Part shown: piece by piece, positions 1-64,000 of the stretch | Position numbering within the stretch: position 1 is the stretch's first letter | Layout: every line of letters starts with the position of its first letter | From: Ptiloglossa arizonensis | Lineage: Eukaryota; Arthropoda; Insecta; Hymenoptera; Colletidae | DNA: 64,000 bases | Direction: 5' to 3' | Assembly: GCF_051014685.1 (NCBI RefSeq) | Contig: NW_027478909.1 | Location: 62,001-126,000 of the forward strand | The notes under the pieces: generated by a model | The model's database searches: none | Seen by the model: the letters and a program-made list of their open reading frames with translations, nothing else | What the model was told of the DNA's origin: nothing | Program-made: the position numbers and the translations under genes

Positions 1-3000
1 ATGTTGATGGTTTCTCAACCATTCCTTAACTTCAAATTCCCATATCTTGCGAACGGATTGACGTACTCGAGAAATTCCTGTTGCATCTGAGAGTGGAAAC
101 CGGCCCGATTACAAAGGTATGTGTATTTTTCCCCTAGGCCTTGGTAGTTATTGGTTTCGAGTATCAGACTTGCGAAAATTTTGATGGTTCCTCAACCATT
201 CCTTAATTTCAAACTCCCATATCTCGCGAACGGATTGACGAACTCGAGAAATTCCTGTTGCATCTAAAAGTAGGAACTCGCCCGATTACAATGGTGTGTG
301 TACTTTTCCCCTAGGCCATTCCAGTTATTGGTTTCGAGTATCAGACTTGCGAAAATGTTGATGGTTTCTCAACCATTCCTCAACTTCAAACTCCCATATC
401 TTGCGAACGGATTGACGTACTCGAGAAATTCCTGTTGCATCTGAGAGTGGAAACCGGCCCGATTACAAAGGTATGTGTATTTTTCCCCTAGGCCTTGGTA
501 GTTATTGGTTTCGAGTATCAGACTTGCGAAAATTTTGATGGTTCCTCAACCATTCCTTAATTTCAAACTCCCATATCTCGCGAACGGATTGACGAACTCG
601 AGAAATTCCTGTTGCATCTAAAAGTAGGAACTCGCCCGATTACAATGGTGTGTGTACTTTTCCCCTAGGCCATTCCAGTTATTGGTTTCGAGTATCAGAC
701 TTGCGAAAATGTTGATGGTTTCTCAACCATTCCTTAACTTCAAACTCCAATATCTTGCGAACGGATTGACGTACTCGAGAAATTCCTGATGCATCTGAGA
801 GTGGAAACCGGCCCGATTACAAAGGTATGTGTATTTTTCCCCTAGGCCTTGGTAGTTATTGGTTTCGAGTATCAGACTTGCGAAAATTTTGATGGTTCCT
901 CAACCATTCCTTAATTTCAAACTCCCATATCTCGCGAACGGATTGACGAACTCGAGAAATTCCTGTTGCATCTAAAAGTAGGAACTCGCCCGATTACAAT
1001 GCTGTGTGTACTTTTCCCCTAGGCCATTCCAGTTATTGGTTTCGAGTATCAGACCACCGAAAATTTTAATGGTTTCTCAAGCATTCCTTAACTTCATTCT
1101 CCCATTTCTCGCGAACGGATTGACGAACTCGAGAAATTCCTGTTGGATCTGAAAGTAGAAACATGCCCGATTACAATGTTGTGTGTAATTTACCCCTAGG
1201 CCATTCCAGTTATTGGTTTCGAGTATCAGATTTGCGAAAATGTTGATGGTTTCTCAACCATTCCTTAACTTCAAACTCCCATATCTCGCGAACGGAATGA
1301 CGAACTCGAGAAATTCCTGTTGCATCTGAAAGTGGAAACTCGCCCGATTACAAAGGTATGTGCATTTTTCCCCTAGGCCTTTGTAGTTATTGGTTTCGAG
1401 TATCAGACTTTCGAAAATTTTGATGGTTTCTCAAGCATTCCTTAAGTTCAAACTCCCATATCTCGCGAACGGATTGACGAACTCGAGAAATTCCTGTTGC
1501 ATCTGAAAGCAGAAACTCGCCCGGTTACAATGGTGTGTGTACTTTTCCCCTAGGCCATTCCAGTTATTGGTTTCGAGTATCAGACCACCGAAAATTTTGA
1601 TGGTTTCTCAAGCATTCCTTAACTTCAAACTCCCATATCTCGCGAACGGATTGACGAACTCGAGAAATTCCTGTTGCATCTGAAAGTAGAAACATGCCCG
1701 ATTACAATGGTGTGTGTACTTTTCCCCTAGGCCATTCCAGTTATTAGTTTCGAGTATCAGACTTGCGAAAATGTTGATGGTTTCTCAACCATTCCTTAAC
1801 TTCAAACTCCCATATCTCGCGAACGGATAGACGACCTCGAGAAATTCCTGTTGCATCTGAAAGTAGAAACTCGCCCGATTACATTGGTGTGTGTACTTTT
1901 CCCCAAGGCTATTCCAGTTATTCGTTTCTAGCATCAGAATTGCGAAAATCTTGATGGTTTCTCAAGCATTCCTTAACTTCAAACTCCCATATCTCGCGAA
2001 CGGAATGACGAACTCGAGAAATTCCTGCTGCATCTGAAAGTGGAAACTCGCCCGATTATAAAGGTATGTGCATTTTTCCACTAGGCCTGTGTAGTTATTG
2101 GTTTCGAGTATCAGACTTGCGAAAATTTTGATGGTTTCTCAACCATTCCTTAACTTCAAACACCCATGTCTCGCGAACGGAATGACGAACTCGAGAAATT
2201 CCTGTTGCATCTGAAAGTGTATACTCGCCCGATTAAAAGGTATGTGCATTTTTCCCCTAGGCCTTTGTAGTTATTGGTTTCGAGTATCAGACTTTCGAAA
2301 ATTTTGATGGTTTCTCAAGCATTCCTTAAGTTCAAACTCCCATATCTCGCGAACGGATTGACGAACTCGAGAAATTCCTGTTGCACCTGGAAGTAGAAAA
2401 TCGCCCGATTACAATGGTTTGTGTACTTTTCCCCTAGGCCTTTGTAGTTATTGGTTTCGAGTATCAGACTTGCGAAAATTTTGATGGTTGCTCAACCGTT
2501 CCTTAAATTCAAACTCCCATATCTCCCGAACGGATTGACGAACTCGAGAAATTCCTGTTGCATCTGAAAGTGGAAACACGCCCGATTACAAAGATATGTG
2601 CGTTTTTCCCCTAGGCTTTTGTAGTTATTGGCTTCGTGTATCAGACTTGCGAAAATTTTTATGGTTTCTTAACCATTCCTTAATTTCAAACTCCCATATC
2701 TCGCGAACGGATTGACGAACTCGAGAAATTCCTGTTGCATCTAAAAGTAGGAACTCGCCCGATTACAATTGTGTGTGTACTTTTCCCCTAGGCCATTCCA
2801 GTTATTGGTTTCGAGTATCAGACTTGCGAAAATGTTGATGGTTTCTCAACCATTCCTTAACTTCAAACTCCCATATCTTGCGAACGGATTGACGTACTCG
2901 AGAAATTCCTGTTGCATCTGAGAGTGGAAACCGGCCCGATTACAAAGGTATGTGTATTTTTCCCCTAGGCCTTGGTAGTTATTGGTTTCGAGTATCAGAC

Positions 3001-4658
3001 TTGCGAAAATTTTGATGGTTCCTCAACCATTCCTTAATTTCAAACTCCCATATCTCGCGAACGGATTGACGAACTCGAGAAATTCCTGTTGCATCTAAAA
3101 GTAGGAACTCGCCCGATTACAATGGTGTGTGTACTTTTCCCCTAGGCCATTCCAGTTATTGGTTTCGAGTATCAGACTTGCGAAAATGTTGATGGTTTCT
3201 CAACCATTCCTCAACTTCAAACTCCCATATCTTGCGAACGGATTGACGTACTCGAGAAATTCCTGTTGCATCTGAGAGTGGAAACCGGCCCGATTACAAA
3301 GGTATGTGTATTTTTCCCCTAGGCCTTGGTAGTTATTGGTTTCGAGTATCAGACTTGCGAAAATTTTGATGGTTCCTCAACCATTCCTTAATTTCAAACT
3401 CCCATATCTCGCGAACGGATTGACGAACTCGAGAAATTCCTGTTGCATCTAAAAGTAGGAACTCGCCCGATTACAATGGTGTGTGTACTTTTCCCCTAGG
3501 CCATTCCAGTTATTGGTTTCGAGTATCAGACTTGCGAAAATGTTGATGGTTTCTCAACCATTCCTTAACTTCAAACTCCAATATCTTGCGAACGGATTGA
3601 CGTACTCGAGAAATTCCTGATGCATCTGAGAGTGGAAACCGGCCCGATTACAAAGGTATGTGTATTTTTCCCCTAGGCCTTGGTAGTTATTGGTTTCGAG
3701 TATCAGACTTGCGAAAATTTTGATGGTTCCTCAACCATTCCTTAATTTCAAACTCCCATATCTCGCGAACGGATTGACGAACTCGAGAAATTCCTGTTGC
3801 ATCTAAAAGTAGGAACTCGCCCGATTACAATGGTGTGTGTACTTTTCCCCTAGGCCATTCCAGTTATTGGTTTCGAGTATCAGACCACCGAAAATTTTAA
3901 TGGTTTCTCAAGCATTCCTTAACTTCATTCTCCCATTTCTCGCGAACGGATTGACGAACTCGAGAAATTCCTGTTGGATCTGAAAGTAGAAACATGCCCG
4001 ATTACAATGTTGTGTGTAATTTACCCCTAGGCCATTCCAGTTATTGGTTTCGAGTATCAGATTTGCGAAAATGTTGATGGTTTCTCAACCATTCCTTAAC
4101 TTCAAACTCCCATATCTCGCGAACGGAATGACGAACTCGAGAAATTCCTGTTGCATCTGAAAGTGGAAACTCGCCCGATTACAAAGGTATGTGCATTTTT
4201 CCCCTAGGCCTTTGTAGTTATTGGTTTCGAGTATCAGACTTTCGAAAATTTTGATGGTTTCTCAAGCATTCCTTAAGTTCAAACTCCCATATCTCGCGAA
4301 CGGATTGACGAACTCGAGAAATTCCTGTTGCATCTGAAAGCAGAAACTCGCCCGGTTACAATGGTGTGTGTACTTTTCCCCTAGGCCATTCCAGTTATTG
4401 GTTTCGAGTATCAGACCACCGAAAATTTTGATGGTTTCTCAAGCATTCCTTAACTTCAAACTCCCATATCTCGCGAACGGATTGACGAACTCGAGAAATT
4501 CCTGTTGCATCTGAAAGTAGAAACATGCCCGATTACAATGGTGTGTGTACTTTTCCCCTAGGCCATTCCAGTTATTAGTTTCGAGTATCAGACTTGCGAA
4601 AATGTTGATGGTTTCTCAACCATTCCTTAACTTCAAACTCCCATATCTCGCGAACGGA
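1..4658. repeat. 16-monomer higher-order repeat, period 2,831 bp
   Basis: Positions 1-1,827 recur at 2,832-4,658 with only scattered single-base differences. The offset is 2,831 bp (16 x 177 minus 1) at three checked points: 358/3,189, 1,060/3,891 and 1,743/4,574. The copies part at about 1,828 and 4,659, where GGATAGACGACC is replaced by GGATTGACGAAC. Inside each copy the first six monomers form three near-identical 354-bp B-A dimers (4-357, 358-711, 712-1,065 in copy 1). A dimer HOR is therefore nested in a 16-mer HOR. The left copy is cut by the window edge. Confidence 0.93.
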
Positions 4659-7560
4659 TTGACGAACTCGAGAAATTCCTGTTGCATCTGAGAGTGGAAA
4701 CCGGCCCGATTACAAGGGTATGTGTATTTTTCCCCTAGGCCTTGGTAGTTATTGGTTTCGAGTATCAGACTTGCGAAAATTTTGATGGTTCCTCAACCAT
4801 TCCTTAATTTCAAACTCCCATATCTCGCGAACGGATTGACGAACTCTAGAAATTCCTGTTGCATCTGAAAGTAGAGACTCGCCCGATTACAAAGGTATGA
4901 GTATTTTTCTCCTAGGCCTTTGTAGTTATTGGTTTCGAGTATCAGACTTGCGAAAATTTTGATGGTTCCTCAACCATTCCTTAATTTCAAACTCCCATAT
5001 GTCGCGAACGGATTGACGAAATCGAGAAATTCCTGTTGCATCTGAAAGCATAAGCTCGCCCGATTACAACGGTGTGTGTATTTTCCCCCTAGGCCAATCC
5101 AGTTATTCGTTTCTAGCATCAGAATTGCGAAATTCTTGATGGTTTCTCAACCATTCCTCAACTTCAAACTCCCATATCTCGCGAACGGAATGACGAACTC
5201 GAGAAATTCCTGTTGCATCTGAAAGTAGAGACTCGCCCGATTACAATGGTATGAGTATTTTTCTCCTAGGCCTTTGTAGTTATTGGTTTCGAGTATCAGA
5301 CTTGCGAAAATTTTGATGGTTCCTCAACCATTCCTTAATTTCAAACTCCCATATGTCGCGAACGGATTGACGAAATCGAGAAATTCCTGTTGCATCTGAA
5401 AGCATAAGCTCGCCCGATTACAACGGTGTGTGTATTTTTCCCCTAGGCCATTCCAGTTATTCGTTTCCAGCATCAGAATTGCGAAATTCTTGATGGTTTC
5501 TCAACCATTCCTCAACTTCAAACTCCCATATCTCGCGAACGGAATGACGAACTCGAGAAATTCCTGTTGCATCTGAAAGTGGAAACTCGCCCGATTACAA
5601 AGGTATGTGCATTTTCCCCTAGTCCTTTGTAGTTATTGGTTTCGAGTATCAGACTTGCGAAAATTTTGATCGTTCCTAAACCATTCCTTAAATTCAATCT
5701 CCCATATCTCGCGAACGGATTGACGAACTCGAGAAGTTCCTGTTGCATTTGAAAGCAGAAACTCGCCCGATTACAATGGTGTGTGTACTTTTCCCCTGGG
5801 TCATTCCAGTTATTGGTTTCGAGTATCAGACCAGCGAAAATTTTGACGGTTTCTCAAGCATTCCTTAACTTCAAACTCCCATATCTCGCGAACGGAATGA
5901 CGAACTCGAGAAATTCCTGTTGCATCTGAAAGTGGAAACTCGCCCGATTACAAAGGTATGAGTATTTTTCTCCTAGGCCTTTGTAGTTATTGGTTTCGAG
6001 TATCAGACTTGCGAAAATTTTGATGGTTCCTCAACCATTCCTTAATTTCAAACTCCCATATCTCGCGAACGGATTGACGAAATCGAGAAATTCCTGTTGC
6101 ACCTGAAAGCATAAGCTCGCCCGATTACAACGGTGTGTGTATTTTTCCCCTAGGCCATTCCAGTTATTCGTTTCCAGCATCAGAATTGCGAAATTCTTGA
6201 TGGTTTCTCAACCATTCCTCAACTTCAAACTCCCATATCTCGCGAACGGAATGACGAACTCGAGAAATTCCTGTTGCATCTGAAAGTGGAAACTCGCCCG
6301 ATTACAAAGGTATGTGCATTTTCCCCTAGTCCTTTGTAGTTATTGGTTTCGAGTATCAGACTTGCGAATATTTTGATCGTTCCTAAACCATTCCTTAAAT
6401 TCAATCTCCCATATCTCGCGAACGGATTGACGAACTCGAGAAATTCCTGTTGCATCTGAAAGCAGAAACTCGCCCGATTACAAATGTGTGTGTACTTTTC
6501 CCCTGGGTCATTCCAGTTATTGGTTTCGAGTATCAGACCAGCGAAAATTTTGACGGTTTCTCAAGCATTCCTTAACTTCAAACTCCCATATCTCGCGAAC
6601 GGAATGACGAACTCGAGAAATTCCTGTTGCATCTGAAAGTGGAAACTCGCCCGATTACAAAGGTATGTGCATTTTCCCCTAGTCCTTTGTAGTTATTGGT
6701 TTCGAGTATCAGACTTGCGAAAATTTTGATCGTTCCTAAACCATTCCTTAAATTCAAACTCCCATATCTCGCGAACGGATAGACGATCTCGAGAAATTCC
6801 TGTTGCATCTGAAAGTAGAAACTCGCCCGATTACATTGGTGTGTGTACTTTTCCCCAAGGCTATTCCAGTTATTCGTTTCTAGCATCAGAATTGCGAAAA
6901 TCTTGATGGTTTCTCAAGCATTCCTTAACTTCAAACTCCCATATCTCGCGAACGGAATGACGAACTCGAGAAATTCCTGCTGCATCTGAAAGTGGAAACT
7001 CGCCCGATTACAAAGGTATGTGCATTTTTCCCCTAGGCCTTTGTAGTTATTGGTTTCGAGTATCAGACTTGCGAAAATTTTGATGGTTTCTCAACCATTC
7101 CTTAACTTCAAACACCCATGTCTCGCGAACGGAATGACGAACTCGAGAAATTCCTGTTGCATCTGAAAGTGTATACTCGCCCGATTAAAAGGTATGTGCA
7201 TTTTTCCCCTAGGCCTTTGTAGTTATTGGTTTCGAGTATCAGACTTGCGAAAATTTTGATGGTTGCTCAACCGTTCCTTAAATGCAAACTCCCATATCTC
7301 CCGAACGGATTGACGAACTCGAGAAATTCCTGTTGCATCTGAAAGTGGAAACACGCCCGATTACAAAGATATGTGCGTTTTTCCCCTAGGCTTTTGTAGT
7401 TATTGGTTTCGTGTATCAGACTTGCGAAAATTTTGATGGTTTCTTAACCATTCCTTAATTTCAAACTCCCATATCTCGCGAACGGATTGACGAACTCGAG
7501 AAATTCCTGTTGCATCTAAAAGTAGGAACTCGCCCGATTACAATGGTGTGTGTACTTTTC
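1828..7560. repeat. HOR segment at 1,828-2,640 recurring at 6,779-7,410 minus one monomer
   Basis: The segment that begins with GGATAGACGA and continues through CCCCAAGGC, CACCCATGTCTCGCG and GTGTATACTCG is found at 1,826 and again at 6,779. The offset is 4,953 bp at the start but 4,775 bp by the shared CTCAACCGTT (2,491 and 7,266). The difference of 178 bp equals one monomer. The monomer with GCACCTGGAAGTAG (about 2,305-2,480) is absent from the second copy. The rest of 4,659-6,778 is ordinary satellite with local 2-mer and 4-mer repeats. Confidence 0.85.
4862..6770. repeat. Nested 2-mer and 4-mer HORs, periods 354 and 707 bp
   Basis: The monomer carrying TAGAGACTCGCCCG and TATGAGTATTTTTCTCC occurs at 4,871 and 5,225, a 354-bp dimer step. 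A block from about 5,224 to 5,890 then recurs at about 5,930-6,600 with a 707-bp offset (4 x 177 minus 1). It includes a marker of two changes, TTTTGATCGTTCCTAAACC. That marker appears a third time near 6,728, one more dimer on. These are successive local duplications of different unit sizes. Confidence 0.85.
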
Positions 7561-8819
7561 CCCTAGGCCATTCCAGTTATTGGTTTCGAGTATCAGACTT
7601 GCGAAAATGTTGATGGTTTCTCAACCATTCCTTAACTTCAAACTCCCATATCTTGCGAACGGATTGACGTACTCGAGAAATTCCTGTTGCATCTGAGAGT
7701 GGAAACCGGCCCGGTTACAAAGGTATGTGTATTTTTCCCCTAGGCCTTGGTAGTTATTGGTTTCGAGTATCAGACTGGCGAAAATTTTGATGGTTCCTCA
7801 ACCATTCCTTAATTTCAAACTCCCATATCTCGCGAACGGATTGACGAACTCGAGAAATTCCTGTTGCATCTAAAAGTAGGAACTCGCCCGATTACAATGG
7901 TGTGTGTACTTTTCCCCTAGGCCATTCCAGTTATTGGTTTCGAGTATCAGACTTGCGAAAATGTTGATGGTTTCTCAACCATTCCTTAACTTCAAACTCC
8001 CATATCTCGCGAACGGATTGACGAACTCGAGAAATTCCTGTTGCATCTGAAAGTAGAAACTCGCCCGATTACATTGGTGTGTGTACTTTTCCCCAAGGCT
8101 GTTCCAGTTATTCGTTTCTAGCATCAGAATTGCGAAAATCTTGATGGTTTCTCAAGCATTCCTTAACTTCAAACTCCCATATCTCGCGAACGGAATGACG
8201 AACTCGAGAAATTCCTGTTGCATCTGAAAGTGTATACTCGCCCGATTAAAAGGTATGTGCATTTTTCCCCTAGGCCTTTGTAGTTATTGGTTTCGAGTAT
8301 CAGACTTGCGAAAATTTTGATGGTTTCTCAAGCATTCCTTAACTTCAAACTCCCATATCTCGCGAACGGATTGACGAACTCGAGAAATTCCTGTTGAATC
8401 TGAAAGCAGAAACTCTCCCGATTACAAAGATATGTGTGTACTTTTCCCCTAGGCCATTCCAGTTATTGGTTTCGAGTATCAGACCACCGAAAATTTTGAT
8501 GGTTTCTCAACCATTCCTTAACTTCAAACTCCCATATCTCGCGAACGGATTGACGAACTCGAGAAATTCCTGTTGCATCTGAAAGTAGAAACTCGCCCGA
8601 TTACATTGGTGTGTGTACTTTTCCCCAAGGCTATTCCAGTTATTCGTTTCTAGCATCAGAATTGCGAAAATCTTGATGGTTTCTCAAGCATTCCTTAACT
8701 TCAAACTCCCATATCTCGCGAACGGAATGACGAACTCGAGAAATTCCTGTTGCATCTGAAAGTGTATACTCGCCCGATTAAAAGGTATGTGCATTTTTCC
8801 CCTAGGCCTTTGTAGTTAT

Positions 8820-10600
8820 TGGTTTCGAGTATCAGACTTGCGAAAATTTTGAGGGTTTCCCAACCATTCCTTAACTTCAAAGTCCCATATCTCGCGAACG
8901 GATTGACGAACTCGAGAAATTCCTGTTGCATCTGAAAGTGGAAACTCGCCCGATTACAAAGGTATGTGCATTTTTCCCCTAGGCCTTTGTAGTTATTGCT
9001 TCGAGTATCAGACTTGCGAAAATTTTGATGGTTTCTCAAGCAATCCTTAACTTCAAACTCCCATATCTCGCGAACGGATTGACGAACTCGAGAAATTCCT
9101 GTTGCACCTGGAAGTAGAAAATCGCCCGATTACAATGGTTTGTGTACTTTTCCCCTAGGCCTTTGTAGTTATTGGTTTCGAGTATCAGACTTGCGAAAAT
9201 TTTGATGGTTGCTCAACCGTTCCTTAAATTCAAACTCCCATATCTCCCGAACGGATTGACGAACTCGAGAAATTCCTGTTGCATCTGAAAGTGGAAACAC
9301 GCCCGATTACAAAGATATGTGTGTTTTTCCCCTAGGCTTTTGTAGTTATTGGTTTCGTGTATCAGACTTGCGAAAATTTTGATGGTTTCTTAACCATTCC
9401 TTATCTTCAAACTCCCATATCTCGCGAACGGATTGACGAACTCGAGAAATTCCTGTTGCATCTAAAAGTAGGAACTCGCCCGATTACAATGGTGTTTGTA
9501 CTTTTCCCCTAGGCCATTCCAGTTATTGGTTTCGAGTGTCAGACATGCGAAAATTTTGATGGTTCCTCAACCATTCCTTAACTTCAAACTCCCATATCTC
9601 GCGAACGGATTGACGAACTCGAAAAATTCCTGATGCATCTGAAAGTAGAGGCTCGCCCGATTACAAAGGTATGAGTATTTTTCTCCTAGGCCTTTGTAGT
9701 TATTGGTTTCGAGTATCAGAATTGCGAAAATTTTGAGGGTTTCTCAACCATTCCTTAACTTCAAACTCCCATATCTCGCGAACGGATTGACGAACTCGAG
9801 AAATTCCTGTTGCATCTGAAAGTAGAGACTCGCCCGTTTAGAATGGTGCGTGTACTTTTCCCCGGGCCTTTGTAGTTATTGGTTTCGAGTATCAGACTTG
9901 CGAAAATTTTGAGGGTTTCCCAACCATTCCTTAACATCAAACTCCCATATCTCGCGAACGGATTGACGAACTCGAGAAATTCCTGTTGCATCTGAAAGTG
10001 GAAACTCGCCCGATTACAAAGGTATGTGCATTTTTCCCCTAGGCCTTTGTAGTTATTGCTTCGAGTACCAGACTTGCGAAAATTTTGATGGTTTCTCAAG
10101 CAATCCTTAACTTCAAACTCCCATATCTCGCGAACGGATTGACGAACTCGAGATATTCCTGTTGCACCTGGAAGTAGAAAATCGCCCGATTACAATGGTT
10201 TGTGTACTTTTCCCCTAGGCCTTTGTAGTTATTGGTTTCGAGTATCAGACTTGCGAAAATTTTGAGGGTTTCTCAACCATTCCTTAACATCAAACTCCCA
10301 TATCTCGCGAACGGATTGACGAACTCGAGAAATTCCTGTTGCATCTGAAAGTGGAAACTCGCCCGATTACAAAGGTATGTGCATTTTTCCCCTAGGCCTT
10401 TGTAGTTATTGCTTCGAGTACCAGACTTGCGAAAATTTTGATGGTTTCTCAAGCAATCCTTAACTTCAAACTCCCATATCTCCCGAACGGGTTGACGAAC
10501 TCGAGAAATTCCTGTTGCATCTGAAAGTAGAAACTCGGCCGATTACAGTGGTGTGTGTACTTTCCCCAAGACCATTCCAGTTATTCGTTTCTAGCATCAG
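8820..10600. repeat. 6-mer HOR (1,060 bp) followed by a dimer (354 bp)
   Basis: The markers GAGGGTTTCCCAACC (about 8,850 and 9,909), TTGCTTCGAGTA with one base lost (about 8,998 and 10,057) and GCACCTGGAAGTAG (about 9,105 and 10,164) all recur about 1,060 bp apart, which is six monomers minus 2 bp. The second copy is followed by another dimer step: the TTGCTTCGAGTACCAG marker is repeated near 10,411. The blocks diverge at about 9,207, where one has TTGATGGTTGC and the other TTGAGGGTTTC. Confidence 0.8.
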
Positions 10601-13600
10601 AATTGCGAATATCTTGATGGTTTCTCAACCATTCCTCAACTTCAAACTCCCATATCTCGCGAACGGAAAGACGAACTCGAGAAATTCCTGTTGCATCTGA
10701 AAGTGGAAACTCGCCCGATTACAAAGGTATGTGCATTTTTCCCCTAGGCCTTTGTAGTTATTGGTTTCGAGTATCAGACTTGCGAAAATTTTGATAGTTG
10801 CTCAACCATTCCTTAAATTCAAACTCCCATATCTCCCGAACGGATTGACGAACTCGAGAAATTCCTGTTGCAACTGAAAGTGGAAACACGCCCGATTACA
10901 AAGATATGTGTGTTTTTCCCCTAGGCTTTTGTAGTTATTGGTTTCGTGTATCAGACTTGCGAAAATTTTGATGGTTTCTTAACCATTCCTTATCTTCAAA
11001 CTCCCATGTCTCGCGAACGGATTGACGAACTCGAGAAATTCCTGTTGCATCTAAAAGTAGGAACTCGCCCGAGTACAATGGTGTGTGTACTTTTCCCCTA
11101 CGCCATTCCAGTTATTGGTTTCGAGTATCAGACCACCGAAAATTTTGATGGTTTCTCAAGCATTCCTTAACTTCAAACTCCCATATCTCGCGAACGGATT
11201 GACGAACTCGAGAAATTCCTGTTGCATCTGAAAGTAGATACATGCCCGATTACACTGGTGTGTGTACTTTTCCCCTAGGCCATTCCAGTTATTGGTTTCG
11301 AGTATCAGACTTGCGAAAATGTCGATGGTTTCTCAACCATTCCTTAACTTCAAACTCCCATATCTCGCGAACGGATTGACGAACTCGAGAAATTCCTGTT
11401 GCATCTGAAAGTAGATACATGCCCGATTACACTGGTGTGTGTACTTTTCCCCTAGGCCATTCCAGTTATTGGTTTCGAGTATCAGACTTTCGAAAATTTT
11501 GATGGTTTCTCAAGCATTCCTTAAGTTCAAACTCCCATATCTCGCGAACGGATTGACGAACTCGAGAAATTCCTGTTGCATCTAAAAGTAGGAACTCGCC
11601 CGATTACAATGGTGTTTGTACTTTTCCCCTAGGCCATTCCAGTTATTGGTTTCGAGTATCAGACTTGCGAAAATTTTGATGGTTACTCAACCATTCCTTA
11701 AATTCAAACTCCCATATCTCCCGAACGGGTTGACGAACTCGAGAAATTCCTGTTGCATCTGAAAGTAGAAACTCGGCCGATTACAGTGGTGTGTGTACTT
11801 TCCCCAAGACCATTCCAGTTATTCGTTTCTAGCATCAGAATTGCGAAAATCTTGATGGTTTCTCAACCATTCCTCAACTTCAAACGCCCATATCTCGCGA
11901 ACGGAAAGACGAACTCGAGAAATTCCTGTTGCATCTGAAAGTGGAAACTCGCCCGATTACAAAGGTATGTGCATTTTTCCCCTAGGCCTTTGTAGTTATT
12001 GGTTTCGAGTATCAGACTTGCGAAAATTTTGATGGTTGCTCAACCATTCCTTAAATTCAAACTCCCATATCTCCCGAACGGATTGACGAACTCGAGAAAT
12101 TCCTGTTGCATCTGAAAGTGGAAACACGCCCGATTACAAAGATATGTGTGTTTTTCCCCTAGGCTTTTGTAGTTATTGGTTTCGTGTATCAGACTTGCGA
12201 AAATTTTGATGGTTTCTTAACCATTCCTTATCTTCAAACTCCCATGTCTCGCGAACGGATTGACGAACTCGAGAAATTCCTGTTGCATCTAAAAGTAGGA
12301 ACTCGCCCGAGTACAATGTTGTGTGTACTTTTCCCCTAGGCCATTCCAGTTATTGGTTTCGAGTATCAGACCACCGAAAATTTTGATGGTTTCTCAAGCA
12401 TTCCTTAACTTCAAACTCCCATATCTCGCGAACGGATTGATGAACTCGAGAAATTCCTGTTGCATCTGAAAGTAGATACATGCCCGATTACACTGGTGTG
12501 TGTACTTTTCCCCTAGGCCATTCCAGTTATTGGTTTCGAGTATCAGACTTGCGAAAATGTCGATGGTTTCTCAACCATTCCTTAACTTCAAACTCCCATA
12601 TCTCGCGAACGGATTGACGAACTCGAGAAATTCCTGTTGCATCTGAAAGTAGAGGCTCGCCCGATTACAATGGTGTGAGTATTTTTCTCCTAGGCCTTTG
12701 TAGTTATTGGTTTCGAGTATCAGACTTGCGAAAATTTTGATGGTTCCTCAACCATTCCTTAATTTCAAACTCCCATATCTCGCGAACGGATTGACGAAAT
12801 CGAGAAATTCCTGTTGCATCTGAAATCATAAGCTCGCCCGATTACAACGGTCTGTGTATTTTTCCCCTAGGCCATTTCAGTTATTCGTTTCTAGCATCAG
12901 AATTGCGAAAATCTTGATGGTTTCTCAACCATTCCTCAACTTCAAACTCCCATATCTCGCGAACGGAATGACGAACTCGAGAAATTCCTGTTGCATCTGA
13001 AAGTGGAAACTCGCCCGATTACAAAGGTATGTGCATTTTTCCCCTAGGCCTTTGTAGTTATTGCTTCGAGTGTCAGACTTGCGAAAATTTTGATGGTTTC
13101 TCAAGCAATCCTTAACTTCAAACTCGCATATCTCGCGAACGGATTGACGAACTCGAGATATTCCTGTTGCACCTGGAAGTAGAAAATCGCCCGATTACAA
13201 TGGTTTGTGTACTTTTCCCCTAGGTCGTTCCAGTTATTGGTTTCGAGTATCAGACTTGCGAAAATTTTGATGGTTGCTCAACCATTCCTTAAATTCAAAC
13301 TCCCATATCTCCCGAACGGGTTGACGAACTCGAGAAATTCCTGTTGCATCTGAAAGTAGAAACTCGGCCGATTACAGTCGTGTGTGTACTTTCCCCAAGA
13401 CCATTCCAGTTATTCGTTTCTAGCATCAGAATTGCGAAAATCTTGATGGTTTCTCAACCATTCCTCAACTTCAAACTCCCATATCTCGCGAACGGAAAGA
13501 CGAACTCGAGAAATTCCTGTTGCATCCGAAAGTGGAAACTCGCCCGATTACAAAGGTATGTGCATTTTTCCCCTAGGCCTTTGTAGTTATTGGTTTCGAG

Positions 13601-14640
13601 TATCAGACTTGCGAAAATTTTGATGGTTGCTCAACCATTCCTTAAATTCAAACTCCCATATCTCCCGAACGGATTGACGAACTCGAGAAATTCCTGTTGC
13701 ATCTGAAAGTGGAAACACGCCCGATTACAAAGATATGTGTGTTTTTCCCCTAGGCTTTTGTAGTTATTGGTTTCGTGTATCAGACTTGCGAAAATTTTGA
13801 TGGTTTCTTAACCATTCCTTATCTTCAAACTCCCATGTCTCGCGAACGGATTGACGAACTCGAGAAATTCCTGTTGCATCTAAAAGTAGGAACTCGCCCG
13901 AGTACAATGGTGTGTGTACTTTTCCCCTAGGCCATTCCAGTTATTGGTTTCGAGTATCAGACCACCGAAAATTTTGATGGTTTCTCAAGCATTCCTTAAC
14001 TTCAACCTCCCATATCTCGCGAACGGATTGACGAACTCGAGAAATTCCTGTTGCATCTGAAAGTAGATACATGCCCGATTACACTGGTGTGTGTACTTTT
14101 CCCCTAGGCCATTCCAGTTATTGGTTTCGAGTATCAGACTTGCGAAAATGTCGATGGTTTCTCAACCATTCCTTAACTTCAAACTCCCATATCTCGCGAA
14201 CGGATTGACGAACTCGAGAAATTCCTGTTGCATCTGAAAGTAGAGGCTCGCCCGATTACAAAGGTGTGAGTATCTTTCTCCTAGGCCTTTGTAGTTATTG
14301 GTTTCGAGTATCAGACTTGCGAAAATTTTGATGGTTCCTCAACCATTCCTTAATTTCAAACTCCCATATCTCGCGAAGGGATTGACGAAATCGAGAAATT
14401 CCTGTTGCATCTGAAAGCATAAGCTCGCCCGATTACAACGGTGTGTGTATTTTTCCCCTAGGCCATTTCAGTTATTCGTTTCTAGCATCAGAATTGCGAA
14501 AATCTTGATGGTTTCTCAACCATTCCTCAACTTCAAACTCCCATATCTCGCGAACGGAATGACGAACTCGTGTAATTCCTGTTGCATCTGAAAGTGGAAA
14601 CTCGCCCGATTACAAAGGTATGTGCATTTTTCCCCTAGGC
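10470..14640. repeat. Three HOR copies, spacings 1,238 bp (7-mer) and 1,591 bp (9-mer)
   Basis: A class-C monomer with ACTCGGCCGATTACAGT and CCCCAAGACCATTCC occurs at about 10,530, 11,768 and 13,359. The downstream marker CTCCCATGTC occurs at 11,001, 12,239 and 13,830. The spacings are therefore 1,238 (7 x 177 minus 1) and 1,591 (9 x 177 minus 2). Copies 2 and 3 stay collinear further, through GTAGAGGCTCG and CATAAGCTCG, to about 13,050 and 14,640. Copy 1 leaves the alignment earlier, at about 11,400. A related fourth class-C monomer lies near 15,650. Confidence 0.88.
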
Positions 14641-16029
14641 CTTTGTAGTTATTGGTTTCGAGTATCAGACTTTCGAAAATTTTGATGGTTTCTCAAGCAT
14701 TCCTTAAGTTCAAACTCCCATATCTCGCGAACGGATTGACGAACTCGAGAAATTCCTGTTGCATCTGAAAGTGGAAACACGCCCGATTGCAAAGGTATGT
14801 GTGTTTTTCCGCTAGGCTTTTGTAGTTATTGGTTTCGTGTATCAGACTTGCGAAAATTTTGATGGTTTCTTAACCATTCCTTATCTTCAAACTCCCATAT
14901 CTCGCGAACGGATTGACGAACTCGAGAAATTCCTGTTGCATCTAAAAGTAGGAACTCGCCCGATTACAATGGTGTTTGTACTTTTCCCCTAGGCCATTCC
15001 AGTTATTGGTTTCGAGTATCAGACATGCGAAAATTTTGATGGTTCCTCAACCATTCCTTAACTTCAAACTCCCATATCTCGCGAACGGATTGACGAACTC
15101 GAAAAATTCCTGTTGCATCTGAAAGTAGAGGCTCGCCCGATTACAAAGGTATGAGTATTTTTCTCCTAGGCCTTTGTAGTTATTGGTTTCGAGTATCAGA
15201 ATTGCGAAAATTTTGGGGGTTTCCCAATCATTCCTTAACTTCAAACTCCCATATCTCGCGAACGGATTGACGAACTCGAGAAATTCCTGTTGCATCTGAA
15301 AGTGGAAACTCGCCCGATTACAAAGGTATGTGCATTTTTCCCCTAGGCCTTTGTAGTTATTGCTTCGAGTATCAGACTTGCGAAAATTTTGATGGTTTCT
15401 CAAGCAATCCTTAACTTCAAACTCCCATATCTCGCGAACGGATTGACGAACTCGAGAAATTCCTGTTGCACCTGGAAGTAGAAAATCGCCCGATTACAAT
15501 GGTTTGTGTACTTTTCCCCTAGGTCGTTCCAGTTATTGGTGTCGAGTATCAGACTTGCGAAAATTTTGATGGTTGCTCAACCATTCCTTAAATTCAAACT
15601 CCCATATATCCGAACGGATTGACGAACTCGAGAAATTCCTGTTGCATCTGAAAGTAGAAACTCGGCCGATTACAGTGGTGTGTGTACTTTCCCCAAGGCC
15701 ATTCCAGTTATTCGTTTCTAGCATCAGAATTGCGAAAATCTTGATGGTTCCTCAACCATTCCTTAATTTCAAACTCCTATATCTCGCGAACGGATTGACG
15801 AAATCGGGAAATTCCTGTTGCATCTGAAAGCATAAGCTCGCCCGATTACAACGGTGTGTGTATTTTTCCCCTAGGCCATTCCAGTTATTCGTTTCTAGCA
15901 TCAGAATTGCGAAAATCTTGATGGTTTCTCAACCATTCCTCAACTTCAAACTCCCATACCTCGCGAACGGAATGACGAACTCGAGAAATTCCTGTTGCAT
16001 CTGAAAGTGGAAACTCGTCCGATTACAAA

Positions 16030-17150
16030 GGTATGTGCATTTTTCCCCTAGGCCTTTGTAGTTATTGGTTTCGAGTATCAGACTTTCGAAAATTTTGATG
16101 GTTTCTCAAGCATTCCTTAAGTTCAAACTCCCATATCTCGCGAACGGATTGACGAACTCGAGAAATTCCTGTTGCACCTGGAAGCAGAAAATCGCCCGAT
16201 TACAATGGTGTGTGTACTTTTCCCCTAGGTCATTCCAGTTATTGGTTTCGAGTATCAGACTTGCGAAAATTTTGATGGTTGCTCAACCATTCCTTAAATT
16301 CAAACTCCCATATCTCGCGAACGGATTGACGAACTCGAGAAATTCCTGCTGCATCTGAAAGTGGAAACTCGCCCGATTACAAAGGTATGAGTATTTTTCT
16401 GCTAGGCCTTTGTAGTTATTGGTTTCGAGTATCAGACTTGCGAAAATTTTGATGGTTTCTCAAGCATTCCTTAACTTCAAACTCCCATATCTCGCGAACG
16501 GAATGACGAACTCGAGAAATTCCTGTTGCATCTGAAAGTGGAAACTCGCCCGATTACAAAGGTATGTGCATTTTTCCCCTAGGCCTTTGTAGTTATTGGT
16601 TTCGAGTATCAGACTTTCGAAAATTTTGATGGTTTCTCAAGCATTCCTTAAGTTCAAACTCCCATATCTCGCGAACGGATTGACGAACTCGAGAAATTCC
16701 TGTTGCACCTGGAAGCAGAAAATCGCCCGATTACAATGGTGTGTGTACTTTTCCCCTAGGTCATTCCAGTTATTGGTTTCGAGTATCAGACTTGCGAAAA
16801 TTTTGGTGGTTGCTCAACCATTCCTTAAATTCAAACTCCCATATCTCGCGAACGGATTGACGAACTCGAGAAATTCCTGTTGCATCTGAAAGTGGAAACT
16901 CGCCCGATTACAAAGGTATGAGTATTTTTCTGCTAGGCCTTTGTAGTTATTGGTTTCGAGTATCAGACTTGCGAAAATTTTGATGGTTTCTCAAGCATTC
17001 CTTAACTTCAAACTCCCATATCTCGCGAACGGAATGACGAACTCGAGAAATTCCTGTTGCATCTGAAAGTGGAAACTCGCCCGATTACAAAGGTATGTGC
17101 ATTTTTCCCCTAGGCCTTTGTAGTTATTGGTTTCGAGTATCAGACTTTCG
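16030..17150. repeat. Trimer HOR, period 531 bp
   Basis: Two consecutive 531-bp units (3 x 177) run from about 16,065 to 17,126. They share the unusual TTTTTCTGCTAGGCC (near 16,395 and 16,926) and GCACCTGGAAGCAG. They differ at very few bases, for example GATGG against GGTGG in the third monomer (about 16,274 and 16,805). This marks a recent tandem duplication. Confidence 0.9.
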
Positions 17151-17689
17151 AAAATTTTGATGGTTTCTCAAGCATTCCTTAAGTTCAAACTCCCATATCT
17201 CGCGAACGGATTGACGAACTCGAGAAATTCCTGTTGCATCTGAAAGTGGAAACACGCCCGATTACAAAGATATGTGTGTTTTTCCCCTAGGCTTTTGTAG
17301 TTATTGGTTTCGTGTATCAGACTTGCGAAAATTTTGATGGTTTCTTAACCATTCCTTATCTTCAAACTCCCATATCTCGCGAACGGATTGACGAACTCGA
17401 GAAATTCTTGTTGCATCTAAAAGTAGGAACTCGCCCGATTACAATGGTGTGTGTACTTTTCCCCTAGGCCATTCCAGTTATTGGTTTCGAGTATCAGACC
17501 TCCGAAAATTTTGATGGTTTCTAAAGCATTCCTTAATTTCAAACTCACATATCTCGCGAACGGATTGACGAACTCGAGAAATTCCTGTTGCATCTGAAAG
17601 TAGAAACATGCCCGATTACAGTGGTGTGTTTACTTTTCCCCTAAGCCATTCCAGTTATTGGTTTCGAGTATCAGACTTGCGAAAATGTT

Positions 17690-18060
17690 GATGGTTTCTG
17701 AACCATTCCTTAACTTCAAACTCCCATATCTCGCCAACGGATTGACGAACTCGAGAAATTCCTGTTGCATCTGAGAGTGGAAACCGGCACGATTACAAGG
17801 GTATGTGTATTTTTCCCCTAGGCCTTGGTAGTTATTGGTTTCGAGTATCAGACTTGCGAAAATTTTGATGGTTCCTCAACCATTCCTTAACTTCAAACTC
17901 CCATATCTCGCCAACGGATTGACGAACTCGAGAAATTCCTGTTGCATCTGAGAGTGGAAACCGGCCCGATTACAAGGGTATGTGTATTTTTCCCCTAGGC
18001 CTTGGTAGTTATTGGTTTCGAGTATCAGACTTGCGAAAATTTTGATGGTTCCTCAACCAT
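17690..18060. repeat. Single-monomer tandem duplication
   Basis: Two adjacent monomers share GAGAGTGGAAACCGG (marker at 17,771 and 17,948, exactly 177 bp apart) and the private variant CTCGCCAACGG. They differ at only a few bases, such as GGCACG against GGCCCG. Here the duplicated unit is one monomer, unlike the multi-monomer units elsewhere. Confidence 0.85.
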
Positions 18061-18399
18061 TCCTTAACTTCAAACTCCCATATCTCGCGAACGGATTGAC
18101 GAACTCGAGAAATTCCTGTTGCATCTGAAAGTAGAGACTCGCCCGATTACAAAGGTATGAGTATTTTTCTCCTAGGCCTTTGTAGTTATTGGTTTCGAGT
18201 ATCAGACTTGCGAAAATTTTGATGGTTCCTCAACCATTCCTTAATTTCAAACTCCCATATCTCGCGAACGGATTGACGAAATCGAGAAATTCCTGTTGCA
18301 TCTGAAAGCAAAAGCTCGCCCGATTACAATGGTGTGTGTACTTTTCCCCTAGGCCATTCCAGTTATTGGTTTCGAGTATCAGACTTGCGAAAATGTTGA

Positions 18400-19800
18400 T
18401 GGTTTCTCAACCATTCCTTAACTTCAAACTCCAATATCTCGTCAACGGATTGTCGAACTCGAGAAATTCCTGTTGCATCTGAAAGTGGAAACTCGCCCGA
18501 TTACAACGGTATCTGTATTTTTCCCCTAGGCCTTTGTAGTTATTGGTTTCGAGTATCAGACTTGCGAAAATTTTGATGGTTTCTCAACCTATCCTTAATT
18601 TCAAACTCCCATATCTCACGAACGGATTGACGAACTCGAGAAATTCCTGTTGCATCTGAAAGCAGAAACTCGCCCGATTACAATGGTGTGTGCACTTTTT
18701 CCCTAGGTCATTCCAGTTATTGGTTTCGAGTATCAGACCAGCCAAAATCTTGATGGTTTCTCAACCATTCCTTAACTTCAAACTCCCATATCTCGCAAAC
18801 GGAATGACGAACTCGAGAAATTCCTATTGCATCTGAAAGTGGAAACTCGCCCGATTAAAAAGGTATGTGCATTTTTCCCCTAGGCCTATGTAGTTATTGG
18901 TTTCGAGTATCAGACTTGCGAAAATTTTGTTTGTTCCTCAAGCATTCCTTAACTTCAAGCACCCATATCTCGCGAACGGATTGACGAACTCGAGAAATTC
19001 CTGTTGCATCTGAAAGCAGAAACTCGCCCGATTACAACGGTATGTGTATTTTCCCCTAGGTCATTGTAGTTATGGGTTTCTAGCATCAGAATTGCGAAAA
19101 TTTGGATGGTTTCTCAGCCATTCCTCAACCTCGAACCCCCATATCTCGCGAACGGGATGACGAACTCGAGAAATTCCTGTTGCACCTGGAAGCAGAAAAT
19201 CGCCCGATTACAATGGTGTGTGTACTTTTCCCCTAGGTCATTCCAGTTATTGGTTTCGAGTATCAGACTTGCGAAAATTTTGATGGTTTCTCAACCATTC
19301 CTTAATTTCAAACTCCCATATCTCGCGAACGGATTGACGAACTCGAGAAATTCCTGTTGCATCTGAAAGCAGAAACTCGCCCGATTACAATGGTGTGTGT
19401 ACTTTTACCCTAGGTCATTCCAGTTATTGGTTTCGAGTATCAGACCAGCGAAAATTTTGACGGTTTCTCAAGCATTCCTTAACTTCAAACTCCCATATAA
19501 CGCGAACGGAATGACGAACTCGAGAAATTCCGATTGCATCTGAAAGTGGAAACTCGCCCGATTACAAAGGTGTGTGATTTCCCCTAGACCTTTGTAGTTA
19601 TTCGTTTCGAGTATCAAACTTGCGAAAATTTTGATCGTTCCTCAACCATTCCTTAAAATCAAACTCCCATATCTCGCGAACGGATTGACGACCTCGAGAA
19701 ATTCCTGTTGCATCTGAAAGTAGAAACTCGCCCGATTACATTGGTGTGTGTACTTTTCCCCAAGGCCATTCCAGTTACTCGTTTCTAGCATCAGAATTGC
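18400..19800. repeat. Satellite block with a distant copy about 9 kb downstream
   Basis: Private markers here recur far downstream in the same order. ACAACGGTATCTG is at about 18,503 and 27,696, CTCAACCTATCC at about 18,583 and 27,776, TTTTACCCTAGGTC at about 19,403 and 28,420, and GGTGTGTGATTTCCCC at about 19,569 and 28,585. The offset is 9,193 bp at the start and about 9,016-9,020 bp later, a change of roughly one monomer. This is a dispersed duplication within the array, not an adjacent tandem step. Confidence 0.82.
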
Positions 19801-20489
19801 GAAAATCTTGATGGATCTCAACCATTCCTTAACTTCATTCTCCCATTTCTCGCGAACGGAATGACGAACTCGAGAAATTCCTGTTGCATCTGAAAGTGGA
19901 AACTCGCCCGATTACAAAGGTATGTGCATTTTCCCCTAGTCCTTTGTAGTTATTGGTTTCGAGTATCAGACTTGCGAAAATTTTGATGGTTTCTCAAGCA
20001 TTCCTTAACTTCAAACTCCCATATCTCTCGAACGGAATGACGAACTCGAGAAATTCCTGTTGCATCTGAAAGTAGAAACTCGCCCGATTACATTGGTGTG
20101 TGTACTTTTCCCCAACGCCATTCCAGTTATTCGTTTCTAGCATCAGAATTGTGAAAATCTTGATGGTTTCTCAACCATTCCTTAACTTCAAACTCCCATA
20201 TCTCGCGAACGGAATGACGAACTCGAGAAATTCCTATTGCATCTGAAAGTGGAAACTCGCCCGATTAAAAAGGTATGTGCATTTTTCCCCTAGGCCTTTG
20301 TAGTTATTGGTTTCGAGTATCAGACTTGCGAATATTTCGATGGTTTCTCAACCATTCCTTAACTTCAAACTCCCATATCTCGCGAACGGATTGACGAACT
20401 CGAGAAATTCCTGTTGAACCTGGAAGCAGAAAATCGCCCGATTACAATGGTGTGTGTACTTTTCCCCTAGGTCATTCCAGTTATTGGTT

Positions 20490-21500
20490 TCGAGAATCAG
20501 ACAACCGAAAATTTTGATGGTTTCTCAAGCATTCCTTAACTTCATTCTCCCACTTCTCGCGAACGGATTGACGAACTTGAGAAATTCCTGTTGGATCTGA
20601 AAGTAGAAACATGCCCGATTACAATGGTGTGTGTACCTTTCCCCTAGGCCATTCCAGTTATTGGTTTCGAGTATCAGACCAGCGAAAATTTTGACGGTTT
20701 CTCAAGCATTCCTTAACTTCAAACTCCCATATCTCGCGAACGGAATGACGAACTCGAGAAATTCCTGTTGCATCTGAAAGTGGAAACTCGCCCGATTACA
20801 ACGGTATTTGTATTTTTCCCGTAGGCCTTTGTAGTTATTGGTTTCGAGTATCAGACTTGCGAATATTTTGATGGTTTCTCAACCATTCCTTAACTTCAAA
20901 CTCCCATATCTCGCGAACGGATTGACGAACTCGAGAAATTCCTGTTGCATCTGAAAGTGGAAACTCGCCCGATTACAAAGGTATGTGCATTTTCCCCTAG
21001 GCCTTTGTAGTTATTGGTTTCGAGTATCAGACTTGCGAATATTTTGATGGTTTCTCAACCATTCCTTAAATTCAAACTCCCACATCTCGCGAACGGATTG
21101 ACGAACTCGAGAAATTCCTGTTGCATCTAAAAGTAGGAACTCGGCCGATTACAATGGTGTGTGTACTTTTCCCCTAGGCCATTCCAGTTATTGGTTTCGA
21201 GTATCAGACAACCGAAAATTTTGATGGTTTCTCAAGCATTCCTTAACTTCATTCTCCCACTTCTCGCGAACGGATTGACGAACTCGAGAAATTCCTGTTG
21301 GATCTGAAAGTAGAAACATGCCCGATTACAATGGTGTGTGTACCTTTCCCCTAGGCCATTCCAGTTATTGGTTTCGAGTATCAGACCAGCGAAAATTTTG
21401 ACGGTTTCTCAAGCATTCCTTAACTTCAAACTCCCATATCTCGCGAACGGAATGACGAACTCGAGAAATTCCTGTTGCATCTGAAAGTGGAAACTCGCCC
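20490..21500. repeat. 4-mer HOR, period 707 bp
   Basis: The marker ACAACCGAAAATTTTG followed by CTCCCACTTCTCG occurs at 20,501 and 21,208, exactly 707 bp apart. The following monomers share GTTGGATCTG and GTGTACCTTTCCCC. Intervening class-B monomers carry the GCGAATATTTTGATGG variant. This is another four-monomer step with one base lost. Confidence 0.82.
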
Positions 21501-23899
21501 GATTACAAAGGTATGTGCATTTTCCCCTAGGCCTTTGTAGTTATTGGTTTCGAGTATCAGACTTGCGAAAATTTTGATCGTTCCTCAACCATTCCTTAAT
21601 TTCAAACTCCCATATCTCGCGAACGGAATGACGAACTCGAGAAATTCCTGTTGCATCTGAAAGTGGAAACTCGCCCGATTACAATGGTGTGTGTACTTTT
21701 CCCCTAGGTCATTCCAGTTATTGGTTTCGAGTATCAGACCAGCGAAAATTTTGACGGTTTCTCAAACATTCCTTAACTTCAAACTCCCATATCTCGCGAA
21801 CGGAATGACGAACTCGAGAAATTCCTGTTGCATCTGAAAGTGGAAACTCGCCCGATTACAAAGGTATGTGCATTCTCCCCTAGGCCTTTGTAGTTATTGG
21901 TTTCGAGTATCAGACTTGCGAAAATTTTGATCGTTCCTCAACCATTCCTTAAATTCAAACTCCCATATCTCGCGAACGGATTGACGAACTCGAGGAATTC
22001 CTGTTGCATCTAAAAGTAGGAACCCGCCCTATTACAATGGTGCGTGTATTTTTCCCCTAGGCATTGGTAGTTATTGGTTTCGAGTATCAGGCTTTCGAAA
22101 ATTTTGATGGTTCCTCAACCATTCCTTAACTTCAAACTCCCATATCTCGCGAACGGATTGTCGAACTCGAGAAATTCATGTTGCATCTTAAAGTAGAAAC
22201 TCGCCCGATTACAAAGATATGTGTGTTTTTCACCTAGGCCTTTGTAATTATTGGTTTCGGGTATCAGACTTGCGAAAATTTTGATAGTTTCTCAACCATT
22301 CCTTAACGTCAAACTCCCATATCTCGCGAACGGATTGACGAACTCGAGAAATTCCTGTTGCATCTGAAATAAGAAACTCGCCCGATTAGAAAGATATGTG
22401 TGTTTTTCCCCTAGGCCTTTGTAGTTATTGGTTTCGAGTATCAGACTTGCGAAAATTTTGAGGGTTTCCCAACCATTCCTTAACAACTTCAAACTCCCAT
22501 ATCTCGCGAACGGAATGACGAACTCGAGAAATTCCTGTTGCATCTGAAAGTGGAATCTCGCTCGATTACAAAGGTATCTGCATTTTCCCCTAGGCCTTTG
22601 TAGTTATTGATTTCGAGTATCAGACTTTCGAAAATTTTGATGGTTTCTCAAGCATTCCTCAACTTCAAACTCCCATATCTCGCGAACGGATTGACGAAAT
22701 CGAGAAATTCCTGTTGCATCTGAAAGCAGAAACTCGCCCGATTACAATGGTGTGTGCACTTTTCCCCAAGGCCATTCCAGTTACTCGTTCCTAGCATCAG
22801 AATTGCGAAAATCTTGATGGTTTCTCAACTATTACTTAACTTCAAACTCCCATATCTCGCGAACGGAATGACGAACTCGAGAAATTCCTGTTGCATCTGA
22901 AAGTGGAAACTCGCCCGATTACAAAGGTATGTGCATTTTTCCCCTAGGCCTTTGTAGTTATTGGTTTCGAGTATCAGACTTTCGAAAATTTTGATGGTTT
23001 CTCAAGCATTCCTTAAGTTCAAACTCCCATATCTCGCGAACGGATTGACGAACTCGAGAAATTCCTGTTGCGTCTGAAAGTAGGAACTCGTCCGATTACA
23101 ATGGTGTGTCTACTTTTCCCCTAGGCCAATCCAGTTATTGGTTTCGAGTATCAGACCACCGAAAATTTTGATGGTTTTTCATGCATTCCTTAACTTCATT
23201 ATCCCATTTCTCGCGAACGGATTGACGAACTCGAGAAATTCCTGTTGCATCTGAAAGTAGAAACATGCCCGATTACAATGGTGTGTGGACTTTTCCCCTA
23301 GGCCATTCCAGTTACTGGTTTCGAGTATCAGACTTGCGAAAATTTTGATGGTTCCTCAACCATTCCTTAACTTCAAACTCCCATATCTCGCGAACGGATT
23401 GACGAAATCGAGAAATTCCTGTTGCATCTGAAAGCAGAAACTCGCCCGATTACAACGGTATGTGTATTTTTCCCCTAGGCCGTTGTAGTTATTGGTTTCG
23501 AGTATCAGACTTGCGAAAATTTTGATAGTTTCTCAACCATTCCTTAACTTCAATCTCCCATTTCTCGCGAACGGATTGTCGAACTCGAGAAATTCCTGTT
23601 GCATCTGAAAGTAGAAACTCGCCCAATTACAATGGTGTGTGTACTTTTCCCTAAGGCCATTCCAGTTATTCGTTTCTAGCATCAGAATTACGAAAATCTT
23701 GATGGTTTCTCAACCATTCCTCAACATCAAACTCCCATATCTCGCGAACGGAATGACGAACTCGAGAAATTCCTGTTGCATCTGAAAGTGGAAACTCGCC
23801 CGATTACAAAGGTATGTGCATTTTTCCCCTAGGCCTTTGTAGTTATTGGTTTCGTGTATCAGACTTTCGAAAATTTTGATGGTTTCTCAAGCATTCCTT

Positions 23900-24960
23900 A
23901 AGTTCAAACTCCCATATTTCGCGAACGGATTGACGAACTCGAGAAATTCCTGTTGCATCTGAAAGTGGAAACACGCCCGATTACAAAGATATGTGTGTTT
24001 TTCCCCTAGGCTTTTGTAGTTATTGGTTTCGTGTATCAGACTTGCGAAAATTTTGATGGTTTCTTAACCATTCCTTAACTTCAAACTCCCATATCTCGCG
24101 AACGGATTGACGAACTCGAGAAATTCCTGTTGCATCTAAAAGTAGGAACTCGCCCGATTACAATGTTGTGTGTACTTTTCCCCTAGGCCATTCCAGTTAT
24201 TGGTTTCGAGTATCAGACCACCGAAAATTTTGATGGTTTCTCAAGCATTCCTTAACTTCATACTCCCATATCTCGCGAACGGAATGACGAACTCGAGAAA
24301 TTCCTGTTGCATCTGAAAGTGGAAACACGCCCGATTACAAAGATATGTGTGTTTCTCCCCTAGGCTTTTGTAGTTATTGGTTTCGTGTATCAGACTTGCG
24401 AAAATTTTGATGGTTCCTCAACCATTCCTTAATTTCAAACTCCCATATTTCGCGAACGGATTGACGAACTCGAGAAATTCCTGTTGCATCTGAAAGTGGA
24501 AACACGCCCGATTACAAAGATATGTGTGTTTTTCCCCTAGGCTTTTGTAGTTATTGGTTTCGTGTATCAGACTTGCGAAAATTTTGATGGTTTCTTAACC
24601 ATTCCTTAACTTCAAACTCCCATATCTCGCGAACGGATTGACGAACTCGAGAAATTCCTGTTGCATCTAAAAGTAGGAACTCGCCCGATTACAATGGTGT
24701 GTGTACTTTTCCCCTAGGCCATTCCAGTTATTGGTTTCGAGTATCAGACCACCGAAAATTTTGATGGTTTCTCAAGCATTCCTTAACTTCATACTCCCAT
24801 ATCTCGCGAACGGAATGACGAACTCGAGAAATTCCTGTTGCATCTGAAAGTGGAAACACGCCCGATTACAAAGATATGTGTGTTTCTCCCCTAGGCTTTT
24901 GTAGTTATTGGTTTCGTGTATCAGACTTGCGAAAATTTTGATGGTTCCTCAACCATTCCT
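23900..24960. repeat. Trimer HOR, period 531 bp (second, independent)
   Basis: The markers CCCATATTTCGCG (23,911 and 24,442) and GTTTCTCCCC (24,351 and 24,882) both recur exactly 531 bp apart. The unit contains two class-D monomers and one class-A monomer, so it is not the same trimer as the one near 16-17 kb. Confidence 0.87.
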
Positions 24961-25199
24961 TAATTTCAAACTCCCATATCTCGCGAACGGATTGACGAAA
25001 TCGAGAAATTCCAGTTGCATCTGAAAGCAGAAACTCGCCCGATTACAACGGTGTGTGTATTTTTCCCCTAGGCCATTGTAGTTATTGGTTTCCAGTATCA
25101 GACTTGCGAAAATTTTGATAGTTTCTCAACCATTCCTTAACTTCAATCTCCCATTTCTCGCGAACAGATTGACGAGCTCGAGAAATTCCTGTTGCATCT

Positions 25200-27660
25200 G
25201 AAAGTAGAAACTCGCCCGAATACAAAGATATGTGTGTTTTTCTCCTAGGCCTGTGTAGTTATTGGTTTCGGGTATCAGACTTGCGAAAATTTTGATAGTT
25301 TCTCAACCATTCCTTAACCTCAAACTCCCATATCTCGCGAACGGATTGACGAACTCGAGAAATTCCTGTTGCTCCTGGAAGCAGAAAATCGCCCGATTAC
25401 AATGGTGTGTGTACTTTTCCCCTAGGTCATTCCAGTTATTGGTTTCGAGTATCAGACTTGCGAAAATTTTGATGGTTGCTCAACCATTCCTTAAATTCAA
25501 ACTCCCATATCTCGCGAACGGATTGACGAACTTGAGAAATTCCTGTTGCATCTGAAAGTGGAAACTCGCCCGATTACAAAGGTATGAGTATTTTTCTCCT
25601 AGGCCTTTGTAGTTATTGGTTTCGAGTATCAGAATTGCGAAAATTTTGATGGTTTCTCAAGCATTCCTTATCTTCAAACTCCCATATCTCGCGAACGGAA
25701 TGACGAACTCGAGAAATTCCTGATGCATCTGAAAGTGGAAACTCGCCCGATTACAAAGGTATGTGCATTTCCCCCTAGGCCTTTGTAGTAATTGGTTTCG
25801 AGTATCAGACTTTCGAAAATTTTGATGGTTTCTCAAGCATTCCTTAAGTTCAAACTCCCATATCTCGCGAACGGATTGACGAACTCGAAAAATTCCTGTT
25901 GCACCTGAAAGTAGAAACTCGTCCGAATACAAAGGTATGTGTGTTTTTCACCTAGGCCTGTGTAGTTATTGGTTTCGGGTATCAGACTTGCGAAAATTTT
26001 GATAGTTTCTCAACCACTCCTAAACCTCAAACTCCAATATCTCGCGAACGGATTGACGAACTCGAGAAATTCCTGTTGCACCTGGAAGCAGAAAATCGCC
26101 CGATTACAATGGTGTGTGTACTTTTCCCCTAGGTCATTCCGGTTATTGGTTTCGAGTATCAGACTTGCGAAAATTTTGATGGTTGCTCAACCATTCCTTA
26201 AATTCAAACTCCCATATCTCGCGAACGGATTGACGAACTCGAGAAATTCCTGTTGCATCTGAAAGTGGAAACTCGCCCGATTACAATGGTATGAGTATTT
26301 TTCTCCTAGGCCTTTGTAGTTATTGGTTTCGAGTATCAGACTTGCGAAAATTTTGATGGTTTCTCAAGCATTCCTTATCTTCAAACTCCCATATCTCGCG
26401 AACGGAATGACGAACTCGAGAAATTCCTGTTGCATCTGAAAGTGGAAACTCGCCCGATTACAAAGGTATGTGCATTTTCCCCTAGGCCTTTGTAGTTATT
26501 GGTTTCGAGTATCAGACTTTCGAAAATTTTGATGGTTTCTCAAGCATTCCTTAAGTTCAAACTCCCATATCTCGCGAACGGATTGACGAACTCGAAAAAT
26601 TCCTGTTGCATCTGAAAGTGGAAACTCGCCCGATTACAAAGGTATGTGCATTTTCCCCTAGGCCTTTGTAGTAATTGGTTTCGAGTATCAGACTTTCGAA
26701 AATTTTGATGGATTCTCAAGCATTCCTTAAGTTCAAACTCCCATATCTCGCGAACGGATTGACGAACTCGAAAAATTCCTGTTGCACCTGGAAGCAGAAA
26801 ATCGCCCGATTACAATGGTGTGTGTACTTTTCCCCTAGGTCATTCCAGTTATTGGTTTCGAGTATCAGACTTGCGAAAATTTTGATGGTTGCTCAACCAT
26901 TCCTAAAATTCAAACTCCCATATCTCGCGAGCGTATTGACGAACTCGAGAAATTCCTGTTGCATCTGAAAGTGGAAACTCGCCCGATTACAAAGGTATGA
27001 GTATTTTTCTCCTAGGCCTTTGTAGTTATTGGTTTCGAGTAACAGACTTTCGAAAATTTTGATGGTTTCTCAAGCATTCCTTAAGTTCAAACTCCCATAT
27101 CTCGCGAACGGATTGACGAACTCGAAAAATTCCTGTTGCATCTGAAAGTAGAAACACGTCCGATTACAAAGATATGTGTGTTTTTCCCCTAGGCTTTTGT
27201 AGTTATTGGTTTCGTGTATCAGACTTGCGAAAATTTTGATGGTTTCTTAACCATTCCTTAACTTCAAACTCCCATATCTCCCGAACGGATTGACGAACTC
27301 GAGAAATTCCTGTTGCATCTGAAAGTGGAAACTCGCCCGATTACAATGGTATGAGTATTTTTCTCCTAGGCCTTTGTAGTTATTGGTTTCGAGTATCAGA
27401 CTTGCGAAAATTTTGATGGTTTCTCAAGCATTCCTTATCTTCAAACTCCCATATCTCGCGAACGGAATGACGAACTCGAGAAATTCCTGTTGCATCTGAA
27501 AGTGGAAACTCGCCCGATTACAAAGGTATGTGCATTTTCCCCTAGGCCTTTGTAGTTATTGGTTTCGAGTATCAGACTTTCGAAAATTTTGATGGTTTCT
27601 CAAGCATTCCTTAAGTTCAAACTCCCATATCTCGCGAACGGATTGACGAACTCGAAAAAT
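25200..27660. repeat. 4-mer (707/706 bp) and 6-mer (1,060 bp) HOR cluster
   Basis: A pair of monomers with GGTTTCGGGTATCAG then CTGGAAGCAGAAAATCG recurs at about 25,262 and 25,969 (707 bp). A related pair follows 706 bp later at about 26,675. In addition ACAATGGTATGAGTA occurs at about 26,283 and 27,343, which is 1,060 bp or six monomers. The two periods overlap, so several rounds of copying affected the same segment. Similar pairs return at about 29,675 and 34,450. Confidence 0.8.
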
Positions 27661-29039
27661 TCCTGTTGCATCTGAAAGTGGAAACTCGCCCGATTACAAC
27701 GGTATCTGTATTTTTCCCCTAGGCCTTTGTAGTTATTGGTTTCGAGTATCAGACTTGCGAAAATTTTGATGGTTTCTCAACCTATCCTTAATTTCAAACT
27801 CCCATATCTCACGAACGGATTGACGAACTCGAGAAATTCCTGTTGCATCTGAAAGCAGAAACTCGCCCGATTACAATGGTGTGTGCACTTTTTCCCTAGG
27901 TCATTCCAGTTATTGGTTTCGAGTATCAGACCAGCCAAAATTTTGATGGTTTCTCAAGCATTCCTAACCCTCAAACTCCCATATCTCGCGAACGGAATGA
28001 CGAACTCGAGAAATTCCTGTTGCATCTGAAAGTGGAATCTCGCCCGATTACAAAGGTATCTGCATTTTCCCCTAGGCCTTTGTAGTTATTGGTTTCGAGT
28101 ATCAGAATTTCGAAAATTTTGATGGTTTCTCAAGCATTCCTCAACTTCATTCTCCCATTTCTCGCGAACGGATTGTCGAACTCCAGAAATTCCTGTTGCA
28201 TCTGAAAGTGGAAACTCGCCCGATTACAAAGGTATGAGTATTTTTCTCCTAGGCCATTGTAGTCATTGGTTTCGAGTATCAGACTTGCGAAAATTTTGAT
28301 GGTTTCTCAACCATTCCTTAATTTCAAACTCCCATATCTCGCGAACGGATTGACGAACTCGAGAAATTCCTGTTGCATCTGAAAGCAGAAACTCGCCCGA
28401 TTACAATGGTGTGTGTACTTTTACCCTAGGTCATTCCAGTTATTGGTTTCGAGTATCAGACCAGTGAAAATTTTGACGGTTTCTCAAGCATTCCTTAACA
28501 TCAAACTCCCATATATCGCGAACGGAATGACGAACTCGAGAAATTCCTATTGCATCTGAAAGTGGAAACTCGCCCGATTACAAAGGTGTGTGATTTCCCC
28601 TAGACCTTTGTAGTTATTCGTTTCGAGTATCAAACTTGCGAAAATTTTGATCGTTCCTCAACCATTCCTTAAATTCAAACTCCCATATCTCGCGAACGGA
28701 TTGACGACCTCGAGAAATTCCTGTTGCATCTGAAAGTAGAAACTCGCCCGATTACATTGGTGTGTGTACTTTTCCCCAAGGCCATTCCAGTTACTCGTTT
28801 CTAGCATCAGACTTGCGAACATGTTGATGGTTTCTCAACCATTCCTTAACTTCAAACTCCCATATCTCGTCAACGGATTGACGAACTCGAGAAATTCCTG
28901 TTGCATCTGAAAGTGGAAACTCGCCCGATTACAACGGTATCTGTATTTTCCCCTAGTCCTTTGTAGTTATTGGTTTCGAGTATCAGACTTGCGAAAATTT
29001 TGATGGATTCTCAAGCATTCCTTAACTTCAAACTCCCAT

Positions 29040-32000
29040 ATCTCGCGAACGGATTGACGAACTCGAGAAATTCCTGTTGCATCTGAAAGTGGAAACTCGC
29101 CCGATTACAAAGGTATGAGTATTTTTCTCCTAGGCCTTTGTAGTTATTGGTTTCGAGTATCAGACTTGCGAAAATTTTGATGGTTTCTCAAGCATTCCTT
29201 ATCTTCAAACTCCCATATCTCGCGAACGGAATGACGAACTCGAGAAATTCCTGTTGCATCTGAAAGTGGAAACTCGCCCGATTACAAAGGTATGTGCATT
29301 TTCCCTAGGCCTTTGTAGTTATTGGTTTCGAGTATCAGACTTTCGAAAATTTTGATGGTTTCTCAAGCATTCCTTAAGTTCTCACTCCCATATCTCGCGA
29401 ACGGATTGACGAACTCGAAAAATTCCTGTTGCATCTGAAAGTGGAAACTCGCCCGATTACAAAGGTATGTGCATTTTCCCCTAGGCCTTTGTAGTTATTG
29501 GTTTCGAGTATCAGACTTTCGAAAATTTTGATGGTTTCTCAAGCATTCCTTAAGTTCAAACTCCCATATCTCGCGAACGGATTGACGAACTCGAAAAATT
29601 CCTGTTGCACCTGAAAGTAGAAACTCGTCCGAATACAAAGGTATGTGTGTTTTTCACCTAGGCCTGTGTAGTTATTGGTTTCGGGTATCAGACTTGCGAA
29701 AATTTTGATAGTTTCTCAACCATTCCTAAACCTCAAACTCCAATATCTCGCGAACGGATTGACGAACTCGAGAAATTCCTGTTGCACCTGGAAGCAGAAA
29801 ATCGCCCGATTACAATGGTGTGTGTACTTTTCCCCTAGGTCATTCCAGTTATTGGTTTCGAGTATCAGACTTGCGAAAATTTTGATGGTTGCTCAACCAT
29901 TCCTTAAATTCAAACTCCCATATCTCCCGAACGGATTGACGAACTCGAGAAATTCCTGTTGCATCTGAAAGTGGAAACTCGCCCGATTACAAAGGTATGA
30001 GTATTTTTCTCCTAGGCCTTTGTAGTTATTGGTTTCGAGTAACAGACTTTCGAAAATTTTGATGGTTTCTCAAGCATTCCTTAAGTTCAAACTCCCATAT
30101 CTCGCGAACGGATTGACGAACTCGAAAAATTCCTGTTGCATCTGATAGTAGAAACACGTCCGATTACAAAGATATGTGTGTTTTTCCCCTAGGCTTTTGT
30201 AGTTATTGGTTTCGTGTATCAGACTTGCGAAAATTTTGATGGTTTCTTAACCATTCCTTAACTTCAAACTCCCATATCTCCCGAACGGATTGACGAACTC
30301 GAGAAATTCCTGTTGCATCTGAAAGTGGAAACTCGCCCGATTACAATGGTATGAGTATTTTTCTCCTAGGCCTTTGTAGTTATTGGTTTCGAGTATCAGA
30401 CTTGCGAAAATTTTGATGGTTTCTCAAGCATTCCTTATCTTCAAACTCCCATATCTCGCGAACGGAATGACGAACTCGAGAAATTCCTGTTGCATCTGAA
30501 AGTGGAAACTCGCCCGATTACAAAGGTATGTGCATTTTCCCCTAGGCCTTTGTAGTTATTGGTTTCGAGTATCAGACTTTCGAAGATTTTGATGGTTTCT
30601 CAAGCATTCCTTAAGTTCAAACTCCCATATCTCGCGAACGGATTGACGAACTCGAAAAATTCCTGTTGCATCTGAAAGTAGAAACACGTCCGATTACAAA
30701 GATATGTGTGTTTTTCCCCTAGGCTTTTGTAGTTATTGGTTTCGTGTATCAGACTTGCGAAAATTTTGATGGTTTCTTAACCATTCCTTAACTTCAAACT
30801 CCCATATCTCCCGAACGGATTGACGAACTCGAGAAATGCCTGTTGCATCTTAAAGTAGAAACTCGCCCGACTACAAAGATATGTGTGTTTTTCACCTAGG
30901 CATTTGTAGTTATTGGTTTCGGGTGTCAGACTTGCGAAAATTTTGATAGCTTCTCAACCATTCCTTAACTTCAAACTCCCATTTCTCGCGAACGGATTGA
31001 CGAACTCGAGAAATTCCTGTTACATCTGAAAGTAGAAACTTGCCCGATTACAACGGTATGTGTATTTTTGCCCTAGATCATAGTAGTTATTGGTTTCGAG
31101 AATCAGACTTGTGAAAATTTTGATCGTTTCTCAAGCATTCCTTAACTTCAAACTCCCATATCTCGCGAACGGATTGACGAACTCGAGAAATGCCTGTTGC
31201 ATCTTAAAGTAGAAACTCGCCCGACTACAAAGATATGTGTGTTTTTCACCTAGGCATTTGTAGTTATTGGTTTCCAGTATCAGACTTGCGAAAATTTTGA
31301 TAGTTTCTCAACCATTCCTTAACTTCAATCTCCCATTTCTCGCGAACAGATTGACGAACTCGAGAAATTCCTGTTGCATTTTAAAGTAGAAACTCGCCCG
31401 ATTACAAAGATATGTGTGTTTTTCACCTAGGCCTGTGTATTAATTGGTTTCGGGTATCAGACTTGCGAAAATTTTGATAGTTTCTCAAGCATTCCTTAAG
31501 TTCAAACTCCCATATCTCGCGAACGGATTGACGAACTCGAAAAATTCCTGTTGCATCTGAAAGTAGAAACACTCCCGATTACAAAGATACGTGTGTTTTT
31601 CCCCTAGGCTTCTGTAGTTATTGGTTTCGTGTATCAGACATGCGAAAATTTTGATGGTTTCTTAACCATTCCTTAACTTCAAACTCCCATATCTCCCGAA
31701 CGGATTGACGAACTCGAGAAATTCCTGTTGCATCTGAAATTAGAAACTCGCCCGATTACAAAGATTTGTGTGTTTTTCACCTAGGCCTTTGTAGTTATTG
31801 GTTTCGGGTATCAGACTTGCGAAAATTTTGATAGTTCCTCAACCATTCCTTAACTTCAAACTCCCATTTCTCGCGAACGGATTGACGAACTCGAAAAATT
31901 CCTGTTGCATCTGAAAGTAGAAACTCGCCCGATTACAATGGTGTGTGTACTTTTCCCCTAGGCCATTCCAGTTATTGGTTTGGAGTATCAGACCAGCGAA

Positions 32001-35000
32001 AATTTTGACGGTTTCTCAACCGTTCCTTAACTTCAAACACCCATATCTCGCGAACGGATTGACGAACTCGAGAAATTCCTGTTGCATGTGAAAGTAGAAA
32101 CTCGGACGATTACAACGGTAGGTGCATTTTTCCCCTAGGCCTTTGTAGTTACTGGTTTCGAGTATCAGACTTTCGAAAATTTAATGGTTTCTCAAGCATT
32201 CCTTAACTTCAAACTCCCATATGTCGAGAACGGATTGACGAACTCGAGAAATTCCTGTTGCATCTGAAAGTAGAAACTAGCCCGATTACAATGGTGTGTG
32301 TACTTTTCCCCTAGGCCATTCCAGTTATTGGTTTCGAGTATCAGACCATCGAAAATTTTGGTGGTTTCACAACCATTCCTTAACTTCAAACTACCATATC
32401 TCGCGAACGGATTGCCGAACTCGAGAAAATCTTGTTGCATGTGAAAGTAGAAACTCGCCCGATTACAACGGTATGTGAATTTTTCCCCTAGGCCTTTGTA
32501 GTTATTGGTTTCGAGTATCAGACCTTCGAAAATTTTGATGGTTCCTCAAGCATTGCTTAACTTCAAACTCCCATATCTCGCGAACGGATTGACGAACTCG
32601 AGAAATTTCTGTTGCATGTGAAAGCAGAAACTCGCCCGATTACAACGGTATGTGTATTTTTGCCCTAGATCATAGTAGTTATTGTTTTCGAGAATCAGAC
32701 TTGTGAAAATTTTGATCGTTTCTCAAGCATTACTTAACTGCAAACTCCCATATCTCGCGAACGGATTGACGAAATCGAGAAATTCCTGTTGCATCTGAAA
32801 GCAGAAACTCGCCCGATTACAACAGTGTGTGTATTTTTCCCCTAGGCCATTGTAGTTATTGGTTTCCAGTATCAGACTTGCGAAAATTTTGATAGTTTCT
32901 CAACCATTCCTTAACTTCAATCTCCCATTTCTCGCGAACAGATTGACGAACTCGAGAAATTCCTGTTGCATCTTAAAGTAGAAACTCGCCCGATTACAAA
33001 GATATGTGTGTTTTTCACCTAGGCCTGTATAGTAATAGGTTTCGGTTATCAGACTTGCGAAAATTTTGATAGTTTCTCAACCATTGCTTATCTTCAAACT
33101 CCCATTTCTCGCGAACGGATTGACGAACTCGAGAAATTCCTGTTGCATCTGAAAGTAGAAACTCGCCCGAATACAGAGATATGTGTGTTTTTCTCCTAGG
33201 CTTTTGTAGTTATTGGTTTCGTGTATCAGACTTGCGAAAATTTTGATGGTTTCTTAACCATTCCTTAACTTCAAACTCCCATATCTCCCGAACGGATTGA
33301 CGAACTCGAGAAATTCCTGTTGCATCTTAAAGTAGAAACTCGCCCGTTTACAAAGATATGTGTGTTTTTCTCCTAGGCCTTTGTAGTTATTGGTTTCGAG
33401 TATCAGATTTGCGAAAATTTTGATGGTTTCTCAAGCATTCCTTAACTTCAAACTCCCATATCTCGCGAACGGAATGACGAACTCGAGAAATTCCTGTTGC
33501 ATCTGAAAGTGGAAACTCGCCCGATTACAAAGGTATGAGTATTTTTCTCCTAGGCCTTTGTAGTTATTGGTTTCGAGTATCAGATTTGCGAAAATTTTGA
33601 TGGTTTCTCAAGCATTCCTTAACTTCAAACTCCCATATCTCGCGAACGGATTGACGAAAACGAGAAATTCCTGTTGCACCTGGAAGCAGAAAATCGCCCG
33701 ATTACAATGGTGAGTGTACTTTTCCCCTAGATCATTCCAGTTATTGGTTTCGAGTATCAGACTTGCGAAAATTTTGATGGTTGCTCAACCATTCCTTAAA
33801 TTCAAACTCCCATATCTCGCGAACGGATTGACGAACTCGAGAAATTCCTGTTGCATCTGAAAGTGGAAACTCGCCCGATTACAAAGGTATGAGTATTTTT
33901 CTCCTAGGCCTTTGTAGTTATTGGTTTCGAGTATCAGATTTGCGAAAATTTTGATGGTTTCTCAAGCATTCCTTATCTTCAAACTCCCATATCTCGCGAA
34001 CGGAATGACGAACTCGAGAAATTCCTGTTGCATCTGAAAGTGGAAACTCGCCCGATTACAAAGGTATGTGCATTTTCCCCTAGGCCTTTGTAGTTATTGG
34101 TTTCGAGTATCAGACTTTCGAAAATTTTGATGGTTTCTCAAGCATTCCTTAAGTTCAAACTCCCATATCTCGCGAACGGATTGACGAACTCGAAAAATTC
34201 CTGTTGCATCTGAAAGTGGAAACTCGCCCGATTACAAAGGTATGTGCATTTTCCCCTAGGCCTTTGTAGTTATTGGTTTCGAGTATCAGACTTTCGAAAA
34301 TTTTGATGGTTTCTCAAGCATTCCTTAAGTTCAAACTCCCATATCTCGCGAACGGATTGACGAACTCGAAAAATTCCTGTTGCACCTGAAAGTAGAAACT
34401 CGTCCGAATACAAAGGTATGTGTGTTTTTCACCTAGGCCTGTGTAGTTATTGGTTTCGGGTATCAGACTTGCGAAAATTTTGATAGTTTCTCAACCATTC
34501 CTAAACCTCAAACTCCAATATCTCGCGAACGGACTGACGAACTCGAGAAATTCCTGTTGCACCTGGAAGCAGAAAATCGCCCGATTACAATGGTGTGTGT
34601 ACTTTTCCCCTAGGTCATTCCAGTTATTGGTTTCGAGTATCAGACTTGCGAAAATTTTGATGGTTGCTCAACCATTCCTTAAATTCAAACTCCCATATCT
34701 CGCGAACGGATTGACGAACTCGAGAAATTCCTGTTGCATCTGAAAGTGGAAACTCGCCCGATTACAAAGGTATGAGAATTTTTTTTCTCCTAGGCCTTTG
34801 TAGTTATTGGTTTCGAGTAACAGACTTTCGAAAATTTTGATGGTTTCTCAAGCATTCCTTATGTTCAAACTCCCATATCTCGCGAACGGATTGACGAACT
34901 CGAAAAATTCCTGTTGCATCTGATAGTAGAAACACGTCCGATTACAAAGATATGTGTGTTTTTCCCCTAGGCTTTTGTAGTTATTGGTTTCGTGTATCAG

Positions 35001-36030
35001 ACTTGCGAAAATTTTGATGGTTTCTTAACCATTCCTTAACTTCAAACTCCCATATCTCCCGAACGGATTGACGAACTCGAGAAATTCCTGTTGCATCTGA
35101 AAGTGGAAACTCGCCCGATTACAATGGTATGAGTATTTTTCTCCTAGGCCTTTGTAGTTATTGGTTTCGAGTATCAGACTTGCGAAAATTTTGATGGTTT
35201 CTCAAGCATTCCTTATCTTCAAACTCCCATATCTCGCGAACGGAATGACGAACTCGAGAAATTCCTGTTGCATCTGAAAGTGGAAACTCGCCCGATTACA
35301 AAGGTATGTGCATTTTCCCCTAGGCCTTTGTAGTTATTGGTTTCGAGTATCAGACTTTCGAAGATTTTGATGGTTTCTCAAGCATTCCTTAAGTTCAAAC
35401 TCCCATATCTCGCGAACGGATTGACGAACTCGAAAAATTCCTGTTGCATCTGAAAGTAGAAACACGTCCGATTACAAAGATATGTGTGTTTTTCCCCTAG
35501 GCTTTTGTAGTTATTGGTTTCGTGTATCAGACTTGCGAAAATTTTGATGGTTTCTTAACCATTCCTTAACTTCAAACTCCCATATCTCCCGAACGGATTG
35601 ACGAACTCGAGAAATGCCTGTTGCATCTTAAAGTAGAAACTCGCCCGACTACAAAGATATGTGTGTTTTTCACCTAGGCATTTGTAGTTATTGGTTTCGG
35701 GTGTCAGACTTGCGAAAATTTTGATAGCTTCTCAACCATTCCTTAACTTCAAACTCCCATTTCTCGCGAACGGATTGACGAACTCGAGAAATTCCTGTTA
35801 CATCTGAAAGTAGAAACTTGCCCGATTACAACGGTATGTGTATTTTTGCCCTAGATCATAGTAGTTATTGGTTTCGAGAATCAGACTTGTGAAAATTTTG
35901 ATCGTTTCTCAAGCATTCCTTAACTTCAAACTCCCATATCTCGCGAACGGATTGACGAACTCGAGAAATGCCTGTTGCATCTTAAAGTAGAAACTCGCCC
36001 GACTACAAAGATATGTGTGTTTTTCACCTA
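29040..36030. repeat. 27-monomer long-period HOR, offset about 4,775 bp
   Basis: Positions about 29,040-31,250 are collinear with 33,815-36,020. Markers are ACAAAGGTATGAGTA at 29,107 and 33,881, AGTAACAGACTTTCG at about 30,038 and 34,815, GAAGATTTTGATGG at about 30,582 and 35,358, and AAATGCCTGTTGCATC near 30,834 and 35,611. The offset is 4,774-4,775 bp (27 x 177 minus 4 or 5). The second copy carries a short insertion in its T-run near 34,777. About 31,261-32,210 then continues the match at 36,395-37,350 with offset 5,132, because two extra monomers were added in the second copy. Confidence 0.87.
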
Positions 36031-39000
36031 GGCATTTGTAGTTATTGGTTTCGGGTGTCAGACTTGCGAAAATTTTGATAGCTTCTCAACCATTCCTTAA
36101 CTTCAAACTCCCATTTCTCGCGAACGGATTGACGAACTCGAGAAATTCCTGTTACATCTGAAAGTAGAAACTTGCCCGATTACAACGGTATGTGTATTTT
36201 TGCCCTAGATCATAGTAGTTATTGGTTTCGAGAATCAGACTTGTGAAAATTTTGATCGTTTCTCAAGCATTCCTTAACTTCAAACTCCCATATCTCGCGA
36301 ACGGATTGACGAACTCGAGAAATTCCTGTTGCATGTGAAAGTAGAAACTCGCCCGATTACAACGGTGTGTGTATTTTTCCCCTAGGCCATTGTAGTTATT
36401 GGTTTCCAGTATCAGACTTGCGAAAATTTTGATAGTTTCTCAACCATTCCTTAACTTCAATCTCCCATTTCTCGCGAACAGATTGACGAACTCGAGAAAT
36501 TCCTGTTGCATTTTAAAGTAGAAACTCGCCCGATTACAAAGATATGTGTGTTTTTCACCTAGGCCTGTGTATTAATTGGTTTCGGGTATCAGACTTGCGA
36601 AAATTTTGATAGTTTCTCAAGCATTCCTTAAGTTCAAACTCCCATATCTCGCGAACGGATTGACGAACTCGAAAAATTCCTGTTGCATCTGAAAGTAGAA
36701 ACACTCCCGATTACAAAGATACGTGTGTTTTTCCCCTAGGCTTCTGTAGTTATTGGTTTCGTGTATCAGACTTGCGAAAATTTTGATGGTTTCTTAACCA
36801 TTCCTTAACTTCAAACTCCCATATCTCCCGAACGGATTGACGAACTCGAGAAATTCCTGTTGCATCTGAAATTAGAAACTCGCCCGATTACAAAGATTTG
36901 TGTGTTTTTCACCTAGGCCTTTGTAGTTATTGGTTTCGGGTATCAGACTTGCGAAAATTTTGATAGTTCCTCAACCATTCCTTAACTTCAAACTCCCATT
37001 TCTCGCGAACGGATTGACGAACTCGAAAAATTCCTGTTGCATCTGAAAGTAGAAACTCGCCCGATTACAATGGTGTGTGTACTTTTCCCCTAGGCCATTC
37101 CAGTTATTGGTTTGGAGTATCAGACCAGCGAAAATTTTGACGGTTTCTCAACCGTTCCTTAACTTCAAACACCCATATCTCGCGAACGGATTGACGAACT
37201 CGAGAAATTCCTGTTGCATGTGAAAGTAGAAACTCGGACGATTACAACGGTAGGTGCATTTTTCCCCTAGGCCTTTGTAGTTACTGGTTTCGAGTATCAG
37301 ACTTTCGAAAATTTAATGGTTTCTCAAGCATTTCTTAACTTCAAACTCCCATATGTCGAGAACGGATTGACGAACTCGAGAAATGCCTGTTGCATCTTAA
37401 AGTAGAAACTCGCCCGACTACAAAGATATGTGTGTTTTTCACCTAGGCATTTGTAGTTATTGGTTTCGGGTGTCAGACTTGCGAAAATTTTGATAGCTTC
37501 TCAACCATTCCTTAACTTCAAACTCCCATTTCTCGCGAACGGATTGACGAACTCGAGAAATTCCTGTTACATCTGAAAGTAGAAACTTGCCCGATTACAA
37601 CGGTATGTGTATTTTTGCCCTAGATCATAGTAGTTATTGGTTTCGAGAATCAGACTTGTGAAAATTTTGATCGTTTCTCAAGCATTCCTTAACTTCAAAC
37701 TCCCATATCTCGCGAACGGATTGACGAACTCGAGAAATTCCTGTTGCATGTGAAAGTAGAAACTCGCCCGATTACAACGGTGTGTGTATTTTTCCCCTAG
37801 GCCATTGTAGTTATTGGTTTCCAGTATCAGACTTGCGAAAATTTTGATAGTTTCTCAACCATTCCTTAACTTCAATCTCCCATTTCTCGCGAACAGATTG
37901 ACGAACTCGAGAAATTCCTGTTGCATTTTAAAGTAGAAACTCGCCCGATTACAAAGATATGTGTGTTTTTCACCTAGGCCTGTGTATTAATTGGTTTCGG
38001 GTATCAGACTTGCGAAAATTTTGATAGTTTCTCAAGCATTCCTTAAGTTCAAACTCCCATATCTCGCGAACGGATTGACGAACTCGAAAAATTCCTGTTG
38101 CATCTGAAAGTAGAAACACTCCCGATTACAAAGATACGTGTGTTTTTCCCCTAGGCTTCTGTAGTTATTGGTTTGGAGTATCAGACCATCGAAAATTTTG
38201 GTGGTTTCACAACCATTCCTTAACTTCAAACTCCCATATCTCGCGAACGGATTGCCGAACTCGAGAAAATCTTGTTGCATGTGAAAGTAGAAACTCGCCC
38301 GATTACAACGGTATGTGAATTTTTCCCCTAGGCCTTTGTAGTTATTGGTTTCGAGTATCAGACCTTCGAAAATTTTGATGGTTCCTCAAGCATTGCTTAA
38401 CTTCAAACTCCCATATCTCGCGAACGGATTGACGAACTCGAGAAATTTCTGTTGCATGTGAAAGCAGAAACTCGCCCGATTACAACGGTATGTGTATTTT
38501 TGCCCGAGATCATAGTAGTTATTGTTTTCGAGAATCAGACTTGTGAAAATTTTGATCGTTTCTCAAGCATTACTTAACTGCAAACTCCCATATCTCGCGA
38601 ACGGATTGACGAAATCGAGAAATTCCTGTTGCATCTGAAAGCAGAAACTCGCCCGATTACAACAGTGTGTGTATTTTTCCCCTAGGCCATTGTAGTTATT
38701 GGTTTCCAGTATCAGACTTGCGAAAATTTTGATAGTTTCTCAACCATTCCTTAACTTCAATCTCCCATTTCTCGCGAACAGATTGACGAACTCGAGAAAT
38801 TCCTGTTGCATCTTAAAGTAGAAACTCGCCCGATTACAAAGATATGTGTGTTTTTCACCTAGGCCTGTATAGTAATAGGTTTCGGTTATCAGACTTGCGA
38901 AAATTTTGATAGTTTCTCAACCATTGCTTATCTTCAAACTCCCATTTCTCGCGAACGGATTGACGAACTCGAGAAATTCATGTTGCATCTGAAAGTAGAA

Positions 39001-42000
39001 ACTCGCCCGAATACAGAGATATGTGTGTTTTTCTCCTAGGCTTTTGTAGTTATTGGTTTCGTGTATCAGACTTGCGAAAATTTTGATGGTTTCTTAACCA
39101 TTCCTTAACTTCAAACTCCCATATCTCCCGAACGGATTGACGAACTCGAGAAATTCCTGTTGCATCTTAAAGTAGAAACTCGCCCGTTTACAAAGATATG
39201 TGTGTTTTTCTCCTAGGCCTTTGTAGTTATTGGTTTCGAGTATCAGATTTGCGAAAATTTTGATGGTTTCTCAAGCATTCCTTAACTTCAAACTCCCATA
39301 TCTCGCGAACGGAATGACGAACTCGAGAAATTCCTGTTGCATCTGAAAGTGGAAACTCGCCCGATTACAAAGGTATGAGTATTTTTCTCCTAGGCCTTTG
39401 TAGTTATTGGTTTCGAGTATCAGATTTGCGAAAATTTTGATGGTTTCTCAAGCATTCCTTAACTTCAAACTCCCATATCTCGCGAACGGATTGACGAAAA
39501 CGAGAAATTCCTGTTGCACCTGGAAGCAGAAAATCGCCCGATTACAATGGTGAGTGTACTTTTCCCCTAGATCATTCCAGTTATTGGTTTCGAGTATCAG
39601 ACTTGCGAAAATTTTGATGGTTGCTCAACCATTCCTTAAATTCAAACTCCCATATCTCGCGAACGGATTGACGAACTCGAGAAATTCCTGTTGCATCTGA
39701 AAGTGGAAACTCGCCCGATTACAAAGGTATGAGTATTTTTCTCCTAGGCCTTTGTAGTTATTGGTTTCGAGTATCAGATTTGCGAAAATTTTGATGGTTT
39801 CTCAAGCATTCCTTAACTTCAAACTCCCATATCTCGCGAACGGAATGACGAACTCGAGAAATTCCTGTTGCATCTGAAAGTGGAAACTCGCCCGATTACA
39901 AAGGTATGTGCATTTTCCCCTAGGTTTGTAGTTAATTGTTTCGAGTATCAGACTTTCAAAAATTTTGATGGTTTCTCAAGCATTCCTTAAGTTCAAACTC
40001 CCATATCTGGCGAACGGATTGACGAACTCGAAAAATTCCTGTTGCATCTGAAAGTAGAAACACTCCCGATTACAAAGATATGTGTGTTTTTCCCCTAGGC
40101 TTTTGTAGTTATTGGTTTCGTGTATCAGACTTGCGAAAATTTTGATAGTTCCTCAACCATTCCTTAACTTCAAACTCCCATTTCTCGCGAACGGATTGAC
40201 GAACTCGAAAAATTCCTGTTGCATCTGAAAGTAGAAACTCGCCCGATTACAATGGTGTGTGTACTTTTCCCCTAGGCCATTCCAGTTATTGGTTTGGAGT
40301 ATCAGACCAGCGAAAATTTTGACGGTTTCTCAACCGTTCCTTAACTTCAAACACCCATATCTCGCGAACGGATTGACGAACTCGAGAAATTCCTGTTGCA
40401 TGTGAAAGTAGAAACTCGGACGATTACAACGGTAGGTGCATTTTTCCCCTAGGCCTTTGTAGTTACTGGTTTCGAGTATCAGACTTTCGAAAATTTTGAT
40501 GGTTTCTCAAGCATTCCTTAACTTCAAACTCCCATATGTCGAGAACGGATTGACGAACTCGAGAAATTCCTGTTGCATCTGAAAGTAGAAACTAGCCCGA
40601 TTACAATGGTGTGTGTACTTTTCCCCTAGGCCATTCCAGTTATTGGTTTCGAGTATCAGACCAGCGAAAATTTTGGTGGTTTCACAACCATTCCTTAACT
40701 TCAAACTCCCATATCTCGCGAACGGATTGCCGAACTCGAGAAAATCTTGTTGCATGTGAAAGTAGAAACTCGCCCGATTACAACGGTATGTGAATTTTTC
40801 CCCTAGGCCTTTGTAGTTATTGGTTTCGAGTATCAGACCTTCGAAAATTTTGATGGTTCCTCAAGCATTGCTTAACTTCAAACTCCCATATCTCGCGAAC
40901 GGATTGACGAACTCCAGAAATTTCTGTTGCATGTGAAAGCAGAAACTCGCCCGATTACAACGGTATGTGTATTTTTGCCCTAGATCATAGTAGTTATTGT
41001 TTTCGAGAATCAGACTTGTGAAAATTTTGATGGTTTCTCAAGCATTACTTAACTGCAAACTCCCATATCTCGCGAACGGATTGACGAAATCGAGAAATTC
41101 CTGTTGCATCTGAAAGCAGAAACTCGCCCGATTACAACAGTGTGTGTATTTTTCCCCTAGGCCATTGTAGTTATTGGTTTCCAGTATCAGACTTGCGAAA
41201 ATTTTGATAGTTTCTCAACCATTCCTTAACTTCAATCTCCCATTTCTCGCGAACAGATTGACGAACTCGAGAAATTCCTGTTGCATCTTAAAGTAGAAAC
41301 TCGCCCGATTACAAAGATATGTGTGTTTTTCACCTAGGCCTGTATAGTAATAGGTTTCGGTTATCAGACTTGCGAAAATTTTGATAGTTTCTCAACCATT
41401 GCTTATCTTCAAACTCCCATTTCTCGCGAACGGATTGACGAACTCGAGAAATTCCTGTTGCATCTGAAAGTAGAAACTCGCCCGAATACAGAGATATGTG
41501 TGTTTTTCTCCTAGGCTTTTGTAGTTATTGGTTTCGTGTATCAGACTTGCGAAAATTTTGATGGTTTCTTAACCATTCCTTAACTTCAAACTCCCATATC
41601 TCCCGAACGGATTGACGAACTCGAGAAATTCCTGTTGCATCTTAAAGTAGAAACTCGCCCGTTTACAAAGATATGTGTGTTTTTCTCCTAGGCCTTTGTA
41701 GTTATTGGTTTCGAGTATCAGATTTGCGAAAATTTTGATGGTTTCTCAAGCATTCCTTAACTTCAAACTCCCATATCTCGCGAACGGAATGACGAACTCG
41801 AGAAATTCCTGTTGCATCTGAAAGTGGAAACTCGCCCGATTACAAAGGTATGAATATTTTTCTCCTAGGCCTTTGTAGTTATTGGTTTCGAGTATCAGAT
41901 TTGCGAAAATTTTGATGGTTTCTCAAGCATTCCTTAACATCAAACTCCCATATCTCGCGAACGGATTGACGAAAACGAGAAATTCCTGTTGCACCTGGAA

Positions 42001-45000
42001 GCAGAAAATCGCCCGATTACAATGGTGAGTGTACTTTTCCCCTAGGTCATTCCAGTTATTGGTTTCGAGTATCAGACTTGCGAAAATTTTGATGGTTGCT
42101 CAACCATTCCTTAAATTCAAACTCCCATATCTCGCGAACGGATTGACGAACTCGAGAAATTCCTGTTGCATCTGAAAGTGGAAACTCGCCCGATTACAAA
42201 GGTATGAGTATTTTTCTCCTAGGCCTTTGTAGTTATTGGTTTCGAGTATCAGATTTGCGAAAATTTTGATGGTTTCTCAAGCATTCCTTAACTTCAAACT
42301 CCCATATCTCGCGAACGGAATGACGAACTCGAGGAATTCCTGTTGCATCTGAAAGTGGAAACTCGCCCGATTACAAAGGTATGTGCATTTTCCCCTAGGT
42401 TTGTAGTTAATTGTTTCGAGTATCAGACTTTCAAAAATTTTGATGGTTTCTCAAGCATTCCTTAAGTTCAAACTCCCATATCTGGCGAACGGATTGACGA
42501 ACTCGAAAAATTCCTGTTGCATCTGAAAGTAGAAACACTCCCGATTACAAAGATATGTGTGTTTTTCCCCTAGGCTTTTGTAGTTATTGGTTTCGTGTAT
42601 CAGACTTGCGACAATTTTGATGGTTTCTTAACCATTCCTTAACTTCAAACTCCCATATCTCCCGAACGGATTGACGAACTCTAGAAATTCCTGTTGCATC
42701 TCAAAGTAGAAACTCGCCCGTTTACAAAGATATGTGTGTTTTTCACCTAGGCCTTTGTAGCTATTGGTTTCGGGTATCAGGCTTGCGAAAATTTTGATAG
42801 TTTCTCAACCATTCCTTAACTTCAAACTCCCATTTCTCGCGAACGGATTGACAAACACGAGAAATTCCTGTCGCATATGAAAGTAGAAACTCGCCCGATT
42901 GCAATGGTGTGTGTACTTTTCCACTAGGCCATTCCAGTTATTGGTTTCGAGTATCAGACTTGCGAAAATGTTGATGGTTTCTCAACCATTCCTTAATTTC
43001 AAACTCCCATATCTCGCGAACGGGTTGACGAACTCGAGAAATTCCTGTTGCATGTGAAAGTCGAAACTCGCCCGATTACAACGGTATGTGTATTTTTCCC
43101 CTAGGCCTTTGTATTTCTTGGTTTCGAGTATCAGACTTCCGAATATTTTGTTGGTTTCTCAAGCATTCCTTAACTTCAAACTCCCATATCTCGCGAACGG
43201 ATTGACGAACTCGAGAAATTCCTGTCGCATATGAAAGTAGAAACTCGCCCGATTGCAATGGTGTGTGTACTTTTCCACTAGGCCATTCCAGTTATTGGTT
43301 TCGAGTATCAGACTTTCGAAAATTTTGATGGTTCCTCAACCATTCCTTAACTTCAAACTCCCATATCTCGCGAAAGGATTGACGAACTCGAGAAATTCCT
43401 GTTGCAGCTGAAAATAGAAACTCGCCCGATTACAATGGTATGTGTACTTTTCCCCTAGGCCATTCCAGTTATTGGTTTCGAGTATCAGACCAGCGAATAT
43501 TTTGATGGTTCCTCAACCATTCCTTAACTTCAAACTCCCATATATCGCGAACGGATTGACGAATTCGAGAAATTCCTGTTGTATCTGAAAGTACAAACAC
43601 GCCCGATTACAATGCTGTGTGTACTTTTCCCCTAGGCCACTCCAGTTGTTGTTATCGAATATCAGACTTGCGAAAATTTTGATGGTTTCGCAACCATCTC
43701 TTAACTCCAAACTCCGATATTTCGCGAACGGATTGACGAACTCGAGAAATTCCTGTTGCATCTGAAAGTAGAAACTCGCCCGAATACAGAGATATGTGTG
43801 TTTTTCTCCTAGGCTTTTGTAGTTATTGGTTTCGTGTATCAGACTTGCGAAAATTTTGATGGTTTCTTAACCATTCCTTAACTTCAAACTCCCATATCTC
43901 CCGAACGGATTGACGAACTCGAGAAATTCCTGTTGCATCTTAAAGTAGAAACTCGCCCGTTTACAAAGATATGTGTGTTTTTCTCCTAGGCCTTTGTAGT
44001 TATTGGTTTCGAGTATCAGATTTGCGAAAATTTTGATGGTTTCTCAAGCATTCCTTAACTTCAAACTCCCATATCTCGCGAACGGAATGACGAACTCGAG
44101 AAATTCCTGTTGCATCTGAAAGTGGAAACTCGCCCGATTACAAAGGTATGAGTATTTTTCTCCTAGGCCTTTGTAGTTATTGGTTTCGAGTATCAGATTT
44201 GCGAAAATTTTGATGGTTTCTCAAGCATTCCTTAACTTCAAACTCCCATATCTCGCGAACGGATTGACGAAAACGAGAAATTCCTGTTGCACCTGGAAGC
44301 AGAAAATCGCCCGATTACAATGGTGAGTGTACTTTTCCCCTAGGTCATTCCAGTTATTGGTTTCGAGTATCAGACTTGCGAAAATTTTGATGGTTGCTCA
44401 ACCATTCCTTAAATTCAAACTCCCATATCTCGCGAACGGATTGACGAACTCGAGAAATTCCTGTTGCATCTGAAAGTGGAAACTCGCCCGATTACAAAGG
44501 TATGAGTATTTTTCTCCTAGGCCTTTGTAGTTATTGGTTTCGAGTATCAGATTTGCGAAAATTTTGATGGTTTCTCAAGCATTCCTTAACTTCAAACTCC
44601 CATATCTCGCGAACGGAATGACGAACTCGAGAAATTCCTGTTGCATCTGAAAGTGGAAACTCGCCCGATTACAAAGGTATGTGCATTTTCCCCTAGGTTT
44701 GTAGTTAATTGTTTCGAGTATCAGACTTTCAAAAATTTTGATGGTTTCTCAAGCATTCCTTAAGTTCAAACTCCCATATCTGGCGAACGGATTGACGAAC
44801 TCGAAAAATTCCTGTTGCATCTGAAAGTAGAAACACTCCCGATTACAAAGATATGTGTGTTTTTCCCCTAGGCTTTTGTAGTTATTGGTTTCGTGTATCA
44901 GACTTGCGACAATTTTGATGGTTTCTTAACCATTCCTTAACTTCAAACTCCCATATCTCCCGAACGGATTGACGAACTCTAGAAATTCCTGTTGCATCTC

Positions 45001-45520
45001 AAAGTAGAAACTCGCCCGTTTACAAAGATATGTGTGTTTTTCACCTAGGCCTTTGTAGCTATTGGTTTCGGGTATCAGGCTTGCGAAAATTTTGATAGTT
45101 TCTCAACCATTCCTTAACTTCAAACTCCCATTTCTCGCGAACGGATTGACAAACACGAGAAATTCCTGTCGCATATGAAAGTAGAAACTCGCCCGATTGC
45201 AATGGTGTGTGTACTTTTCCACTAGGCCATTCCAGTTATTGGTTTCGAGTATCAGACTTGCGAAAATGTTGATGGTTTCTCAACCATTCCTTAATTTCAA
45301 ACTCCCATATCTCGCGAACGGGTTGACGAACTCGAGAAATTCCTGTTGCATGTGAAAGTCGAAACTCGCCCGATTACAACGGTATGTGTATTTTTCCCCT
45401 AGGCCTTTGTATTTCTTGGTTTCGAGTATCAGACTTCCGAATATTTTGTTGGTTTCTCAAGCATTCCTTAACTTCAAACTCCCATATCTCGCGAACGGAT
45501 TGACGAACTCGAGAAATTCC
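32325..45520. repeat. Four related copies of a 1.6-2.0 kb satellite block
   Basis: A block starting with GACCATCGAAAATTTTGG or its GACCAGCG variant, and containing CTTGTTGCATGTG, CCTAGATCATAG (one copy has CGAGATCATAG) and CGAATACAGAG, is found at about 32,325-33,970, 38,170-40,140 and 40,650-42,615. CTTGTTGCAT lies at 32,431, 38,271 and 40,746, giving offsets of 5,840 and 2,475 bp. A fourth, partly overlapping copy at about 43,750-45,520 repeats 41,450-43,220 with an offset of 2,298 bp (13 monomers minus 3). Copies 2 to 4 share the shortened CCCCTAGGTTTGTAG, which copy 1 lacks, so they are more closely related to each other. Confidence 0.86.
35589..38170. repeat. Dimer and 8-mer expansions, periods 354 and 1,415 bp
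   Basis: The block marked by GAAATGCCTGTTGCATC, CCGACTACAAAG and TTTCGGGTGTCAG lies at about 35,611, 35,965 and 37,381. The first step is one dimer (354 bp). The second is eight monomers minus 1 bp (CCTGTTGCAT at 35,971 and 37,386, offset 1,415). The last copy ends in a chimaeric monomer near 38,160, where CTTCTGTAGTTATTGGTTT is joined to GGAGTATCAGACCATCG. Confidence 0.83.
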
Positions 45521-48500
45521 TGTTGCATCTGAAAGTAGAAACTCTCCCAATTACAACGGTATGTGTATTTTTCCCCTAGGCCATTGTAGTTATTGGTTTC
45601 AAGTATCAGACATGCGAAAATTTTGATGGTTCCTCAACCATTCCTTAACTTCAAACTCCCATATCTCGCGAACGGGTTGACGAACTCGAGAAATTCCTGT
45701 TGCACCTGAAAGTAGAAACTCGCCCGATTACAATGGTGTGGGTACTTTTCCCCTAGACCATTCCAGTTATTGGTTTCGAGTATCAGACTTTCGAAAATTT
45801 TGATGGTTCCTCAACCATTCCTTAACTTCAAACTCCCATATCTCGCGAAAGGATTGACGAACTCGAGAAATTCCTGTTGCAGCTGAAAATAGAAACTCGC
45901 CCGATTACAATGGTATGTGTACTTTTCCCCTAGGCCATTCCAGTTATTGGTTTCGAGTATCAGACCAGCGAATATTTTGATGGTTCCTCAACCATTCCTT
46001 AACTTCAAACTCCCATATATCGCGAACGGATTGACGAATTCGAGAAATTCCTGTTGTATCTGAAAGTACAAACACGCCCGATTACAATGCTGTTTGTACT
46101 TTTCCCCTAGGCCACTCCAGTTGTTGTTATCGAATATCAGACTTGCGAAAATTTTGATGGTTTCGCAACCATCTCTTAACTCCAAACTCCGATATTTCGC
46201 GAACGGATTGACGAACTCGAGAAATTCCTGTTGCATCTGAAAGTAGAAACTCGCCCGATTACAATGGTGTGTGTACTTTTCCCCTAGGCCATTCCAGTTA
46301 TTGGTTGCGAGTATCAGACCAGCGAAAATTTTGATGGTTTCTCAACCATTCCTTAATTTCAAACTCCCATATCTCGCGAACGGAATGACGAACTCGAGAA
46401 ATTCCTGTTGCATCTGAAAGTGGAAACTCGCCCGATTACAAAGGTATGTGCATTTTCCCCTAGGCCTTTGTAGTTAATTGTTTCGAGTATCAGACTTTCG
46501 AAAATTTTGATGGTTTCTCAAGCATTCCTTAAGTTCAAACTCCAATATCTCGCGAACGGATTGACGAACTCGAAAAATTCCTGTTGCATCTGAAAGTAGA
46601 AACACTCCCGATTACAAAGATATGTGTGTTTTTCCCCTAGGCTTCTGTAGTTATTGGTTTCGTGTATCAGACTTGCGAAAATTTTGATGGTTTCTTAACC
46701 ATTCCTTAACTTCAAACTCCCATATCTCATTAACGGATTGACGAACTCGAGAAGTTCCTGTTGCATCTAAAAGTAGAAACTCGCCCGATCACAAAGATAT
46801 GTGAGTTTTTCCCCTAGGCCTTTGTTGTTATTGGTTTCGAGTATCAGACTTGCCAAAATTTTGATGGTTTCTCAAGCATTCCTTAACTTCAAACTCCCAT
46901 ATCTCCAGAACGGATTGACGAATTCGAGAAATTCCTGTTGCATCTGAAAGTAGAAACACGCCCGATTACAATGGTGTGTGTACTTTTCCCATAGACCATT
47001 CCAGCTATTGGTTTCGATTATCAGACTTGCGAAAATTTTGATGGTTTCTCAACCATTCCGTATCTTCAAACTCCCATATCTCGCGAACGGTTTGACGAAC
47101 TCGAGAAATTCCTGTTGCACCTGAAAGTAGAAGCTCGCCCGATTACAATGGTGTGGGTACTTTTCCCCTAGACCATTCCAGTTATTGGTTTCGAGTATCA
47201 GACTTTCGAAAATTTTGATGGTTTCTCAAGCATTCCGTAACTTCACACTTCCATATCTCGCGAACGGATTGACGAACTCCAGAATTTCCTATTGCATCTG
47301 AAAGCAGAAACTCGCCCGATTACAACGGTATGTGCATTTTTGCCCTAGGCCATAGGAGTTATTGGTTTCAAGTATCAGACTTGCGAAAATTTTGATGGTT
47401 CCTCAACCATTCCTTAACTTCAAACTCCCATATCTCGCGAAAGGATTGACGAACTCGAGAAATTCCTGTTGCATCTGAAAGTAGAAACTCGCCCGATTAC
47501 AATGGTATGTGTACTTTTCCCCTAGGCCATTCCAGTTATTGGTTTCGAGTATCAGACCAGCGAATATTTTGATGGTTCCTCAACCATTCCTTAACTTCAA
47601 TCTCCCATATATCGCGAACGGATTGACGAATTCGAGAAATTCCTGTTGTATCTGAAAGTACAAACACGCCCGATTACAATTCTGTGTGTACTTTTCCCCT
47701 AGGCCACTCCAGTTGTTGTTATCGAATATAAGACTTGCGAAAATTTTGATGGTTTCGCAACCATCTCTTAACTCCAAACTCCGATATTTCGCGAACGGAT
47801 TGACGAACTCGAGAAATTCCTGTTGCATCTGAAAGTGGAAACTCGCCCGATTACAAAGGTATGTGCATTTTCCCCTAGGCCTTTGTAGTTAATTGTTTCG
47901 AGTATCAGACTTTCGAAAATTTTGATGGTTTCTCAAGCATTCCTTAAGTTCAAACTCCCATATCTCGCGAACGGATTGACGAACTCGAAAAATTCCTGTT
48001 GCATCTGAAAGTAGAAACACTCCCGATTACAAAGATATGTGTGTTTTTCCCCTAGGCTTTTGTAGTTATTGGTTTCGTGTATCAGACTTGCGAAAATTTT
48101 GATGGTTTCTTAACCATTCCTTAACTTCAAACTCCCATATCTCCCGAACGGATTGACGAACTCGAGAAATTCCTGTTGCATCTTAAAGTAGAAACTCGCC
48201 CGTTTACAAAGATATGTGTGTTTTTCACCTAGGCCTTTGTAGTTATTGGTTTCGGGTATCAGGCTTGCGAAAATTTTGATAGTTTCTCAACCATTCCTTA
48301 ACTTCAAACTCCCATTTCTCGCGAACGGATTGACGAACTCGAGAAATTCCTGTTGCATCTGAAAGTAGAAACTCGCCCGATTACAAAGATATGTGTGTTT
48401 TTCACCTAGGGCTTTGTAGTTAATGGTTTCGAGTATCAGATTTGCGAAAATTTTGATAGTTTCTCAACCATTCCTTAACTTCAAACTCCCATTTCTCGCG

Positions 48501-50490
48501 AACGGATTGACAAACACGAGAAATTCCTGTCGCATATGAAAGTAGAAACTCGCCCGATTGCAATGGTGTGTGTACTTTTCCCCTAGGCCATTCCAGTTAT
48601 TGGTTTCGAGTATCAGACTTGCGAAAATGTTGATGGTTTCTCAACCATTCCTTAACTTCAAACTCCCATATCTCGCGAACGGGTTGACGAACTCGAGAAA
48701 TTCCTGTTGCATGTGAAAGTCGAAACTCGTCCGATTACATCGGTATGTGTATTTTTCCCCTAGGCCTTTGTATTTCTTGGTTTCGAGTATCAGACTTCCG
48801 AAAATTTTGTTGGTTTCTCAAGCATTCCTTAACTTCAAACTCCCATATCTCGCGAACGGATTGCCGAACTCGAGAATTTCCTGTTGCATCTGAAAGTAGA
48901 AACTCTCCCAATTACAACGGTATGTGTATTTTTCCCCTAGGCCATTGTAGTTATTGGTTTCAAGTATCAGACATGCGAAAATTTTGATGGTTCCTCAACC
49001 ATTCCTTAACTTCAAACTCCCATATCTCGCGAACGGGTTGACGAACTCGAGAAATTCCTGTTGCATCTGAAAGTAGAAATTCGCCCGATTACAATGGTGT
49101 GTGTACTTTTCCCCTTGGCAATTCCAGTTATTGGTTTCGAGTATCAGACCAGCGAAAATTTTGATGGTTTCTCAACCAGTCCTTAACTTCACACTTCCAT
49201 ATCTGGCGAACCGATTGACGAACTCGAGAAATTCCTGTTGCATGTGAAAGTAGAAACTCGCCCGATTACAACGGTATGTGTATTTTTCCCCTAGGCCCTT
49301 GTAGTTATTGGTTTCGAGTATCAGAATTTCGAAAATTTTGATGGTTTCTCAAGCATTCCTTAACTTCAAACTCCCATATCTCGCTAACGGATTGACGAAC
49401 TCGAGAAGTTCCTGTTGCATCTAAAAGTAGAAACTCGCCCGATCACAAAGATATGTGAGTTTTTCCCCTAGGCCTTTGTTGTTATTGGTTTCGAGTATCA
49501 GACTTGCCAAAATTTTGATGGTTTCTCAAGCATTCCTTAACTTCAAACTCCCATATCTCCAGAACGGATTGACGAATTCGAGAAATTCCTGTTGCATCTG
49601 AAAGTAGAAACACGCCCGATTACAATGGTGTGTGTACTTTTCCCATAGACCGTTCCAGCTATTGGTTTCGATTATCAGACTTGCGAAAATTTTGATGGTT
49701 TCTCAACCATTCCGTATCTTCAAACTCCCATATCTCGCGAACGGTTTGACGAATTCGAGAAATTCCTGTTGCACCTGAAAGTAGAAACTCGCCCGATTAC
49801 AATGGTGTGGGTACTTTTCCCCTAGACCATTCCAGTTATTGGTTTCGAGTATCAGACTTTCGAAAATTTTGATGGCTTCTCAAGCATTCCGTAACTTCAC
49901 ACTTCCATATCTCGCGAACGGATTGACGAACTCGAGAATTTCCTATTGCATCTGAAAGCAGAAACTCGCCCGATTACAACGGTATGTGCATTTTTGCCCT
50001 AGGCCATAGGAGTTATTGGTTTCAGGTATCAGACTTGCGAAAATTTTGATGGTTCCTCAACCATTCCTTAACTTCAAACTCCCATATCTCGCGAAAGGAT
50101 TGACGAACTCGAGAAATTCCTGTTGCATCTGAAAGTAGAAACTCGCCCGATTACAATGGTATGTGTACTTTTCCCCTAGGCCATTACAGTTATTGGTTTC
50201 GAGTATCAGACCAGCGAATATTTTGATGGTTCCTCAACCATTCCTTAACTTCAAACTCCCATATATCGCGAACGGATTGACGAATTCGAGAAATTCCTGT
50301 TGTATCTGAAAGTACAAACACGCCCGATTACAATTCTGTGTGTACTTTTCCCCTAGGCCACTCCAGTTGTTGTTATCGAATATAAGACTTGCGAAAATTT
50401 TGATGGTTTCGCAACCATCTCTTAACTCCAAACTCCGATATTTCGCGAACGGATTGACGAACTCGAGAAATTCCTGTTGCATCTGAAAGT
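43313..50490. repeat. Four copies of a short block with ATATATCGCG and CCATCTCTTAACTCC
   Basis: The pair of monomers that carries CCCATATATCGCG, TTGTATCTGAAAGTAC and GCAACCATCTCTTAACTCC occurs at about 43,513, 45,988, 47,580 and 50,234. The spacings are 2,475, 1,592 and 2,654 bp, or 14, 9 and 15 monomers, each short by 1-3 bp. The upstream CTCGCGAAAGG marker accompanies all four copies. The unit moved with different amounts of flanking sequence each time. Confidence 0.86.
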
Positions 50491-52639
50491 AGAAACTCGC
50501 CCGATTACAATGGTGTGTGAACTTTTCCCCTAGGCCATTCCAGTTATTGGTTGCGAGTATCAGACCAGCGAAAATTTTGATGGTTTCTCAACCATTCCTT
50601 AATTTCAAACTCCCATATCTCGCGAACGGAATGACGAACTCGAGAAATTCCTGTTGCATCTGAAAGTGGAAACTCGCCCGATTACAAAGGTATGTGCATT
50701 TTCCCCTAGGCCTTTGTAGTTAATTGTTTCGAGTATCAGACTTTCGAAAATTTTGATGGATTCTCAAGCATTCCTTAAGTTCAAACTCCCATATCTCGCG
50801 AACGGATTGACGAACTCGAAAAATTCCTGTTGCACCTGAAAGTAGAAACACTCCCGATTACAAAGATATGTGTGTTTTTCCCCTAGGCTTTTGTAGTTAT
50901 TGGTTTCGTGTATCAGACTTGCGAAAATTTTGATGGTTTCTTAACCATACCTTAACTTCAAACTCCCATATCTCCCGAACGGATTGACGAACTCGAGAAA
51001 TTCCTGTTGCATCTTAAAGTAGAAACTCGCCCGTTTACAAAGATATGTGTGTTTTTCACCTAGGCCTTTGTAGTTATTGGTTTCGGGTATCAGGCTTGCG
51101 AAAATTTTGATAGTTTCTCAACCATTCCTTAACTTCAAACTCCCATTTCTCGCGAACGGATTGACGAACTCGAGAAATTCCTGTTGCATCTGAAAGTAGA
51201 AACTCGCCCGATTAAAAAGATATGTGTGTTTTTCACCTAGGGCTTTGTAGTTAATGGTTTCGAGTATCAGATTTGCGAAAATTTTGATAGTTTCTCAACC
51301 ATTCCTTAACTTCAAACTCCCATTTCTCGCGAACGGATTGACAAACACGAGAAATTCCTGTCGCATATGAAAGTAGAAACTCGCCCGATTGCAATGGTGT
51401 GTGTACTTTTCCCCTAGGCCATTCCAGTTATTGGTTTCGAGTATCAGACTTGCGAAAATGTTGATGGTTTCTCAACCATTCCTTAACTTCAAACTCCCAT
51501 ATCTCGCGAACGGGTTGACGAACTCGAGAAATTCCTGTTGCATGTGAATGTCGAAACTCGTCCGATTACAACGGTATGTGTATTTTTCCCCTAGGCCTTT
51601 GTATTTCTTGGTTTCGAGTATCAGACTTCCGAAAATTTTGTTTGTTTCTCAAGCATTCCTTAACTTCAAACTCCCATATCTCGCGAACGGATTGCCGAAC
51701 TCGAGAAATTCCTGTTGCATCTGAAAGTAGAAACTCTCCCAATTACAACGGTATGTGTATTTTTCCCCTAGGCCATTGTAGTTATTGGTTTCAAGTATCA
51801 GACATGCGAAAATTTTGATGGTTCCTCAACCATTCCTTAACTTCGAACTCCCATATCTCGCGAACGGGTTGACGAACTCGAGAAATTCCTGTTGCATCTG
51901 AAAGTAGAAATTCGCCCGATTACAATGGTGTGTGTACTTTTCCCCTTGGCAATTCCAGTTATTGGTTTCGAGTATCAGACCAGCGAAAATTTTGATGGTT
52001 TCTCAACCAGTCCTTAACTTCACACTTCCATATCTCGCGAACCGATTGACGAACTCGAGAAATTCCTGTTGCATGTGAAAGTAGAAACTCGCCCGATTAC
52101 AACGGTATGTGTATTTTTCCCCTAGGCCCTTGTAGTTATTGGTTTCGAGTATCAGAATTTCGAAAATTTTGATGGTTTCTCAAGCATTCCTTAACTTCAA
52201 ACTCCCATATCTCGCTAACGGATTGACGAACTCGAGAAGTTCCTGTTGCATCTAAAAGTAGAAACTCGCCCGATCACAAAGATATGTGAGTTTTTCCCCT
52301 AGGCCTTTGTTGTTATTGGTTTCGAGTATCAGACTTGCCAAAATTTTGATGGTTTCTCAAGCATTCCTTAACTTCAAACTCCCATATCTCCAGAACGGAT
52401 TGACGAATTCGAGAAATTCCTGTTGCATCTGAAAGTAGAAACACGCCCGATTACAATGGTGTGTGTACTTTTCCCATAGACCATTCCAGCTATTGGTTTC
52501 GATTATCAGACTTGCGAAAATTTTGATGGTTTCTCAACCATTCCGTATCTTCAAACTCCCATATCTCGCGAACGGTTTGACGAACTCGAGAAATTGCTGT
52601 TGCACCTGAAAGTAGAAACTCGCCCGATTACAATGGTGT
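47828..52639. repeat. Second 16-monomer HOR, period 2,831 bp
   Basis: Positions about 47,828-49,808 recur at 50,659-52,639. ATTACAAAGG lies at 47,850 and 50,681, and CGGTATGTGTATT lies 2,831 bp apart near 48,740 and 51,571. The copies diverge where GGTGTGGGTAC meets GGTGTGTGTAC (about 49,810 and 52,640). The period equals that of the HOR at the left end of the window, but the constituent monomers are different. Confidence 0.9.
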
Positions 52640-55155
52640 GTGTACTTTTCCCCTAGGCCATTCCAGTTATTGGTTTCGAGTATCAGACCATCGAAAATTT
52701 TGATGGTTTCACAACCATTCCTTAAATTCAAACTCCGATATCTCGCGAACGGATTGCCGAACTCGAGAAATTCCTGTTGCATGTGAAAGTAGAAACTCGC
52801 CCGATTACAACGGTATGTGTATTTTTCCCCTAGGCCTTTGTAGTTATTGGTTTCGAGTATTAGACTTTCGAAAATTTTGATGGTTTCCCAAGCATTCCTT
52901 AACTTCAAACTCCCTTATCTCACGAACGGATTGATGAACTCGAGAAATTCCTGTTGCATCTGAAAGTAGAAACTCGCCCGATTAAAATGGTATGTCAACT
53001 TTTCCCCTAGGCCATTCCAGTTATTGGTTTCGAGTATCTAACCAGCGAATATTTTGATGGTTCCTCAACCATTCCTTAACTTCAAACTCCCACATCTCGC
53101 GAACGGATTGACGAACTCGAGAAATTCCTGTTGCATGTGAAAGTAGAAACTCGCCCGATTACAACGGTATGTGTACTTTTCCCCTAGGCCATTCCAGTTA
53201 TTGGTTTCGAGTATCAGACCTGCGAAAATTTTGATGGTTCCTCAACCATTCCTTAACTTCAAACTCCCATATATCGCGAACGGATTGACGTACTCGAGAA
53301 ATTCCTGTTGCATTTGAAAGTAGAAACTCTCCCAATTACAACGGTATGCGTATTTTTCCCCCTAGGCCATTGTAGTTATTGGTTTCGAGTATCAGGCTTG
53401 CGAAAATTTTGATCGTTTCTCAACCATTCCTTAACTTCAAACTCCCACATCTCGCGAACGGATTGCCGAACTCGAGAAATTCCTGTTGCATCTGAAAGTA
53501 GAAACTCTCCCAATTACAACGGTATGTGTATTTTTCCCCTAGGCCATTGTAGTTATTGGTTTCAAGTATCAGACATGCGAAAATTTTGATGGTTCCTCAA
53601 CCATTCCTTAACTTCGAACTCCCATATCTCGCGAACGGGTTGACGAACTCGAGAAATTCCTGTTGCATCTGAAAGTAGAAATTCGCCCGATTACAATGGT
53701 GTGTGTACTTTTCCCCTTGGCAATTCCAGTTATTGGTTTCGAGTATCAGACCAGCGAAAATTTTGATGGTTTCTCAACCAGTCCTTAACTTCACACTTCC
53801 ATATCTCGCGAACCGATTGACGAACTCGAGAAATTCCTGTTGCATGTGAAAGTAGAAACTCGCCCGATTACAACGGTATGTGTATTTTTCCCCTAGGCCC
53901 TTGTAGTTATTGGTTTCGAGTATCAGAATTTCGAAAATTTTGATGGTTTCTCAAGCATTCCTTAACTTCAAACTCCCATATCTCGCTAACGGATTGACGA
54001 ACTCGAGAAGTTCCTGTTGCATCTAAAAGTAGAAACTCGCCCGATCACAAAGATATGTGAGTTTTTCCCCTAGGCCTTTGTTGTTATTGGTTTCGAGTAT
54101 CAGACTTGCCAAAATTTTGATGGTTTCTCAAGCATTCCTTAACTTCAAACTCCCATATCTCCAGAACGGATTGACGAATTCGAGAAATTCCTGTTGCATC
54201 TGAAAGTAGAAACACGCCCGATTACAATGGTGTATGTACTTTTCCCATAGACCATTCCAGCTATTGGTTTCGATTATCAGACTTGCGAAAATTTTGATGG
54301 TTTCTCAACCATTCCGTATCTTCAAACTCCCATATCTCGCGAACGGTTTGACGAACTCGAGAAATTCCTGTTGCACCTGAAAGTAGAAGCTCGCCCGATT
54401 ACAATGGTGTGCGTACTTTTCCCCTAGGCCATTCCAGTTATTGGTTTCGAGTATCAGACCATCGAAAATTTTGATGGTTTCACAACCATTCCTTAAATTC
54501 AAACTCCGATATCTCGCGAACGGTTTGCCGAACTCGAGAAATTCCTGTTGCATGTGAAAGTAGAAACTCGCCCGATTACAACGGTATGTGTATTTTTCCC
54601 CTAGGCCTTTGTAGTTATTGGTTTCGAGTATTAGACTTTCGAAAATTTTGATGGTTTCCCAAGCATTCCTTAACTTCAAACTCCCTTATCTCACGAACGG
54701 ATTGATGAACTCGAGAAATTCCTGTTGCATCTGAAAGTAGAAACTCGCCCGATTAAAATGGTATGTCAACTTTTCCCCTAGGCCATTCCAGTTATTGGTT
54801 TCGAGTATCTAACCAGCGAATATTTTGATGGTTCCTCAACCATTCCTTAACTTCAAACTCCCACATCTCGCGAACGGATTGACGAACTCGAGAAATTCCT
54901 GTTGCATGTGAAAGTAGAAACTCGCCCGATTACAACGGTATGTGTACTTTTCCCCTAGGCCAATCCAGTTATTGGTTTCGAGTATCAGACCTGCGAAAAT
55001 TTTGATGGTTCCTCAACCATTCCTTAACTTCAAACTCCCATATATCGCGAACGGATTGACGTACTCGAGAAATTCCTGTTGCATCTGAAAGTAGAAACTC
55101 TCCCAATTACAACGGTTTGCGTATTTTTCCCCCTAGGCCATTGTAGTTATTGGTT
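51690..55155. repeat. 10-monomer HOR, period 1,771 bp
   Basis: Positions about 51,690-53,385 recur at about 53,460-55,155. CCCTTATCTCACG is shared near 52,911 and 54,682, as are GGTATGTCAACTTTTC and TTCCCCCTAGG. The offset of 1,771 bp is ten monomers plus 1 bp, the only long period here that exceeds a multiple of 177. It overlaps the right copy of the preceding 16-mer and is therefore a later event. Confidence 0.88.
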
Positions 55156-55688
55156 TCGAGTATCAGCCTTGCGAAAATTTTGATGGTTTCTCAACCATTC
55201 CTTAACTTCAAACTCCCATATCTCGCGAACGTGTTGACGAACTCGAAAAATTCCTGTTGCATGTGAAAGTAGAAGCTCGCCCGATTACAACGGTATGTGT
55301 ATTTTTCACCTAGGCCTTTGTAGTTATTGGTTTCGAGTATCAGGCTTGCGAAAATTTTGATCGTTTCTCAACCATTCCTTAACTTCAAACTCCCACATCT
55401 CGCGAACGGATTGACGAACTCGAGAAATTCCTGTTGCATGTGAAAGTAGAAACTCGCCCGATTACAACGGTATGAGTACTTTTCCCCTAGGCCATTCCAG
55501 TTATTGGTTTCGAGTATCAGACCTGCGAAAATTTTGATGGTTTCTCAACCATTCCTTAACATCAAACTCCCATATCTCGCGAACGGATTGACGTACTCGA
55601 GAAATTCCTGTTGCATCTGAAAGTAGAAACTCGCCCGATTACAATTGTGTGTGTACTTTTCCCCTAGGCCATTCCAGTTATTGGTTTC

Positions 55689-55920
55689 ATTAACGTCTTC
55701 ACGCTCTCACACGCCTTACAAAAATTTTGTTTTCTACTTGTTCTCACATCTTAAATAATTATTCTAAGTTCGCAGCCAATTAGCTCGGCGTTACTCGTGG
55801 TAAGTGATACTTCGTCGCGAGTAATACCGATTACCAGGTCTCACCACGTGGAGGTTGCTGCGAGCGGAGACCCGGAGAGAGATAGATGGAATGAAAGTTT
55901 CATCGATCTCCCTCGACACG
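55689..55920. other. Satellite edge and unrecognised flank
   Basis: The last monomer is normal up to GTTATTGGTTTC, then changes abruptly to ATTAACGTCTTCACG. The following 230 bp show no similarity I can see to the monomer or to the rest of the window. They contain a short inverted pair, GGTCTC (55,837-55,842) and GAGACC (55,867-55,872), and another formed by TTACTCG and CGAGTAA about 20 bp apart near 55,790-55,823. No gene is apparent. A 63-codon open frame here runs into the adjoining repeat and has no recognisable features. Confidence 0.7.
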
Positions 55921-55989
55921 CGATACAATCGAAGATACTAAACCAAAGAGATGGAAAGTATCAATTTTCCTTCGATCTCCTTGTTTAGT

Positions 55990-56391
55990 TCTGCCAAGCA
56001 ATTACATTATGGAAAAATTAGGCAAAATTGGGAAAGACGCGACACGAACCGTGCAGTTGGTCCTACTAGGTCTATCCCATTTCCCCTTCGTGGTTCCGAT
56101 TCCAGAGAAAACGAACGACGCCTACCACTCCCCTAGAGGAGTGCCCCGTTTCTCCATCTTTACGACGAGAGGGTCTTATTTTGGAGACTTTCGCAGGGAC
56201 CGGCAAAAATGCCTGCTCCTGTGGTCGCAACATGCCCCCTCTGGAAGCGGACACACCGGAAGAGACGGCGATAGGCCGTTCGGACTACTTATACGGCCGG
56301 CCACTTGCTTGTACAAGAAGCAGTGGTGACCGGACCGAGGAACGAGGAAGCGAGCAAAATTACGCTAAAGATTGGATAATTGCTTGGCAGA
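55990..56391 (+). mobile_element. Hairpin-rich short TIR element, copy 1 (402 bp)
   Basis: It is bounded by perfect 15-bp inverted repeats, TCTGCCAAGCAATTA (55,990-56,004) and TAATTGCTTGGCAGA (56,377-56,391). It is about 44 bp shorter than the other copies because it lacks the CCACGC-AAA-GCGTGG hairpin. An internal stem at about 56,129-56,146, CACTCC and GGAGTG around CCTAGA, differs in sequence from the corresponding stem of copy 2. The size and TIRs fit a MITE-like element or a structured repeat. No target-site duplication is visible. The 106-codon frame inside is not conserved. Confidence 0.75.
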
Positions 56392-56466
56392 TCACAGCCT
56401 TAAAATTAACTTATTCTAACTGCAGAGATCAACGGAATCAATGTTCCTTTGATCTCCTCGTTTAAT
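56392..56466. other. Linker between short element copies 1 and 2
   Basis: About 75 bp ending in GATCTCCTCGTTTAATTC. It resembles the 75 bp before copy 1 and the 70 bp that follow copy 3 at the window end, all of which carry TCAAT, TTCC and GATCTCC in order. Element plus linker therefore form a tandem repeat of about 477 bp. Confidence 0.65.
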
Positions 56467-56912
56467 TCTGCCGAGCAATTACATTATGGAAAAATTAGGC
56501 GAAATTGGGAAATACGCGACACGAACCGTGGAGTTGCTCCTACTAGGTCGGTCCCGTTTCCCCTCAGTGGGCCCGATTAAAGAGGAAATGCACGACGCCG
56601 TCCACTCATATAGAGTGCCCCGTTTCTCCCAACTCCGCGTCAGGAACCACGCAAAGCGTGGACCTGACTCACGGAAGATGACAAAGAGAGGGTCTTGTGG
56701 CACAAGGACTTCCGCAGGGACCGGTGCGAACACCTGCCCCTGTGTTCGCAGCATATTCTCTCTCAAAGCGGACGCACCAGAAGAGACAGCGATCGAGCGT
56801 TCGGTCCACCTCCACGGCCGGTCACTTGTTTATGCAACAAGCAGAGGTGGCCGGACTGAGATACGAGCAAGCGAGCAAAAAGAAGTTAAAGATTGGATAA
56901 TTGCTCGGCAGA
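56467..56912 (+). mobile_element. Hairpin-rich short TIR element, copy 2 (446 bp)
   Basis: The perfect 15-bp ends are TCTGCCGAGCAATTA (56,467-56,481) and TAATTGCTCGGCAGA (56,898-56,912). Internal stems are CACTC-ATATA-GAGTG (56,603-56,617), TCAGG-AA-CCACGC-AAA-GCGTGG-A-CCTGA (56,640-56,667), and TGCGAACAC (56,725-56,733) with GTGTTCGCA (56,742-56,750). A further stem near 56,816-56,858 combines CCGGTCA/TGGCCGG outside with CTTGTT/AACAAG inside. A 149-codon frame starting at 56,486 overlaps most of it. I do not call this a gene, because comparison with copy 3 shows about nine amino-acid-changing against two silent differences, then a frameshift. Confidence 0.78.
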
Positions 56913-56999
56913 TCACAGATACTCGTACATGGTAACCTTAAAACTAACTTAGTCTATACTTAGAATTAACAGTCCCGCGGAGGATGCAATACATCAGTC

Positions 57000-57023
57000 C
57001 TCTTCGTTCTTCGTTCTTCGTTT
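57000..57023 (-). repeat. Short heptamer tract in the left arm (about 3 units)
   Basis: CTTCGTTCTTCGTTCTTCG follows AGTCCT and is the mirror partner of the long heptamer array in the right arm, which is also bounded by AGTGTCCTCTTCG on the reverse strand. Only about three 7-bp units are present here. This is the clearest length difference between the two arms. Confidence 0.85.
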
Positions 57024-57460
57024 TCCGATACATCTAAGAGAATGTATCTAAGAGAAACCTAAGAGAAACCTAAAGTCATGGCATAATAGAAAATAGAAAT
57101 GAATTTGGTTAGTGGAAAAAAATAAACACGTCAAAACAAGTAGAAATTAAAATCAGAGTAAAAATGAAATGAATTAGACAAAGAAACAGTTAGAAAAAAA
57201 AAAGAAAGGATTGAGAGAGTGGTTGCCAGTACTGACCACCGCTTACCGGCGGCCAGTACCGGTTACCATGGTGAGAGATCCCCCTTCCATACACCTAAAA
57301 CGAAGAGATGCGTCCACCTCGGAGGCTTCGGGAACAATGAAATTTTAAACAACCGGGGGCTCCTTATATACCCTCCCCAAGGTGACTTACCGTTTCTTCC
57401 ATTGTCTTTGTTCGATCTAATCGAAATCTTCGAAGGCGAACGGTTTCGGTGAATGTTTGT
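57024..57460 (+). repeat. Left arm AT-rich strip and GC-rich block
   Basis: An AT-rich strip with repeated AAGAGAAACCTAA (to about 57,190) is followed by a GC-richer block with CCAGTACTGACCACCGC, CAGTACCGGTTACC, AACAACCGGGGGCTCC and GATCTAATCGAAATC. Both recur as reverse complement at about 62,360-62,820 with base changes. For example, CACCATGG-like TACCATGGTGAGAG on the left corresponds to a CAAGGTGGGGG version on the right. The 77-codon frame here has no counterpart in the right arm, so I leave it out as coding. Confidence 0.75.
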
Positions 57461-58670
57461 TCATTTCCGCGATTGTTACTAACATTTATGCACGTTTCCA
57501 ATATTGATCGAACAATGTGCATCTTATTTATGTATTGCAATTAATTAAGAAACTTATAGAAATTGATTTTGATCGAGACTCGATGTTAAAACGTGTTTCG
57601 TAAAGTTTTAAAGCATGGAAAGTAACAATTGTTCATTAAATACATTAATTTAACATTTGTTTAATTCTTATAATTTACACAATACGCGTAGAAGTGGTAT
57701 TTTTTACATAAAAGTGCCGAAATTCAATTAATCGCTTTTTTAGTTAGAAAAATCACCGCGATGAAGACTTGTGAATCGATAATCGATACCTGTAGCCTTG
57801 AAAATGTCAGTTGGATCTCAGCGAAAAATTCCTTCGCGAACAAAGAATATTTCAACGAAATGATATTTTAAGCCATTATTTATACTAGGAAATAGTTAAT
57901 AATTGTTCAAACTACGGTCCTACGACGGTTATTAATAATTATGATAAATAAACATCAAGATATTGCAAAATCTGCGAAGGAGAACGGTTTCTGTGAATGT
58001 ATCTTCCTATATGCGATTGTTATTAACTTTTTCGCGTGCTCCCAATATTAATCGAACAATGTACATCTTATCTATGCATTACAAATGATTAAGTAACTTA
58101 TAGAAATTGATTTTGATCGAGATTCGAAGTGAAAACGTGTTTCGTAAAGATTTAATGCATAGAAAGTAGTAATTGTCTATTTGGTACATTAATTTAACAT
58201 TTATTTAATTCTTATAATTTACACAATACGTGCAGAAGTTGCATTTTTTACTTAAAAGTGGCACAATTCAATTAATCGCTTTTCTAAATAGAAAAATTAT
58301 CGTGATGAACACTTGTGAATCGATCATCGATACCTGTAACATTGAGAATATCAGTTGGATCTCAACGAAAAATTCCTTCGTGAACAAAGAATATTTTAAC
58401 GAAATGATATTTTAAGCCATTATTTATACTAGGACATTGTTAATAATTGTTTAAACTATGGTCCAGCGACGGTTGTTAATGATTATGATAAATAAACATC
58501 AAGATATTGCAAAATCTATGAAGAAGAACGGTTTTGGTAAATGTTTTTTCATTTCCGTGATTGTTATTAACATTTACGCACGTTCCGAATATTAACATTA
58601 CAATGTGCATCTTGTTTGTGCATTATAAGTCATTAATTACTTTACAAATATTAATTTCGATCGAAAATCG
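57430..58670 (+). repeat. Interior units 1-3, forward, period 544 bp
   Basis: The landmark CGATTGTTA(C/T)TAAC occurs at 57,470, 58,014 and (as TGATTG) 58,558, exactly 544 bp apart both times. Each unit runs through CAATGTGCATCTTATTTATG, GTGTTTCGTAAAG, a dyad AATCGATAATCGAT (about 57,774; variant near 58,318), CCATTATTTATACTAGGA and GATAAATAAACATCAAGATATTG. The base composition is strongly AT-rich. All reading frames are short and differ between units, so I see no coding function. Confidence 0.82.
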
Positions 58671-58679
58671 AGAAACATA

Positions 58680-59866
58680 TGAATACCACGTTTTACTTCA
58701 ATTCTCGATGAAATTTAATTTCTATAGGCAAATCAATAATTTACAATGCATAACTAAGATGCATTCTCTCACATAAATGTTCGAAACATGCATAAATGTT
58801 AATAACAATCGCCTGGATGAACAACAATTCACTGAAACCGTTCCCCTTCGCAGATTTCGCAATATCTTGATGTTCATTCATCAGAATTATTAACAACCGT
58901 CGTAGCACCATGGTATAAAAAATTATTAACAATGTCCTGGTATAAATAATGGATTAAAACATTATTTTTCATAGAAGTATTTTTCATTCGCGAAATCGTG
59001 GCACTTCCTCGCATATCATATACTCCTGACAACAAGAGTCCCAACATTGAACATTTTCTACAATTTATGTCTGAATTTCATCCTTTGGTATGAGGAGAAC
59101 ACTGTCGCCAAGGAAGTATGCATTTCGATTTCTCAAGTACTAATCAAATGTTACATCGATATATCTAATAGACAATTATTACTTTCAATATTTTAAAACT
59201 TTAAGAAACACCTCTTTACTTCGGAGCTCGATCAAAATTAATTTCTATAAGTTTCTTAATCATTTGTGATGCATAAATAATATGCACATTGTTCAATTAA
59301 TATTGGGAGCACATATAAATGTTACTAACAATCGCGGAAATGGACAAACATTCACCGAAACCGTTCGCCTTCGCAAATTTAGCAATATCTTGACGTTTAT
59401 TTATCATAATTATTAACAAGCGTCGTGGGACCGTAGATTAAACAATTATTAACATTGTTTTAGCATAAATAATGGCTTGAAAGTCATCACTTTCTGGAAA
59501 TATTTGTTAGATTGAACAAAGACAATCGAAGTAACCGTGCGATAAAATAAATGAATATTTCTCTACATATCGAAATTATAGTCTGTATATATGCAAATAT
59601 GTATTCTGAACGCTCAGTGACACACATATGTCACACGGCAATGAAGTGGGTTGCCATCTACTAGAGAATAGGTAACCTACACTTAAGGTGTGAAAACACA
59701 TGGCGGAGAAACGCTCAAGTTTGTTGAGGAATTGTTCTTATTTCCACCAACAGATAGCGCCACGAACATAAATTTACCGACATTAAAGATATGTAATCCC
59801 ATTTGTATAATATTCCCTACCGTGCGATAAAATAAATAAATATTTCTCTACATATCGAAATTATTG
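58680..59866 (-). repeat. Inner inverted-repeat arm, left
   Basis: Two interior units lie here in reverse orientation (CAATCG at 58,806 and 59,329, 523 bp apart), followed by a distinct element of about 280 bp. The reverse complement of this arm is collinear with 60,421-61,580: 59,329 pairs with 60,932 and 58,806 with about 61,457, both giving a centre near 60,131. The stretch 59,000-59,140 has no partner in the right arm and looks like a replacement. I recognise nothing in that stretch. Confidence 0.8.
59536..59866 (+). repeat. Element flanked by about 48-bp direct repeats
   Basis: ACCGTGCGATAAAATAAATG at 59,536 and its near copy at about 59,819 start two direct repeats of roughly 48 bp, each continuing through ATTTCTCTACATATCG. 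Between them are a GTGACA/TGTCAC dyad, TTGCCATCTACTAGAG, a near-palindrome ACACTTAAGGTGT and CAACAGATAGCGCCA. An inverted copy lies at about 60,421-60,735. The identity is unknown. It could be a small non-autonomous element that inserted before the inner inversion formed. Confidence 0.65.
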
Positions 59867-60420
59867 TTTGTGATGCATGCAAATATGATCTGAAATTCCA
59901 AACATTTGCAACGTGGTAATTATATGGGTTGCCGTCTCTTGGAGAACATATTTGTTAACTTTCGCGATTGTTACTAACATTTATGCATGTTCTCAATATT
60001 AATCGAACAATATGTATCTTATTTATGCATGGTAAATGATTTTACTTATAGAAATTGATTTTGATCGAGATTCAAAGTAAAAACTTGTTTCGTAAAGTTT
60101 GAAAGCAAGGAAAGTAATAATTGTCTATTTACTGCAATAGTTTAGCATTTATTTGATTCCCATAATTTACACAATACGCGTAGAATTTGTATTTCTTACT
60201 CAAACGTGCTGAATTTCGACTAATCGCTTTTCTATGTAGAAAAATCATCGTAATAAACACTTGTGAGTCGATAATCGATATGTGTAGCCATGATTTCGAG
60301 GTATCAAAAATTTTTTTAAATGTATAAAGGAAGGCTAGAATGCAGAGAAATTTCATTACGCTGATTTCGTTTAACTTTACATTTATTCGAAAGATGATAC
60401 ATACGAAACTTTGTACAAAA
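59867..60420 (+). repeat. Spacer of the inner palindrome with one partial forward unit
   Basis: A partial interior unit in forward orientation (CGATTGTTACTAAC at 59,965) runs to about 60,300, including GTCGATAATCGATATG. From there to 60,420 I see AT-rich sequence with no clear relative in the window. The 75-codon frame on the reverse strand falls in the repeated unit and is not kept in the other unit copies. Confidence 0.65.
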
Positions 60421-61580
60421 ATATTTATTTATTTTATTGCACGGTAGGGAATACCATACAAATGGAAATACTTATCTGTAATGTCGGTAAATTATGCATG
60501 TGGCGCTATCTATTGGTGGAAATAACAACAATTCCTCAACAAACTTGAGCGTTTCTCCGCCAGGTGTTTTCACACCTTAAGTGTAGTTTACCTATTCTCT
60601 AGTAGATGGCAACCCACTTCATTGCCGTGTGACATATGTGTGTCACTGAGCGTTCGGAATATACATGCATATATACAAACTATTTTTTCGATATGTAGAG
60701 AGATATTCATTTATTTTATCGCACGGTTACTTCGATTGTCTTTGTTCGATCTAACAAATATTTCCAGAAAGTAATGACTTTTAAGCCATTATTTATACTA
60801 GAACATTGTTAATAATTGTCTAAAGTATGGTCCTATGACGGTTGTTAATAAATATGATAAATAAACATCGAGATATTGCAAAATCTGCGAAGACGAACGG
60901 TTTCGGTGAATGTTTGTTCATTTCCGCGATTGTTACTAACATTTATGCATGTTCTCAATATTAATTGAACAATGTGCATCTTATTTATGCATTAAAAATG
61001 ATTAAGTAACTTACAGAAATTGTTTTTGATCGAGATTTATAGTAAAACGTGTTTCGGAAAGTTTTAAAGCATGGAAAGTAACAATTGTTTATTAGATACA
61101 TTAATTTAACATTTGTTTAATTTTTATAATTTACACAATACGTATAGAAGTTTCATTTTTTACTCCAAAGCGGCGAAATTCAATTAATCGCTTTTCTGAA
61201 TAGAACAATCTTCGCGATGATCGATACGTGTAGCCTTGAGAATGTCGGTTGCACCTCAATGAAAAATTCCTTCCTGAACAAAGAATATTTCAACGAAATG
61301 ATATTTTAAACCATTATTTATACTAGGAAATTGTTAATAATTGTTTAATCTACAATCCTACGACGATTGTTAATAAATATGATAAATGAACGTCAGGATA
61401 TTGCGAAATCTGCGAAGGCGAACGGTTTCGGTGAATGTTTGTTCATTTCCGCGATTGTTACTAACATTTATACATGTTCCGAACATTTATCTTACAATAT
61501 GCATCTTATTTATGCATTAAATATGATTGATTCGCCTACAGCAATTAATTTTGACCGAGATTCGAGGTATAAACGTTGTT
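60421..61580 (+). repeat. Inner inverted-repeat arm, right
   Basis: It opens with the inverted form of the 59.5-kb element (TTATTGCACGGTAGGG; ends near ATCGCACGGTTACTTCG at about 60,720-60,736). It continues into forward interior units with landmarks at 60,927 and 61,452. The shared markers TTCGATTGTCTTTGTTCGATC and CCAGAAAGTAATGACTTTTA mirror the left arm at about 59,480-59,530. Differences such as CGCTATCTATTGG against CAGATAGCGCC positions show that the arms have diverged. Confidence 0.8.
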
Positions 61581-62270
61581 TATTAGATACATTAATTTAA
61601 CATTTGTATCTTATAATTTTCGGATTATGCGTGGAAGCTGTATTCTTGATGTAAAAGCGTCGAAATTCAATTAATCGCTTTTCTAGATAGAAAAACCATC
61701 GTGATAGACGTTTGTGAATCGATAAACATTTCCAGCCTTGACAATGTCGGTTTGATCTCAATAAGAACAATTCCATCGCGAACAAAGAACATTTCAACGA
61801 AATGATATTTTAAGCCATTATTTATACTAGGACATTGTTAATAATTGTTTAATCTACGGTCCTACGACCGTTGTTAATAATTATGATAAACAAACATCAA
61901 GATATTGCGAAATCTGGGAAGGCGAATTGCTTTAGCGAATGTTTATGTCTCTAGGCGATTGTTAGAAACATTTTTCCACGTTCCGAACTTTTATGTTACA
62001 GTATGTGAATTAAATTTTATCGGAAAATTTAACGAAGAGTTTGGTATACATATATTTCTCCATTTTTTATGAAAATTAACATTTGTAAACTAATTAATGG
62101 TTTGCACTGTAAAAGTTGGGAATATGAATGTTACAAAATGCATTTTCTTTTGCATTGTAAATGAATAATTTGCTTATAAAGATTAATTTAGGTTGCAAAT
62201 CGAGAAATATATGAATATCAATATTTTGCTTTCATTTTCAAAATCAATTAATTTCTGAAAACTAACTAAT
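61581..62270 (+). repeat. Further forward unit and unassigned AT-rich stretch
   Basis: A forward interior unit continues here, with its landmark at 61,956 (504 bp after the previous one) and CCATTATTTATACTAGGA at about 61,816. From about 62,000 to 62,160 the sequence is AT-rich and unlike the other units. From about 62,180 it resembles 58,640-58,730, sharing AAATCGAGAAA(C/T)ATATGAAT. No gene is visible. Confidence 0.65.
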
Positions 62271-62822
62271 GATTTATGATACCTAAATAAGATGCATATT
62301 GTTCGATCAATATTGGGAACATGCATAAATGTTAATAACAATCGCGGAAATGAACAAACATTCACCGAAACCGTTCGCCTTCGAAAATTTCGATTAGATC
62401 GAACAAAGACAATGGAAGAACCGGTAAGTGACCTTACGGAGGGTTTATAAGGAGCCCCCGGTTGTTTAAAATTTCATTCTTCCTGGAGCCTCGGAGGTGG
62501 ATGGATCTCTTCGTTTTAGGTTTATGGAAGGGGGACCCCCACCTTGGTAACCGGTACTGGCCGCCGGTAGGCGGTGGTCAGTACTGGCGACCATTCTCTC
62601 AATCCTTTCTTTGGTTTTTAATTGTTTCTTTCTGTAATTTATTTTATTTGTTCTCTGATTTTACTTTGTACTTGTTTTTCCATGTTTATTTTTTTGTCAT
62701 TCTTGCCTTTATTTCCTTTGTTACTGAATGACTGTATTTAATCACTAACCAACTTCATTTCTATTTTCTATCATTTTTTTATCATGCCTTGACTTTAGGT
62801 TTCTCTTAGGTAGGCACACCGG

Positions 62823-63399
62823 AGAACGAAGAACGAAGAACGAAGAACGAAGAACGAAGAACGAAGAACGAAGAACGAAGAACGAAGAACGAAGAACGAA
62901 GAACGAAGAACGAAGAACGAAGAACGAAGAACGAAGAACGAAGAACGAAGAACGAAGAACGAAGAACGAAGAACGAAGAACGAAGAACGAAGAACGAAGA
63001 ACGAAGAACGAAGAACGAAGAACGAAGAACGAAGAACGAAGAACGAAGAACGAAGAACGAAGAACGAAGAACGAAGAACGAAGAACGAAGAACGAAGAAC
63101 GAAGAACGAAGAACGAAGAACGAAGAACGAAGAACGAAGAACGAAGAACGAAGAACGAAGAACGAAGAACGAAGAACGAAGAACGAAGAACGAAGAACGA
63201 AGAACGAAGAACGAAGAACGAAGAACGAAGAACGAAGAACGAAGAACGAAGAACGAAGAACGAAGAACGAAGAACGAAGAACGAAGAACGAAGAACGAAG
63301 AACGAAGAACGAAGAACGAAGAACGAAGAACGAAGAACGAAGAACGAAGAACGAAGAACGAAGAACGAAGAACGAAGAACAAAGAACGAAGAACGAAGA
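62823..63399 (+). repeat. GAAGAAC heptamer microsatellite, about 82 units
   Basis: 577 bp of an essentially perfect 7-bp repeat (GAAGAAC on this strand). One base change is visible near its right end, GAACAAAG at about 63,378-63,385. Two long frames on the reverse strand encode only a seven-residue repeat, because three heptamers make seven codons and no stop arises. I treat them as an artefact of periodicity. The purine-only bias of the strand (A and G with one C per unit) is notable for replication slippage. Confidence 0.98.
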
Positions 63400-63485
63400 G
63401 GACACTATCGTCGCAACCGCCGTGGGATCTTTAGTTAAGCTTGGAATAAGTTAATTTTAAGGCCACCGTGTACAAATATCTGTTA

Positions 63486-63930
63486 TCTGTCAAGCAATTA
63501 TCCAATTTTTAGCTTATCTTTGCTCGCTTCCTCGTTCTTCAGCCCGGTCATCACTGCTTGTTGCATAAGCAAGTGACCGGCCGTGTAGGTGGTCCGAACG
63601 GTCGATCGCCGTCTCTTCTGGTGCGTCCGCTTCCAGAGAGAACATGCTGCGACCACAGAGGCAGGTGTTCGCATCGGTCCCTGTGGAAGCCCTGTGCCAT
63701 AAGGCCCTCTCTTCGTCATCCTCCGTGAGTCAGGTCCACGCTTTGCGTGGGTCCTGATGCGGAGTTGGGAGAAACGGGGCACTCTATATGAGTGGACGGC
63801 GTCGTGCATTTCCTCTTTAATCGGGCCCACTGAGGGGAAACGGGACCGACCTAGTAGGACCAACTGCACGGTTCGTGTCGCGTCTTTTCCAATTTTGCCT
63901 AATTTTTCCATAATGTAATTGCGTGGCAGA
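63486..63930 (-). mobile_element. Hairpin-rich short TIR element, copy 3 (445 bp, inverted)
   Basis: The ends are TCTGTCAAGCAATTA (63,486-63,500) and TAATTGCGTGGCAGA (63,916-63,930), inverted repeats with two mismatches. On the reverse strand it keeps the CCACGC-AAA-GCGTGG hairpin (63,730-63,757), and a CCGGTCA/TGACCGG outer stem that is fully paired here. The TGCGA-A-CAC/GTG-G-TCGCA stem has one mismatch relative to copy 2. Its 152-codon frame shares its first part with copy 2 but shifts frame after a 1-bp loss, so I do not call it coding. Confidence 0.77.
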
Positions 63931-64000
63931 ACTAAACGAGGAGATCGAAGGAACATTGATTCCTTCCATCTCTTTGGTTTAGTATCTTCGTTTGTATCGG

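Follow-up and report, generated by a model that had tools for sequence, protein, structure and literature searches.

A recurrent nested palindrome between satellite arrays in the genome of Ptiloglossa arizonensis, probably of chimeric foldback-type ancestry

Introduction

Huge heterochromatic arms are known cytologically in bees and wasps, and to our knowledge the unit that is copied when such heterochromatin grows has seldom been seen at base level. A nested palindrome at the end of a satellite array in Ptiloglossa arizonensis raises the question of what such a structure is: an individual mobile element, the product of duplications in place, or part of a larger repeat. The window, meaning the whole 64,000-nt stretch analyzed (GCF_051014685.1, contig NW_027478909.1, positions 62,001 to 126,000), contains nearly all of it. 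An initial annotation had offered two origins, a composite Foldback-like element or a palindrome built by successive inverted duplications. Here we examine its structure, its copies and its relatives; genome counts refer to the window's own assembly of approximately 1 Gb, and C-numbers denote contigs of that assembly.

Results

Structure and content of the palindrome

The palindrome has its edges at 55,772 and 64,151 (8,380 bp edge to edge), such that its right arm overshoots the window by 151 bp (Table 1). Self-BLAST matched the arms at 77-89% identity. For the outer arms the matches were 77.5% (55921-56397/63480-63999), 87.6% (56424-57022/63378-63973) and 88.1% (57116-57568/62246-62695), and for the inner arms 89.0% (59141-59852/60412-61119) and 81.1% (58685-58984/61281-61579). 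The longest inverted match was 712 bp (923 bits), while 50 dinucleotide shuffles, with the heptamer excluded, gave at most 52 bp (42.8 bits), ruling out a chance origin. The nested inverted arms with a shared center at about 59.9-60.2 kb, as initially annotated, are therefore upheld by both the self-BLAST and the shuffle control. More precisely, the inner arms mirror each other about 60.13 kb. Directly inside the heptamer the mirror center lies at 59.91 kb, and for the B pair on its outer side at 60.20 kb; the outermost pair, in which one extra A-type unit is present on the left, is centered at 59.95 kb. The heptamer is 577 bp long in the right arm vs approximately 22 bp in the left, and half of this difference is consistent with the center shift of approximately 0.28 kb across it, in agreement with the explanation proposed earlier. 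The core was also correctly described as repeat units of about 500-545 bp in both orientations, for which we measured approximately 525-545 bp. The unit array is inverted within each half of the palindrome, near 58,685 and 62,131, and both unit blocks are flanked by a 31-bp motif at four sites (57390, 59507, 60724, and 62394, in the order +,-,+,-); this motif was defined post hoc from the sequence itself and was absent from 100 shuffles.

Table 1. Features of the window, from left to right.
Feature	Position	Strand	Basis or remark
177-bp satellite array, about 315 copies	4..55688	+	TRF, unit analysis
preA, junction of satellite and palindrome	55689..55771	+	final ~19 bp alone resemble the right side
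Left arm, modules A0 + A; module edge GCAGCCAATTAGCTCGG	55772..56420	+	self-BLAST
Left arm, module B (second A-type unit copy)	56424..57000	+	self-BLAST
Left arm, short heptamer tract	57001..57022	-	22 bp matched in left arm of 6 other copies
Left arm, module mid	57040..57420	+	terminal 31-bp border motif 57390-57420
Core units (544 bp), 2.3 copies	57424..58671	+	
First inversion point of unit array	58672..58690	.	self-inverse 58377-58994
Core units, inverted	58687..59504	-	broken by non-unit piece 58995-59134
ins module, ~1.4 copies of 285-bp repeat	59505..59946	+	border motif 59507-59537 on -
Central loop: partial core unit + 118-bp loop sequence	59948..60411	+	
ins module, right half	60412..60756	-	border motif 60724-60754
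Core units, right half	60757..61982	+	
Second inversion point of unit array (R2)	62008..62246	.	self-inverse 62023-62239
Partial inverted core unit	62246..62390	-	
Right arm, module mid	62394..62815	-	border motif 62394-62424
Expanded heptamer (AGAACGA)n, 82 copies	62823..63399	+	TRF
Right arm, module B'	63400..63973	-	self-BLAST
Right arm, start of module A0'	63974..64000	-	A0' ends at 64,151, beyond the window

The palindrome links the 177-bp satellite array on its left, in which unit analysis found no higher-order period at lags up to 40, to a flank and an octamer array on its right. Beyond A0' this right flank, in which the non-unit piece of the inverted core units is found again, is followed by a AGAAACGG octamer array starting at 64,716. 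No direct repeat of the kind left by target-site duplication was seen across the two edges of the window copy; the left joint is shared among copies and the right flank is different.

The interval 55.6-64 kb has 21 ORFs of 60 aa or longer; a Pfam scan of 15 of them gave no match at the cut-off and no transposase. Two matches below the cut-off (E=0.2 and E=0.033) were dismissed, and one ORF searched against proteins had no relatives. We therefore rejected a coding element at the level of Pfam matches among these 15 ORFs, and the annotated absence of a coding part holds for this set. Known RNA families and tRNA gave no match (54-64 kb and 55-64 kb, respectively), nor did known RNA families reach the gathering score at six further loci. 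Four sequence patterns had 0 hits in a viral collection, and one pattern had 0 hits in a genome collection.

Copies of the palindrome in the genome

The joint between satellite and palindrome, searched as a 31-bp pattern with at most 2 mismatches, had 215 matches in a single satellite phase (control, 0), and the left-end sequence alone had 223 (control, 0). A pattern for the right end had 434 matches. Among 100 listed of the 215 joint sites, adjacent sites were on the same strand in 46 of 54 pairs (p=1.4e-7), and their median spacing was 270 kb; this set omits sites with mismatches, so that the spacing is overestimated. A walk along contig C39 passed from the palindrome through octamers, mitochondrial-like and unit pieces, and satellite to the next palindrome, with a period of 154 kb. 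On the satellite-type contigs C17-C53, 45 of the 51 right ends listed had a left end in the same orientation within 14 kb, so the two arms are not independent elements always found separately. Right-arm hits without a listed left end nearby numbered 5 of 24, all on C2, a count that may be too high because it was made against 100 exact matches. The spacer arrangement recurs many times in register and in orientation with the satellite, as in a higher-order repeat, and the palindrome recurs about two hundred times as a constant landmark that separates satellite arrays.

The right flank was common to all nine copies read. It led into AGAAACGG octamers in eight of them, the ninth contig ending earlier, and of nine listed points at which octamer arrays flip strand, eight have a common GAGAAACGTTTCT center. 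Satellite lay on the left in seven of the nine copies; those on C2 and C254 have a left side without it. A tenth copy, on C116, was picked for its two joints facing each other: satellite is present at both ends as a mirrored left end, without the right flank, in an inverted duplication that includes satellite and has arms 95.5% identical. Copies also differ internally. The expanded heptamer varies in length, about one extra unit occurs at the position of the partial inverted core unit in copies C39, C1768, C373, C37, C40, and C17, the distance from the left end to the right-arm mid module falls into length classes of 3.7-7.9 kb, and the C373 copy has a duplicated right end. These length classes and the duplicated end look like the outcome of unequal exchange.

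Divergence of the arms and relatives on large contigs

Alignments of the arms across copies (left/right: B, 6/10; mid, 7/6; ins, 5/6) gave mean identities of 97.9-99.8% within one side and 90.4-93.4% between sides for these three modules. Fixed differences between left and right numbered 37 in B, 25 in mid, and 14 in ins. Polymorphisms shared between the sides were found once in B and once in ins, which is compatible with occasional conversion between the arms.

The 49 right ends listed on large contigs include opposed pairs of this end at 10 places, the two ends lying 4.7-10.9 kb from each other; 25 of the 49 fit neither form, a number that may also be too high because the lists stop at 100 exact matches. 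These relatives are palindromes made of the same modules and carry the right end on both sides. Two of them, C8a and C8b (both on C8), were read at length, and all tree comparisons rest on these two. Their facing arms are nearly identical (99.8 and 100% in B, 97.4 and 99.8% in mid), the arms of C8a farther out match at only 90.0%, and the mirror symmetry extends past the module edge as far as read. One side of C8a adjoins octamer and mitochondrial-like sequence. The module edge GCAGCC[AG]ATTAGCTCGG joins three different flanks, and one relative sits between samples without a match to any module.

In none of the four module trees (B, mid, A0, and ins) did the window arms pair with each other. 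Left B and left mid grouped with C8a (support 1.00 and 0.84), and right mid grouped with C8b (split 0.998). Right B was not closer to C8b (91.7%) than to C8a (92.4%), and by raw identity the window's left ins was nearest to its own right arm (93.2% vs 92.9% for C8b); mid and left B thus carry most of the weight in the assignment of two parents. Arm divergence of approximately 10% could be read as a palindrome that much older than its amplification, a reading weakened by the module trees with the C8 relatives; a chimera of two lineages would explain it better than age alone.

Discussion

We propose that the palindrome probably forms a non-coding spacer within a giant, putatively heterochromatic satellite repeat, namely a chimera of two foldback-type lineages that was amplified with the satellite. 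The relatives on large contigs may be giant foldback-type elements, with mobility presumed for the parents. Recombination between two such lineages would have given a chimeric palindrome, which would then have become linked to satellite at one end and to the octamer array at its opposite end. The composite unit, on the order of 100-400 kb, may have spread through heterochromatin by unequal exchange or segmental amplification, for which the purine-rich and unit repeats of the palindrome could have served as sites. The palindrome itself would now need no activity of its own and would be carried along passively.

Both earlier proposals survive in part. The Foldback-like label fits the ancestry in part, given relatives that share modules and right end and are palindromes too. 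It fails if the window copy is taken to have inserted individually, because of the 215 joint matches, the 223 left ends, and the right flank common to all nine copies. The idea of an ordinary Foldback transposon inserted into the satellite array could appeal to long inverted arms with internal tandem repeats and no coding part found, but a single insertion is rejected by the shared joint, with its one satellite phase and mostly one orientation; the right flank is non-satellite in every one of the nine copies, and C116, which does have satellite on both sides, has it as a mirrored left end. We therefore consider such an insertion very improbable. Successive inverted duplications remain attractive for the inversions at several scales, while the divergence of the arms better fits a chimera of two lineages. 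A related scenario dispenses with transposons altogether: repeated inverted duplication in place, through hairpin or template-switch repair in repeat-rich DNA, followed by spread through segmental duplication and exchange, with near-identical arms read as recent formation or arm-to-arm conversion. It would account for inversions in the unit arrays, in the octamer strand flips, and in the C116 duplication with its satellite, as well as for C8 mirror symmetry past the module edge, and it agrees with the finding of neither a target duplication in the window copy nor a transposase in the 15 of 21 ORFs scanned. However, one module edge meeting three different flanks, and opposed end pairs at 10 places among the 49 listed, have the look of a mobile unit with defined ends, and we judge this scenario rather unlikely.

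Palindromes are a known artifact of single-molecule reads, and chimeric hairpin reads could in principle have produced the structure. Arms approximately 10% apart, fixed differences common to several contigs, and 215 matches of one joint make an assembly or sequencing artifact scarcely credible. The palindrome might alternatively be kept for a present heterochromatin function, such as a boundary, replication or pairing site, since most copies read have it where one array gives way to another, and its layout is similar to that of the hypomethylated spacers in ape subterminal caps (PMC12058530). Set against this are the tolerance of length variants with internal deletions, the C2 and C254 copies without a satellite joint, and the lack of a known RNA or protein family (RNA-family search; Pfam, 15 of 21 ORFs); such a function appears improbable.

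For the preferred chimeric spacer, a literature search found no named precedent, and the closest known systems are Tetris, Galileo chimeras, and ape subterminal-cap spacers. The combination of long inverted arms and internal tandem repeats that marks Foldback, Galileo, and Tetris is present here and in the C8 relatives. Tetris, a foldback transposon of Drosophila virilis, is described in PMC4079207 as apparently non-autonomous and modular, with many rearranged forms and arrays that abut a satellite, and is tied there to satellite-like array growth in heterochromatin. Compared by description, the likeness extends to inverted arms with internal tandem repeats, modularity, rearranged forms, and a satellite neighbor; unlike Tetris, palindromes of approximately 5-9 kb between module edges are here amplified as a spacer together with the satellite, and the repeats are of approximately 545, 285, 7, and 8 bp. 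Galileo, a P-superfamily element of Drosophila mojavensis, has chimeric copies with arms from different subfamilies, discussed as recombination products, and the two arms of different lineage resemble these. In PMC3573991, Galileo arms do not exceed about 1.26 kb, and most copies have 7-bp target duplications, with non-matching 7-bp flanks in chimeric copies, whereas here neither a target duplication in the window copy nor a transposase in the ORFs scanned was found. In ape subterminal caps, a single duplicated spacer, present hundreds of times (gorilla >477, Pan >345), likewise breaks up satellite tracts of 335-536 kb; in contrast to the palindrome, octamer arrays, and mitochondrial-like pieces seen here, the ape spacers are reported as 32-34 kb segmental duplications of euchromatic origin (PMC12058530).

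Among bees, the honeybee repeats AluI (176 bp, X57427) and AvaI (547 bp, X89539), as given in PMC6454739, resemble the two main repeats in unit length, by which alone they were compared. AvaI consists of four similar sub-repeats in that source; none stood out in the 544-bp unit, and kinship with AvaI was therefore dropped. In Xylocopa violacea, whose assembly is also approximately 1 Gb (1.02 Gb, 80% masked as repeats), the main satellite has a 109/217-mer unit instead of one of 177 bp, and saltatory heterochromatin growth is cited for the heterochromatic arms of bees and wasps (PMC11589580). Tentatively, giant foldback palindromes could be a building block of such saltatory growth, in which a satellite end was captured through exchange between two such elements. 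Blocks of 100-400 kb, each with palindrome, satellite, and octamers, would then have been amplified until hundreds existed, an insect parallel to the ape spacer-satellite caps that arose independently.

Here the unit that is copied can be named, along with the joints, orientation, and variants that it shows, giving a sequence-level view of how heterochromatin can grow in large blocks. Furthermore, the fixed differences between left and right arms are natural markers with which growth by unequal exchange may be separated from conversion between arms and from fresh inverted duplication, and each of them timed.

Palindrome Architecture

The initial annotation had described outer and inner inverted arms beside the satellite, and self-BLAST recovered them in the same places at 77-89% identity. 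The longest inverted match was 712 bp, against a maximum of 52 bp in 50 dinucleotide shuffles. From the outside to the centre, the left half of the 8.4-kb palindrome reads A0, A, B, a short heptamer, mid, core units (+), an inversion point, core units (-), ins, and loop. The right half is its mirror minus one A-type unit, with different core-unit numbers and a long heptamer (577 bp). The two unit blocks carry a 31-bp motif at each of their four edges, on alternating strands; it occurred in none of 100 shuffles. No family match above cut-off was obtained for the 15 of 21 ORFs scanned, and Rfam and tRNA searches of the palindrome region gave no match. Read by eye, module mid of both arms carries putative outward-facing TATA-like sequences (TATATAAGG, TTTATAAGG), as well as GGTAAGT words.

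Positions of features in the window, in contigs (C) and in stretches read (L)
Feature	Position	Remark
177-bp satellite array	window 4-55,688	palindrome next to it on right
Left module edge, GCAGCC...	window 55,772	
Right module edge, mirror of GCAGCC...	window 64,151	151 bp beyond window
Putative TATA-like sequences and GGTAAGT words	window 57362-57371; 62421-62452	(-); (+)
Mitochondrial-like stretches	L011:4795-9440; L029:1-4260; L051:2722-8010	C539 (the window's contig) and C39
Core unit in mitochondrial-like sequence	L011 9,473-end into L029 1-7	
Doubled right end	L020, 146001-156000	C373
Facing joints	L053, 85001-90700	C116
Octamer flip points	L016, L017, L018, L019 (two), L023, L029, L030, L054	

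Copies and Their Surroundings

We searched the window's own assembly (998.67 Mb, 2,016 contigs; window at C539:62001-126000). CpG observed/expected ratios were 0.66-1.75, which together with the mitochondrial-like pieces described below may point to an insect, perhaps a bee or wasp. With 40 of 2,522 first-look candidates scored, a 541-bp right-arm piece matched over its full length at 99-100% identity in at least 40 places, counting the window itself. Eight of the 39 others were read at length, making nine copies with the window; a tenth, on C116, was selected for its two joints facing each other.

On the left, seven of the nine copies adjoin satellite and two (C2, C254) adjoin mixed ins, unit, and octamer sequence. 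All nine share the same right flank, and an octamer array lies beyond it in eight, the ninth contig stopping before that point. The C116 copy has satellite at both ends and lacks the right flank. Genome-wide, the satellite-palindrome joint had 215 matches (94 forward, 121 reverse) and its palindrome half alone 223, with none for either reversed control. The first 100 listed joints gave 54 adjacent pairs on a contig, of which 46 agreed in strand (p = 1.4e-7), at a median distance of 270 kb; for left ends, likewise among the first 100 listed, the figures were 49/58 and 293 kb, both distances being overestimates because they rest on exact matches among those listed. Along C39 (20 samples of 500 bp plus two fuller stretches), the palindrome is followed by octamers (+ then -), mitochondrial-like and unit pieces, and satellite (about 110 kb in the samples); the next palindrome lies at a distance of 154 kb. 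A second arrangement was seen at 3.8-4.4 Mb of C2 and on C254, where palindromes lie on one strand, tens of kb apart; the copy read on each has ins, unit, and octamers as its flanks in place of a satellite joint.

The mitochondrial-like stretches inside the repeat unit, identified visually and from their table 5 translations rather than by database match, resemble nd5, cox3, atp6, cox2, cox1, and nd2. Between C39 and C539 these pieces are 95.7-98.8% alike and the adjacent unit stretch 99.0%; they were therefore copied (amplified) together with the rest of the repeat unit. A single core unit (about 0.5 kb) interrupts mitochondrial-like sequence and has the 16-bp word GAAGTAATTTATTACT on each side, as an insertion with target duplication would leave it; the word on the right crosses the seam of the adjacent stretches L011 and L029.

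Signs of Rearrangement

Several features are signs of rearrangement. Length classes are discrete: in 19 of 24 hits, right-arm mid lies 3.7-7.9 kb from the left end; the other five, all on C2, had no left end close by among those listed. C373 carries two copies of the right end, comprising flank, A0, B, and heptamer, at a distance of 7.7 kb and separated by octamers, as exchange between heptamer and octamer arrays would produce. The facing satellite-palindrome joints on C116 are 4.9 kb apart, and their inverted copies share 95.5% identity across 1,031 bp, which probably reflects a newer inverted duplication that included satellite. Eight of nine printed flip points, where octamer arrays (AGAAACGG)n change strand, have the palindromic centre GAGAAACGTTTCT in common; the centre at L019 8,799 deviates.

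Arm Divergence and Related Palindromes

Identities among left arms, among right arms, and between left and right were 99.3, 99.0, and 90.9% in B (6 left, 10 right sequences), 98.7, 99.8, and 90.4% in mid (7 left, 6 right), and 97.9, 98.7, and 93.4% in ins (5 left, 6 right). Fixed left/right differences numbered 37, 25, and 14, respectively, and polymorphisms common to both arms 1, 0, and 1. Since each arm is near-uniform between copies and few polymorphisms are shared, there is little sign of arm-to-arm conversion since the spread.

The right end had 434 genome matches (168 forward and 266 reverse, against 0 for the control). The first 100 listed were paired with left ends, including four left-end sites added from the joint search. 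Of the 51 on contigs C17-C53, 45 have a left end at most 14 kb away in the same orientation, and none forms an opposed pair. The 49 on the large contigs C1-C12 include 20 that make up 10 opposed pairs 4.7-10.9 kb apart and four that have a left end; 25 fit neither form, a count that may be too high because only matches among those listed could be paired.

Two opposed pairs were read, both on C8. C8b, at 13.83 Mb, mirrors itself across the entire 8.8 kb retrieved (97.4%), and neither of the samples around it, at 13,819 and 13,839.5 kb, matched any palindrome module. C8a, at 5.07 Mb, mirrors itself at 97.4% over 1,760 bp and 90.0% further out; one side adjoins octamer and an nd2-like piece 95.1% identical to that of C39. 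Between the facing arms of these two pairs, identity is 99.8 and 100% for B and 97.4 and 99.8% for mid. The window's two arms are unpaired in trees of B, mid, A0, and ins: for B and mid the left arm falls with C8a, and for mid the right arm falls with C8b. Counting against a simple two-parent story, however, C8b is not favoured in right B, and by raw identity in ins the left arm is nearest to the window's own right arm (93.2 vs 92.9% for C8b).

Origin of the Palindrome

The known system closest in kind is Tetris, a foldback transposon described as a seed of satellite arrays (PMC4079207); Galileo resembles the window palindrome in having chimeric copies with arms from two subfamilies (PMC3573991), and ape subterminal caps in their spacer-in-satellite layout and similar spacing (PMC12058530). 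Among top-ranked open-licence papers, none was seen to describe such an arrangement for a bee or wasp. We favour the reading that the window palindrome is a chimera to which two lineages of giant foldback-type palindromes contributed. The joints and their counts, the orientation of the sites listed, the arm identities, and the presence of relatives were observed directly. The parent palindromes may have been mobile, and exchange between the two lineages would have produced the chimera, which would have been joined to satellite on the left and an octamer array on the right and then multiplied together with both, by a mode of amplification that we infer.
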